Shown: one piece after another, positions 1 to 64,000 of the stretch
Layout: every line of letters begins with the position of its first letter
Numbering within the stretch: position 1 is the stretch's first letter
NCBI RefSeq assembly: GCF_035083965.1
Contig: NC_089723.1
Coordinates: forward strand, 3,685,001 to 3,749,000
Source: Branchiostoma lanceolatum
Taxonomy: Eukaryota; Chordata; Leptocardii; Amphioxiformes; Branchiostomatidae
Direction: 5' to 3'
DNA: 64,000 bases
Notes under the pieces: model-generated
The model's database searches: none
Told to the model about the DNA's origin: nothing
Seen by the model: the letters and a program-made list of their open reading frames with translations, nothing else
Position numbers and translations under genes: made by a program

Positions 1-289
1 TAGCCAAGCACACCGGGTCTACTCTTCTCCATAAGTGTATTTGGTTCTTTTACCTGCAGAGGTTTGACGCTTAAGGCTAGGCTTATGCCTGAAGCTCCCT
101 CATACACTTTATCCGAAATGGAGAATGCGATCCCTTCCAACATGTCCGAGCTGGGGCTTTCCCTAGGGTCGACAACCTGTTGCTTACAATCATGCTGTGC
201 CCCTCAGCTTTTATCTATCTATCTATCTATTTATTTATTTATATTTATCTATTTATGAGACTCATCCATTACAAAAATGGAAGGGGAGA

Positions 290-640
290 CAAAAAAGGTG
301 ATCTCTCACTTCGTCTAGTTGTCTTCTCCAGCTCAAATAAACAACCAGAACAATCTACTAGGAAGCCCAAACCTTCAGCACTTATTTCTTACATCTCACG
401 CTATCTGACACTAACAAATCAAGACCATAGCACGTCCAGGTCAAAAGATAGAAAAAAAAACTGAAAGTTTTGCTGCAGTACCAAGGTCACATACCAGGAG
501 CTCCAAAATCAAATTTGACCTTTGTTTTTCCATCACCTACCCATATAGCAAATGTCATTATAAATCATTGAGAGGTTCTTGAATTATATTGACTACAGAA
601 AATGCGGAAACACAAATTCGAACACACACACACACACATG
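290..640 (-). repeat. Dispersed repeat R1, inverted copy
   Basis: Reverse-orientation relative of the repeats at 3715-4045 and 40830-41230. Shared landmarks are a CA/GT run beside the element, a stretch reading GGTACTGCAGCAGAAC on its sense strand, and the segment GACCTGGACGTGCTATGGTC. An ATCT/ATTT microsatellite lies at about 211-256. No gene is visible in 1-900. Confidence 0.6.
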
Positions 641-899
641 GCACTAACCCAAGATCTATTCTATTTTCAAGATAGACAAAACTAATACAATCTTTTTGTG
701 TGTCACAAATTTGAACTCTCAATTGTCGAGTGAAGAAACAAAGTTCAACTCAATATCCGTATGTATTCAACCATATCGATCCAACTGTCAGCAAGTGCAA
801 AGTTTTAACGTTTGGAAGTACTTTGATTCCTGTTTTAGCTGTCGACAACAGTTTCGCTATTTACAAAAAGACCCACTCTCTCGAGTCACACGGTTGCTG

Positions 900-1079
900 T
901 TTCGTGACGTCACCCTCCGCTGGCCAATCGTAGCGCGTTGTCAGTTTCGGTGACGTCACGCGGGTGTACTTGAGGAGGAAGTGGCTGGTTTCGGTGCCAT
1001 TTCCCGCCGACATCGCCTCGCTAGCAGGACTATTTGTTCTATAGCTACAGAAAGGGGAACAAGACGGCGTGAAAACAAG
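900..1079 (+). promoter_or_regulatory. TATA-less promoter with paired CRE sites, and noncoding first exon of the sacsin gene
   Basis: Two perfect CRE palindromes TGACGTCA lie at 905-912 and 951-958, with a CCAAT box at 924-928 between them. An Ets-like GAGGAAGTGG and an E2F-like TTTCCCGC follow. The stretch from about 960 to 1079 has no ATG and ends in a good splice donor (AAG|GTAGGA at 1080). I infer a noncoding first exon joined to the acceptor before 4835. The transcription start is not determined by sequence alone. Confidence 0.55.
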
Positions 1080-1895
1080 GTAGGAAACGTTCTATGTCAT
1101 TCCATGTGCGTAACGTAGCGGTAGTGTTAAACATGTAAGCGTACACATAGTTTCAGCTGAAGTAGGAAACGTTTTGTGGGGAGGGGGGTAGCCTTCCGAA
1201 AGACTTATCTTAAAAGAACCACGTTCGGTTTCCTGATTGTGTTTCTGACGGCTGTTGAGATCTAGTCGTCCCTCTAGGAAAAAATTAGATGTCATCGACA
1301 GTCAGAAACTTGGTTGTTTTTAATCTAAAAGTCCCAGAAAACTGCAAGTAGTTGTTGGAAAAAAAAGTTCGACAGGGGCTTCAACGTGGACTAGTGGGAG
1401 GGGGTGTCATTCTTACCAATCAATTTCGGTGTCTTACATGTCGACTAAGGGAGCAACAGCACAGCGAAATGTCCATATCACGTCAATCAATCAATCAATC
1501 AATCGATCGATAGACTAGATAACTTAATGATTATTAGATTTTGGCCCCCTGTCGGCTCTCCTTGATACTGTCAGAATTTTTGTTCTTTTATCCCGAGTTT
1601 TGGACATGCTATGGTCGCGATTTTTTTGCGGTAGATAGCTAGTAAAAATTGCTGGGTCGGCATCGTTGAGCATGGAATGGTCTGAATTCATGAATGTTAT
1701 TCTTAACGTTAGCGTTCTCTGAGACGGAATAAAGAAGTTGTTGATACAACTCCGGCCTTTGGCGCACCCAAAGTCAAGACTGTCATGTCGTCGTGGTTGA
1801 ACAAACTCGCATTCTTTGGCGATCGTAACGCAAGACTTAAAATCAGACAAAGGCAGTCCGGGGTGCCCAGTACAAAAAACGCCTGGGTACTATCT

Positions 1896-2074
1896 GAATA
1901 CTAGTACAGAGGCTCCTACTCTTGCTACTCACGGTTAATCTCCAAGCAGATCTACAACGGTGCAAAAATCGTAAGGTTAGCTCTGGCTAGCTTATACGAT
2001 TTTTGCACCGTTGTAGATCTGCTTGGAGATTAACCATGAGCAACAAGTGTAGGAGCCTCTGTACTAGCATTCAA
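1896..2074. repeat. Long fold-back (inverted repeat) element
   Basis: Two arms of about 80 bases, 1896-1975 and 1991-2074, are near-perfect reverse complements around a loop of about 15 bases. Each arm contains TCTCCAAGCAGATCTACAAC. It looks like a foldback MITE and would form a long hairpin if transcribed; it lies in the first intron of sacsin. Confidence 0.8.
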
Positions 2075-2473
2075 AATCAAACGACATCTAGGCTACAGTA
2101 CAAAAGACTGACGCGACACTTGAACCGCCCTGAGATATCAACTTACAAGTCACACTCCTCGGCCCCATGGCTGGTATTAAGCCTTTTTCTGTGAGCAAAA
2201 CACCACGAGAAAGCACGTTTGCTGTCCTCTAATTAGTTTTATGCAGTAACTGTAGCTCTGTAACTTAATACAAATCAGTCAAGTCAATGTTTTGATACTG
2301 GCGTTGGAAGCATAATGAATGCATGAATGAATTTCTTTATTTCGGGTATTTCACGTAGAAATACACAAGCAAACTATACATACAACAATTTATACACATG
2401 TTACATTATGATGCAATCTTCCCCCGCCCTGGGACAGGTAGAAATGTCGTAATGGCAGTGATTGAATTTTTTG

Positions 2474-2620
2474 CTAGTTTCTACCAGGACGACTGACTAC
2501 GCTGACTAATGGCGTGAATGATTTCCCCGGAGAATTTGGCTACCAAAGAGGTTTACCGGCCCCGTAGACTCTCCTGGCCAATCACTCCATTTTGTGGCAG
2601 AATTTTACGATCCCTTACCC
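2474..2620. mobile_element. Partial MITE3-like fragment
   Basis: The stretch beginning TAGTTTCTACCAGGACGACT and continuing through a GGAGAATTTGGC motif resembles the left part of the MITE3 copy at 62718-62911. It is weakly preserved. Confidence 0.35.
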
Positions 2621-2907
2621 CCATAGGAAGGCCTGGTGGAGACTACTTATTTTACATCTGAATGCTGAAATTGTCAATCTCGACCTAACTTGATAGTATC
2701 CTGTGCCCCTCCCCCCTCCCATACCAGCCCTTTTGGTACAACCCTTGGATCGTTATTGTCTGTCGCCTTCCCTTTGATGTCACGGGTCAAAGGGTGAACT
2801 TGTTTTGTGTGTACTCTTTTACACGCTATCTAATACTGTTGACGTTAGATTTGATTAGACCCCGGGAACGTCGGTAATTCAATTGATTCTGAAGCAGAGG
2901 TCGGGGG

Positions 2908-3206
2908 TCAGTAAGAAAAAAAGATAAGGGGAGACCCACAGCCCTTTTGAGGCTGCAGTGACAATGGGTTGTTATCCACTGTGTCTAGGGCACGGTATTG
3001 GACGACTGAACCTATTCCACTCCTTCCACTGCCTTTTACCTCCCCAACCGAAGTCAGGTACCCATTTTTACACCCGGGTATAATGGGGAAAGTCGTCTTG
3101 AGTGCCTTTCCCAAGGGTACAACATCAGTGGCATGTTGAGGGATTCTAACCCAGGGTTCTGGGACAAACAGCCTTACCGTTATGCCAACCCGATGCCAAA
3201 CGGGGG
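2908..3206 (-). mobile_element. tRNA-derived SINE, minus strand
   Basis: On the minus strand a Pol III box A-like TTGGCATAACGG is followed by a box B-like GGTTAGAATCC. The body contains CCTTGGGAAAGGCACT and CAAGACGACTTTCC, which recur in the SINE at 59127. The open frame crossing it is a product of the repeat. It is not a functional tRNA gene because the cloverleaf is not intact. Confidence 0.7.
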
Positions 3207-3714
3207 GCAAGTAGTGGCCTCCATTTTTTACATAAGAGCGAACCCAGTGAAAGAAATCACGGCCACTTCTAAACCACGACCAAAACCACTGCTTGGAGAA
3301 TAAAGTCAAATGTCTATTTATGATGCTCATTGAGACATATCTAGATCCTATATGAAAAAGAAAATATTTTTGATTGATATGTGTGTCTCGACTTTTCTTT
3401 ACAATGTCGAAACTTCCCTTGTCTTTTCAAAGTTAAGGGACATGTCCCTGGTTACTGGAAATTTCATATTTTGCTGACGTTACACGTCATCAGAACGCTT
3501 CAACTTGTTGCATGTCATTTCATTTGACCTCTGACCTGTCGTATGTGACTGGCGTACTCAGTCGTTGCTGACTGACTATTAGCTATGTTTACTTCACACG
3601 GAAGTAAATGCTACGGTCAAAATTGGAAAAAAGGGGCCCCGCATGGTAGTTAGCCGATTTTTTTTGCACTTTTGGGCGTGACCCCTACGTGGCCCCCTTC
3701 CGGGCTATTTTTGG

Positions 3715-4045
3715 ACCCTGGATTTTTATCTCCATGAAAAATGAAGATATAGTTTCTGTGTGTCTGTCTGTGTGTCTGTGTGTGTGTGTTTGTGTTTCCG
3801 CACTACTGTAGTCAGAATAACTCAAGAACCTCTTGATGAATTACGATGATATTTGGTATGTGGGCGTGAAGCCGAAATTCAAGGTCGATTGAGGCCCCCC
3901 TGGCATGTGACCTTGGTACTGCAGCAGAACTTCCGTTTTTTGTATCTTTTGACCTGGACGTGCTATGGTCTTAGATTTTTGGTTGGCTGATAGCTTGTGG
4001 TGTAATAAAGAAGTAATGTAGGTTTGGGCCCCTGGCAGCTGCTCT
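3715..4045 (+). repeat. Dispersed repeat R1 with a GT microsatellite
   Basis: Near-collinear with 40830-41230. Both begin with a CATGAAAAATG(A/G)AGATATAG stretch, then a TG/TCTG run, then CTTGGTACTGCAGCAGAAC. Related pieces occur at 290-640, 1535-1640, 54130-54240, 55760-55900 and 61975-62110. No coding capacity. Confidence 0.75.
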
Positions 4046-4834
4046 GGAACTGCAGGGGCGTTACTGTGAAAATCTTGCAGTCAAAATCAACTCGGGACCC
4101 GGGACAAATAGACGCCATTACCTAACCGTGAAAGCACCGAGATCCCCCCTCCCCTCACACACACGCTAACATCGGCAAGACACTGTTTAATATACTAGGT
4201 ACTGCTTGAAAGCATTCCGTGCCGTCGCCACATAGTGTACTAGGGACTCATTTTCTTCCAGTTCAATCACTGCTTTAAAAAGAAGTACCTTTTAATGCCG
4301 GTCTCTTGTTATTTGTTGCCCATTCAGCAAAATAGCAGGGAAACCGAAGGTCGGGTCCAAATGTCGTTTCTCGGTGAACAATGTTGTTCGACCAAAGTTT
4401 TGATTCATCGGCCAATATAAAGAGGAATTTGAACACGACACATTGTCACAATCTCGCAGTCATGCGCACTTTCTCCAGTTTAGACCACGTAAATACGTGT
4501 ATTGCACTGCACATAATAAAGAACGGAATTTGTGTGAATATCTTAGGAGGAATTTCCACGCTGAAAGTTTCTCCCTAGAACTACATTGCTTTGAAACAAG
4601 CTTCCTCGTGATTATATTCCCTGATGAGTACCTTAAACCTTCCAGAACAAAGGTGAACAAGTATCTGTCATCTGTAACCCAAAACATGTGAGTGCCTCAT
4701 ATGAGCCTTGTTTTGTGGTGAATTCAAAGCAGAAAAAAAAGAATATCGTGTATTGCACTGTGCATAATGAAGAATGACATTTGAACAAAACGTACTCGCG
4801 TAGTCACGCATGTTTTCCTGTCCCGCCGCCACAG

Positions 4835-4915
4835 CTCACTGTTCCTGGACCAGCGCCAAACAGACGGACTGAGACGATGTCACCGTGAAAGACACGGCTG
4901 TGAACCTGCTGCATC
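4835..4915 (+). promoter_or_regulatory. 5' UTR part of sacsin exon 2, with a short upstream ORF
   Basis: The acceptor CCGCCGCCACAG ends at 4834. The exon carries an upstream ATG at 4877 whose frame stops after three codons (stop at 4886-4888), ahead of the main ATG at 4916. In the main frame a TGA at 4901-4903 precedes the ATG, so translation cannot enter from upstream. The uORF could lower initiation at the main start; that is inference. Confidence 0.6.
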
Positions 4916-5229
4916 ATGGCAGAACGTAAGTAACATCTTAAAGTTTCCCGATTGTCTTATAAGACATTAAAGCCTATGCTATTGATTTAGGATAATTATT
5001 TTGTAAACTGGACCTGGTCTTAGTGTTAACGCTTACATGGTATTTTATATGTAACGTTATGTGGTGGTTGAATCAGAATTTTGGGGTCTTGGTTCGGTTT
5101 TGTAACAGTGAAATGTACAAAATGTCAAACGCACACACGCATACACTCACACACATACACTCTCTCACACACACACACACACACGCACACACACAGGCAC
5201 GCACACACACACACACACACACACACGGG

Positions 5230-5262
<33 letters not shown>

Positions 5263-8200
5263 GCACGCACACACACACACACACACACACACATGCACAC
5301 ACACATGCACACACACACTCGCACGTGCACACACACACACACATGCACACACACATGCACACACACACACACATACACACGCACCCACACACTCGCACAC
5401 ATACACACATACACGTACACGTACACGCAAAACCGACACTGTAGTTTGTATACGAAAAAGGCTTGCACTGTGTTCAAGATATATGTCAGGATACAAATGA
5501 TTACACAAAACAGAAATGCGACAGAAATTTACTGGTGGTGGGCATCGGCTAGTCGGTGAATCGCACAACATACAGCCTGTTTTGCGAGGGAAAGACAACC
5601 CCCACATCGTACGAACCTTGTGGCTCTATCGTATTGCTGTCGTAGGATACACAACTCGCGAAACATGCTGATGTTGTGATTATAAGATAACTTTGTTGCG
5701 CAACAAGTGTACAAGGTACAAAGTATGGCTGGTACATAACTACAGTTCTATACATATCTAAGTGCTAATCTACCTAATACAAGAGTGTATAGTATGGGTT
5801 TAGAATTGGGTTCTTACAAACATTGGAGGAATTTATATCGTCTAATCATTCTTTGATATATTTTCCTATGTATTCTATGTCACATGTCAATATGTACTTG
5901 AGTTTAATTGCTATTTAAGTCCATTGAAATAAATCCTGGTATATAATTATTAGATGATAGCCGAAATTCCATCAAAAAGTGATATTCATCTTCGCTTTGG
6001 ACAAAATAGACAAACCCTCTGGTCGATAGGATCTTTTTTAAATCTTCTATTTAGATAATTAACCGATTCTCTTGTCCATAGGACACAGATTTGGCCAGTC
6101 ACCCCCGCCGTTGGTTGAATATCTCCAGGATGTCCTCAACAGGTATCCAGATGGGGGACAGATTCTGAAGGTGAGCGTAAACGCAATGTGGGGAAAACTC
6201 CCCCCCCCCTTTTTGTGATTAGCTACAATGAAAGATTGGCTTCAGCCCTCTTTCCCTACGTTAACTTCCAGAGGCGGCGGCACGAAATTTTGTTTTTGGG
6301 GCGAAATATTTCATATGAAATGTTCACTATGACGAGCGCCGAAGGCCCGACAATACTAGGGGGGTTCGGGGGGTATTTTCCCCCGTAAAATTTTGAAATC
6401 TAGACCCTCTGAAATGCTATGTTCTGCATTCTGAGGGGCAAGTTTAGCTGGAAGAGTAAGCTAAATTTAACGACATCTCTATTTGTAAAAAGCAATACAG
6501 AAGGGTTTCAGCTTGATTTTGGAAAAACGGTGCCCTCCGGCGACATATCTTTTCGCCTGAAGCACGACATGCTCCCGCAGGAAAATTTAAAATTATAGAC
6601 CTATTGAAATGCTATTTCCTGAAGTCTAAGGGGCAAATTTTGCTGGTAAAGAAATCTAAGTTTAATGACATCTCTGTATGTGAAAAAAAATACAGAAGGA
6701 TTTCAGCTTGAGTTTTGGCGAACGACGCCCTCCCGACATACAATTTTTCCGCCGGATCGCGACATAGAAAATTTTGACCCATTGAAACGCTGTTTCCTGA
6801 ATTTTGGAGGGCAAGTTCTGCTTATAAAGTAAGCTAAGTTTAATGACATCTCTACATGTGAAAAAATACAGACGGGTTTCAGCTTGAGTTTTGGGGTGCG
6901 TAGCCCTCGAAGTTCGAACCCTCCTGACATATTTTTCGCCGGCGGCAACATTCTCCTCCGGGAAAATTTTGAAATATTGACCCCCTGAAACGCCTTTTTT
7001 GCTGAATTTGAGGGCAAATTTTGCTGATAGTTATAGATCTAACAAATACAGAAGACCCCCTGTGCCGCCGCCACTGCCTGCACCTCGTGAACTTTACACG
7101 AGGCGCGAGCATTAATGCTAGGGTCACATTTCCAATCCGGAGCCCGACCGGGCAGTCTTTGGGAACGAAAATTATGATACAAAATACAACAAAAACTCAA
7201 AACGTACGCAAAATTATTTAAGACCATACCTTGTGCAAATTTATTGGCATACACTTTGATTTTTCGTTTCCGCAAACAGCCCGGCCGGGCACCGGTTAGG
7301 AAATGTGACCCTAGCATTAGGAGGGTAGGTACATGTAGGTGATCCATGTATGTTTTATTGTATTATACTTTGACTTATGTCGGCCCATTGGTAACATGAG
7401 AGGCTAAGGGCAATAGGGTTATAACATTCACTTGTTTACTAGCAATTTGTTCATTTGTCAATTGATTTCCTTTTCCTCTAGTATTGTCTGTTTGTGTCCG
7501 CGTTAATTAGGTATTACATGAGACCTTTCTTGTTGTTTTCAGTTCTGTGTTAAGCAACGAAAAAGTTTCAACTGAATGTCTTGTCTAAACATGATCTTCG
7601 CACTCTATCCCTACCTGCCTATACCCATTGCCTCCAAACGTAGCACGCTATAAACGCTTAAAATAAATGGTTATTTTTTACCTCATTTATCTTCATTGAT
7701 TGAATGATATGATCTAAAATAAGAACGCAAGACTTCATATACCGTGATTTTAGTAGCAAAAACAACGAATTTGTATATATATTGAATAATGTTTGTATAT
7801 TGAGGATAACTCAAGATAAATGATCACTAAACATGTTTCGTCACCCCTACCAGGAGTTGATTCAGAACGCGGAGGATGCCGAGGCCAGCGAGGTCCGGTT
7901 CCTGTACGACAGGACGCAGTACGGCACCCGGACGCTCCACTCCCCCAAACTGGCGGCGTTCCAAGGTCCCGCCCTGTGCGCCTACAACGACGCCTGTTTC
8001 ACCGGGGAGGACTGGGACAACATCCAGAACACAGCCAGGAGTATGAAGAAAGGCGACCCCATGAAGATTGGACGCTTCGGGCTGGGGTTCAACTCCGTGT
8101 ACCATCTTACAGGTAGGACCAGTTTTGTTTTTATCTATCTATTAATCTTTAGGGTGGTCCCTTCAGTTACATAACAAATCATAACAAATCAGGATACAAA

Positions 8201-11200
8201 AGGATAACTTAACATAAACTGAATGAGTAATCAATTCACAATCATATAACATAAAACAGGAATGATCAAACATAGGAGTAATAAATCAAACAACTCAGAA
8301 TAATTCAAAATAATAACAACTCAAAACCACAAAGGTCGTTCAACTGAGGGTCAGAGGTCAAATGTCTTTCTAACCTTGTCCCTACGGCCATCTGTAACCA
8401 ATAGGAAATTGGGTGCCAAATGGCTACTTTAGCGTGCTAAATGTTAATCTCCAAAAAGATATAAAGGGCAAATATCGTAATGTCTCTCAAGATCAATCAG
8501 AAAAGCACGCTTCTCCACGGAACCGGAGCTTGAGAAATGCTACAATTTTGCACTTCTACATCTGATTGAAGGTAACAGTGTTTTGGCCATTTAGCTGCAT
8601 GTTGAATTGTGTGTAATGAAAAGAAAACGGTATACATGTACTGTATCGGGACGTAGGCCATTGTCTTCTGAGGCCAAAGGATGTAAGCAAATGAAAATTG
8701 TTAGAGAGCAGATCATGTTGTTAGGAACAGAAATATACATCATCAATATGGAGTCTCTAACCCTTATTCGTAGTCTAAATGGCCGCGAGCAATTGTTAAA
8801 GACAAAATGTTGACAAGAAAGTGTGAAGAATGGCTGACTGTGTCGGCATAGATTGGTATAATCCTAAGTAATTCCTTACAGAAGAAATCGTGATCCTTTC
8901 GATTAAAAAAAAGGGTGAACAACTGGTAAGATGTCATGTTATATGTTGTTTCCAGATCTGCCGATGATCCTAAGTGGACAGCATGTCGCCATCCTTGATC
9001 CGCACGAGAGCATCTTTCTCATAGACGGTGTTCGGCAGAGCGGTCGCAAATGGCACCTTAAGGAAGATGCTGAGGAGATCAAGAGCCTACAAGACCAGTT
9101 CTCACCTTTCAAAAAACTCTTCGAGGGTGCTGAAGATCCCTTTAAGACCGGATTCTTCAACGGGACGATCTTCCGATTTCCCTTGAGACAGACGTCATCA
9201 AGACTCTCCAAGACTATCTACAACAATCAAAAAGTCGTTGACTTGTTTGATTCCTTCAAGGCAGATGGTGACATTGTCCTGCTCTTCATGCATCACGTGC
9301 GGTCCATCAAACTGATGACCAGAGAGGCAACTGGCCACAGCGCCACAGACTATCGCGTTTCCATGTGCAGCCAGTCTGAACAAGAAAGGGAAAAACGTTT
9401 CACTACTAACGTGAAAGAAGCCCTGAAGGTAAATGTAGACAAACGGGAGACAGTCGTCAGTACGTGCCGCTTCTCGATGGCGATAGACGGTGTAGGTACC
9501 AGAGACTGGCTGGTGACAAACTACGTGAAGGGACGGGGGATCTCAGAAGAGGCAAGGAGTCTGTCTGAAGAGCTCAGCTTGCTCCCGTGGGTCGGGGTGG
9601 CGATGCCGCTGTCCGGGGAGGGGAAGCTTGACGGGCGGACGTTCTGCTGCCTGCCGCTGCCTGCGGGACACGAGTCCACCGGCCTGCCTGTCCACGTGCA
9701 CGGCTTCTTCGGCGTCAGCGACAACAGGAGGAGTCTGAAGTGGACAGGGACGGACCAGAAGAGTGACTCTGCAGCAAGGTAGGTTTTTTTTTGTTTTTAC
9801 CTCCGTAAAAGGAGGTATTGTTTCTCTCACAAGAAGCTACATCTATCACCTGCCCCCCCCCCCTCTCACCCACGGCACGCTGGCGGCGTTGCTGCGGCCT
9901 ATTGAATTGACAAAGCCCTCAACAAATTTCATCGACAAAAGACAAATCTTTTTCAGCTTTGTGTGTTTTGTTGTCTTTTTGGTCATACTTGTACGTTTCC
10001 CATTATAAAGTCAAGGGTAACACAAATCCAGTTTAGGACGCATAGACGCCGTCAGCGTGCCGCGGGTACAGTGAGAGGGGGGCTTTTATACTACATGTCC
10101 ATTAATCTACCTAACGCCACGAGTAGAACATTCTTCAACACGCGTTTTCTCTGCACCTTTCCAAGAAATGTGAGGAAGTGGGTGACCAGAAGAAGTGACC
10201 ATTACAAAGAAACCCAACATTTTCATTGAACTTCATTTACCACGCTAATTATATTACCCTACTTATCTATACCTATAGCTGAACTTTTGTGTATATGTAT
10301 ATTAACCTTTCTGCACTTTCAATTTGACAATGGATCATTTTGAATGTATATTCGTGCTGTCTTTAATACAGGGATAACAGAGCGTTTCCTTTCTCCTCCT
10401 CAGGTGGAACGAGGCTCTCGTACGGGAGATCCTGCCCGCTGCCTACGCCCGTCTCATCACCGACGCCACGCGCTGCAGTACCAAAGACACCCTCTACGCG
10501 GCGCTCCCAGACCGGTCCCACACCGCCCCACACTGGGACAAAGCTCTCACACCGTTCTTCGCCGACGTCCTCACTCAGAAGGTTGTGTGGACATCTGCAA
10601 ACGGCGGTAAGTGGATCACTCCAAGAGATGCAGTCTTCAACAGAACGTCAGTTCCAACTGCAGTTCAAGACTACCTGGTCGGCGCGCGAATAGATGTGGT
10701 GACGCTGCCCAAACACGTCATGCAGGCCATCGACGACACGTTCCCCCGTCATTCTCTCAACGACGTCACCCCTGGACTGCTAAGGGCCACCATGAAGAGG
10801 ACGGGAGTGCAAAACAGTTCCAGAAAGCACCAACTGGCCTGGCTGCAGTACGCCCTAGATGATAAGAAGTATGACGAGATGGAAGGGATCGCACTCCTTC
10901 CGTTGTCCGACAAGACTTTCACAACGTTCTCTAAATACGACAAGACGATCTTCATCGAATCTGAGGGGCATCCAAGAACCCTTCTCCCGAGACTTCAGGG
11001 GCGTTTCCTGGACACGGATAAGGACATCAAACCACCCATCCTACACCATCTTCGGGCGGCTGCAACAGAGGCAGAAAGAAGAGGTACGTACTGAAACAGA
11101 TATTAGGCCTCTAGTGCATACCTAGATTGCAACTGGTAAACTTTTCATTGCAAAGATTTAACAAATTCATTGGCTTTCAGGGATACCATCATAAAGGTAA

Positions 11201-14200
11201 GACAAAAATACCTTTTACATTGCTTTTATCATTTCAATGATCTATTTGTTGTGGTTGGTTGCCATAGAGCTGCTATCAATCTGTATGTATGTGCTCCTCT
11301 TGTCGCGTCCCCCAATAACGGTGGGAAAAATACTGAAATCTTCGATATTTTCTCCCTGCCAGCCCCATTCCCCTGCCTGCAACTACGCCATCTCACCCCT
11401 CAACTTGTGGCCACTCACCTGAGAGAAGCACTGCCGCCTGATTGGTTGCAGGTAAGTCATGTGACTTGGCACCCCGCGCGTGCGCAGCAGCCTTCCGAGG
11501 AATGGTTGGCCCAGCTGTGGCGGTACCTACAGAACCACTTTCGCAACGATCTCAGTCCCTTCGTCGGCCTCCCACTTCTCCCGATAGTGGGGGTGAACGC
11601 GACCACTCTCGTTCGACTTGAGCAGCCCTCGAAGGTGATCCGCCCCAAATATGTCCAAACGAACATTCCTGACGTCATCAAGAGGCTTGTTCGTGACGTA
11701 GACGCCACAGTGCTTGAAGTCGTGCCACCCTACCTGAACCACCCGAAGCTTGAGGAGTTCATACACCGCTGTACCCCATCAGGGTTACTAAAGCTTCTGC
11801 ATGCTGTTGGAGCGGCAAAAGTAGTACCAAAAGTCGATGCCTTGAGCCCCGAAGCCAAAGGCACTTTACGGGCTTTCTTTGCCGAAGGTGGAAATCTGAA
11901 CGGCACGGAGCGCAGCTTGCTGGCCAAAATGCCCATCTTTGAAGCTGTAGACGATACAAACTTGAGGCCAAGATACCTCTCAGCCTTGGATCCCAGAGGG
12001 AACATGCGAAAAATAGCCCCAGACCTAACAAGTGACCCCCTACCCAAAGGGTTATCCTTTCCCACAACCCTCATCATCACCAAAGACCTCGAATCACAGG
12101 CTCTTGGGCGTCTTCTTGGTCTCCAACAGCTGAGTACAGCACAGCTTTTGACGACAATTATGGAGAAGGTTCGCCGCAGTGACTACACAAGAGGACAAAC
12201 AGACTCTCTTATGCTGTGGATTCTCAAGAATATCCATACTCTAAAGAGGCAGGACCCGAGCATCATCAACCGAATCCAAACTTTGCCATTCGTGACGACC
12301 AAAAGCAACACCATTGTGAAACCGACGGAGCTGTTCAGCCCTGACGAATCAGTCTCTAATGTGTTACTAGGCGAGCCAGTGTTCCCAGGACCAGCATACG
12401 CAGACAGGGGTACACTGATAGCTCTGTTTGAGCTTGGCATGCGACAGAAGCTATCTGCACAGGACATTCTACACAGTGCAAGAAGCGTACAGGCCTTCTA
12501 CGCTTCTGGAAAGTTGACCCTTTCTGATGCAAAAAGAAAGGCAAACGCCATCATGTCCGTTCTTGTTCACGAAATGCTCACGACTCGCGTCAACGGCGTG
12601 CTCCTTACAGATGCACTCATGGATGTGAACTTCTTACCAGTCCGCTCGGAAAGACCCAGGTCCTATCTACCGGGGTTGCCATGGTACCCAGAGGCAAACA
12701 ACGCCATATTTGTAATCCCAAAAGATGCCCGAGGTTTGGAGTGCGCAGAACTTGTCGGTGCGACCATGCCGATTGTCGATGGGAAGGTGTCTGATGGTTT
12801 CATCTCTGCTTTTGGATGGAACAAGAACAAACTGCCGATCGACAAAGTCGTCGGGCAACTCAAAATGGTATGTGACCATTACGCAAGGTCAGAACGCCCA
12901 GCCAAGCACCATTTTGTACAGATGTTGACCGAGATCTATCAGCACATTGACGCCAGGTCGTCAGCAGGAGACAAAGCTGCCCTAAAGTTGCTTTCCTCTC
13001 CTGGCTTCCCTCCCTGGGTTTGGCACGGTGACGGTGTGGCAGCGCCTAACACAGTGGCACTGACCTCCCCATTCAACCTCACCCTTGACCTTGCACCATA
13101 CAGATTCATTCTGCCACGGGAGTTCCGTGACTTCCAGCAGATGTTCAAGGATGCAGGCGTTAAAGAGAGCCTTGACGAATCAGACCTGGTGCAAACATTG
13201 CATGACATTCACTCAGCGCCAAAAGGAGAATCAGTAGAAAGAGATCTGAAGTTGTCCGTGGACATCATAGGCTGGTTGGTCAACCATCCAGACATCTTTG
13301 AAGAGGTACGAGACGACATATTGGTTCCTATAGCAACGAAGGACAGCTCTCGTCTGACGTTGGCACCTGTGAGTGAGTGCACGTACAATGACGGATCTTG
13401 GAGCGATGCACAGGATATACTAGATGACGAGGATGAAGAATTCAAGCCTCTCCATAAACTGATAACGTTAGACGCAGCACAACTGCTCGAGGTGCCTTCT
13501 CTCAGCCAGCGTTTCGTCAATGCCGAGGAATTTGGGTTCGACCAGTGCGGGCAGCACGAGAAAGTCACACAGCGTCTCAAGAACATCTTAAACGACTACC
13601 CGGAGGGAGCTGGGATCTTCAAAGAACTCATTCAAAACGCAGACGACGCTGGGGCAACGGAAGTGAAGTTCCTTGTCGACTGGCGGACAAATGAAGACTC
13701 CAGAGAGAACCTGATCGACCAAGGCATGTCGGTGTGTCACGGACCGGCGCTGTGGGCGTTCAACAACGCCACTTTCAGCGACGAGGACTTCAAGAACATC
13801 CAGAACCTAGGAGGGCAAACAAAACTGGAGGCCCTTGAGAAAGTGGGTAGATTTGGGGTTGGCTTCAATTCTGTGTACCACGTCACAGACGTCCCGAGTT
13901 TTGTCAGTGGCAGTCGAGTGCTTTTCTTTGATCCCCATGCTACGCACCTTTCCAACCACATCAAAGATAAGTCTAGACCAGGAATCGGACTTGACTTACA
14001 GAAGAACACACGACTGGTGAGCAGGTTTAAAGACCAGTTTAAGCCTTTCCAGGGCGTCTTTGGTTACAACACCGACACTTCCTACAACGGAACGCTCTTC
14101 AGGCTCCCGTTAAGAACACCACAGGAAGCATCCGAAAGCGAGATCAGCGATGTGTCGTACAGCAAACCTGGCAACGCAAACATGGCAAGACTGATTGAAA

Positions 14201-17200
14201 GCTTTAAGGAAGGCCTAAAACCACTCCTTCTCTTCACACAGAATGTCAAGCATGTAACGATGTACACCCTGGATGTGTCCTCAGACCCGTCGAAGATGGT
14301 TGAAACGTTCGATGTCTCCAAGTCACCCGTGAAGTATTTGAGGGAAATGCAGATCCTGCTTCCGTCTCACAGACTGACAGACAAATTTCAAATCCAAAGC
14401 AACTGCCTGCTGGCGACTTCGGACGTCATGAAACGCCAGGGCACCAACAGAGTGGCGGAGCACCCGGAAACATCCATGGTAGTCAAGGTAACCTGCCGAC
14501 AGGGGAACGAAAAAGCCATGAGTGAGGAGTGGATCATTTCGTCCTGCATGGGTACAGGGACATCACTGAAGTTAGCTCTGTCAGAGAGCGGGAGGAAGGC
14601 CGGGCTCGTTCCATGTGGTGGTGTGGCAGCGTTGCTTAAGTCAGCTGACAGCAGCCATCAAAACGTCTCCATCGACAACCCCTCAAGCGGAGAGGCGTTC
14701 TGCTTCCTACCACTGTCAATCAGATCGGGGCTGCCTGTCCACGTGAACGGCAGTTTCGCTGTCGCGTCCAACCGTCGAGGGCTGTGGGAGGAGACGAGTA
14801 CAGACAAGAACGACCTGAAGGTTAAGTGGAACAAGGCTCTCATGGAGGACGCTGTATGTAAGGCCTACGTCACGATGCTTCTAGACCTCAGTGCCATGGC
14901 AAAGAAAGGACAACTGTCTCCCTACCAGTACCACAGATTTTGGCCTAACCCCTGCCACATTCCTGACACCACACACTACAGCGTCCTTGTGAAAGCTTTC
15001 TACGCTGCCTTATCATCAGATGGGAAACCACCACCCCTGTTTGAATCCGAAGGACAATGGTTGAGTTTTACATCAACAGTCTTTCTTGATCCAGAAATCA
15101 CCTTTTCCTCTGATGAGAACGATGCCGCCAGGTATGCACTGCAGCAGTGCCTTTCGGACTACACTGTCGTTGAGCTGCCCGAATGGGCAAGGCAAGGGTT
15201 CCAATCTGGCTGTGGCGAGATGCTCTCAAAGCACACATACACAGAGGGGCGATTCTACTCCGAACTGTTCTTTCCCAGGATACACGAACTGACTGACGAC
15301 ATACGGGATCCCTTGATGCTGCGAATATTGGGCAGGGAAAATGAAGACTATCATGAACTAATCGAAACTACTGCCTGCATTCCCACCAGCCCAAGAGGAC
15401 AAGAATTGTCTCGTCCTGGAGACCTCATACACCCCAACGGGAAGATCTCCGCAATGTTCCTGCCTGAAGATAAGAAGTTCCCACATGGATCCACAGACAC
15501 CTACCTGAAACCGTCTCGTCTGGAGGTATTGGCAGAACTGGGCATGTGCAAGGATGACGTCACGTGGGAAGTTGTCATCGAACGTGCAAAGTCAGTAGTT
15601 GACTTGAACAAGGTCAATCAGACTGAATCTCTGAAGCGAATAGTTGCCTTGTTGGAATTCATCGCTGAGAAAGCGAAGAAAGAAACAGACAAGAAACAGC
15701 GTGAACGAGTGAGAGAACAGTTGTTCACCATTCCGTTCCTACCTATCATGCAAAAGCCCCGAGAGTGGCTCTTTGCATGGAAAGGGTCTGGGTATGTCGC
15801 CGACGCACTTCTTTCCGCCCATGATCTACAGCCAAGTAAGAACTACCAGATTGCCGGCGTCTCTAGCCCGATTCTTTGCCGTAGTATAGTTACAGTAGAC
15901 GGCCACGGAAAACATAACAAACACCGAGTGCCAGACGAGCTTAGCAAGTTTCTGGGCCTGGAAGACAAATCACCCGACTTGAACGATACCTTGGACAACC
16001 TCTTGGCAATCATCTCTATCAACATGAACGTCCTTTCGAGGGCAGGAGAGAAGGCTTGGGAGTGTGCGAGGGAATCGTACCTCGAGACATGCAAACACCT
16101 CCAGAAGCTTTGTCAAGGGTCGGAAGACAATTCCAACGAGATATCTGCAAAGTTATGTGAGACACCATTCATTATGAGCTTGAGACACAAGAAGTTCCTC
16201 CCTCCCAGAGATGTTTCCTTTGCGTTGAGGTTCGACGGTTCTCCCTACCTGTACCGAGTACCGGAGGAGCTGGCCACAGACCTGCAACATCTCCTCAAGG
16301 TCTGCAAAGTCAAAACAGCTTTTGAAGCATGCGACTTCATACGGGCTCTTGATAGAATGAAAGAAGATAAAGAAGACCAAAGGCTAAGGTCAGATGAGGT
16401 CAACCAAGCGTTGGAACTATTGAAAGCAGCCAGCGACCTGGAGGGAGAAGGCATCAAAGAGCAGAATCTTTGGATACCGGACCAGAGTGGTGTGTTGCGC
16501 AGTCCTTCGGAGGTATGTTACAATGATTGTGCCTGGATCGAACAGAAGGATGACATGGTGTTCTGCCATAAGGACATTTCAAGAGGCTTAGCGGTGGACA
16601 AGTTAGGAGTAAAGCCTGTACGACACAAGGCACTAGAGGGCTACTCACACAACCTGACTTGTTTTGGCTCTGAATTTGGCCAGGTGGAAAAGTTGACGAA
16701 CAGAATCAAACACCTACTTGATGCTTATCCCTTTGGTAAAGAGATCCTCAAAGAACTGCTGCAAAATGCCGACGACGCCGGAGCAACAGAAATCCACTTT
16801 GTCTACGACAAGCGGCAGCATGGCACCAAGCACATATTCGACGATAGCTGGAAAGAACTGCAAGGACCAGCCTTGTGTGTTTATAACAACAGGCCTTTCA
16901 CAGAAGACGACCTGACCGGCATTCAGAGCCTCGGAGAAGGGAGCAAGGCACAAGACCCGGTAAAGACTGGAAAGTATGGAGTCGGCTTCAACGCGGTCTA
17001 CCATCTGACCGACTGCCCGTCCTTCATGACAGGGGGAGACACGCTGTGTGTTTTCGATCCGCAGCTCCGATTTGTCCCAGAAGCAACGCGGGAGCACCCA
17101 GGACGTATATATCGTGACATCGACAACTACCTGAAACAGCAGTACAGAGATGTCTTCGACTGCTATCTCAATCATGAGGCTGCGTTTTCGTCTCCAGAGA

Positions 17201-20200
17201 GCACCTTGTTCAGATTCCCTCTACGGACAGTGACAATGGCGAAAACATCGGACCTGAGTGACAAAGAAGTCACGGAAGGGATGATGATGAGCCTCCTTCG
17301 CGGATTCAAAAGTGAAAGCTTTGAAGTCCTCCTGTTCCTCAACAGCGTGGAAAAGATCAAGATCTCCATCATAGAGAGTGACGGAACCTCACATGAATTC
17401 TACCATGCCGAAGCACTCATTTCTGAGAAGGCAAAGCAAGATCGGCGGAAGTTTGCAGACCACGTTGCTGACTGTGCTCACGGTGACGAGCCTCTTCACG
17501 TATTGCCAACTCACCATGTCACGTACGACATGGACCTCCACGACAACAACCAGCACAAAGAGACCTGGATAGTTCACCAGAGAATCGGGTTTGAAGACAA
17601 AGACATCCCCAACAGCATCAAGGAGGCCCATTCAGCAAACGAGTTGGGTCTACTTCCAAGAGGAGGAGCAGCTGTCTGCCACAAGAAATGCAAGCAGCCT
17701 CATAAACCAAAATCTCCTAATCAACCAAAGAGTTACGAAAAATGCTATCATATGGGACCCAAACGGGCGTTTTGCTTTCTGCCTCTTCCAATTGAAACAA
17801 AGCTCCCGGTCCATGTGAATGGCCATTTCGCCCTGGACCACGAGGCTAGGAGAAACCTGTGGAGGGATGAGAAAGGCGGGATGAAATCGGACTGGAACAA
17901 GACACTGATCAAAGAAGTCATCGCTCCGGCATACGCCGCGGTGTTAGATGCGAAACGAGCAGCAGACTTTGGTGTAGAACAGAAATCCTTCACAGCATCA
18001 AAGGCTCAAGATGTCAGGAGATCATTGGATAGGTATCACGATCTCTTCCCATCTATCCCAGCGACGACTGATGAGTGGAAAGGTCTTTCTGTGGCTTTCT
18101 ATCAGTATGTCGATCGCAAACATATGCACCTTCTGCCGCTGTTGTGGTCTACGACCGATGATCGCAAGCTTCACGATGATCAGCCAGGAAACCAAAGAAA
18201 CCAGCAGATGACACTAGAATGGCTACCACCAACGGGAGCTGGAAAAGAGGAGGCATTTTTCAACACATTGACGTACAAAGATGCTGGAAGCACAGAGAGC
18301 GATAAAAAGCCGAGAAGACTTGTACTGATGGAGAGCATCCTGAGCTTAGGGTTTAATCTGTTAGCCAGTCCAAAAGAAATTCTAAGCGCCTTTCAGGAAG
18401 CTGAAGTTGAAGTGAAAATAATAAAACCAGAAGCAGTGGTCGACTTTCTCCAGACGTACGCAGACGACGACCCGTTGTGCAATATTGGAGCGTCTCTTCC
18501 TGCCCCGCTGTACAGCACAACTTTCAAAGAACCAGAGAGTCTTCAAGTGGTCCTTCATTACTGTTTGTCTACCAGGAAAAGACAAGAAGAAAGCAAGGAG
18601 CACACGTCACATGGACATCAATCAGAGCCAAAACAGGAGCACGAGCACGCACTACACGGTCTCCCTTTGCTTCTGACAAGGGACAATATCCTACGTGCAT
18701 TTGACGTCTCATGTCCCGTCTTTGCTACAGAATACGCCAAGCTCGTTCCAAGAGTACCCGACCTGTTTGTCCACTGGTCGTGCGTTTCAGACTTACTACA
18801 CAAAAAGACTGACAGCTCAGTACGTTCCTTCAGCATCAAAGCTTTAAGTGGACTGATGCCACGAGTTCTCGACAAATCTGTGTACGGAAATGGGGAAAGT
18901 ATTAAACTGCACCAGTCTCCTACGACTCCATCACAGGATTGGATCTGTTGGATTTGGCAATTCTTTGATGACGAAGTACACCGGAATGCAGCAGGACAAG
19001 AAGCAGGCCAAGAAGCTGTAATCCAAGAGATCATGGGTCTGTTTTCCAGATGGGCTTTGTTGCCGGCATGCACTCACTCACAGACACAGAAGGTAGGACC
19101 CTTCGGTACATCATCTCACCGAGGAGTCCCTCCAGTTCAACCAGGTGAGCGTTACCTAGTCCCGCTGTGCAAAGCACACACTGTCGCGACGCTTGACCAA
19201 GGACCGGCATCTTCACAAAAGAACAGAGTGGCAGAAGTTCTCCGCAAACTCCACTGCCCGGAGCTCGACACAGACTGTCTTCGCGTACCTACATCCGTTA
19301 GTTCTTTCTCAGGCTTCCCATCAACCTCCACGGCCACGCCTTTGGCGTTGGCAAGACGTTTCGTCTCAAGTATCACAGACCATGTGGGAATCCTTAGAGT
19401 TTTGAACTTCATCTTAGTCGAAGAGGGGCGACTTACAACGTCTTTGGACCCCAAGGAGGCTACCTACCTGTTGCAGTATTTTGAAGAAGAGGTAGACAAA
19501 CTAAAAACTGAACCAGCGAATCTGCACATGTTGCGGTCCCTGCCCTTGTACAAAACAATTCACAACAAACTCATCAGTATTACAACCACACGTCAGTGCC
19601 ACGTGTTGCCGGTGGGAATACCAACAGCCGACATGGATGTTTGGATAAAACGGTCAAACGCTGTCTTTTTGGAGGAAAACTCTAAACTTCAAAAGCTACA
19701 CGAGGCCTTGGGATGCTCAGGAATCAAAGATGCTGATGTGTACCAACAGTACATCTTCCCAAACATGGACCATCTGAGTGATGAGGCAGTCATGGTGCAT
19801 CTTGTGTACCTAAGGCAGATGGTATGTGGGGCGTTTACGAAAGAGGAGAAGATACGACGTCAATCTTTGTTAGCAAGCCTACGAGATCTTCGCATCATCC
19901 CATCGAAAGGGGGCAGAAAGCCCATAGGAGAATTCTATGACCACGACCACTCCGTGTTCCGTGAAATGGTCTCAGACGAGAACTTCCTTCCCGAATGCTA
20001 TCGAAAGGAAATGGGGGATTGGAGACAGTTCTTCATCGACATTGGGCTTATACATGAAGTAACAAGGACCATGTTCCTCGAGTACGCAAGAGAGGTGGAA
20101 CGCCTGGCCAAAGTAACCAGAAGCAAAGAGAGTCGATTGACAGAGAAATCAAATGTTTTGGTAGAACATTTCTTCAGCATGGAGAAGTTGTTGGAGGGAA

Positions 20201-22944
20201 CTTTCATTCTACAATTGTCAAGTATTCGGTTCATTGTACCTGTAAAGGCACGACCTGCTCTGGTCGAGCTGCACAGTCAACATGGAGCTTCTGGTGACGC
20301 CCTGCCCTTTGTCTGCTTTAAGGACTCAGTGCCGGAGGACAAGCAAGAGCTTTGCTGGACCAAGGCTGGTATTTTACCTGACAGTGCAAATCCAGAGTCA
20401 ATGTACTATCGAGGAGATTCAAAGAAACTCTGCCAACGGCTAGGCATCCAGTTACAGCCATCGATTGATACCGTTACAAGCCATGTCACATGCCTTTGTC
20501 AACATTTGGCGCAGCAAAAGGCCACTGAGACAGTAGAGGGAGCAAACTCGCCCAAAGCCTGCGAAACTCTTTGGAACGTGATGCTGAAAGTCTACGCATT
20601 CCTTTTGAAGAAAGTATCTGATGACGACCTGCTGAAAGAAAGATTAGGAAACGTGCCATGCATAGTGGTGCAAAACGGTAGAAGGCTTGTTCGACCGGAA
20701 CAAATAGCGATCAAACTCGAGCAAAAACATGAGATTCGGCCACACCTCTATGGTATGCCCATAGAGCTTGGGCTATTCCACAAGCTTTTTGTGTCATTAG
20801 GAGCTCCAGAAAAACCAACACCAATGCAGTACGCAAAGATTCTGGATGCCTTGTTTTTCTCATCAAAAGGTGAACCATTGAACCCCAATGAGAAGAAAGC
20901 AACATACTGGGCCCTTTTTGGAATGTTTCGTCGCCTGAAACCTGCGTCAGTCATTCCGTTAGGGAAAGGACTGCCCTCAAAAACACGAGAAGTCGAAGAT
21001 TCATTTCATAAGTTGCAATGTCTATACCTCCCCAGCCGTAAGGGCAGATTGCTCAGATCTACTGACCTTGTATTCGACGATGCGCCACAGTTCACAAACA
21101 GGGTTAAGGAGGGCTTCAACTATGAAATGTTAGTTCGCCTGGACGATTGCCACTTGTCTGGTGATGAGCATGAACTGGTCAGTCGGCTTCCATCTCATCT
21201 CAGACCCAAGAACCTCAGTTCCCTCGTTCACGAGCAAGCCTGCGACGGATTGGAGCAAATGGCCTGCGTCATGGGCACCAATTGTGCACTGGAGTCTCGG
21301 CTGACCTCATTATTCTTGAGCACCCACTTTCGACGGGCCATAGTCCGTTTATCCAAACACAGCCTCGGAGAGAGATGTGACGAGGAGAAAGTCACAAAAG
21401 CAGCTGAAGAGTTTGCGTCGTCTGTTGAAGTCTGCTGCAAACGGCAACTGATCACTCGCCTTGTCTACAAGGAGTCACAGGAGCAAATCGAAGGGAGCGA
21501 TGGCAAGACACACTGTTTCATTGAAGACGATACCTTGTATGCGGCACACACAGACGCAGCATCTAGTGTATTCCTCTATAATCTAGCTCATGTGATTAAC
21601 GATGCGATGGGACATCCCCTAACAGACCTTGGCATTCTCATGATGGTTCTAAGTGTCGACGACCCATCAAATATTCCAGGAAGACTTGACCAGGTCGGCA
21701 TAAAACGTTACACTTCGGGTCAGCAAAATGACTCCGCCCTTCCCACCCTCGGCACACCCATTCCGGAAATCTATCACCACCTCCTAACAGGCAACCCGGC
21801 TCACTACTTCACGCCAGGCGACTATGTGGGTTTCGAGGTGTACGATCCCGACTTAGAGTCTGATGATGAAGAAGAGGAATACACCATGACATTCCTGTAC
21901 GCACAAGTCACCAAAGAAGTACCAACAGATACCGAACTCAACTTCGGTCTAGGCAGGAAATACGTCATAGATGTCGGACATATAAAAACAGTGAGTGCAG
22001 CAGATCTGTACAAGTTCTGCCGCCCCAATGTACCGGGTCCGCTTGTTCCGTATGAAGGAGAAACAGACAGGGAAGAGACCCCAGCAGTCAAACCATCTCA
22101 GAGTCTGGAAGAAGCGATGGAAGAGGTGAGCGACATCTTGGAGGAAGCGTGGAAGCTGCCAGAAAAAGAGAGAAAGAAGGTTGTGCGACGTCTCTATCTC
22201 CAATGGCACCCGGACAAGAATCCTGACAACGTCGAGATGGCCACTGAGGTGTGCAAACACCTTCAGGCTGAAATCTGCAGGCTTGAGAAGGGCCTTCCTA
22301 GAAAGTCCAGAGGAGAGGGAGGGTCTGCAAGCGGCGGCTTTGATTTCGACGGAAGCAGCTTCAGCAGCTCCTTCAGAAGATGGAACTCCCATGCTGGATT
22401 CCATCGCCGCCAAAGAAATCGGTTCCGCGAGCGCCACCGTGACGGCAACTTCAGCGAGTGGCGCACGGGCTCCGGCCAGTGGGTTCCACCAAGGACCGAT
22501 GAGAAGGACCCAAGCCCTCGGGAGGCGGCCCGCTGGCATCGCCAGGCAACAGCAGACCTACAGGCTGCCAGGGACAACCTCAGCGGCCCTGGGTCTTCCT
22601 TCGAGTGGACGTGTCTGATGTGCCACCAGGCGGCAGAGAAAGCCCTGAAATCCGTGCAGATGGGAAAGTTCGGCAAGTTCGAGATGAAGCATGAGATAGG
22701 AGGCATGGCGAAGGTACTGGAGGCCAGTTGCGGGGATGAACTGGCCGGTATCGGCAAAGCCGCGATGGAGCTGTCGTCTATCGGGTCCGGCTCCGGGTGT
22801 GATGACTTGTACCTGCGGGCCCGCTACCCCTACCTTCACCCGGCACCGAGGGTTCCCCACGACATGTTCAACCGTCAGCACGCCGAGCGCGCCATTCATC
22901 TGGCACAGACTATACTGGACATGACACGGAAAGTACTGAACTAA
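4916..22944 (+). CDS. SACS: Sacsin, giant HSP90-like/DnaJ/HEPN chaperone (six coding exons)
   Basis: Coding exons are 4916-4925, 6082-6170, 7854-8112, 8956-9778, 10404-11083 and 11363-22944. All phases close and give 4,480 residues (human sacsin is about 4,580). Three HSP90-like ATPase repeats are visible: residues 34-117 (ELIQNAEDA ... [12 protein letters not shown]), 1375-1457 ([11 protein letters not shown] ... [12 protein letters not shown]) and 2418-2500 ([11 protein letters not shown] ... [12 protein letters not shown]). A J domain with HPD at 4236-4238 follows (about 4205-4265), then a C-terminal HEPN domain (about 4338-4478). The human N-terminal ubiquitin-like domain is missing: the protein opens at the FGQxxPPLV segment and an in-frame stop precedes the ATG. 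Sacsins are cytosolic proteins tied to proteostasis, mitochondria and intermediate filaments. Repeat 1 departs from the usual NADDAGA (NAEDAEA). The acceptor at 11363 was chosen because it alone keeps phase and matches the human protein across the junction. Confidence 0.95.
5131..5425. repeat. (AC)n microsatellite
   Basis: About 295 bases of CA dinucleotides with scattered GC and AT variants, in a sacsin intron. The long open frames on both strands here are artefacts of the repeat. Confidence 0.95.
6380..7020. repeat. Tandem repeat of about 190 bp, more than three degenerate copies
   Basis: The phrase AAAATTTTGA...GACCC.(C/A)TGAAA(T/C)GC returns near 6390, 6582, 6768 and 6961, a period of 186-193 bases. 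Each unit also has a GGGCAAGTTT-like stretch, CATCTCTA and CAGCTTGA.TTTGG. It lies in the intron before sacsin exon 7854-8112 and ends just before MITE1. No coding potential. Confidence 0.8.
7113..7319. mobile_element. MITE1, complete 207-bp terminal-inverted-repeat element
   Basis: Perfect 21-base terminal inverted repeats (TAATGCTAGGGTCACATTTC then C) flank an AT-rich core with GGAGCCCGACCGGGCAG and GCAAACAGCCCGGCCGGGC near the ends. No ORF, so it is non-autonomous. A partial relative lies at 25820-25880 against the splice donor of AMT gene A exon 8. Confidence 0.85.
8375..8450. mobile_element. piggyBac-like MITE end (fragment)
   Basis: Contains GTAACCAATAGG, GGGTGCCAAATGGCTA and TTTAGCGTGCTAAATGTTAA. 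The same string of motifs occurs at 50520-50600 and, inverted, at 34085-34150. A TTAA at the outer edge suits the piggyBac superfamily, which targets TTAA. The rest of this intron (8113-8955) shows nothing recognisable. Confidence 0.45.
9853..10085. mobile_element. MITE2, copy A
   Basis: Terminal inverted repeats read CCCCTCTCAC...CGGCACGCTGGCGGCG on the left and the matching complement on the right (GTGCCGCGGGTACAGTGAG). The core CTTTGTGTGTTTTGTTGTC is shared with copies at 54331-54558 and 59813-60059. Non-coding; lies in the sacsin intron between exons 8956-9778 and 10404-11083. Confidence 0.85.
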
Positions 22945-23215
22945 TAAACCTACCAGAAAGTAGTCCAGATGTTACCTAAGATGAAATGTTCACCTGCCAG
23001 CACGCCGAAAGAGCCATTCATCTGGCTCAGACCATATTGGACATGACACGGAAAGTACTGAACTAATAAACTTACCAGAAAGTATAGTCCAGATGTTCTA
23101 CTTAAGCAGAAATGTTCACCTACCAGCACGTAGAAAGAGCCATTCATCTGACTCTTTGACTATACTGGACATGACACAGAAAGTACTGAACTAACAAACC
23201 TAGAAACACAGAAAG
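22862..23215 (+). repeat. Sacsin stop-codon end repeated in tandem (three copies)
   Basis: The last coding stretch (from ATGTTCAACCGTCAGCACGC through the stop and the following ACCAGAAAGTAGTCCAGATG) occurs again starting near 22988 and near 23110, a period of about 120 bases. The second copy keeps an uninterrupted frame of 26 codons ending in the same VLN-stop. The third is frameshifted. The first stop overlaps an AATAAA at 22943-22948. Confidence 0.9.
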
Positions 23216-24806
23216 TAGTCTAGATTTACCGCTTGAGTAACAGACCACAGAAATAGCAGAAATGTTGGTTTTGTACGTTTAAGAGTTCAGAACATTTATG
23301 AGAGACATGTAAGCGTCAGAAAGAACACGATGATTGAATCAAAATGACTAGTGGTCTTGTAGTTGTAGTGGTCCTGAGTTGATGGAGCAATTTAAAGCAG
23401 CACCAGCAAAGCTATTCAAATCGTATTTTGGTAGTCATAGAATTTAGCTTTAGATGACGTGTTCAGTTTATGTTTTGTTGTTAGATTCAAAATACATTTT
23501 GAAGTATGTAATCAGTAAATCAGCAATCTTAGGTCTTTTGACGTTTATCATATTTTTTACGAGTAGATGCATTTGATGATGGGCGAGACAAGATTGACTA
23601 GAAAACAAAGCTGTACATTTACACAGGAAGTTTTATTACTATGGTATCCGGTAGCTTAATAAATGGACCAGCTGTGTGCCTTAAACATAGAGCAGTATGA
23701 ACACACTATGGAGAAAATTAGATCACAATGGATCAGTTTATTTTAGTGTATTCTATATGTTTTGCGTTAAGTTTCCAATCAATTATAGACACCAGCCTGC
23801 TTTCTATTAGCTAATGTTGTTACAGACCATATGATATATGCACGCAATTGCAAGTAGGGCATAAGGCCAATTAAGGACAGGATACATTGCTTTGATCAAC
23901 ACGATACATTGTCCCTAGTTTTGGTTTATATTCTAAAAAGGCTTGAGCAGAACTTAACCAGATATTATGTACTTGAACTATTGTAAGGACTGACCAAGAA
24001 GGCTTGTTTTGCGAACCTATTTAGAAAAAGCTTTTCACTTGTCTAGTGGTTGATACATTTTTTATGCAAAAAATTATAACTTAGTTCATTAACAAAGATA
24101 AGGATGGTCATCTACTAAGGGTTTGACAGCATTCACCCCCCGTACAATCTTTCATGGTCATCCCTGATTAGTCGTAGACAATTTGAATGATAAGCATTTG
24201 AAGTAATAATAACAACTACATTCCATTTTTCTTCAAAACGATCACGAAGTATGGACAGGGGGTGTGATGAGTTAAAAAAACCAAAACAACGTCAACAACG
24301 ACAATTATGAAGTTGCAAATTCGGAGAGGGTTTTGATGAATGATTTAGGCAAAACTACCCTATCCGTCCCCTCTTCGTGGTTTATGGTTTGGTGTTAAGA
24401 CATTGCTTTGCTTTGCTTTGTTAAAGTTTGTGAAAAGTTGGAATAAATTCTGTTAAATTGGACCTGTTGTTTCATGTCTTACTTATTACCCACTTTGTCG
24501 TAAGTCCCAAACATATAATGATGGTGTAAAATGGCATAAGCTGCCATAACATACATATCAAAAGCTACATGTATATCCAAGAGCAAAGACCGCAACCCAA
24601 AATATCTGTAACGCTTTATTTCTGTATAATTCTGAGATTGCACATTGAGTTAAGTTGTCTTTCATACACACATTATCATTAATATTTATATACATATGCA
24701 TACACATATCTTTCCTTTATGTATCCTGAAATAACGCGCAAATATCTTTAACTGGTAAACATGTCTAATTTGTAACCAAGACCTTCAGATTTTAGCTAGG
24801 TTGACA
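23216..24806. other. Sacsin 3' flank, no other gene seen
   Basis: AT-rich sequence without a coding frame of note. It is probably the sacsin 3' UTR and the gap to the convergent AMT gene A. Confidence 0.5.
24442..24447 (+). terminator. Candidate poly(A) signal for sacsin
   Basis: AATAAA followed by a T/GT-rich stretch (CCTGTTGTTTCATGTC). An earlier AATAAA lies at 23658-23663. Which one is used cannot be told from sequence. Confidence 0.4.
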
Positions 24807-24981
24807 TAGCCTCTATCAGGCTTCAGACGTCGCTAGAAAGACTAGAAATTGGCCAAATACACAGACAACATACCTGACGTGGCAAATTGTATCTATCGGC
24901 TGGCCAACTCCTCTGGTATGTTATCTGTCTATTTGGCCGATTTCTACTTTTTTCAGCCGCGTCTAGAGCCTGGTAGAGCTA
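24807..24981. mobile_element. MITE3 copy
   Basis: Terminal inverted repeats TAGCCTCTATCAGGCTTCAG and its complement (GAGCCTGGTAGAGCTA), with the subterminal motif AGAAATTGGCCAAATA and its complement. Related copies lie at 40513-40736 and 62718-62911. Confidence 0.8.
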
Positions 24982-25095
24982 GGCTAAGTTTGACATAGAT
25001 ATTTGGCTTGATCTAGCATTTGGCATACACATTCAAACAACCTTCCCAAGGTGACCAGAAATAACCCGTTTTACATGATTTCACCCGCTTACATA

Positions 25096-25101
25096 TTTAT
25101 T
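25096..25101 (-). terminator. Candidate poly(A) signal for AMT gene A
   Basis: TTTATT on the plus strand is AATAAA on the minus strand, about 245 bases past the stop codon of gene A. Another lies at 24615-24620. Confidence 0.35.
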
Positions 25102-25194
25102 TACATGTTACACATTTGTGTAAGGATTGACATAGTGTGTGACTATCACCATCTCAAAATATCAAGCAGGAGATAGACTAAAGCGTAATATATA

Positions 25195-25295
25195 AGGTTT
25201 GATCAACTCACACCGAAATGGAACCCTTTTTCTTTTGGTAAATGTGATGGGTTCTTTAACGTGCTCGAGGTGTGGCTCTTCTCAAACACTGTGCA
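25195..25295 (-). mobile_element. SINE tail fragment in the 3' region of AMT gene A
   Basis: The reverse complement contains TTTGAGAAGAGCCACACC and CTCGAGCACGT followed by AAAGAACCC, matching the tail of the SINE at 59127-59470. It lies within about 50-150 bases of the gene A stop codon, probably inside the 3' UTR. Confidence 0.65.
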
Positions 25296-25343
25296 TTAAA
25301 CTATACTTTGACCGTTACTAAAGCGGAATTGTGGTTGATGACG

Positions 25344-28300
25344 TCAATGCACCTCTGCCGGAACCTTCAAACGGTTTCCTTCAGCGTCCTCATCGAACGC
25401 GTCGTTGCCGTGCCCGTGACGTCCTTCCGGGTGGTGTGACGTCACCTCTATTTCCGGCAGCTCCCTAGTCTCCCTAGTGACGTCATCGGCAGCCCAGCGA
25501 GCCCTTCTGATCACTAGAGTCTTTCCGTCGTCCGAGATGTTGGCGGTGGACGGCCTCCGACCGTGAAGACCCACCGACTTGCCGTACGCCGACCGCGGGA
25601 CCTTGTTCCTCAAGGCCAAGGAGATGTCCATGATCTTCAAGACGTCCCTCTTAGACAGGACGGGACCTGACGGCACCTTGAAATGTGGACATGAAACGGA
25701 ATTGAGCTGACTCTCTGGTTTAGTTAAGTGTTCAGTCAATCTTCTGACAAGAAAGACAAACGCTACAGATTCTGACGCTTTTCGACAGGCGCAATGGACC
25801 ACGGTCTAACGTCTCGGTTTTTGTGTAAATTTATCGATATAATATCGTTCCCGCAAACAGCCTGGCCGGGCCCCGGTTACCTGGAAGGTCCTTCCGTCCT
25901 GCGTGCGGATGACGCCTTCGGCGGTGTCGTACGTGCCGTTGATGCTATGCTCGCACACGTCCGCTCCGATGATCTCCGCCACCGTGCTGATCCGCAGCCC
26001 AATCGTCAGGTCAATGACCTTGAACGTGAGGAATGACGTCAGCACGGCCCAGGCGATGATGGCGACGCAGGCTAGAGTCTGCACGCCAAGGATGTACCAG
26101 CCGCCACCGTAGATCAGACCTGAATATAAAAATTTACAACACATCATTCTCTCCAGTTAATTGAATTACCTAGAGAAACACACACAGAGAGTCTGGATAC
26201 ACAAATTTTTATGTATCGCCCATACTATAGGTCTGGACGCCAAGGATGTACCAGCCGCCACCGTAGATCAGACCTGAACATAGACATTCACAACACATCA
26301 TTCGCTGTAGTTCCATTACCCAGAGAAACACACACAGAGAGTCCTATCCCAAATTTCTTCTCTCTCCCTCTCTCTCAGTCTCTCTCTAATCTCCCTCTCT
26401 CCCTCCCTCGCTTTGTCTCACTCTAAACACCCCTCTCTATATCTCTACCTGCGTGATTCGTAAGTCCCGCCACCCTGTCGGGCCCCAGGAACAGGCCCAT
26501 CGCCAGCATGCCCCAGACGCCGCCCACCACGTGCACGGCCGCCTATCCCAAATATCTCCTCTCTTTCTCTCTATATGTCTTAATATCTCTCTCTCTCTCT
26601 CCCTCCCTCTCCCTCTCTTTCTCTAAATACCCCATTCTATATCTTTACCTGCGTGATTCGTAAGTCCCGCCACCATGTCGGTCCGCAGGAAAATCCCGAC
26701 GGCCAGTATGCCCCAGACGCCGCCCACCACGTGCACGGCCGCCCATCCCAAATGTCTTCTCCCTCTATCTCTCTAATTTTTTTCTCTCCCTCCATCTCTC
26801 TCCATCTCTCTCTCCCCCTCTCTTTCAAGATAAGCCCCTATTATATCTCTCAGAATTACCTGCGTGATTCGTAAGTCCCGCCACCCTATCGGGTCGCAGG
26901 AAGATCCCGACGGCGAGCATGCCCCAGACGCCGCCCACCACATGCACGGTCACCACCCCCACGGGGTCGTCTATCCGCAGCCTCCGGATAAGCTCCCCGC
27001 CAAGGATGGCCAGGTAGCCGCCCACAGCCCCGATCAGAAGGCTCTCCCACGGCCGCGCCAGGCTACAGAGGGCTCAACACACAGGCAGAGACGCGAATAT
27101 TTTTCTTAGGCTAAAGACATGCTCAAAACGACAAATATGCTCACAACGACAAACAACGAAACGAAAATCCGAAGGCCACGCCAGGACCTAAACACGTTGG
27201 AAGAGACGTAACGAATAATCAAAAGACTAAGCATCAAAACGACAAAAAAGCTTGTAGACATATCAACCAGTAGATGTCCAATCGAAGAAAGAAAACAAGT
27301 GATAGGGCCAGGCCAGGATACAAAGAGTACAACACAAAAGCATAGACGAGAAGAAAATTGAATGCTTGAAACGAAAAATATGCTCAAAATGACAAACAAC
27401 GAAAAGAAATTCTCAAGAACATGCCAGGAAAGGAACACAAAGGCAGAGACGTGAAGAAATTGTTTAAACTCATCATCATTGTTTAGACTAGAATATGCTC
27501 AAAACAACAAACAAGCTTGCAGACATGCAAATCGGTAAGAGCCCAATCAAAGAGAAATGTCCCAGGGCCAGGCATCCAAAACCTGGTGACACGGACAGAG
27601 ACGTGAACAAAGGATTTATAGACCAAGTGGCGAAAACTGCATGTAAAGCCCCTGTCACGCTTGTGCGTATATACAAGCCCACGCGAGTTGCGTATTAACA
27701 TCGTTGCGTTCTTCGTTTAGGTTAAGTTTGCAGCAGAAGAAGTAATTTCTTTGATTTGATAACTAGACTGCTCAACGGTGGGTCAAAGTAGAAAACAACT
27801 TCCTCCCGCAAAAGCTACTTAAACAAAACAAAAATGTTACTGCGGAACTCATGCGCATTTGAATATACGCACACGTATGACAGGGCCCTAAGGTAAACAT
27901 GGAAGATGCTTTCCAGTTTAGTTCCAGCGGGAGGTCGACCAATGTAAGTGAATACCTCATTTGCCCTAATTGGCCAATTTGAACTATTTCCCGACCCCCT
28001 AACATGGTCCGGTGTTGTGTGCTTACCTGATATGGATACCAGGGACCCCAAAATGCCGTCCAGGGTGTAACGGACTTCTATCTTACCGTTCCGCATCAGC
28101 CAACTGAGCAGAACAACAACACTTGTATTAGGAGTTTGTTTGTTTATCAGACAAAAACAGTACTCGCTAATCTTTTTGGAGTCATCTTCAAGTATGGTAT
28201 TACATATACAATAGAAAATTAAGATTCTACATCAAATGATAACAATTCGTCGCACATGTTCCACTATATTACACAGTAAATACTTGAATGAACTTTATAA

Positions 28301-29412
28301 CTCTGTAGATACGGAAGCACTATAGAAACACAACATAAACCATTAAAAATAAACAAAAGTGATAGCGTTGATCCCAATAAAATCCAAGCAACGAGCTAAG
28401 ACTAAAATAGAAATAAAAGCAATTGTCATACCTGTCCATATGTTACATGTAGTTGGTTCAAAACGTAGCAACTTAGCTACAAATACATAGATAAATAGAT
28501 GATTTTTTTCAATGCCAAACGTTTTCTTATATCTATTAATTAATCAATTACGGTAATCGAAACGCAGCTCTGCGAGTCGCCGTGTTCCTTGGTGTATTCG
28601 CCCGCGATTTCGTGATGTCTAACATGGAATCTACGCCTTAATTAATGGGTAAGATATTCAGTAAGGGGGGCGGAGCTAGAATAGGGAAGACACCAGATTG
28701 GTTTCACGTCCCCACCTGTACACGATCCCGACCGTTCCACCTCCCATAGACGCTAGCAGAGTGGCAGCAGCAGCCCTGGAGCGGCATGGGAGAAAATTGA
28801 TAAGCCTGTATTCGTGACTAGCATCATCCCTGGTCATGCTGGCATCTACCACAATGAAGTGGCTGACAGTTTGGCAGGAAATGCCTTGACATTTGGTAAC
28901 AACAACTTGACCGGGCCGACGTTGTCAATACCATGAGACAAACTGTTTGTCTAGGCACAAAGATGTTCCGTCTACTTGGTCGATGGCAGGGCTGCTAGGA
29001 AAGGGGATGAAGGAAGAAGAGAACACTTTCAGGGACAGAGCAGAAGAATAGCAACACACCTAACGGACTGAAAACGTTGTTGGACATGTTTGAGGGAGGA
29101 GGACCTAGGTGGTTACCGGAGTCATTACTCCTTTAACGTTTTAAGAAGAAAAGGAAGACCTGTAGAGTTCAGGGTGTACAAGGCCACTTTAAATCACTTT
29201 ACTAAATCATATCCTAAGTTTGCGCTTACCGAGATGAGAGTTTCCATTTCCCTCCTGTTATCCCGTACGTACTTCCACAGTTAAACCCAAGCCATCCCCA
29301 CCTGCAAAGAATACAACAGGAACGGGCTGTACTCGTCAACAGTAGCATACTTTTTTTAGCAATAGACCGATTCCATGACGTCACCAGATCGGTCAAAACG
29401 TAGAAAGTTCTT

Positions 29413-29471
<59 letters not shown>

Positions 29472-32400
29472 CTCCTCTCTCTTTCTCCTCCTCTCTCTCC
29501 TTCTTTCTATTTCTCCCTCCCTCCCTCCCTCCCTCCCTCCCTCCCTCCCTCCCTCCCTCCCTCCCTCCCTCCCTCCCTCCCTCCCTCCCTCCCTCCCTCC
29601 CTCCCTCCCTCCCTCCCTCCCTCCCTCCCTCCCTCCCTCCCTCCCTCCCTCCCTCCCTCCCTCCCTCCCTCCCTCCCTCCCTCCCTCCCTCCCTCCCTCC
29701 CTCCCTCCCTCCCTCTTTTACCGTCAATCGATTCAATACAACCGTCTAAACATCTGGACTGCATCTTTCTTTACAGAATTTAGGAATCAGAAATTTCAAT
29801 TTAAAGCCAGTGGGAGTGGCTAGGAAAATTCCCTATTTGTATCTTACCCGTAAATAATTTATCTTATATTCGTATATAACTCGTCTTCCACTGCCTCTAA
29901 AAAAGAAGTCAAACCCAGCTTGTCTAGATATTGCCAACAGTCGTATTTAGTAGTCTATTCTTACAACAATATTAATGTCAGTAACAGTACACTGTCACAT
30001 GTATGTTTTCCCTATATTTCTATAATGTATTTGCAATTAGCCCACGGGCATGAACTTACAATAAAACTTCCTTATAATGCCTTGTGTTATGCCTTGATGT
30101 ATTTGAATACTCTTGATCTTTTAGCCCTTTTCTTAAACACAAAGAAAGAAAAAATAGCACCCGCTCAAGGTGCTAAATGGAACAGTCCTCACCACAACAT
30201 GAACATGCCCAGCAGCGCGTTGGTAGGATAGCCCATCTTCGGTTCCTTGGTTCCGGGTTTGAAGACGCCGATTCGAGGCCCCATGAGTAAGGTAGCCACC
30301 AGGCCATTCGTCCCGCCCAGGATGTGGACTACCGCCGATCCTGCGATGTCCAGAGCGCCCAGCTGAACACAGAAGTTACAGGTATGTCAGAACGTATTGC
30401 TGGAACCTTGTCATTGACCTTCCGCCATCTTGAATCTAGAGGTCAGATTACATTATTGGTAGCGTAGTGGAACCTGACCTACCAGGAGTGCCTTTATCGT
30501 TGGGTTGGGCCATAGGGCATACACCCGGTATGTACAAAGAAGATAAACGGATAAATAGGCTACATGTTACAACTTACTTGCTTCCAGAAAGTTGCGATTT
30601 AAGGTAGAATGTTCAAAGGTCAGCAAAAATTGCTTATCCTACATTGTTGTCAATTAGAACATTCACTTGTAGTGTGCCCTTCTGAACTGGATACAACCAC
30701 GAAGGCTTCTTTCATCCCACACATGATGTGGTGAGACCAGTAGGTAAATAGTTGATAAACTAGGTGGTAAATATCCTATCTAGGAGACATTTTGTCCCAA
30801 TGAAAGCTGAAACATTAGTGTCGTTGATCCTGTCCTTTGTGCTGAAACGCGGTCACATGCCAGTAAACCCACAGTCAGCCGGGATACTATCATTTCTCGT
30901 GTAGCTTCTCTTTTATTGGTTCGAAAATTGGACAGGTGATGTCTAAGGTGTTACATTCAAAGAATAGGATAGCCTCTATGTACAGTATATATAACAGGTG
31001 CATGTTCAACGAACTTGGAAATTTTCCTAGTGTTTTTCGACAAATACAGCTAAAGTCCTAACGACTGCAGTCATTCCAAAGGTGTACAAGAAGGATGACT
31101 ATAACGAGGCCTGTTGTCGAACCAGCAACCTTCCCATCCGGAAACAGAGGCGCGCTAGCAACTGCTGACTACCACGTACACAAACATACATTCTTGGCAA
31201 AGGTAATAACAGAGACACACGGTTCACTTAGCCTCCCTTGCAGGCCTTCTGGGCGGCACTGGCGTTTATTTTTGGAGGAGCGCTGATTCGTGATTCTAAA
31301 GATATCGGGGCCAGGCTCTTTCGCTGTACGGGTTGCATTTCGATTTGCTGTACCGGCGGAAAAAGAACCTGGCCATGGTATGTTGAAAACAGCGAATCAG
31401 CCCCCCCCCCACCCAAAGAGAAAAACGCTGGCGCCGCCCTAAAGGTCTGCAAAGGAGACTAAATGAAGCATTACCTTCACCGAAGGTAATGTTTTCGGTA
31501 GTGTTTGGATGTATGTTACTTCCAAAAGGCTTTGGTTTGCCCAAAAGGCCTGAAAAGGAGGCTAATTTACCTTGTTTTGTGTAGTGTTTGGATGTGTTTG
31601 TTGTTTGCCCAAAAGGCCTACAAATGAGGCTATATGCTTCACTCACCTGTTTCAGCCAGCCTCCTTTATACCAGAGCCACCTGGACGGCAGTGCGTAGAT
31701 GATGGCGCTCATCAAAGAGAAGACGACGTACGCCTCCAGCGTCGCTCTCTCCGCCATCGCGCCGCTCACGATCGTCGCAGACGTCGTCGCAAACGCCAGC
31801 TGGAAGAAAAAGCTCGAGAAGAGGAAGCCCATGTCTTTCTCGGAGGCGTCTAAGAAGTAGTACCCTACCCCGACGATAGAGTTGGAGCCAGGTTGGCTGC
31901 CGAACCCCATACCATACCCAACGATCCAGTATGTCAGCCCCCCGAAAAGGACGTCGACCGCGTTCTTGAAGATAATGTTGACATCGTTCTTCATAGAAAC
32001 CTGACAAACACACAACATGAGAAAATACTGTAAATGTATTTTTCAGTATTTATGTCCCAATTTATATAATTCCGGGCAGAACAGTTACGACAGTTAGGCA
32101 TAGATACAGATACAGTTATAGATACAGGCATGGACATAGGTATAGACACAGACCGAGGTACAGGTACAGACACAGATACAGTCATAGATACAGGCATAGG
32201 CACAGGTACATGCACATGCACAGGCTCAGGTACAGATAGAGTTGTAGATACAGGCATGGACAGAGGTACATGCACATGCACAGGCTCAGGTACAGATAGA
32301 GTTGTAGATACAGACATAGGCACAGGTACATGCACATGCACAGGCTCAGGTACAGATAGAGTTGTAGATACAGGCATAGGCACAGGTACATGCACATGCA

Positions 32401-33046
32401 CAGGCTCAGGTACAGATAGAGTTGTAGATACAGGCATAGGCACAGGTACATGCACATGCACAGGCTCAGGTACAGATAGAGTTGTAGATACAGACATAGG
32501 CACAGGTACATGCACATGCACAGGCTCAGGTACAGATAGAGTTGTAGGTACAGGCATAGGCACAGGTACATGCACATGCACAGGCCAAGGTACAGATAGA
32601 GTTGTAGATACAGGCATAGACAGAGGTATAGACAAAGACACAAGCGCAGGCACAATTATACATATAGAAACAGGCACTCTCTGTGCCTGTATCCAGAACT
32701 GTATCTGTACCTGTGACACAGGTACAAATACAGTTCTGGATATAGTCACAAAGGTATAGACACAGGTACAGGTACAGATACAGGCATTCTAAGACACAGC
32801 TAGAGACACAGGTAAAGCTATAGATACAGTAACAGATAAAGATACAGATACCTGTCCGGACTCCAGAAGGCTGAATCCTGACTGCATGGTAAATATGAAG
32901 ATAGCGCTGGTTAGGATCCAGGTAGCGTCATCGCTGTCGATGTGCACGAAACCGTCGCTCTTCTCGGCCGCTGGTGGCACTGACGTCCCCAGAACAGGCG
33001 ATGTAGACTCGCTGGCGTTGCCCGAGGTCGTTACGTTGGCAGACAT
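25344..33046 (-). CDS. AMT-family ammonium transporter A (nine coding exons)
   Basis: Coding exons in transcript order: 33046-32852, 32000-31647, 30362-30193, 29301-29230, 28775-28716, 28103-28027, 27072-26860, 26119-25881, 25676-25344. Phases close to 570 residues. Family signatures are DDATWILTS, the first membrane helices with [29 protein letters not shown] and [10 protein letters not shown]. The twin histidines of the ammonium pore are present at residue 196 (VVHILGG) and 353 (VHVVGGVWG). Two N-glycosylation sequons lie in the N-terminal tail (residues 4 and 10). The product would be a multi-pass membrane channel for ammonium. The cytoplasmic C-terminal exon (about 110 residues, hydrophilic, His-rich near the end) has no counterpart in gene C. 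It lacks two introns found in gene C and has one C-terminal intron that gene C lacks. AMT rather than Rh is supported by the motifs listed. Confidence 0.93.
25820..25880 (-). mobile_element. MITE1 fragment at the splice donor of gene A exon 8
   Basis: GCAAACAGCCTGGCCGGGCC and the neighbouring TGTGTAAATTTAT match the right part of MITE1 (7113-7319). Homology stops at GGTTA, one base short of the exon edge at 25881, so the intron starts GTAACC inside MITE-related sequence. The intron is 204 bp; MITE1 is 207 bp. Confidence 0.6.
26231..26345 (-). repeat. Echo of the acceptor end of gene A exon 8
   Basis: Repeats the first about 43 bases of exon 8 (26081-26119 side), the acceptor at 26274 and about 70 bases of upstream intron, including AGAGAAACACACACAGAGAG. 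One extra copy, upstream of the real acceptor in transcript order. Confidence 0.85.
26449..26543 (-). repeat. Second echo of the donor end of gene A exon 7
   Basis: About 95 bases repeat the 3' end of exon 7 (GVWGMLA ... GLTNHAG) with its donor CGCAG|GTAGAG. The coding sense is still open, with changes such as AMGLFLGPD for AVGIFLRPD. The other side runs into CT-rich microsatellite, with no convincing acceptor. Confidence 0.9.
26649..26743 (-). repeat. First echo of the donor end of gene A exon 7
   Basis: Same arrangement as 26449-26543: exon 7 end with [12 protein letters not shown] and GLTNHAG, donor CGCAG|GTAAAG, then a CT-rich tract. Spacing between the three donor ends (26860, 26649, 26449) is about 200-210 bases. 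Confidence 0.9.
27051..27620 (-). repeat. Tandem array spanning the acceptor of gene A exon 7 (five units)
   Basis: A unit holding the exon edge (GGCC.GCCAGG), a GGCAGAGACG(C/T)GAA stretch and a GCTCAAAACGACAAA stretch recurs at about 27051, 27172, 27305, 27419 and 27564. Only the first carries the working acceptor (27073). At least two others keep an AG at the matching place. Confidence 0.75.
28800..28900 (+). mobile_element. LINE remnant, RNase H-like domain
   Basis: Frame from about 28815 reads [20 protein letters not shown], matching the HAG...NEVAD.LAG signature of RNase H domains in non-LTR retrotransposons. Stops follow downstream, so it is dead. It lies antisense in the gene A intron between exons 29301-29230 and 28775-28716. 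Confidence 0.7.
29418..29716. repeat. (CT)n then (CCCT)n microsatellites
   Basis: A CT run at 29418-29464, a mixed CT stretch, then about 200 bases of uninterrupted CCCT units (29512-29716). In the gene A intron after exon 30362-30193. Open frames here are repeat artefacts. Confidence 0.95.
31222..31640. mobile_element. MITE6 copy with repeated right end
   Basis: Long terminal inverted repeats of about 100 bases (GCAGGCCTTCTGGGCGGC left, GCGCCGCCCTAAAGGTCTGC right) match the copy at 59574-59812. The end motif GGCCT(G/A).AAA.GAGGCTA recurs near 31546 and 31614, just before the exon 2 donor at 31646. Confidence 0.75.
32110..32650. repeat. 60-bp minisatellite in gene A intron 1
   Basis: About seven copies of a 60-base unit (holding CAGGTACATGCACATGCACA and GTACAGATAGAGTTGTAGA) in exact register between about 32190 and 32640, within wider GATACAGGTA hexamer-like sequence. 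Since 60 is divisible by three, several frames on both strands stay open. I do not treat these as genes. Confidence 0.95.
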
Positions 33047-33114
33047 TGTGTTAGCGTCTGCTTGTCACCCGTTCTTGAGTGTATGTTACATTAACTGCTT
33101 AGGCGAAGCCAACA

Positions 33115-33441
33115 TTCTTTCCATATCTTACATCTGCAGCGTGACTGCTTCCACCAATGTTATAAGAGTAGTTGGAAGACCACGACGTTACATAAAAGTC
33201 CTAACAACAAGCGTCCCACCCACTGGTCTTACTGTTCACGTGATATTCACGTGCGCGAACGTAATCCAACAACGTCCATATCTTACATCTGCAGCGTGAC
33301 TGCTTCCACCAATGTTATAAGAGTAGGTGAAAGACCCCGACGTTACATAGAAATCCTAGCAACAAGCGCCCCACCCACTGGTTTTACTGTTCACGTGATA
33401 TTCACGTGATATTCACGTGCACGAACGTTGTCCAACATCGT
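33115..33441 (-). promoter_or_regulatory. Duplicated upstream region of AMT gene A with E-box arrays
   Basis: Two direct copies of about 157 bases (33121-33277, 33278-33441) lie 75 bases or more upstream of the gene A ATG. Each ends with CACGTG palindromes spaced 11 bases apart: 33237 and 33248 in the first copy, 33392, 33403 and 33414 in the second. They are likely promoter E-boxes for bHLH factors; no TATA box is seen. Confidence 0.55.
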
Positions 33442-33625
33442 GATTATCCGTGTAATGGCGTGAGATGAAATAAGACGTGGTCTGATTGACTTATGTAAAA
33501 TTGGGAGGGACTAGATTAAGTCGTAATCGTTTTTACACCTACGTTCCATTAAGCAAATCTTGTCACGAACAAATTGATTTTTAATCCTTGAGGTATTACA
33601 TAATGTGGGTCATGTCTGAACTCGC

Positions 33626-33739
33626 CAAGCAGAGGTTTTGTCACCAGGCCATACATAAATAAAACAGGACAGAATAGAAAGCCAAACAAAAACGACCAAA
33701 AACACGTCAAAAACAGTCAGAGCCGAACCTCTGCTTGGA
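33626..33739. mobile_element. Short MITE with CCAAGCAGAGGTT ends
   Basis: Inverted ends GCCAAGCAGAGGTT and GAACCTCTGCTTGG about 115 bases apart, A-rich core, no ORF. Confidence 0.6.
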
Positions 33740-33741
33740 GA

Positions 33742-36333
33742 GTACATGTCTGTGCTAACAGTGCTTTTAGCTACTTTTAGAGTGTACATGTGTTGCGAAG
33801 ACAGATACTGGTACAGCGTGTTCTATACTGCCAGATTGAAATGAAGTTTGGAGATCTGAATTGGAGGCTACTACACAAAACGGTATCATATACTAGTAGT
33901 ATGTCTGTGTGTCTATGTCATATATCTATATCATAACTTAATCTAGTTTACCTCACCAGAAGAAAGAAATTCTCCGGATGTACGATAATGATGATTATAC
34001 CATACATCATATCTGTATGTCTATTTATATATTTTTACTCCTGGTAGATTAGTCTTTATAAAGTCTTATAAAAGCTATTAAGGGTATCTTAACCCCTAGC
34101 ACCATGAAATAGCCGTTTGGCATCCAATTGCTTATTGGTTACAGAGTTAGGCAGCACAGAGAAGGTTAATGAAAATAATAAAGAGAATATAGTCTGTGTA
34201 ACTTAGATTGTCTTGCATGTTTTGGATAGTTCTGGCAAGTATCTTTAACTGAATACCTAAACTTTCTCTGAAGACGTTCGTAGCCGACACCGTGACAGTC
34301 TTAAGCTGGTCGTATATGTTTGGAAATTTGTGGACAACATAGTACATGCATAACATATTCTACTAATACGGATAAAGCTGCATTGATTACACAAATCCGA
34401 CATAATCCTTTTTTTGCAAAGACTTGAAAACTCGACATGAATAAGCCCTGCGTTTTCTGCACGGGTAATTATTGGACTGTTCTATTTTGAATATGTACGG
34501 GTGGTTTACATTGATTTTTTATTTAACCCATAGATTGTATCTAATACGCTTATATTTCAGTGACAAAACGTATCCCTTTCTAAAGTAAGAGTGGTACAGC
34601 CCAATTGATCCATTTGCAGTTCGACAACGCCTAAAGATTTAGCCGAGTTTCCGGTGTAATTAGGACTACTAATCGATAAAGAGATCGGTGATTATACCAT
34701 TGGTAATTAGCAGATAAGAGATAATCATCAACGCGATATCGCATAATGGAGGTTTACACTGTAGTTTCAGAGAATTATGATACACAGATACACGTCAATA
34801 AAATCTAGGTTTTAAAACCCTAGTCCTGCTGAGCCCAACAAGTGTCAGTTTGCACATGCTTGTTCTGTATGCTAGCCCTGACAATTGTTGGGTTGAGGGT
34901 ATTTCTAGAATGCCTATGTTGCACCCGCGCGGTTGTTGTAAAGCGAAGTAACTAAAAACGAGCAGCATCAAACTAGTACCCTTTGTTTGAAAGGTTTCTG
35001 GGCACTTCAGCAGTGGGGGTATATTTTTGCTCATGGAAATCCAGCAGGACAAGGGTTGATTGATACGTCTCTCACGATAACTATGCCTTTTGGAGAACTT
35101 CTAGAATTTGTCAAAGGCGTGTATTTTGTGAGAAGTGGTCAAATATTTGGTCCCTCAGTGGTTGCAATCTATAGTAGAAAGGGTCAAAGGGTGTTTTTCT
35201 GTAACTTTTGGGGAACTCAAAGACAACGTCTAGATACCGTCTTTTCATCGTAAATGTCGAGTTTATAGTCAGCATGCGTTTTCCTATAAATGTGGTTTCT
35301 TTTGCCGTTGCTTATTCACTCCAGATACTCAACGTTTTTCGTGTCTTTAAACACATTGTATTGGCTTTCTTAATGTACTCTTTTACTAGTTTCTTATTCC
35401 TCATTTCATAATTGAATTTAAAAGGAACCTCTTTAAAATACTACATTATAACTTTGCATATACATGTACAGTATTGCCTTATGTGTAGTTTAAAGAAGTA
35501 GGCATGTTTACCCGATGTATTCGATTTCAAAAACGCAAAGCCTATTTTCAAGTTCAATGGGTCATTTTCTTCGAAAGACCTGCCACGCCTGGGATTTAGA
35601 TTGCTGACTTTAACCGTTGATTTTCACTTGGAGAATTTGACTTCAAGAAACGGAAGGACAGCGGATTTCCTGTCAAAATAACATGGTAGCACACAGCTTC
35701 CAGCCACACCGGTCAGATTCCGCTAGCGCAGCGACGAATAAGAGTGGAGAAAGAGGCGTGTAGAAATTAAGAAAAAAAGCTTTTTGTGATTTGATTTATC
35801 CATATTTGAGTTCCAACATATGTCACTTCGTTTAAAGTTCATGGGGCCATTTTCTCGAAATACTTTTCAAGCCTAGACCTTACACTTAACTTGATGTTGT
35901 TTTTGGCTCAAAGAACTTTTAGATTAGTAAAAGGAACAGAGAAATGCCCAACTCCCAGTGGCCTTCCTTAGATGGTTTTGAAACATAACCAGACCTGTCA
36001 TGCTTCTTTTGGTCCTTGTGGGAAGCATCAACTTAGGCTTGATTTGTTTGGTGCTGCTTGGAGAACGGTGGGCCTCATTATATTTCTGCCCTTTGGTCAA
36101 TGTGTCAGCCAGTATTACTTTTATGTCTGCCAACAAAGTGTCTACACAAGAATGAAATTAAGAATTAGCTTTCCTCTGGCGTAGGAATGCGTAACCTTAA
36201 GACGTCAAACTGGAATGTTGCATTCTGAGTGTTCTCAGACTTAGAGCAGTTTGGCAATCTGAAGAATTCAAACCTTTCTCCCCCACTTTCGAGGTAGCTG
36301 GAAGTCAGTCTATTTCTTGAAACCTATAGCAGG
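33742..36333. other. Flank between AMT gene A and the collagen cluster
   Basis: No gene seen in 33742-34690 apart from an inverted piggyBac-like MITE end at 34085-34150. From about 34690 the sequence parallels 37305 onward (see the tandem duplication) and leads into the first collagen gene. Confidence 0.5.
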
Positions 36334-37206
36334 ATGGCAGGTCCAGCTACGCTAGCCGTTGTCGCAGTTTCGGCTGTACTGTTCACGTTCTCTGTCTGCC
36401 TTGCGGTAGAAGCAGAGGGTGAGGAGGGCTCGTGTCCGAAGCAGATGGCAAACAGCAACGTCAACAACATCACGGTGGTGGCTCCGCCCGGACCGAGGGG
36501 GGACACGGGGCCGCCGGGACCGAGGGGTGCTCGCGGGGAGAGGGGAGACACGGGCCTTCCCGGGAAGCTCGGACCGCAAGGCTTGGAGGGCCAGAAGGGC
36601 GAGAAAGGCGCTCCAGGGCAGAAAGGCAGCCAAGGCGCGGAAGGATTTGGCGGAGGAGCTGTTTATATCCGGTGGGGGCGGACGTCGTGCGACGAGGGTA
36701 CGGGCACGGTAACGGTGTACTCCGGGTTCGCCGGCGGAGCGCACTTTAGCAACAATGGAGGAGGAAGCAACTACCAGTGCCTCCCCGCAGACCCGGAGTG
36801 GGGCCGGTACGAAGATGGGGTTCAGGGATCGAAATCCTACATGCACGGTGCGGAGTACGAACTCAGCAGTAACGTACCGTACGAAAAGGCTATATTTCAC
36901 GACCGTGACGTGCCCTGCGCAGTTTGCTACAGTCTCTCCCGCCGCGCGCAGCTGATGATCCCCGCCCGCAAAACCTGCCCGGACGGCTGGACACGGGAGT
37001 ATGGAGGCTACCTGATGGCAGCGTACCATGACCATCCCGGCCGGACGGAGTTCGTGTGCATGGACGGGGAGCCCGAAGTCCTGCCAGGCGGGGAAGGAAA
37101 CGTGAACGGCGCGCTGTTCTACCCCGTGGAGGCCCGCTGCGGCTCGCTGCCGTGTCCGCCGTACGTGGAGGGGAGGGAGCTGACCTGCGTCGTGTGCACA
37201 AAATAG
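36334..37206 (+). CDS. Short-chain collagen C4-like secreted protein 1 (intronless)
   Basis: A single exon of 290 residues. A hydrophobic signal peptide covers about residues 1-25. A short linker follows, with Cys34 and an N-glycosylation sequon at Asn45. Eighteen Gly-X-Y triplets run from Gly53 to Gly104, starting [13 protein letters not shown]. The C-terminal domain of about 185 residues holds ten cysteines, including CAVC and CVVC pairs. The segment [10 protein letters not shown] ... TVYSGFAGG is typical of sponge and cnidarian short-chain collagen (spongin-like, C4) domains. The product is probably a secreted or matrix trimer. The coding sequence is strongly GC- and CpG-rich within AT-rich flanks. 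The ATG lies in GCAGGATGG, a context shared by its paralogues. The exact biological role is unknown. Confidence 0.88.
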
Positions 37207-38926
37207 GACGTTTAGAGTCACGTGACAGTGACGTAATGTGACGTAGCATCCTCCAAGTTTGGTGAAAGACGAATTGGGTAAAAGTTATCTGTTATGTGAG
37301 TAGTTGGTAATTAACAGTTAAGCGATTATTGTCAACGTGATATTGCATGATGAGGGTTTAAAGTACATTTGGTAGAAGTTTGTATACGATCGCGATCGCC
37401 TTTTGGAGAACTTTTAAAAGGTCTGAAGATACACATCTCGATTCGCTTTTTTACATGTCGAATATAATTAAGCGAGCATTTTCTAAAATTTGTCCTTTTT
37501 TAATCTTTCCCTCGTTCCAGATAATCTGTCTATTTTTTTGTGTTCAACCATTTTGTGATGTAATGAACTTTACTTTCCTTTTCAATGTACAACTTTTGAA
37601 AAACTACATTATAACTGAAAGAAAATCAATTGAGAATATCAAGTTCATCATTTCCCCGTAGTCTTTACGTTTAAAAGTTTATGTATTTCAACGTTTACAT
37701 GAGCATGAGCCCGCCAAATGATAACCTTGTGCACACTTTTGAACTTGGCGCTCTCTTCGCTCCACCCCCTCCCCCAACGGTAGTGACGTAATGGTTCTTC
37801 AGCCTCGTTCTGAGTTCTGAAGTAAACGTTCTTTAGAGCAGACCACCCTTACCTAGCCATTGGTAATCTCGCAGTATAGCTAATTTTAGACCAGTGACAA
37901 TCGTGATGGCGGGATTTGACCAACACTCATATCGATATCATCCGAACATTTCTTGATCTTGATCTTGATCATGATTGTATACTGAGCAACACCCCTCTTG
38001 TTGGGGTAATGCGCCCAGGGGGGAGTGCGATGCGCTGTTATTGTCCTCTCAGGTGCAAGAGCACAGCCTCCTTGAAGTTGGGAGGGTCAGCTATCTCCGT
38101 GACTTCCTGAGGTAATTGATTACAGTCTCTCACAGTTTGAGGGTAAAATGAGTATCTATAACGGTCTTTGTGGAATGGTAGAGCCTCATATGAATTTTGA
38201 TTTGAGTGTCACGATTGGCGCGGGGCAGGTATCAAATGAGTTTCGACCGGTAGGACATTTAACAACATTGTAGCGTGCAGCTTTTAGCCACGCCAGTCAG
38301 ATTCCGCTAGAGCAGCGACGAATGGGAGTGGAGAAGGGGGCCTGCAGTAATGCTTTAAAGGAAGTTCGAAGAAGCATTTTAAAAATCTGTTATTTCCATA
38401 TTTGAGTTCCAACATGTGCCACTTATTTTGAGGTTCATGGGACCCTTTTCTCAAAAGACTTTGCACTTGACTTCAGATGTTGTTTTTGACTCAAAGAACT
38501 TTCAAATAAGTCAAAGAAACAGAAAACTGCCCAACTTTCAGTGGCCTTGCTGAGATGGCTTTGAAACATGACCAGACCTGTCATGCTTCTCTCGGGCCTT
38601 GTGAGAAGCATCAACTTAGGCTTGACTTGTTTGGTGCTGTTTGGGGAACGGTGGGCCTCATTATATTTCTGCCCTTTGGTCAATGTGTCAGCCAGTATTA
38701 TTTTTGTGTCTGCCAACAAATTGCAAAGTGTCTACGAGAATGAAATTAATTAAGACTCAGTTTTCCTCTCTCGTAGGAATGTGTAACCTTTAGACGTCAA
38801 AATGGAATGTAGCATTCTGAGTGTTCTCAGACTTAAAGCAGTTTGGCAAGCTGAAGAATTCAAACCATTCTCCACCACCTTCGAGGTAGCTGGAAGTCAG
38901 TCTATTTCTTGAAACCCTAAAGCAGG

Positions 38927-39793
38927 ATGGCAGGTCCAGCTACACTAGCCGTTGTCGCACTTTCTGCACTGTTTCTGTTCTCTTCCTGCCTTGCGGTAGA
39001 AACAGAGGGTGGGGAAGGCTCGTGTCCGAAGCAGATGGCAAACAGCAACGTCAACAACATCACGGTGGTGGCTCCGCCCGGAGCGAGGGGGGACACGGGG
39101 CCGCCGGGACCGAGGGGCGTTCGCGGGGAGAGGGGAGAGACGGGCCGTCCCGGGAAGCTCGGACCACAAGGCTTGGAGGGTCAGAATGGCGAGAAAGGAG
39201 CTCCGGGGCAGAAAGGCAGTCAAGGCGCGGAAGGATTTGGCGGAGGAGCTGTGTATATCCGGTGGGGGCGGACGTCGTGCGACGAGGGTACGGGCACGGT
39301 AACGGTGTACTCCGGGTTCGCCGGCGGATCGTACTACGCCAACAAGGGAGGAGGAAGCAACTACCAGTGCCTCCCCGCAGACCCGGAGTGGGGCCGGTAC
39401 GACGATGGGGTTCAGGGATCGAAGTCCTACATGTACGGCGCGGAGTACGAACTTGACACAAACGTACCATACGATAAGGCTACCCTTCACGACCGTGACG
39501 TGCCCTGCGCGGTTTGCTACAGTCTCTCCCGCCGCGCGCAGCTGATGATCCCCGCCCGCAAGACCTGCTCGGAAGGCTGGACGCGGGAGTACGGAGGCTA
39601 TCTGATGGCGGAGTACCACAACCACAACCGCTCGGAGTTCGTATGTATGGACGGGGAGCCCGAGGTGCTGCCAGGCGGGGAAGGAAACGCGAACGGCGCG
39701 CTGTTCTACCTAGTGGAGGCCCGCTGCGGCTCGCTGCCGTGTCCGCCGTACATGGAGGGGAGGGAACTGACATGCGTCGTATGCACAATATAG
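38927..39793 (+). CDS. Short-chain collagen C4-like secreted protein 2 (intronless)
   Basis: A single exon of 288 residues, collinear with copy 1 (36334) and in the same orientation 2.6 kb downstream. It has the same layout: signal peptide, Asn sequon (NNIT), 18 Gly-X-Y triplets and a cysteine-rich C-terminal domain with CAVC and CVVC. Differences cluster in the signal peptide and in surface stretches such as GGSYYANKGG and ELDTNVPYDK. Runs of dozens of bases in the C-terminal half are identical to copy 1 while the flanks have drifted. This fits purifying selection or gene conversion. Function is as inferred for copy 1. Confidence 0.88.
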   Translation: MAGPATLAVVALSALFLFSSCLAVETEGGEGSCPKQMANSNVNNITVVAPPGARGDTGPPGPRGVRGERGETGRPGKLGPQGLEGQNGEKGAPGQKGSQGAEGFGGGAVYIRWGRTSCDEGTGTVTVYSGFAGGSYYANKGGGSNYQCLPADPEWGRYDDGVQGSKSYMYGAEYELDTNVPYDKATLHDRDVPCAVCYSLSRRAQLMIPARKTCSEGWTREYGGYLMAEYHNHNRSEFVCMDGEPEVLPGGEGNANGALFYLVEARCGSLPCPPYMEGRELTCVVCTI

Positions 39794-40512
39794 GACTTTT
39801 ACAGTCATATGACAGTGACGTAATGTAGCATTCACCATATTGTTTTTTTTGGTAAAAGTAACGTGTTACATGAGAAGTGGTCAGAACTGAAATGTTTTCC
39901 GCAGCTTACTTAGAAACCAACACATGTAAGTTGTTGGTCGCCATTTTGGATCTATCCATTCCACCAACATGGTGGCCGTATCGACGGCTTGCACGTGCAA
40001 ACAGACCGCAAATGAAAGACACAATTCTCACGAGAAAACGGACATTTCTTATTGAAATTTTAGTTATACCATGTTTGTATCGTACAGTTATATTTTAGGT
40101 GTAATATGAAGAATTGTATTTTCTAGGTGTAGTTTTACATATAAAGATATTTGATATCAGAATATGTGTGAGGTTCCGAATCTCGAGCGCTTGCAGGCAA
40201 CAGTTAGTTGAAATATATCGCAAGACAACATATGATTAATCCCTGTATAGCATGCTTCAAGCGTTGCCAATAGCTGTCGAAGGATTAATGTACCTTATTT
40301 CTATTTTATGAACGGCCCAAATATTGATCTTCCAAGTTGTCGTTCTATCAGCAAAAAGGCTTTAAGCATGTTGAATTAAAATTCTATCCAGACAAACAGC
40401 TGCTTCTTATTGTGCAATGATGTAGTGTCAAAGAATATGTTGTCAACTCTGGCAATTTGTCTCCAAACAAAGATTGGAAGGGCCCTTCTTTCTACCAGCT
40501 TTTCCATCTAAG

Positions 40513-40736
40513 TAGCCTCTACCAGGCTCCGCGGATGGCTGGTAAAATAGTAGAAATTGGCCAAATAGAGTGAATAGTATGCTAAGGGAGTTAGCTACGG
40601 AGAGAGTGCCCAATATGCCATTCACGAAATGTCTAGAGGTGGCAAACTATATCTTCTTTAGCGGACTAACTTTTCTGGCATGTTATCCGTCTATTTGGTC
40701 AATTTCTACGATTTTTCCAGCGACATGTAGAGGCTA
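40513..40736. mobile_element. MITE3 copy
   Basis: TAGCCTCTACCAGGCTCCG at the left and GACATGTAGAGGCTA at the right, with GTAGAAATTGGCCAAATAGA and its complement just inside. No ORF. Confidence 0.8.
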
Positions 40737-40829
40737 CCATCTAACTTATGTTATACAAAATATGCCCTGTCAAGTCAGCGACTAGCCAGAGAGGTTTGAT
40801 GGGCCAGCTGTCAAAATCTTCCCCTTATT

Positions 40830-40905
40830 TTTTCCATGAAAAATGGAGATATAGTTTTGGGTGTGTCTGTGTGTGTGTGTGTCTATGTGTGTGTCTATGT
40901 GTGTA

Positions 40906-40951
<46 letters not shown>

Positions 40952-41230
40952 TGTTTCCGGATTTTTGTAGTCAGCATAACTCGAGAACCTCTGGATGGAT
41001 TACTATGATATTTGGTATATGGGTAGGTGGTGATAAGACGAAAGTCAAGGTTGACATTTGGTCTCCTGGTATGTGACCTTGGTACTGCAGCAGAACTACC
41101 GTTTTTTTTGTATCTTCTGCCCAGGACGTGACATGGTCTTGATTTTTTGTTGGCAGATAGCTTGTGATGTAAAGAAGTAGTGCTGTGGGGTTTGGCCCCC
41201 TAGCAGCTTGCTCTGGAAATGCAGGGGTGT
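40830..41230 (+). repeat. Dispersed repeat R1 with a GT microsatellite
   Basis: Sister of 3715-4045: CATGAAAAATGGAGATATAG, then about 90 bases of TG, then CTTGGTACTGCAGCAGAAC. The short frames over the GT run are not genes. Confidence 0.8.
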
Positions 41231-41491
41231 TTTAAAACCTTTGCTTTGAGTATTTCGCAATCATTTATGATAAGCTTAAGGTACATCTGGTATTTTGTTT
41301 GAAGTACAATCGACGCCTCTGCAGCTGTTTATCGTAGCTTTTACTTACAAATTTACTTGTGCCAAGAAGATGTCAAGGCAAATTCCTGCTTGGAATGGAG
41401 CCAGTGACAAGGCTTCAGGCAACAGCTGGAGAAGTGGAGATAAGGGTGCAAAGTGTGCGGCTATCAGCAGAAATTATAGCAATCATGCATA

Positions 41492-41697
41492 CTGTAAATG
41501 CAGAAATGTTCGCGGTGGTTCTATGTTCGAGGTTTTCGCGGTAAGCTCTTCGCCGCGAACTTAAAACCACCGCGAACGTTTCTGCCTATGTTTCTGTAGC
41601 GCTACTATTGTTTCAAATGTGAACTTAAAACCACCGTGAACACTTCATTTTCTCCCTACCGCGAAATTGAACCACGCGAACTTAAATGCATTTACAG
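41492..41697. mobile_element. MITE7, TA-flanked terminal-inverted-repeat element
   Basis: Starts CTGTAAATGCAGAAATG and ends CTTAAATGCATTTACAG, flanked by TA on both sides. This suits Tc1/mariner-type insertion. Internal motifs TTCGCGGTGG and CCACCGCGAA pair with each other. A second copy lies at 56989-57147. Confidence 0.85.
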
Positions 41698-42589
41698 TAT
41701 TTGGAGTTCAATCTCAAAGTTGTCGGGGTGAAGGGATAAATGATGAGTTGGGTGGTAAGGGTAGGAAGGGCATGGAAAGTGTAATGTTCTGTCTTATATC
41801 AATTTGATCTGTCGCAAAACAGACTTTTCACTGACAATGCATGACGAGGCTTGTAGATAAAGGCGATGTTACTAGTCGGTGCGCTAAATGATACTAATAT
41901 TGATATTGAAAAAAAATACATAGTAGTGCATTAACCACGAGACCGAAAGAAACAGATTATTTTTATCAGTTGCCGCAATTAATATTACCCCGAACTTTTA
42001 CCATGTAGATGACCATCAAAGGACCACGTTTCTAATCGTACGTCGTAACTCCCAAGAACTGACATTCCAACTCGTAGGTTTTCCGCCCACCGACATTAAA
42101 CTTCATATGTTGTGGGACTGCTGGCAACACTAGATAATTCCAACAACCCCTGGGACATGAATGGTCTATCTCAATCAACCCTTGGCATTTAAACACAACA
42201 CAACTCAGACATATACAGAAGTCGCAGAAAAAGGAGGGGTGGGACTTCTGATCATCGTAGGGAATACAGTAAAAGATACACACCTAAGACTTAGATTCCA
42301 TTTCTTTATTGCATAAACTGAATATTCACTTTCTTATTTACCCTCATAGTTTCTACCTATTCACATGTCTGAAAAGTCTTTCGTTGTAATATAAGTAGCC
42401 GTTGCCTTATGTGACATATTTCTGAGCTGATCTTTATGCATCTCTACGGAACAAGCTTCCTTGTGATCTCGCTCCTGATGAGTGCAACTTTGACCTCTTA
42501 AAAAGTCAAGGGTAAACGGACATCTTGAAACATATTGGTTGTCAAACCTCAAATTCCACATGTTTAATACGTCAAAAATTGTTACTCAT

Positions 42590-42910
42590 TGTAAATGGAT
42601 AAAATTTTGAAACAGTCAGACGTTTCAGACAGCATCCGCTGGCTTTCGTCAGTGACTAACGATAGGACTGGTAAGACTACGTCAAGACATCCTAAATGGT
42701 CTTAATCTCATTAACATATCTATTCAGACTTTTGGTATAAAAAAAAACTAGTTTCCCAGTCCTATCGTTAGTCACTGACGAAAGACAGCGGATGCTGTCA
42801 GACAGCGGATACTGTCTGAAACGTCTGACTGTTTCAAAATTTTATCCAGTTGCTTGAGTAACTATTTTTGGCGTATCTTACTACCTGGATGTCTAACCTT
42901 CATCAACGTC
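42590..42910. mobile_element. Fold-back element with two opposed hammerhead-like cores
   Basis: Inverted arms 42592-42690 and 42745-42850 around a short spacer. Each arm reads CTGACGA, a hairpin, then GAAACGTC on its own strand: plus core 42775-42825, minus core 42652-42619. The right arm has a duplicated hairpin. Downstream comes the segment TATCCAGTTGCTTGAGTAAC ... TACCTGGATGTCTAACC, shared with 56963-57210 and 62455-62540. Confidence 0.7.
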
Positions 42911-43018
42911 CACATGTTTAAATTTTCCGTTTTATGTTTGCACTTAAATCCACGTGTAGGGGTACAATTACATTATATGAATATCCGCCATCAGCGCAAT
43001 GCTGATGGAGTGGATAGA

Positions 43019-43687
43019 TCAAAGATGGCGAACCTTCAGGCAATTATTGTAACGATGACAATTATTATTATACTGCGCGCGGCGGGAGAGACTGTAGCAA
43101 ACCGCGCAGGGCACGTCACGGTCGTGAAGAGTGTCCTTGTCGTACGGTACGTTTGTGCTGAGTTGATACTCCGCACCGTACATGAAAGAGCTGTATGCAT
43201 GAGCCCCATCCTCGTACCGGCCCAACTCCGGGTCTACGGGAAGGCACTGGTAGTTGCTTCCTCCTCCTTCGTGGGCCTAGTACGATCCGCCGGCGAACCC
43301 AGAGTACACCGTTACCGTGCCCGTACCCTCGTCGCACGACGTCCGCCCCCACCGGATGTACACAGCTCCTCCGCCAAATCCTTCTGCACCTTGGGTATCT
43401 TTCTTCCCCGGAGCTCCTTTTTCGCCCTTCTGACCCTCCAAGCCTTGCGGTCCGAGCTTCCCGGGAAGGCCCGTGTCTCCCCTCTCTCCGCGAACGCCCC
43501 TCGGTCCCGGCGGCCCCGTGCCCCCCCTCGGTCCGGGCGGAGCCACCACCGTGATGTTGTTGACGTTGCTGTTGGCCATCTGTTTCGGACACGAGTCATT
43601 CTCACTCTCCGTTTCGACCGCAAGGTATACAGGGAACAGAAACAGTGAAGAAAGTGCAACGAAGACCACCGTAGCGTGAGCATCCAT
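43019..43687 (-). pseudogene. Short-chain collagen C4-like pseudogene (copy 3)
   Basis: On the minus strand it starts at 43687, with a good signal peptide, an NNIT sequon, the Gly-X-Y block and the start of the C-terminal domain. At 43279-43277 a TAC codon of copy 2 has become TAG. Homology then continues in frame (QCLPVDPELGRYEDG ... [12 protein letters not shown]) to about 43076. There it breaks into AT-rich sequence that matches the downstream flank of the intact copies. About 80 codons and the normal stop are therefore deleted. A nonsense change plus a 3' deletion makes it a pseudogene. A short secreted product of about 136 residues could still be made. Confidence 0.85.
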
Positions 43688-45323
43688 CCTGCTTTAAAGC
43701 CATACAGCTACCTTGACGATAGTGGAGAATAGTCTGGATTCTTTAGCTCGCTACACTGCTCTGTTAAGAGTCTGAAGCCTCTCTCCAAATATAACCTACA
43801 ACAAGATGACACCATATCGCTTAAGTGCTACATGTTTACCCCAGAACTTTCTCCTCCAGCAAAGAGTGATTATTTAGTTATCTGACCAATTGCACTGACC
43901 AACACACCAGCTACATTTCATTCCCTCTCATCTGAATATTTGCTTTAATGTTGAGTGGACAGGACACAGTGATCACGAAGACTTAACTACTACAACGGAC
44001 AGCCGGAAAAGTACAGAAAAGGGTGCAAAGAGAGTGGCTATCAAGAGAAGCTAGGAATACTTGGGTGACTCAAAGTAGTCGATGGTAAAGGTAGAAAGAA
44101 TGAGTTGGACGGCTCAGGTAAGAAGTGAAGGGAACTTTTATGTTCTGGGTTTTACCAATTTGATTTCTCGTAAAACAGGCCGTTATAATATTGACAATTG
44201 GTGGCTCAGACTACAGAAAGATGAATACGTTTGTCCAGTTTACTATTCGGTGCAACATGTGATATCATTCTCCTATGATATAATATCCAAGCTGTGGCCT
44301 ATTACCCTAAATTGCCTGAGGTGCATCCATGCCACTTGAGTATAAGTTTTTTTAAGTCACTCCCGACACCCTCACCGGAGAGCTCGAATAAAATCCCTTC
44401 CATCTACCGGAGAATAGGAACACCGATGGCTTCGCTACGGTAAGCTAGAGGTGTGGCCATCTTGAGCAAATCATGGTTGTATCTCTAACTCAATTACATT
44501 ACCTTCTAAGATCTGTCATCCCTACCGATTGTTTTCAAATTAAGGCGCTGGCCCCATATATAACCCGGTCCTCTAACATTAGGCCTCATTTGTGGGACTA
44601 CTGACAACCACTTGATCACTGTACTGAAACTTCCCAGGGACACGAATGGTTTACCTTAACACACACTCTCATTTAGCATTTGGGCACAACCCAGATAGAT
44701 ACAGACGTCAGAAAGAGAGAGGAAAAACTTTTAAGCAGTGTAAGAACACAATGATAAAAAAATACAGAAAAGTTATATTTCAGCTGTTTATTGCATAAAC
44801 AGAATATTTACCTTCTTATAGTTTTTTGCACTTCCATCTCTGCCCAAGTCTGATAGGTATCAGTTTTTCGCTGTAATATAAGTAGTCTTTGCCGTGTGGG
44901 GCACCTTTTTAAACCTAGATATCTATGTAGTAGATTAAGGAGGCCTTGTTGTTGTTAAAATGAAACTTTACTCCAAAATCCAACGTCAAGATGTCAGGTT
45001 ATATTCCAACATGGTACATCGAACATTTGAAAACATGAATTTCTGTTTTAATATTTGCTGTTGCATTTACTTACATGGTACAACTGTGTTGGTGGAGTCG
45101 AAAATCCAAGATGGCGACCGGTCATTCGGAACGTGCAGGGTATGATTGTACGATTTACAATAATCATTTAAGTATATTGATTTCTAGCTACGAAGAGACA
45201 AGATGCTATCATATTGAGCCGGAGGCGAACCAACAGATTGAAAATTACCCACAACAATGTCTTTTACCCAACAACATCATGGTGGATGCTACATTACGTC
45301 ACTGTCACGTGACTGTAAAAGTC
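43688..45323. other. Gap between collagen copies 3 and 4
   Basis: AT-rich flank of the 2.5-kb unit. No convincing frame, RNA gene or complete transposon seen beyond the duplicated stretches near 44540-44900. Confidence 0.5.
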
Positions 45324-46196
45324 CTATTTCGTGCACACGACGCAGGTCAGCTCCCTCCCCTCCACGTACGGCGGACACGGCAGCGAGCCGCAGCGGGCCT
45401 CCACGGGGTAGAACAGCGCGCCGTCTTTGTTTCCTTCCCCGCCCGGCAGGACCTCGGGCTCCCCGTCCATGCACACGAATTCCGTACGGCCGTTGTGGTC
45501 ATGCTTCGCTGCCATTAGGTAGCCTCCGTACTCCCGCGTCCAGCCTTCCGGGCAGGTCTTGCGGGAGGGAATCATCAGCTGCGCGCGGCGGGAGAGACTG
45601 TAGCAAACCGCGCAGGGCACGTCACGGTCGTGAAAGGTAGCCTTATCGTACGGTACATTACTACTAAGTCCGTACTCCGCACCGTACATGAAGGACTTCC
45701 ACCCCTGAACCCCATCGTCGTACCGGCCCCACTCCGGGTCTGCGGGGAGGCACTGGTAGTTGCCTCCTCCTCCATTGTTAGTGTAGAACGCTCCACCGGC
45801 GAGCCCAGAGTACACCGTTACCGTGCCCGTACCCTCGTCGCACGACGTCCGCCCCCACCGGATATAAACAGCTCCGCCGCCGACTCCAACCGCGCCTTGG
45901 TTGCCTTTCTGCCCCGAAGCTCCTTTCTCACCTCTCTGACCCTCCAAGCCTTGCGGTCCGAGCTTCCCGGGAAGGCCCGTCTCTCCCCTCTCCCCGCGAA
46001 CGCCCCTCGGTCCCGGCGGCCCCATGTCCCCCCTCGGTCCGGGCGGAGACACCGCCGTGATGTTGTTGACGTTGCTGTTTGCCATCTGCTTCGGACACGA
46101 CCCTTCCTGACCTTCCGTTTCTACCGCAAGGCAGACAGAGAACGAAAACAGTACAGCCGAAACTGCGACAACGGCTAGTGTAGCTGGTCCTGCCAT
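45324..46196 (-). CDS. Short-chain collagen C4-like secreted protein 4 (intronless)
   Basis: A single exon of 290 residues on the minus strand. It has a signal peptide, a [11 protein letters not shown] linker, an NNIT sequon, Gly-X-Y triplets starting GPRGDMGPPGPRG, and the ten-cysteine C-terminal domain with CAVCYSL and a terminal CVVCTK. It is intact and closest in layout to copy 1. The end of the Gly block is altered (GNQGAVGVGGG), so the last triplets lack their usual Glu. It lies in tandem with pseudogene copy 3 (offset 2,509 bases) and opposite in strand to copies 1 and 2. A TATA-like box precedes it. Confidence 0.88.
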   Translation of the reverse strand: MAGPATLAVVAVSAVLFSFSVCLAVETEGQEGSCPKQMANSNVNNITAVSPPGPRGDMGPPGPRGVRGERGETGLPGKLGPQGLEGQRGEKGASGQKGNQGAVGVGGGAVYIRWGRTSCDEGTGTVTVYSGLAGGAFYTNNGGGGNYQCLPADPEWGRYDDGVQGWKSFMYGAEYGLSSNVPYDKATFHDRDVPCAVCYSLSRRAQLMIPSRKTCPEGWTREYGGYLMAAKHDHNGRTEFVCMDGEPEVLPGGEGNKDGALFYPVEARCGSLPCPPYVEGRELTCVVCTK

Positions 46197-46279
46197 CCTG
46201 CTTTAAAGTCTCGAGATTGCTTTCCAGCTACCTCGACAGTGATAAGAATGGTATGGATTCTTCAGTCTGCTAAATTCCT

Positions 46280-46287
46280 CTTATATA
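46280..46287 (-). promoter_or_regulatory. TATA-like box of collagen copy 4
   Basis: TATATAAG on the minus strand, about 85 bases upstream of the ATG at 46196. This leaves room for a start site near 46250 and a short leader. Confidence 0.45.
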
Positions 46288-46742
46288 GCAAAGTCTAAAT
46301 GTAGTTTACAATTAGATTACATCATATCCTGCAAGTGCTGCATGTTTACCCTAGAACTTGCTTGATCAGCGGAAAAGGTGGCGGCAACCCTATATTATCG
46401 TACTGAACATCTGTTTTACTGTCATGAGTTGGTAGGACACAGTGGGCGAAGAATTAAAAAAATAAAACACGTTACCGAACAGTGGCAAACAAACTTCTTA
46501 AGATCGAGTGATTTAGCAGTTCTTTGTTGGGGCATTTACCATATTGTTATCGACCTTTTACTTCAGTTGGCATTGCTTTTTCCTAGCGCGCCCCTATTCT
46601 AGAAATGTTGTGGTATGCTAACTTAGAAAAAGTAATTGTTTCCATTTTTGTATGAATCAGATGATAAATAGTACCAATCCCCGAAAGACATTACACTTCA
46701 AGCTTTAACCTGGACATATGCTTGGTGCCAGTTGCATTGTCT

Positions 46743-49700
46743 CTAAATATCCTCGGTGATCTTTTCTTTTATTGCCCTACGCAGAATCCAGTTTTTATCA
46801 AAGTTGATCGGATCATTCAAATCTGTACTCTCTACAATTCCGTTCGGCTGGTAGGGATTGTCCGTTTTATCAACCTTGAAGAGGGAGCGCGCGATGGCGA
46901 ACACTCCACGGCTTCCACCCGCCGCAGGCATATCACGGCCAGTCCCCTTCCCGTCATCCTCTGCGTCTGCGACGTTCGATTCGTCGGCCATCTTGTTTTC
47001 GTCCGCCATCTTGTTTTTGTCCGCCATCTTGTTTTCGTGTGCGTCACAGATGGTGAGGTAGCGCTGGATTTCCTCGTACGGATCGTCGTTCTGGTCGATC
47101 TCGTGTTCGCAGATGTCCGCTCCAAGTTCCTCCTCTTCTTCGGACATGCGCAGACCCATAGTCACGTCTATCAGCTAGAATCATTGAAATGTCAGACATG
47201 CCAATCTGATAAGATAATGCAGATAAGACGATCGATTCTCTAAACGATTTTGTCTTAAATACGTCGAAGAAGGCATCAAAGACATCCAGCTTGGAAATGA
47301 CGTTAAGAACATGATGACGTAAAGCAAGACCATGACGTAAAGAACATGATGACGTAAATGTAGATCGTAACGTAAAGAACATGATGAAATGTACTGGATG
47401 CTTAGAAGACTATATCCAGTAGTGGATGCTTACTAAGAAGACTATATGCAGTAGAGGATCCTTAGAGACAATGTCTGTGTCCCGTGTTAAATCTTGATCT
47501 ATAGCTAAAAACGAAGGTATGCTTCCTCTTTATGTCAGCATGGACAAGGCCTACCTTGAGTAAGACAAATGAGACGCCGGCGCCCCAGAGGATGATGACG
47601 ACCACAGCGATCAGCTGGACCCCCAGCAGGTACGGTCCTCCTCCGTAAAGAAGACCTGGGGAGGGGGGCAAGAAACATCGGCCTTATCTAGACCGCAGTG
47701 CCACCTAGTCTTTTTCGTCTTATAAAAAGTACATATCTCAGTCAAACAACTGCGGTTTGGATAGAATCAACAGCATTTGGGACAACATTATTTACACCAC
47801 AGTTGCGACACAAGATCGCCCTGTCAAAAAACTTAATAACAAAAAAATCTACAAAAGTATTTTGAAACAACCGTGTATCAATAAATAGTACTGGAACTGG
47901 GACAAGACGGGGGACGTTAAATTCATTGGAGATCTATTTGAATGTATCTTAATCTGCTTATGTACCCTGGTGGAATTATGTCACTAGACGTAACTTACCC
48001 TTTCTGCCGAAGGAGAAGCCCTCGAGGCTGTCGTTCAGAGCGAAGAGCCCCACCGCCAACATGCCCCAGATGGCCGCGAACCCGTGTACGGGGACCGCAC
48101 CAACCGGGTCGTCTGGAAACATGTCAAAGGTCACGATTACAGGCAAGCGCCAAGGGTATATTTTCAGTCATGTTAAAACTAACTGTAAGAAGCATTTTTG
48201 TTGGGAAATGTTGAACCTGGAAGTTACAGGTAAGGGCTTTGCCTATTTCATTTTGGAGTGTCCTGTAGATAGATAGATAAATAAATAAATAAGTCAAAAT
48301 TTTATTTTGATGCTATAGTGACACGTTTCGCCGTTAGGAATCGGCTCAAAATCACTAGATGGCCATTTTAGAGGTTAGATTACGCTGCCAATGTGAGTTC
48401 TCCATGGGCTTAACCTCAGGGAGGTGAAAGCCCTTTTCTTACATGTTTTCTATATACATAGATAGGAGACTGGATAGGTGGGATATGCCCTGGAAACAAG
48501 TGTTATCGTCATAACAGGTCGCGTAAGTTTTTCCAGTATGTTTATCTGCGTGTTATTACCTCACAAAAAGGTACGGTAATAAACCATTGCTTTTGATTAT
48601 ACGTCTGGGAGAGGGTACCAGAAATTCAATATAATGTCGTTGGTCTGTGTTCCTGCAGTACAGTTTCTGTATGTTCTGCCAGAGGGCGCTTATGCTTCAA
48701 AAGGAGGTAAAGTTGGTGAGGACATATTGCCTTGTTAAGCTGAGCCTTAAACATTCATGTCTCAAAGTGATGTCTTAGCATCGCATCGAATTCCTACAAA
48801 ATGTCTGTTACAATTGCAAATATCTGATGTTTCTAGTAAGTAACCTGGACATTAAATATAGCATGACATGACGGAAATTTTGATAAAAGATGTATACAAA
48901 TTTGGAAACTTTACGATAAAAACACCTTAGATGTAATACTGAAACATCTAGGAATCACCATGACTAAGAAGTAGAGTCCAAACACGTACATATGTCGATG
49001 AATTGAAGGTTAGACATGAAAGTGATCAACGTAACAGTTACTGAAACAACTGGTGTTGTTGGAAACGAAAGGTGGTGGATGCTACAGGAAACATTGGACC
49101 GTTTCCAAAATATACGCAGTTGGTTGAGTAACTGTTGACTATTGCTATCTTGTTATTCTAATAACATTTCTGTAACAATTCCAAATCTCTTATGTTTCTA
49201 AGTGACCTAGGAATTATAAATAGCACATATGACGGAAATTGGATAAAAGACATATAAATATGAAAACTTTACGATAGAAACATCTAGGATGTAATACTAA
49301 AACTAGAAACAAGACAATCCATACAGGCCTTCTCCAGTTATTCTGCTTTACTACATACGTGCATACATACACACATACATGCATTTGTACAATACAAACG
49401 CTACCCAAAACATAATCTTCTTGGCAAAGATAATAACAAAACCGAGTCCAAGCATGTACCTAGTACGTTGCTTGATGAATGGAAGGTTAGATATGCAACT
49501 GGATAGATTTTGGAAACTATCCGACGTTTCAGGTAGCATCCACTATCATTCAAATCACCGACAAAAGGTAGTGGATGCTACCAGAAACATGTGACCGTTT
49601 CCAAAATATACGCAGTCGCTTGTCGAGTAAGTGTTATCTTGGAAACACGTACCTATCTTGAGGTAGTTCAGCAAGGGCACTCCGAGATCCGCCGCCAGCC

Positions 49701-52700
49701 CGCCGAAAGATCCGATCACCAGGCCTGCGAACGGACTCGCTATCGCGCAGATCGCTGGGTAATGATAGAAAACAAATGTCGAAAGCCGGGATAGGGTGTT
49801 TGCAGTCACGTGGTTGGAACTTCAGTATTGTCCGCTATGTTGGATGATTAAACATGGAAGTTGCAAGATATACGAAGGTAAATTTAAATTTAAATTTGTG
49901 TTTGTGGTTCCAGTCACTTTATCGTGGCATTATGGACATGTACAGATCTCACCCTTCTAGGTTAGGCCATCTTGATTTGATTATATAGATGACATCCGCG
50001 CGCATCAATTTTCGCCCATTTCCAAAAACAAAGTTTTCTACCATACTGTAAATCGTACAAAGCATTTACAAAACGAGCAAAAATATGCCGTAAGTTTCAA
50101 AAAGGTATTTCGGAAAACAGATACTAATGTCGTAGAAGTCAAAGAAGAAGACGTGTATAAACAAAAATTAAGAATCTATTAAATCATTTGGTATACCGTT
50201 CTCTATGGGTTTAGTAATTTGTTAGACCTTGTCGACCATGTAAATTTCACAATGAAGGCGCCTTATTTTTTGCCAAACCTCTTTTAGGGTTCCCAGAGGA
50301 TGTCATCCATATAATCCAATCAACATGACCTTACTAAGGTTCGACTAATCGACATGACAGCTGTGATGCCACGTGCAGACAAGCTATATGTCAAGGAATG
50401 GTTAATAGAAATGAGACTGGTAGAAGTACTTTCACGCTGTTCAAACGGTTTATGAAATATGTTTTCTTACAAAAATTGTGAAATTCACCGTTTCTGGTAG
50501 AGCGAAAGGACATGGTTTGACCATCTCCCTGCTGCCTAACTCTGTAACCAAGAGGGAATCGGGTGCCAAACGGCCACTCTAGCGTGCTAAAGGTTAACTT
50601 ACCGGTGACAGACACCAGGCCACCCAGGATGCCGTTGACGATGTCTCCGACGTTGAACTGTCCTTTTTTGGTCGCGTAGCTTTGGAAAAAACACGCAACA
50701 GTTATCTATCTATGTAGTTATCAAGATTGTAATATAGCACTACAGGGACTAGTCAAAGGTCTCAAAACACACACAGATTTGGTTCGCTGATGTGCCAACA
50801 TCTGCACATTTGCCACGAAGTGCCGTAATGCTTTTTTAATTTGAGTTTTTTAGTACAGCAACTACCAAGACAAATAAATAAGCGCATATGGTTTAAACTG
50901 TGCATCATGTAGATACACAGGCCTAGGTACAAATGCAGACGATGTGAAATCTCTATAAAATGTAGTGTTTCTAGTTTTGGAGTAAGTTACCTGTAGGTGA
51001 CCCCGACAAGTCCTCCTCCCAAGGACCCCAGCATGGTAGACACGGCTGATCTAAAACCGAACAGTAGTTAACGTTGGGTAACCTAAATTCGGGATTTTTC
51101 CGATAATGGTTGACTAAAATCAATCTAGCAGAACAATAAACCATCCTTTTTTTCTATTATTCTGTCAGTATCATGTACTATCTTTGCACTAATCATGTAT
51201 ATGGTAGATTTTGTCTCTAGTCGTGCTGACACCATAATATTTCAACTTGAAACTACCGTCCGCCGCACGCACAATTACGGTGCTGTCGGACAGGGGGGCA
51301 CATTAATTCGGGAGAGAAGATTCGTCTTGAATATCTTACCGCTAATCACATTTTATACAGCAGCTATTCGTTCCATCCTTGGCTTGAGGAGGGTGCTATG
51401 GATATAGACGTGTCCAAGTAAAAAAAAAATACACGAAAAAACGGCCGTACCGCACACATCAGGCATTCGATTACATCCCGTTTGTTGAGTCGGTAGAACG
51501 TCACTCAAAGTCGATCCCCACCGTCATGGCAACGTGTACATTATTCATGGCAAGTTAGCTGGATGCCGTAGCAATGGTTATACTACTATGTCCATGTGTT
51601 CCTTGTTGTGTTAGGAGCAAACTTTGAGGAAAATATCGTCTTCAGTCCACTATCACACGCAACATTTAGACAAAAAAGTGTTCCTCACAAACCTTTTGTC
51701 GTCTGCTTGACGACATGATTCTGGGTAACAATATGGCGGCGGGAAAATACACGTGCCGTAGGTTGTAGCAACAAAGAGGAGTTTTGATGATTGATCACAC
51801 TTAGAATCCAGTTGCAGGTTAGCAAAAGAGATTGTAATAAGTTGTCTTGTAAATAATTGTGTTTAGCAGGCAGGAGATGTGACATTTGTCTTATAAACCA
51901 GCGAACAACCGTGCAGTGTGAGTCTCCCACGAAGCCCCCAGACTCTGTCAATAAGGGACGGAGAGTTTTTGACGTCGCCAACTTCTAATGCATGGTTATC
52001 GAAGCTTTTCAGACAGTGTTCTGAATGCGTTAGTCTGTCAAGTTTGCATTTCTAGCGGTATTACTGATGTTGCATCTACCACATATCCCTAAATACCCCG
52101 TTTTCGAAAAATCCCGAATTTAAGTACCCCACGAATTTATGTTACCCAACGTTACAAAACTTAACAAAATTACTCCAGCTTATTGTACTCTGAACGTTGG
52201 AAGTTTTTCTATTACATTTTTGTGTGTGTATAATGTCCTTTTTAAATACAGATTTCTTTGTGTATAGTGTCCCTTTATGTTCCAGATCACCAATGTCGCG
52301 AGTTTGCAACAGCTAGAGACAGTGGCCGATACTGACTTCCAACCACCTTTGACCCGGTGCTCACGTCACTTCCGGGAAGTGCCGTGTGCAGAGCATCCGG
52401 GTCCTCTGTTATCATGAAGAAGACCAGAGGACAGGTCGAAAATTTGAGTCACAAAATGTTTTTTTTTTAAGTTCAGTAACATCCTTTTTCATGATATGTA
52501 TTACAGATGAACTTTAATGCCAAATTTGCAAGTGTCATTGATAGATCTAGACCGGCCTTGAACTCACACCTTGCGGCTAGTTTCCACTTGCCTCCCTGGA
52601 TACCGTAGGTACTTCCGCAGTTAAACCCCAGCCAACCCCACCTGAACAGAAGAATGAGTATAATTGAATACTGGTAACTATTCAAAAGCATCATAAGAAC

Positions 52701-55700
52701 GTATAAACATGTATCTCTATCTAACCTCTATCACCATTTACCCGCTAGCTCGCATACATGACTGTATATCCGCCACCATGAACAATTCACCCTCATCACC
52801 GCAATGAAAAGCGGCCTTGTGCCGATTTGAGCTTATCATGAATAAACAAAGGTTCAAACAAAACAAACAAAGAGATCTCAAATAGAATGTCTCATAACGC
52901 ACTCTTGAATATCTAAACTGTGCAGACCTGGGGGTCTTCCCTGGTTGTGGCATACATACAAATTTGCATGTAATCTGGTGGATAAATGTTGATGGAGGTT
53001 ACCTATTATACGATAAGACCAACAGCGACAGGGTTGAAATACTGTCGTTGGATGAAGCCTCAAAATAGTCCAGGTAAGGTGATGATGTCGTTTACGGCTT
53101 TGAGCATATACGGCCAGCCGGAAAACATACAGACAGGCAGACAGGCAGATAGGCAGACAGGCAGACAGACAGACAGACAGATAGGCAGACGGACAGACAG
53201 ACGGGCAGACGGACAGACAGACGGAGATATAGGCAGACAGACAGACAGACAGACATATAGACATGCAGACAGACAGACAGACAGACATACAGACAGGCAG
53301 ATAGGCAGGCAGACAGATAGGCAGTCAGACAGGCAGGCAGGCAGACAGACAGACAGACAGACAGACGGAGAGACAGCCAGACAAACAGACAGGTAGACAG
53401 ATATATAGACAGACACACAGGTAGACAGACAAAAACAGACTTAAAGACAAGTAAGCAAAAGAATGACTCCGCACCACAGCATGAACGTCCCGAGCAGCCA
53501 GCCAGCAAACAGGCAGACAGACAAACAGACAGACAGACACAGACAGACATACAGACAGACAAAAACAGACTTATTTTTAAAGACAGGTAAACAAAGGAAC
53601 GTCTCTCCCACCACAGCATGAACGTCCCGAGCAGCCAGCCAGCAAACAGACAGGTAGACAAACAGGCAGACAGACGGACAGACTGGTAGAAAGACGGACA
53701 GGTAAAAAGACAGACGGACTTTAAGACATGTAATTGATTGAATGACTCCACACCACAGCATGAAGGTCCCGAGCAGCACGTTGGTGGGCGAGGACATCTC
53801 GGGGGCGCCGCCGTTCTCGTCATCGAAGCGTCCGATCCGCGGCTTCAGCAGCAGGGTAGCCACCAGCCCGCAGGACGCCCCGCACAGGTGCACGGCGCCC
53901 GTCCCCGCGACGTCTATCACGCCCATCTGCGGACAGAGGAGAGAAACCTCGTCTGAGAAACACAGTTATGAAATTGTTTAAGCCTTCTTCTCACTGTACC
54001 CGCGGCACGCTTGCGTGCAAATACACATTTAGATGATGAAACAAGTAAGAGCTATCTACGGATTAAAATTACAACCATAGCATTTTAAGAACACGAGATA
54101 TAACAACAGTAAGATATAACAACAGTAAGCTCCACTGCAGTATCGCTGTGAGCCGCTAGGGGGCTAAAAAATCTAACAATTTCAAGGTCTCATAAAGACA
54201 CACTAAAAATCAAGACAATTCATTCCTAGAATTCTTGCAGACTGTACACAATATGTATAATCAGGCTCGCCCCTGAAGCGTCGCCAAAAATAAACACCAG
54301 CCGCATCTGGGGGGTTTGCGAAGGTGGCTAAAGCCCCCTCTCACTGGACCCGCAGCACGCTGGCGGCGTCGCTGCGTCCTAACCTGGATTTGTGTTAACC
54401 TTGACTTTATAATGGGAATATCATAATTCAAAACGTACAAGTATGACCCAAAAGACAACAAAACACACAAAGCTTAAAAAGATTCGTTTTTTGTCGATGA
54501 AGTTCGTTGAGTGCTTTGTCGACGCCAGTATGCCGCGGGTCCAGTGAGAGGGGGGCTTTACCGTGTAGAGGAAACCGTTGGGCGCCCAGATCCAGTGCGC
54601 GGGAAAGATGTAGACCACAGTGTTCAGCATGGAGAACACGATGTAGGAGTTGAGCTTCGTCCGCTCGGCCATTGCCCCCGACACGATGGTGGTACTGGTG
54701 GTGGCGAAGGACAGCTGGAAGATGAACTTGGCGAAAACCTGGGAATGAAGGAAGGAATGAATGGATGGATGGATGGATGGATGAATGAATGAATGAATGA
54801 ATGAATGATTGGAAGAAGGTGGTGGCGAAGGACAACTGGAAGATGAACTTGGTGAAAATCTAGGAATTAATGAATGAATGAATGGGTGAGTGAATGATTA
54901 AATGAATGATTGACTGAAGGAAGGTGTCGAAGGACAGCTAGAAAATGAACCTTCAAACATAGGAATGAACGAAGGAATGAACGAATGAATGAACGAATAG
55001 GTGGATGATTGAGTATATGATTGAAAGAATGATTGAATGAAAGAAGGTGCCGAAGGACAGCTGGCAAATGAACTTGGCGAAAACATAGGAATGAACAAAT
55101 AAGTGAATGGATGAATGGACGGATGGATGGATTAATAAATACATTGATGAATGGATGTCAGGATGGATGTCAGGATGGATAGATGAATTAATTAACTAAT
55201 AGGACAAAATGTATGGATAGATGGATGGATGGATGGATGGATAAATGGATGAATGAATAAATGAATAAATGGATGGAAGTGCAGACGGAAGGAAGGACGA
55301 AATGAAGAAAGGGATTCTATCAATGTCATGCATTTTCCAATGTTCACACAGGCACACAGACACGCACTCAATAACTTAACATTCTTAGTGAAGGTTGTAA
55401 AAAAACGTTAGCAGATACATACCACGCCCATGTTCTCGTCATCCGAGTCCAAGAACCAGTCGCCAACGCCGCAGAAGGCGTTCGTGCCCGCCGCCATCCC
55501 GAAGGTGATCCCGAAGCCGAACATCCAGTAGGTCAGCCCGCCGAACACCACGTCCACCGCGTTCTTTACCATGATGTTCACCTCGTTCTTGGACGACACG
55601 TTCCCGCACTCCAGCAGACCGAAACCTGCAGGGAAGCATAAGTTTTCGGATATCAAACTCGAGACACAAACGCACACACATGCACGCCGTTCCTGAGGTA

Positions 55701-56917
55701 TCTTGGCTTTTACGAATTTAAACAGACAGACACACCAAAGCTGTCTTAAATAGATGTCAAAACCGGAAGCTTCACTGCAATACCACAAAGAGTCGCTAGA
55801 GGGCCTAAAATATAATCATTTCGAGGTTTTACCAAGCACTACCCACGTACCAAATATCGAGACAATCCATCTAGGCATAATGGAGTTATCGTACACACTA
55901 AGGCAGACAGACAGTACACACACACACACAAACACACACACACACGCGCGTTATCCTGTATACACACAGACGGACACAGACGAACATACACACACATACA
56001 CATATGTTATCGTGTGCACAGACAGACAGACAGACACACACACACACACATGAACGAAAACATAGCGAAGGTAACAAAACGTGGCATATACATTGTATGT
56101 AAACCTGTAACATATCGTGATCTGATCTGACCTGACTGCATGGTGAAGATAATGAAGGAGCTGGTGAGGATCCAGGTCGCGTCGTCCCAACTCAGGCCGT
56201 CCCCCGCCCCCTGTGAAAGGTGAAAATATTAATTTAAAAATTTAAAAATTCAAAAATTCAAAAATTCAAAAATTCAAAATTCAAAAATTCAAAATTCAAA
56301 AATTCAAAAATTCAAAAATTCAAAAAATTCAAAAATTCAAAGATTCCAAAAATTCAAAAATTCAAAAATTTAAAAATTCAAAAATTCAATCAATTAATCA
56401 ATCAATCGTTCGCAAGCGTCAGGGTATGATGCATGGCGGCTACAGACATGCATAGCTACATCTCGCCAGGTATATCTACTCTCGGTCTAGAATCTCCCGT
56501 CAAGTCAGTTTTGATGTCGGAACCAGTTTATCTCACTGTAGAGCTGCTTTTTTACTGGTCGTGACAGAGAATAAAGACGTTATGTACTGTATTTCACAGC
56601 TTTATGCATTGTACTCTAGCTCTTGTTGAAAAGTACAATGAACAGTGGGCCAGGTCTTAACGTCCTGTCCTAAAGACTGTGACCCATTCCAGTAGCCTGC
56701 ATGTTGGGTGAGAGACACAGCCGGGATTCGAACTCACGGCTTCTTCATCCACTAACCACTGAACTACTGACGCTACCTGTGTGCCGCCTGTGGTCCCGTT
56801 ACCCGGTACGGTAGAGGCCGGGGTGGCGTTATAGTTCCCATAGTCCGCGGCGGTTTGGTTGGAGAGAGTCGCGTTGAGAAACACGTCCAGCACGGTTGTG
56901 GTCGGTGTGGCGTCCAT
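46743..56917 (-). CDS. AMT-family ammonium transporter C (twelve coding exons)
   Basis: Coding exons in transcript order: 56917-56777, 56210-56132, 55625-55423, 54738-54562, 53926-53754, 52641-52570, 51050-50991, 50679-50603, 49754-49653, 48112-47999, 47655-47555, 47174-46743. Phases close to 576 residues. Signatures are [35 protein letters not shown] and [10 protein letters not shown]. The pore histidines are at 213 (AVHLCG) and 371 (VPVHGF). The N-terminal tail has four N-glycosylation sequons (15, 20, 30, 40). The cytoplasmic tail (last exon, 143 residues) is acidic, with a repeated NKMAD(E/K) stretch encoded by a 21-base repeat near 46985-47040. The first coding exon follows an acceptor at 56927, so an untranslated exon should lie upstream. 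It has more introns than gene A, including one within its N-terminal tail that A and D lack. Confidence 0.93.
50520..50599 (-). mobile_element. piggyBac-like MITE end beside the donor of gene C exon 50603-50679
   Basis: On the minus strand the intron starts GTAAG, followed at once by TTAACCTTTAGCACGCTAGA and a GTTTGGCACCC stretch. The same element end appears at 8375-8450 and 34085-34150. TTAA is the piggyBac target. Confidence 0.55.
53125..53740. repeat. (ACAG)n/(GCAGACAG)n microsatellite field with two exon echoes
   Basis: Long CAGACAGACAGG-type repeats on the plus strand. Within them, 53475-53500 and 53612-53640 repeat the 3' end of gene C exon 53754-53926 (CTCGGGAC.TTCATGCTGTG) with the donor GTG. 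Long frames of alternating Ser/Val/Cys/Leu here are artefacts. Confidence 0.9.
54331..54558. mobile_element. MITE2 copy B, TA-flanked, beside the donor of gene C exon 54562-54738
   Basis: AAGCCCCCTCTCACTGGACC at the left and the matching end GGGGGGCTT at the right, with TA at 54329-54330 and 54559-54560. On the minus strand the intron reads GTA then the element, so the right TA supplies the T of the GT donor. A scrap of another MITE2 end lies at 53981-54010. Confidence 0.85.
54740..55290 (-). repeat. GAAT/GGAT microsatellite field with three echoes of an exon start
   Basis: 54815-54865, 54917-54967 and 55041-55093 each repeat the acceptor and first about 40 bases of gene C exon 54738-54562 (TTTTCGCCAAGTTCAT ... 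CAGCTGTCCTTCG). They are separated by AATG/GATG repeats. All three lie upstream of the real acceptor in transcript order. Confidence 0.9.
55915..56055. repeat. (AC)n / (ACAG)n microsatellite
   Basis: CA and CAGA runs in the gene C intron between exons 56132-56210 and 55423-55625. Confidence 0.9.
56211..56776 (-). mobile_element. SINE occupying intron 1 of AMT gene C
   Basis: On the minus strand the intron opens GTAGCGTCAGTAGTTCAGTG, a tRNA-like head with a box A-like TAGTTCAGTGGTTAG. Box B GAGTTCGAATCCCGG follows at about 56709-56723. The far end, before the acceptor at 56211, is a run of TTTTTGAA units (56225-56395), as expected of a SINE tail. The element appears to fill the 566-bp intron. 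Confidence 0.65.
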
Positions 56918-56962
56918 GCCTGTATTCTGTGTGAGAAATGCAGGAAAATACGTCCTCAATGA

Positions 56963-57210
56963 AGGCTAGACATCCAGGTAATAAGATACTGTAAATGCAG
57001 AAATGTTCGCGGTGGTTTAATTTTTGCGGTTTTCGCGGCGACCGTTTGACCGCGAATTTAGAACCACCGCGAACATTTTCATCCAATACTGCAGCAGTAT
57101 GTGATTAGCGCGAAACAAAAACCAAGCAAACTTAAATGCATTTACAGTGGGCCAAAAGAGAGGTACTCAAGCAACTAGATAAAATTTTAAAACGTTTCAG
57201 GCGTATCCAG
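56963..57210. mobile_element. Fold-back family element interrupted by MITE7
   Basis: Outer parts (GAAGGCTAGACATCCAGGTA on the left, TACTCAAGCAACTAGATAAA on the right) belong to the 42590-42910 family. Between them lies a MITE7 copy (CTGTAAATGC ... GCATTTACAG, 56989-57147). Confidence 0.8.
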
Positions 57211-57844
57211 AAAGACACATTATCTCCAGACCTCCCAGTGGCAAAATCGTAACTAACATTTATGTCACACGGCCCTCTGTTTGGAGTAAATCTTAGGTGC
57301 CTGTGCGACATACAAACATGTATGGTCTAGATCGACAGTTGCGATTTTGCCATCGGAAGATACGCCATGAAGTTTAGGAAAAATAGAAAATTGGTGTTCG
57401 TCCATTTTAGCTCGCAGAAAAACGGGCGCCATGTACAGCATATACGATCGTACAGGCTCAATGCACCTTAAAACTCCCCTTCTGCAAAAAGTTAGATAAG
57501 AGATAAGAATGAAAATGGCTCTTGATCAAATTCCACCTGACAAAAAGGTCTTTTTCCACTGTTTTCAAATGACGCTACGTATATACATATATCCAACGGC
57601 GTAATTTCCTTGCTATATTGTCAACACTACAAACACATAAACACAAGAACATTTATTTCAACATTCCGGTCAAAATACTACAACCTGACTTACCAACTAG
57701 CCGGGATCCGAGCTCTTGGCACTCAGGTTAAAAAACTAGGGAGTCGCTAGGGACTAAAACACACACACACTACTATAAATGCTGACAGCAAATGTTGAAA
57801 CTCTACTCAGAAATAGGATATTGGAGATCCTTCTTTTTACAACC

Positions 57845-58000
57845 AGTAAATCTCACCTGCTGACGTTTCGGTGTCTGTCAGACACCTTCCTCAGAGCTTC
57901 TGACGCTTTTGCATTGAGAAGCATTACTCCAGTCAGAAGCTCTGAGGAAGGTGTTTGACAGACACCGAAACGTCAGCAGGTGAGATTTACCGGTTGCGAA
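57845..58000. mobile_element. Inverted-repeat element with hammerhead-like cores
   Basis: Arms 57852-57905 and 57930-57992 are reverse complements. The plus core reads CTGAGGA (57942-57948), an 18-base hairpin, then GAAACGTC (57967-57974). The minus core occupies 57894-57862. This GAAACGTC...CUGANGA pattern recalls hammerhead ribozymes. Confidence 0.7.
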
Positions 58001-59126
58001 AAGAAGAATCTCCAATATACTATGTTCTACCAACCTGATGATATTATCTTCGGAAATTTAGTCAGAAATACTCACTCAACCTCTGAAAAAGACGCTGTCT
58101 CTGATCGATGTATTAGAGAACACCTGATAATGATTCACACGTCACGTAACGAGCGCTAAGTAACTGAGGATATTCTAATTAGTGGGATCCAGTAATATCA
58201 TGTCCCTAAAGCATCAAACTGAGACATTAACGGTTTGGCCATTTGCAAGGCTTTATTCTCTTTTCTTTGGTGATTTTACTGTGGTGGATTTGGGGACTTT
58301 TCTATCACGCGAAGGAGGGAGATTATTGTCACTGGATTGGTTGGTTGATTGATTGATTGATCATTAGAAATGCGCGCATTGGAACGGTACCGACCTAATT
58401 AGAGAAAGCTACGTATCACGACACCATAAGAAAAAAATATCGTTGGAAAGCCATCACTTCTTGTAGCATTATTTGCAAATTAAATGTCTTTTATAGTGAC
58501 GGTACGCTTTGACTACGATAATGTTGTAATAACTTGTGCAATATAACACACTGTTGTTTAGTGAGAAATTTTCATCAATTCATCAGTCACACAGTCATTC
58601 ATTTATGTATCATTCTAGTTAAAGTTCTTGAACTTCCGAAATCCAGTGCTTCATCCTCCCTTAACTCAACACTGGTAAAATACGAGATCAATTCAGCTAA
58701 ACAAAACCTTGCTAAAATGAGCACATTTCTATATAAAAAAATGCATTCTTTTATTCATTTTTGTTCTCCTCTCTTTTTCCTTCCTGCCCTTTCTTTCGTC
58801 CTTTTATTTGTTCCTTCATGAAATGAAAAATCGGTGCCTACAAATATCAAGTTGTGGTGGATTGGCTGTAAACTTTCCCGGTGCGTGCAAGGCGCCACGC
58901 CTTGATCATCGATCACTCCTCTAATGCGCGTTTCAACCATAGAAAACGTACACTAATCCGTCTCACTTAATCCCTCTGCGTGTGTGTGAGATAATCCCTC
59001 AATAGACCACGGGGGAAACACCTAGGCCAAAGAAACAAAATGTTGTGTTTCCGGTTATAGTCTTGGAAAAAAATAGGGTCTGTAGGTAGGGATTTTTTCT
59101 TCATTTCAGTTGATATGATCCAAAAA
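58001..59126. other. Intergenic, AMT C to AMT D, no gene seen
   Basis: AT-rich; short frames without recognisable protein features. Confidence 0.5.
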
Positions 59127-59470
59127 TGTGGCGTTTGGCCCCAGAACCAAGAGGCACCGGGTTCGAATCCTGGGTTCCCTGATTTGTCGCGTTGATGTTG
59201 TGCCCTTAGGAAAGGTACTTAAGACGACTTTCCTCACTTCACTTAGGTGAAATTGAGTACCTAGCTTCGGTTAGGGACGTCCCTCGGATAGGACGTTAAA
59301 TGGAGGTCCCGTGTTTGAGGAGAGCCACACCTCGAGCACGTACATTGTAAAAGAACCCAAGAACTTATCTAAATGAGCAGGGGTCCCGGTGTGAGTGGAT
59401 CCTATAAATCTGTCCGAATATGCAGCTTGTACTCTTCAGTGGGAGTGAGATATAGTAAGTCTTTAAGGAA
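59127..59470 (+). mobile_element. tRNA-derived SINE
   Basis: Box B GGTTCGAATCC at about 59160-59170. The body has CAAGACGACTTTCC-like and GAGTACCTAGCTTCGGTTAG stretches, and the tail has GTGTTTGAGGAGAGCCACAC. The body is shared with 2908-3206 and the tail with 25195-25295. Confidence 0.75.
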
Positions 59471-59573
59471 ATTTGCAAGCCAACTTGGATTCTATTTTGA
59501 ATGTTAATCACTCAGATGTACAAAATTCTATGTCCTTTGCTAGCGACTGACCCCCCAAAAGGCCAGGGTCGGT

Positions 59574-59812
59574 AGCCTCGATTTGTAGGCCTCCCAGGCG
59601 GCGCCGGCGATCATTTTTTTTGGGAGCGCAGATTCGCGTTTTTAACTTATCGGGATCCGGACCAGGGTCTTTTGCTGGGGAACCCGTATTGCTGGAGAAC
59701 CCTCGAATACCGCCGCTGGCAAAAGACCTTGGCCCAGATAAGTTTAAAAACGTGAATCAGGGCTCCGAAAAAAATATCCCCGGCGCCGTCTCGGAGGCCT
59801 GCAAAGGAGGCT
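59574..59812. mobile_element. MITE6 copy
   Basis: About 100-base inverted arms: GGCCTCCCAGGCGGCGCCGG on the left, GGCGCCGTCTCGGAGGCCTG on the right, and CAGGGTCTTTTGCTGG paired with GGCAAAAGACCTTGG inside. Confidence 0.8.
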
Positions 59813-60059
59813 AAACCCCCCTCTCACTGGACCCGCGGCACGCTGGCGGCGTCGCTGCGGCTGATCGAATTGACAAAGCACTCAACGAGTTTCATCTGCG
59901 AAAAAATAACCTTTTTAAGTTTTGTGTGTTTTGTTGTCTTTTTGGTCATACTTGTACGATTTGAATGATATCCCCATTATAAAGTTAAGAGTAACACAAA
60001 TCCAGTTTAGAACGCAGCGACGCCGCCAGCGTGCCGCGGGTCCAGTGAGAGGGGGGCTT
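59813..60059. mobile_element. MITE2 copy C, abutting MITE6
   Basis: CCCCCCTCTCACTGGACCCG left end and CGGGTCCAGTGAGAGGGGGG right end, with the family core TTTTGTGTGTTTTGTTGTC. It begins directly at the right end of MITE6. Confidence 0.85.
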
Positions 60060-60391
60060 GAGGGCAGCCTTTTGCTAGGGTAACCAGAAACATAACATTT
60101 TCTCCTAGGCCCCACAGGATTAGGATAACAAAAAAGATGAATTGGTTAATGGCGCGGTTAAACCAGCTGATGAGACGATTGCGTTTTGCTCGTTGTCGCT
60201 CAGAATTAGGTCACCTCTTCCCCAAGTGGCAGAAAGACCTGAGAGCGCTGGCCTTTCGAAGAACATATTCCTGGTCGTCAGTTTGGCTTCGTAGCTATCC
60301 TGTAACAGTATATGTCGCCTTATTTGTGTTTGTGTTTGTATCTGAAACGGTTCTTGTAACGCGTAGCAGGAAAACTGCCGCATGGGTAACA

Positions 60392-60775
60392 CATCGGCTT
60401 TGTACTTGAAGTTGGTGAGTATAGGCGTTGTAACTTTAATACTGTGAAGGGTATTCATTTTTCCAGCCATTGGATAGTGTGTGGCCTTGCGATACGCGTG
60501 GAGGCTTCATCTAACGTCCTCTAAGGTGTGACTACTCCAACACGGGACCGACAACCAAGCATCTACACCGAAAGGACCAACCGCAATCGGCTTTGTACTT
60601 GAAGTTGGTGAGTACAGGCGTTGTATTTTACTGTGCAAGGTATTCATTTTTCCAGCCATTGAATAGTGTGCGGTCTTTCGATACGCGTGAAGGCTTCATC
60701 TAACGTGCTCTAAGGTGTTCTCCAACACGGGACCGTCAACCAAGCATCTACACCGAAAGGACCATCCGCAATCCC
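60392..60775. repeat. Two tandem copies of a unit of about 190 bp
   Basis: TTTGTACTTGAAGTTGGTGA starts copies at about 60399 and 60590. Both run through TATTCATTTTTCCAGCCATT, CTTCATCTAACGT and CATCTACACCGAAAGGACCA. A reversed box B (GGATTCGAACCC) follows at about 60822, perhaps part of a SINE. Confidence 0.85.
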
Positions 60776-61334
60776 TACTAGTAGGCTTCAAACCAAGTGC
60801 AGAACGCTGACGTCTCGACTGGGATTCGAACCCTCGCCCTTGCGGTCTAGCAGTGACGTCACCCTGTTAACCCCCAAATCCCGTGGCAGATCATTCTTAC
60901 TTTCTTTCTGAGTTTTAGCCAGCGTAGTCAGCCTGGTAGAGACCAAGCACCACTCACCTGGTAATATTGTTGTTGTTGTTCCTGTTTAACGTCTATTATA
61001 TCGCTAGACGTGGTCTCTTGCTTGGTGCCGCCAGTGGGTCTCACTTTGGTTCAGTTACGAGTCAATTGTCTCTCAAGGTATTTATCTCTAGGTGACTTGT
61101 GCTTGCGTGTTACTAGAAGTGTTTGTAGGAGAGTGCATCGAGTCTGTGCGTACTCTCGATGAGAAGGCTAAGTACATCTGCTTGTTGATTTTTACAGGAA
61201 GGTCTTCTCTCATCCCGGCTAGAGTGACGATGTCCGTGTCTCTGCATTCCTCTGCAATGTTGTATGTCTCGTTTCAGCTTCTTGTAGCGCTAGCATGTGT
61301 TGTCTTTCCTTTTCGTACAGAGGGCAGTAATTAC

Positions 61335-61610
61335 TTACTTTGGCCCTTCGCCCCTGCCAGGGCATAGGCCACCGATGATGCTTCTCCACTGGACTCGTCG
61401 CTGGGCCTTCTTTCTCAGGTCCTGCCAGCTATTGCTGATACTCTTCATCTCCTCCTCCGTGTCTCTCCTCCAGCTGTTTCTAGGCCTTCCCCTCTTCCCT
61501 TTGCCCTGTGGGTTCCATATCAGGAGCTGCTGGGTGACACTGGAGCTCGGTTTCCTAAGGGCGTGGCCAATCCATGACCATTTCCTCTTGAGAGCAGTGG
61601 GAGTTGCTAA
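61335..61610 (-). mobile_element. Non-LTR retrotransposon remnant, C-terminal end of the polyprotein
   Basis: The minus strand encodes KWSWIGHALRKP, WNPQGKGKRGRPRNSWRRD and WQDLRKKAQRRVQWRSIIGG, typical of the tail of LINE-encoded reverse transcriptases. Only the end of the element remains. It stops about 65 bases upstream of the AMT gene D ATG, in opposite orientation. Confidence 0.8.
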
Positions 61611-61674
61611 TGAACCTTTTATTGACTTCCAGAGCACCGCAGTTTGGGCAATACTCTGGTAAGAGTTGTGGACC

Positions 61675-63534
61675 ATGTCGTCGGCGGTGAACGTGTCCAA
61701 CGCGACCAACGTGACGGCCTCGGCAGCGGCCGCGGGGGCTTCGGCAGCCGACGAGAACCTGTACTCGGACGACGCCACCTGGATCTTAACCAGCGCCTTC
61801 ATCATCTTCACCATGCAGTCAGGTAAGGAGGATATAATAATTCTTTTATCCCTCTTCCATCCATATTCATTCATCTGTAGACTGTTTATTAATCACGTTT
61901 CCGAAGAAGATAATGTTTTCGGTAGTATAACTTTGTATAATGTGTATGTGTGTGCGTGTATGAATGAACAGCATTACTACAGAAAGCCTGGATGGATTGT
62001 ATTGTTATTTGGTATGTGATCGATGTGAGTCTTGATGTGACTGCGAAATTAATAGTTTTTGCATGGGCCCCCTAGCGGCTTGTTACGGTACTGCAGTGGA
62101 ACTATTATCTAGTTTTGAGATCTCGTGGAATAGTACCATTAGTAACGCTGTGATTGTATATCTGCCTTTGTAACGATTCATACTTATTAGTAGTACATGT
62201 ATTTGTATATGTTTATTTCTGCTTTAAATATATATTGTTGCAATGTCCTATTGGAGGCAAATAGCAATAAAGCACCACCCCCACCCCCCCGATTGCTTAC
62301 TAGTATGTTGTCTTTCACTGAGAAAATTGCAATAGAGAATGTTTTGGTAGAAAGGTAGGAGACCGTGCGTTTGGCATGCAGAAATGCATATTTCTCTGAC
62401 TTTCTTCAACCTTGAAATCGAATAAGAGCATTCGGTCTTGGCCACTTTTCAAGGGTTGTATCATATCCAGTTGCTCGAGTAACTGCTATTTGGCGTATCT
62501 TATTACCTGGATGTCTAACCTTCATCGACGTTTCAGGGGTATAGTTAACATAGCATAGAATACTTTCAGGGTTCGGGTTGCTGGAAAGCGGAACTGTCTC
62601 CCCTAAGAACGAAGTGAACATCATGGTAAAGAACGCTTCCGACGTACTGTACGGAGGACTGGCCTACTGGATGTTCGGGTAGGTCTGAAATATTTTACTT
62701 CTCATTTTTTCTTCATGTAGTCCCTACCAGACTAACCACGCCGGCTATAGGGATAATATTTGCCAGGGGAGTTTGGCAATCGAAGGGTTTCATTCGCAGG
62801 CGCAGGCATATTGGACCCTCTCTCCGTAGCCGACTCCCTTAGCATACTATTCACTCTATTTGGCCAATTTCTACTATTTTTCCAGCGTCCCGCGGGGCCG
62901 GGTAGAGGCTATTCCTCATGTATGTGCGCTAGAGGAGTGCAAGGGAACAGAGAGTAGAATTTAAAATTGTCCCGCTGCCACTATAGCATGACTGACACTT
63001 GCATCAGAGGTTTTTATCCAAGCAGTTCAATTTTGATGAGTTGAAATTTGAACCAGTGCATTGTCCGTAGCCCGTAGCTGAGACCAGACATCGTGTTGAA
63101 ATAGGCTAGAGGCATTGAAGGTGCCAGATTAACAAACAAACACACAAGCAAACAAACAAACAAACAAACTAGCAAACAAACAGATGTAGATGATACTTAT
63201 TCTTACCTATTCATCCTAAATCCCTTCTGATCGCCAAAACAAATGTCAAGATCGCGGAAAATCTGTATCTGTATCTATAAAGCTGGCATAACCGCCCTTC
63301 GGCGCAACACACAGCTTTTTATGCACGCGGTTGGGCATTGTACTATGATAACTTCGTAACCTGTTTCTTTCCCCGCCAGATACGCGTTCAGTTTCGGGGA
63401 GAGCCCCTGGAGTAACGCGTTCTGTGGGCTGGGGCAGTTCTTCGTGGACGCCGAGGAGGCCAAGATGGGCTGGGTCTTCTCCAAGTTCTTCTTCCAGATG
63501 TCCTTCGCGACCACGGCCACGACAATCGTCTCAG
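61675..63534 (+). CDS. AMT-family ammonium transporter D, 5' part (runs off the window)
   Basis: Three exons lie in the window: 61675-61822, 62570-62678, 63380-63534 (412 coding bases, 137 codons plus one base). The start ATG at 61675 gives MSSAVNVSNATNVT, a tail with three overlapping N-glycosylation sequons. Then come the family signatures [41 protein letters not shown] and QMSFATTATTIVSG. The next expected block (AMAER) lies beyond 64000, so no pore histidine is seen. Its intron after MQSG matches gene C. It has one extra intron (YWMFG|YAFSF) that neither A nor C has. It is head to head with gene C, 4.8 kb apart. Confidence 0.9.
62455..62540 (-). mobile_element. Fold-back family fragment in AMT gene D intron 1
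   Basis: TATCCAGTTGCTCGAGTAAC ... TTACCTGGATGTCTAACC then CATCGACGTTTCAG, the same block as near 42840-42905 and 56963-57210. Here it is uninterrupted and about 30 bases upstream of the exon 62570 acceptor. Confidence 0.75.
62718..62911. mobile_element. MITE3 copy
   Basis: TAGTCCCTACCAGACTAACC at the left, GGGCCGGGTAGAGGCTA at the right, and TATTTGGCCAATTTCTACTA inside. In AMT gene D intron 2. An AAAC microsatellite follows at 63135-63185. Confidence 0.75.
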
Positions 63535-64000
63535 GTACTACTGGGGAGACTTAAGGGTTAGCGCCTGCGCCTAGACCCCACGATGAGAGACCAATTAAAA
63601 CAAGAGCTTTTAAAAAAAGCTGGCGTTTCGGCTACGTTTATAAGGCCACAGCAAGTAATTTTTATGGATGACATCAGCGCGCTCATTAATTTTCGCCTGA
63701 TTTCGAAATAAAAAACAAGAAATTTCATTGCCCTCCGACGGTGGTCAACATGCCAAAAATTGGCAAATATGTCGTAGACGTTGACAGTCTAAGGTGTTTC
63801 ATTGCATATGAATACCCAGTGTAGTTCCTGCCCATGATGGTATAATACCAAGCTGTTTTCTGCATTTGTTCTAGCAAGGACATTATATGAATAATTGGGG
63901 GGGGGGGGGATCTAGTTAATTGAGCTGTATACACAAGGTGTTTCATCGCATATGAATTTCGACCAGTGTAGTTGCTTCAAATGATGGTACAACAAGCTCT
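63535..64000. repeat. Start of AMT gene D intron 3, with two diverged direct repeats
   Basis: The phrase AAGGTGTTTCAT(T/C)GCATATGAAT ... CCAGTGTAGTT ... ATGATGGTA occurs at 63791-63842 and 63937-63990. GGATGACATCAGCGCGC (63666) resembles 49987. No coding exon seen. Confidence 0.6.

Follow-up and report, generated by a model that had tools for sequence, protein, structure and literature searches.

A decayed minisatellite of the mirage kind at the acceptor edge of an ammonium-transporter exon in Branchiostoma lanceolatum

Mirages, minisatellites that lie across the exon-intron boundaries of amphioxus genes, were reportedly first described at the Adh locus, in Nucleic Acids Research in 2002. In the parts of the literature drawn on here, they are reported for Adh3 and for the globin genes BflGb6 and BflGb9, with units of 10-160 bases that are 81-100% alike in BflGb6 (PMC3087553), and PGBD5 duplications are placed alongside the globin, Adh and TnC mirages (PMC3902484). 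Moreover, the introns of amphioxus VCBP3 hold exons, whole or partial and in some cases with canonical splice sites, that closely match adjacent coding exons, according to a passage in which they are given as data not shown and are not called tandem arrays (PMC2632668). A literature search combining amphioxus with ammonium transporter gave four papers, none of them relevant as judged by title.

The window analysed here is a stretch of 64,000 nucleotides of B. lanceolatum (assembly GCF_035083965.1, contig NC_089723.1, positions 3,685,001 to 3,749,000), and all coordinates below refer to it. It contains an ammonium-transporter gene, gene A, and two further paralogues, genes B and C:

25344..33046, minus strand: gene A, ammonium transporter, nine coding exons joined at GT-AG junctions into a single open frame
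26860..27072, minus strand: exon 7 of gene A, acceptor AG at 27074-27073 and donor GT from 26859
56917 to ~46743, minus strand: gene B, ammonium-transporter paralogue
61675 on (61675-63534), plus strand: gene C, ammonium-transporter paralogue, first exons only

Gene A is intact, and its reading frame of 570 amino acids matches Pfam Ammonium_transp in a profile search (1.1e-109). The acceptor of exon 7 was placed at AG 27074-27073 because the reading frame demands it; an alternative AG at 27064-27063 was rejected as out of frame. The intron before exon 7 agrees in alignment column and phase with the corresponding intron of gene B. In the paralogue alignment, the introns A6-A7 and A7-A8 coincide in both respects with B8-B9 and B10-B11, and the introns flanking exon 7, being common to both genes, therefore predate the arrays described below.

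Elsewhere, intron positions vary among the three genes. Seven introns are found in a single paralogue, as judged against gene C over its first three exons, which are those known; the intron B3-B4 is absent from both gene A and gene C, and the introns A8-A9 and B1-B2 fall where the paralogue proteins align poorly. Two further repeats lie inside these genes. The last coding exon of gene B carries an 18-base repeat (46980-47038) that encodes in-frame repeats of a six-residue stretch, and a 60-base minisatellite (32172-32628, 7.6 copies, 95% alike) takes up roughly half of the first intron of gene A.

On its acceptor side, exon 7 of gene A is bordered by a local array of diverged units that extends from 27051 to ~27640-27650, and the first of these units holds the real acceptor:

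27051..27215, minus strand: unit 1 and part of unit 2, with a copy at 27306-27458 (70% identity, 165 columns, E 1.9e-18)
27160..27300, minus strand: unit 2, AG kept, exon bases matched 15/18
27296..27405, minus strand: unit 3, AG lost, exon bases matched 16/20
27398..27559, minus strand: unit 4, AG lost, exon bases not demonstrable
27556..27650, minus strand: unit 5, marginal, AG kept at the aligned place

Unit 1 (U1) comprises 22 exon bases (27051-27072) together with the real acceptor. The positions that match the first exon base in U1 to U5 are ~27072, 27187, 27327, 27431 and 27582; for U2 to U5 they were placed manually on the alignment, with an uncertainty of 2 in U4. Going upstream, the successive spacings are about 115, 140, 104 and 151 bases. 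The four upstream recurrences announced by the original prediction are present, the outermost marginally, but not all of them at a spacing of 115-145 bases.

The relationships between the units were evaluated by a shuffle test. None of 500 shuffles reached the score of the pairs U1-U2, U1-U3, U1-U4, U2-U4, U3-U4 and U2-U5. The scores of U4-U5, U1-U5 and U3-U5 were reached by 8, 11 and 22 of 500 shuffles, respectively, which makes U5 marginal, and the similarity between U2 and U3 is not significant (58/500). U1 scores 63, 98 and 68 against U2, U3 and U4 and 27 against U5, compared with at most 30 against 78 other 130-mers from introns. Among the copies, exon content is demonstrable only in U2 and U3 in the same kind of test: for U4, 287 of 500 shuffles were as good, and for U5 the signal is weak (40/500). 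It had been proposed that the unit takes in exon bases, the acceptor and the preceding intron, and this applies to U1-U3.

The strongest similarity inside the array is the one given in the first line above. In addition, internal segments are common to U1 and U3 and, likewise, to U2 and U4. Taken together, these matches indicate a dimer of ~255 bases that is present twice plus a part, and not five equal units. The five-unit array expected at this edge therefore exists, with U2-U4 firmly related to U1, but its organization is dimeric and its outermost unit marginal. Identity between the copies is ~70%.

Stronger arrays than this one were found at four other exon edges, two of them in gene A and two in gene B:

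26343..26949, minus strand: exon 7 donor-side array of gene A, real copy and two more (TRF 200 x 3.0, 81% matches)
26077..26343, minus strand: exon 8 acceptor-side duplication of gene A, two copies 154 bases apart, AG kept
54697..55275, minus strand: exon 4 acceptor-side array of gene B, real copy and three more with exon bases, CATT repeats interleaved
53125..53777, minus strand: exon 5 donor-side array of gene B, real copy and two more, 24 exon bases, GT kept, short repeats interleaved

Exon 7 of gene A consequently lies between an acceptor-side and a donor-side array, as had been predicted from the sequence, and the recurrence of the pattern at further edges is borne out by the A8 acceptor, the B4 acceptor and the B5 donor. 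The A7 donor array is better preserved than the acceptor array of the same exon; its copies are spaced by about 199-211 bases, each retaining the GT next to 90 bases of exon. A duplication of the whole of exon 7 was considered and rejected, since similarity in the donor-side copies is confined to the final 90 bases of the exon. Four differences from the exon are common to both copies and all are synonymous. The 11 private differences comprise 4 synonymous and 7 non-synonymous ones, near the random expectation (0.27 synonymous). In the exon 8 acceptor copy, 42 of the 43 exon bases are identical. This array adjoins the A7 donor array at 26343, and matched copies of the two together make up 703 of 740 bases in gene A intron 7 (26120-26859).

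It could be argued that alleles or reads were misjoined during assembly and now appear as false tandem copies. Repeat-related misassembly was reported for the draft genome of B. floridae (PMC2632668), and is also reported for one mirage in that draft. However, the three arrays of gene A have 2-5 units that are 70-87% alike over the aligned lengths, and such copies seem too diverged to be alleles laid side by side. We regard an assembly artefact as extremely improbable.

The arrays share several properties with mirages as these are described in the published text. Their units hold the end of an intron with the start of an exon, or the end of an exon with the donor, and the tandem repeats span the boundary; this is clear at the A7 donor, the A8 acceptor, the B4 acceptor and the B5 donor, and at the A7 acceptor for U1-U3 only. 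Both 5' and 3' exon edges are affected (here three acceptor and two donor edges). With regard to unit length, the A7 acceptor (~104-151) and A8 (154) arrays lie within the range given above for mirages, but the A7 donor array (~199-211) exceeds it. Compared with the BflGb6 units, the A7 acceptor array is more diverged. The present case further differs from the mirages in the accounts at hand in that it concerns ammonium-transporter genes, that one exon has both edges affected at once, and that an intron consists almost entirely of two abutting arrays. We conclude that the array at the exon 7 acceptor is genuine, a minisatellite of the mirage kind that lies over an exon edge and has decayed. 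The view that no such pattern had been described does not stand, since boundary-spanning tandem repeats of amphioxus genes appear in the cited portions of two earlier papers (PMC3087553, PMC3902484).

The arrays at exon edges are accompanied by others in the window. One of them covers the stop codon of a gene with a HEPN domain, whose reading frame terminates in the first copy:

22861..23230, plus strand: 122-base array over the stop codon of the HEPN-domain gene (TRF 122 x 2.7)

Half of the shared differences in this array (4/8) are non-synonymous. It appears to represent the same kind of event at a coding edge, one that has no splice site as far as can be read from the DNA. The HEPN domain stands at the end of a single stop-to-stop frame of 3934 codons (11140-22944). 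Further arrays lie outside the genes, namely a 155-base unit in 1.9 copies, 94% alike, directly upstream of the start of gene A (33120-33408), and, in the interval from gene B to gene C, two copies of a 189-base unit that are ~90% alike (60393-60773); a 128-codon frame that overlaps the latter has no Pfam match. Four similar open frames occur on both strands (36298-37206, 38921-39793, 43019-43693 and 45324-46202), the third of which is broken by a stop codon; the first and the fourth, the two that were scanned, match Pfam Collagen. A search of the window against Rfam gave no match at gathering scores.

Exon boundaries had been proposed to be targeted as such, and we compared junctions with other positions in genes A, B and C (43 junctions), the introns of the HEPN-domain and collagen-like genes being left out. 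The local self-comparison retained 38 of 53 pairs, 15 having been dropped for low complexity. In a position test, a site was counted when a local copy on the same strand, at most 700 bases away, covered at least 8 bases on both sides of it. No excess at junctions was detected by this test: a local copy was present at 4 of 43 junctions and at 449 of 2115 random deep-intron positions (Fisher 0.059, the direction being fewer at junctions), and at 59 of 1083 intergenic positions. Arrays are thus no commoner at exon edges than within introns in this test, which runs counter to the original prediction. When cut-off and complexity filter were varied over nine settings, 2 to 5 of the 43 junctions and 84 to 747 of 3375 intron positions were positive. 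In six settings junctions were positive less often than introns, and in the three with the strictest complexity filter they were nominally more often positive (2/43 against 84, 126 and 142 of 3375); none of these differences was significant. Only two of the nine settings, both at E 0.1, counted the A7 acceptor itself as positive. As a function of the distance to the junction, intron bases with a local copy numbered 164 of 1500 at 10-60 bases, 83 of 1500 at 60-150, 113 of 1500 at 150-300 and 169 of 1500 at 300 or more.

A second test counted whole arrays, with one unit per array placed at random in the genes. Five of the eight gene-internal arrays cross a junction, against 2.40 expected (P 0.051), or 2.05 if placements over whole exons are barred (P 0.027). 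With eight small arrays added, the count became 5/16 against 2.82 or 2.52 expected (P 0.117 and 0.084), and without the A7 acceptor array it was 4/7 against 2.15 or 1.82 (P 0.124 and 0.074). The list of eight omits a weak 30-base pair (31535/31603), a distant pair (54112/55752), small TRF arrays and pure microsatellites, and it includes, on the assumption that gene C continues, one array (63791-63998) located past the final exon identified in that gene. In the list of 16, the pair at 31535 is included along with seven small arrays, while pure microsatellites and the distant pair remain excluded; neither list contains arrays outside genes. The excess in the array count is at most a hint, because the arrays were listed with the finding already known. 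The targeting of exon boundaries is therefore not supported beyond this weak, after-the-fact hint.

These counts bear on the idea that exon boundaries in this genome are duplicated preferentially by a process tied to splicing or transcription, for which breaks or R-loops at exon edges would be examples. The excess of five in eight in the array test and the duplication of both edges of exon 7 are what such a process would leave, whereas junction copies are no commoner than deep-intron ones, the excess loses significance when small arrays are included, and an array at a stop-codon edge and several intron-only arrays exist as well. In our judgement, this explanation is very unlikely. The same holds for its extension, according to which duplication biased to exon boundaries, perhaps via breaks arising in splicing or transcription, would fill and reshape introns from both edges, as in intron 7; this also seems to us a very unlikely account.

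The copied splice sites were then considered. As reported for mirages in the text available, many but not all copies keep their AG or GT. Twelve copied sites were scored, the outer degenerate copies (copy 4 of B4 and copy 3 of B5) being left unscored: the AG is kept in four of eight acceptors and lost in the other four, and the GT is kept in all four donors. If used, five of the eight kept sites would bring a stop codon and two would shift the frame; the second copy of the B5 donor is the one that would lengthen its exon in frame. Since splicing at the copies would in most cases do harm, they are expected to be silent.

A crude matrix was built from the window's own splice sites, the real sites being scored with themselves left out. 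With this matrix, U2 and U5 score 10.5 and 8.4 against 1.4 for the real A7 acceptor, the A8 copy 11.4 against 10.4, the A7 donor copies 8.8 and 7.3 against 9.1, and the B5 donor copies 4.2 and 4.3 against 3.5. The B4 acceptor copy is clearly weaker than the real site (8.0 against 14.0). However, the matrix is unspecific and does not single out the copies, because 151 AG sites in 14434 intron bases (~10 per kb) reach the first quartile of the real acceptors; a ranking of real and copied sites by this matrix was dropped for that reason. The kept GT and AG dinucleotides, the predicted stops and frameshifts, and matrix scores that for most copies are not below those of the real sites would all suit arrays that act as functional decoys, tuning transporter output by unproductive splicing. 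Against such a role stand the loss of the AG in half of the copied acceptors and the density of intron AG sites that attain this quartile, and we hold it to be very unlikely.

In 7 of 21 introns, at least 30% of the length is covered by merged array footprints, which were entered by hand with the CT/CTCC microsatellite (29416-29716) excluded from the test; this cover is somewhat overstated, because the footprints were merged over gaps (intron 7 reads 1.00). The arrays resemble intron gain by tandem duplication, as outlined in the relevant part of the source (PMC3443670), in that a local tandem duplication copies splice-like sequences. In that model, a new intron results from the duplication of an AGGT segment within an exon, whereas the introns here are older than the arrays. 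Could the copies nevertheless be steps towards a new intron or exon? Such a model has been published for mirages, in the portion of the paper cited (PMC3087553), and introns restricted to a single paralogue are array-rich in 4 of 7 cases, against 3 of 14 for shared introns. However, the two groups do not differ significantly (Fisher 0.16, rank test 0.20), and the introns flanking exon 7, common to gene B in column and phase, were not made by the arrays; an intron that was itself born of duplication is not what is found beside this exon. This possibility is highly improbable.

Very probably, the arrays result from random tandem duplication in repeat-rich introns, the products of which are kept at exon edges, so that they are minisatellites of the mirage type for which no boundary-seeking mechanism is needed. 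A tandem duplication, probably caused by replication slippage or unequal exchange, would by chance have taken in the end of intron 6 along with the opening bases of exon 7. The duplicated segment would then have been amplified as a dimer and left to decay within the intron. The spliceosome would keep using the copy that is joined to the intact exon, with splicing presumably normal in vivo, and the remaining copies would end up in the intron, or past the stop codon, and drift. Duplications that straddle an edge would survive because one copy stays on the intact exon and the protein can still be read. The array over the stop codon fits random duplication of this kind, because the only rule would be the survival of the original reading.

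Such passive duplication is supported by the array-rich introns, by junctions that are not over-represented, by the synonymous nature of the shared differences in the A7 donor array, by the greater age of the introns flanking exon 7 and by the published precedent. Several observations speak against it. The mild excess of junction-crossing arrays is not predicted by it. Copies at 10-60 bases from a junction are as frequent as those at more than 300 and commoner than those at 60-150 or 150-300. The stop-codon array does not have the pattern of a constrained original, and on the crude matrix most copied sites that retain AG or GT score no lower than their real counterparts.

With this locus, the phenomenon known from lancelets extends to the ammonium-transporter gene family and gains five junctions. 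Its main value is as a warning: arrays at exon edges are conspicuous, yet two or more of eight are expected to span a junction by chance, because many arrays lie in exon-dense genes. If a bias towards exon boundaries were true genome-wide, duplication linked to splicing would be directly testable.
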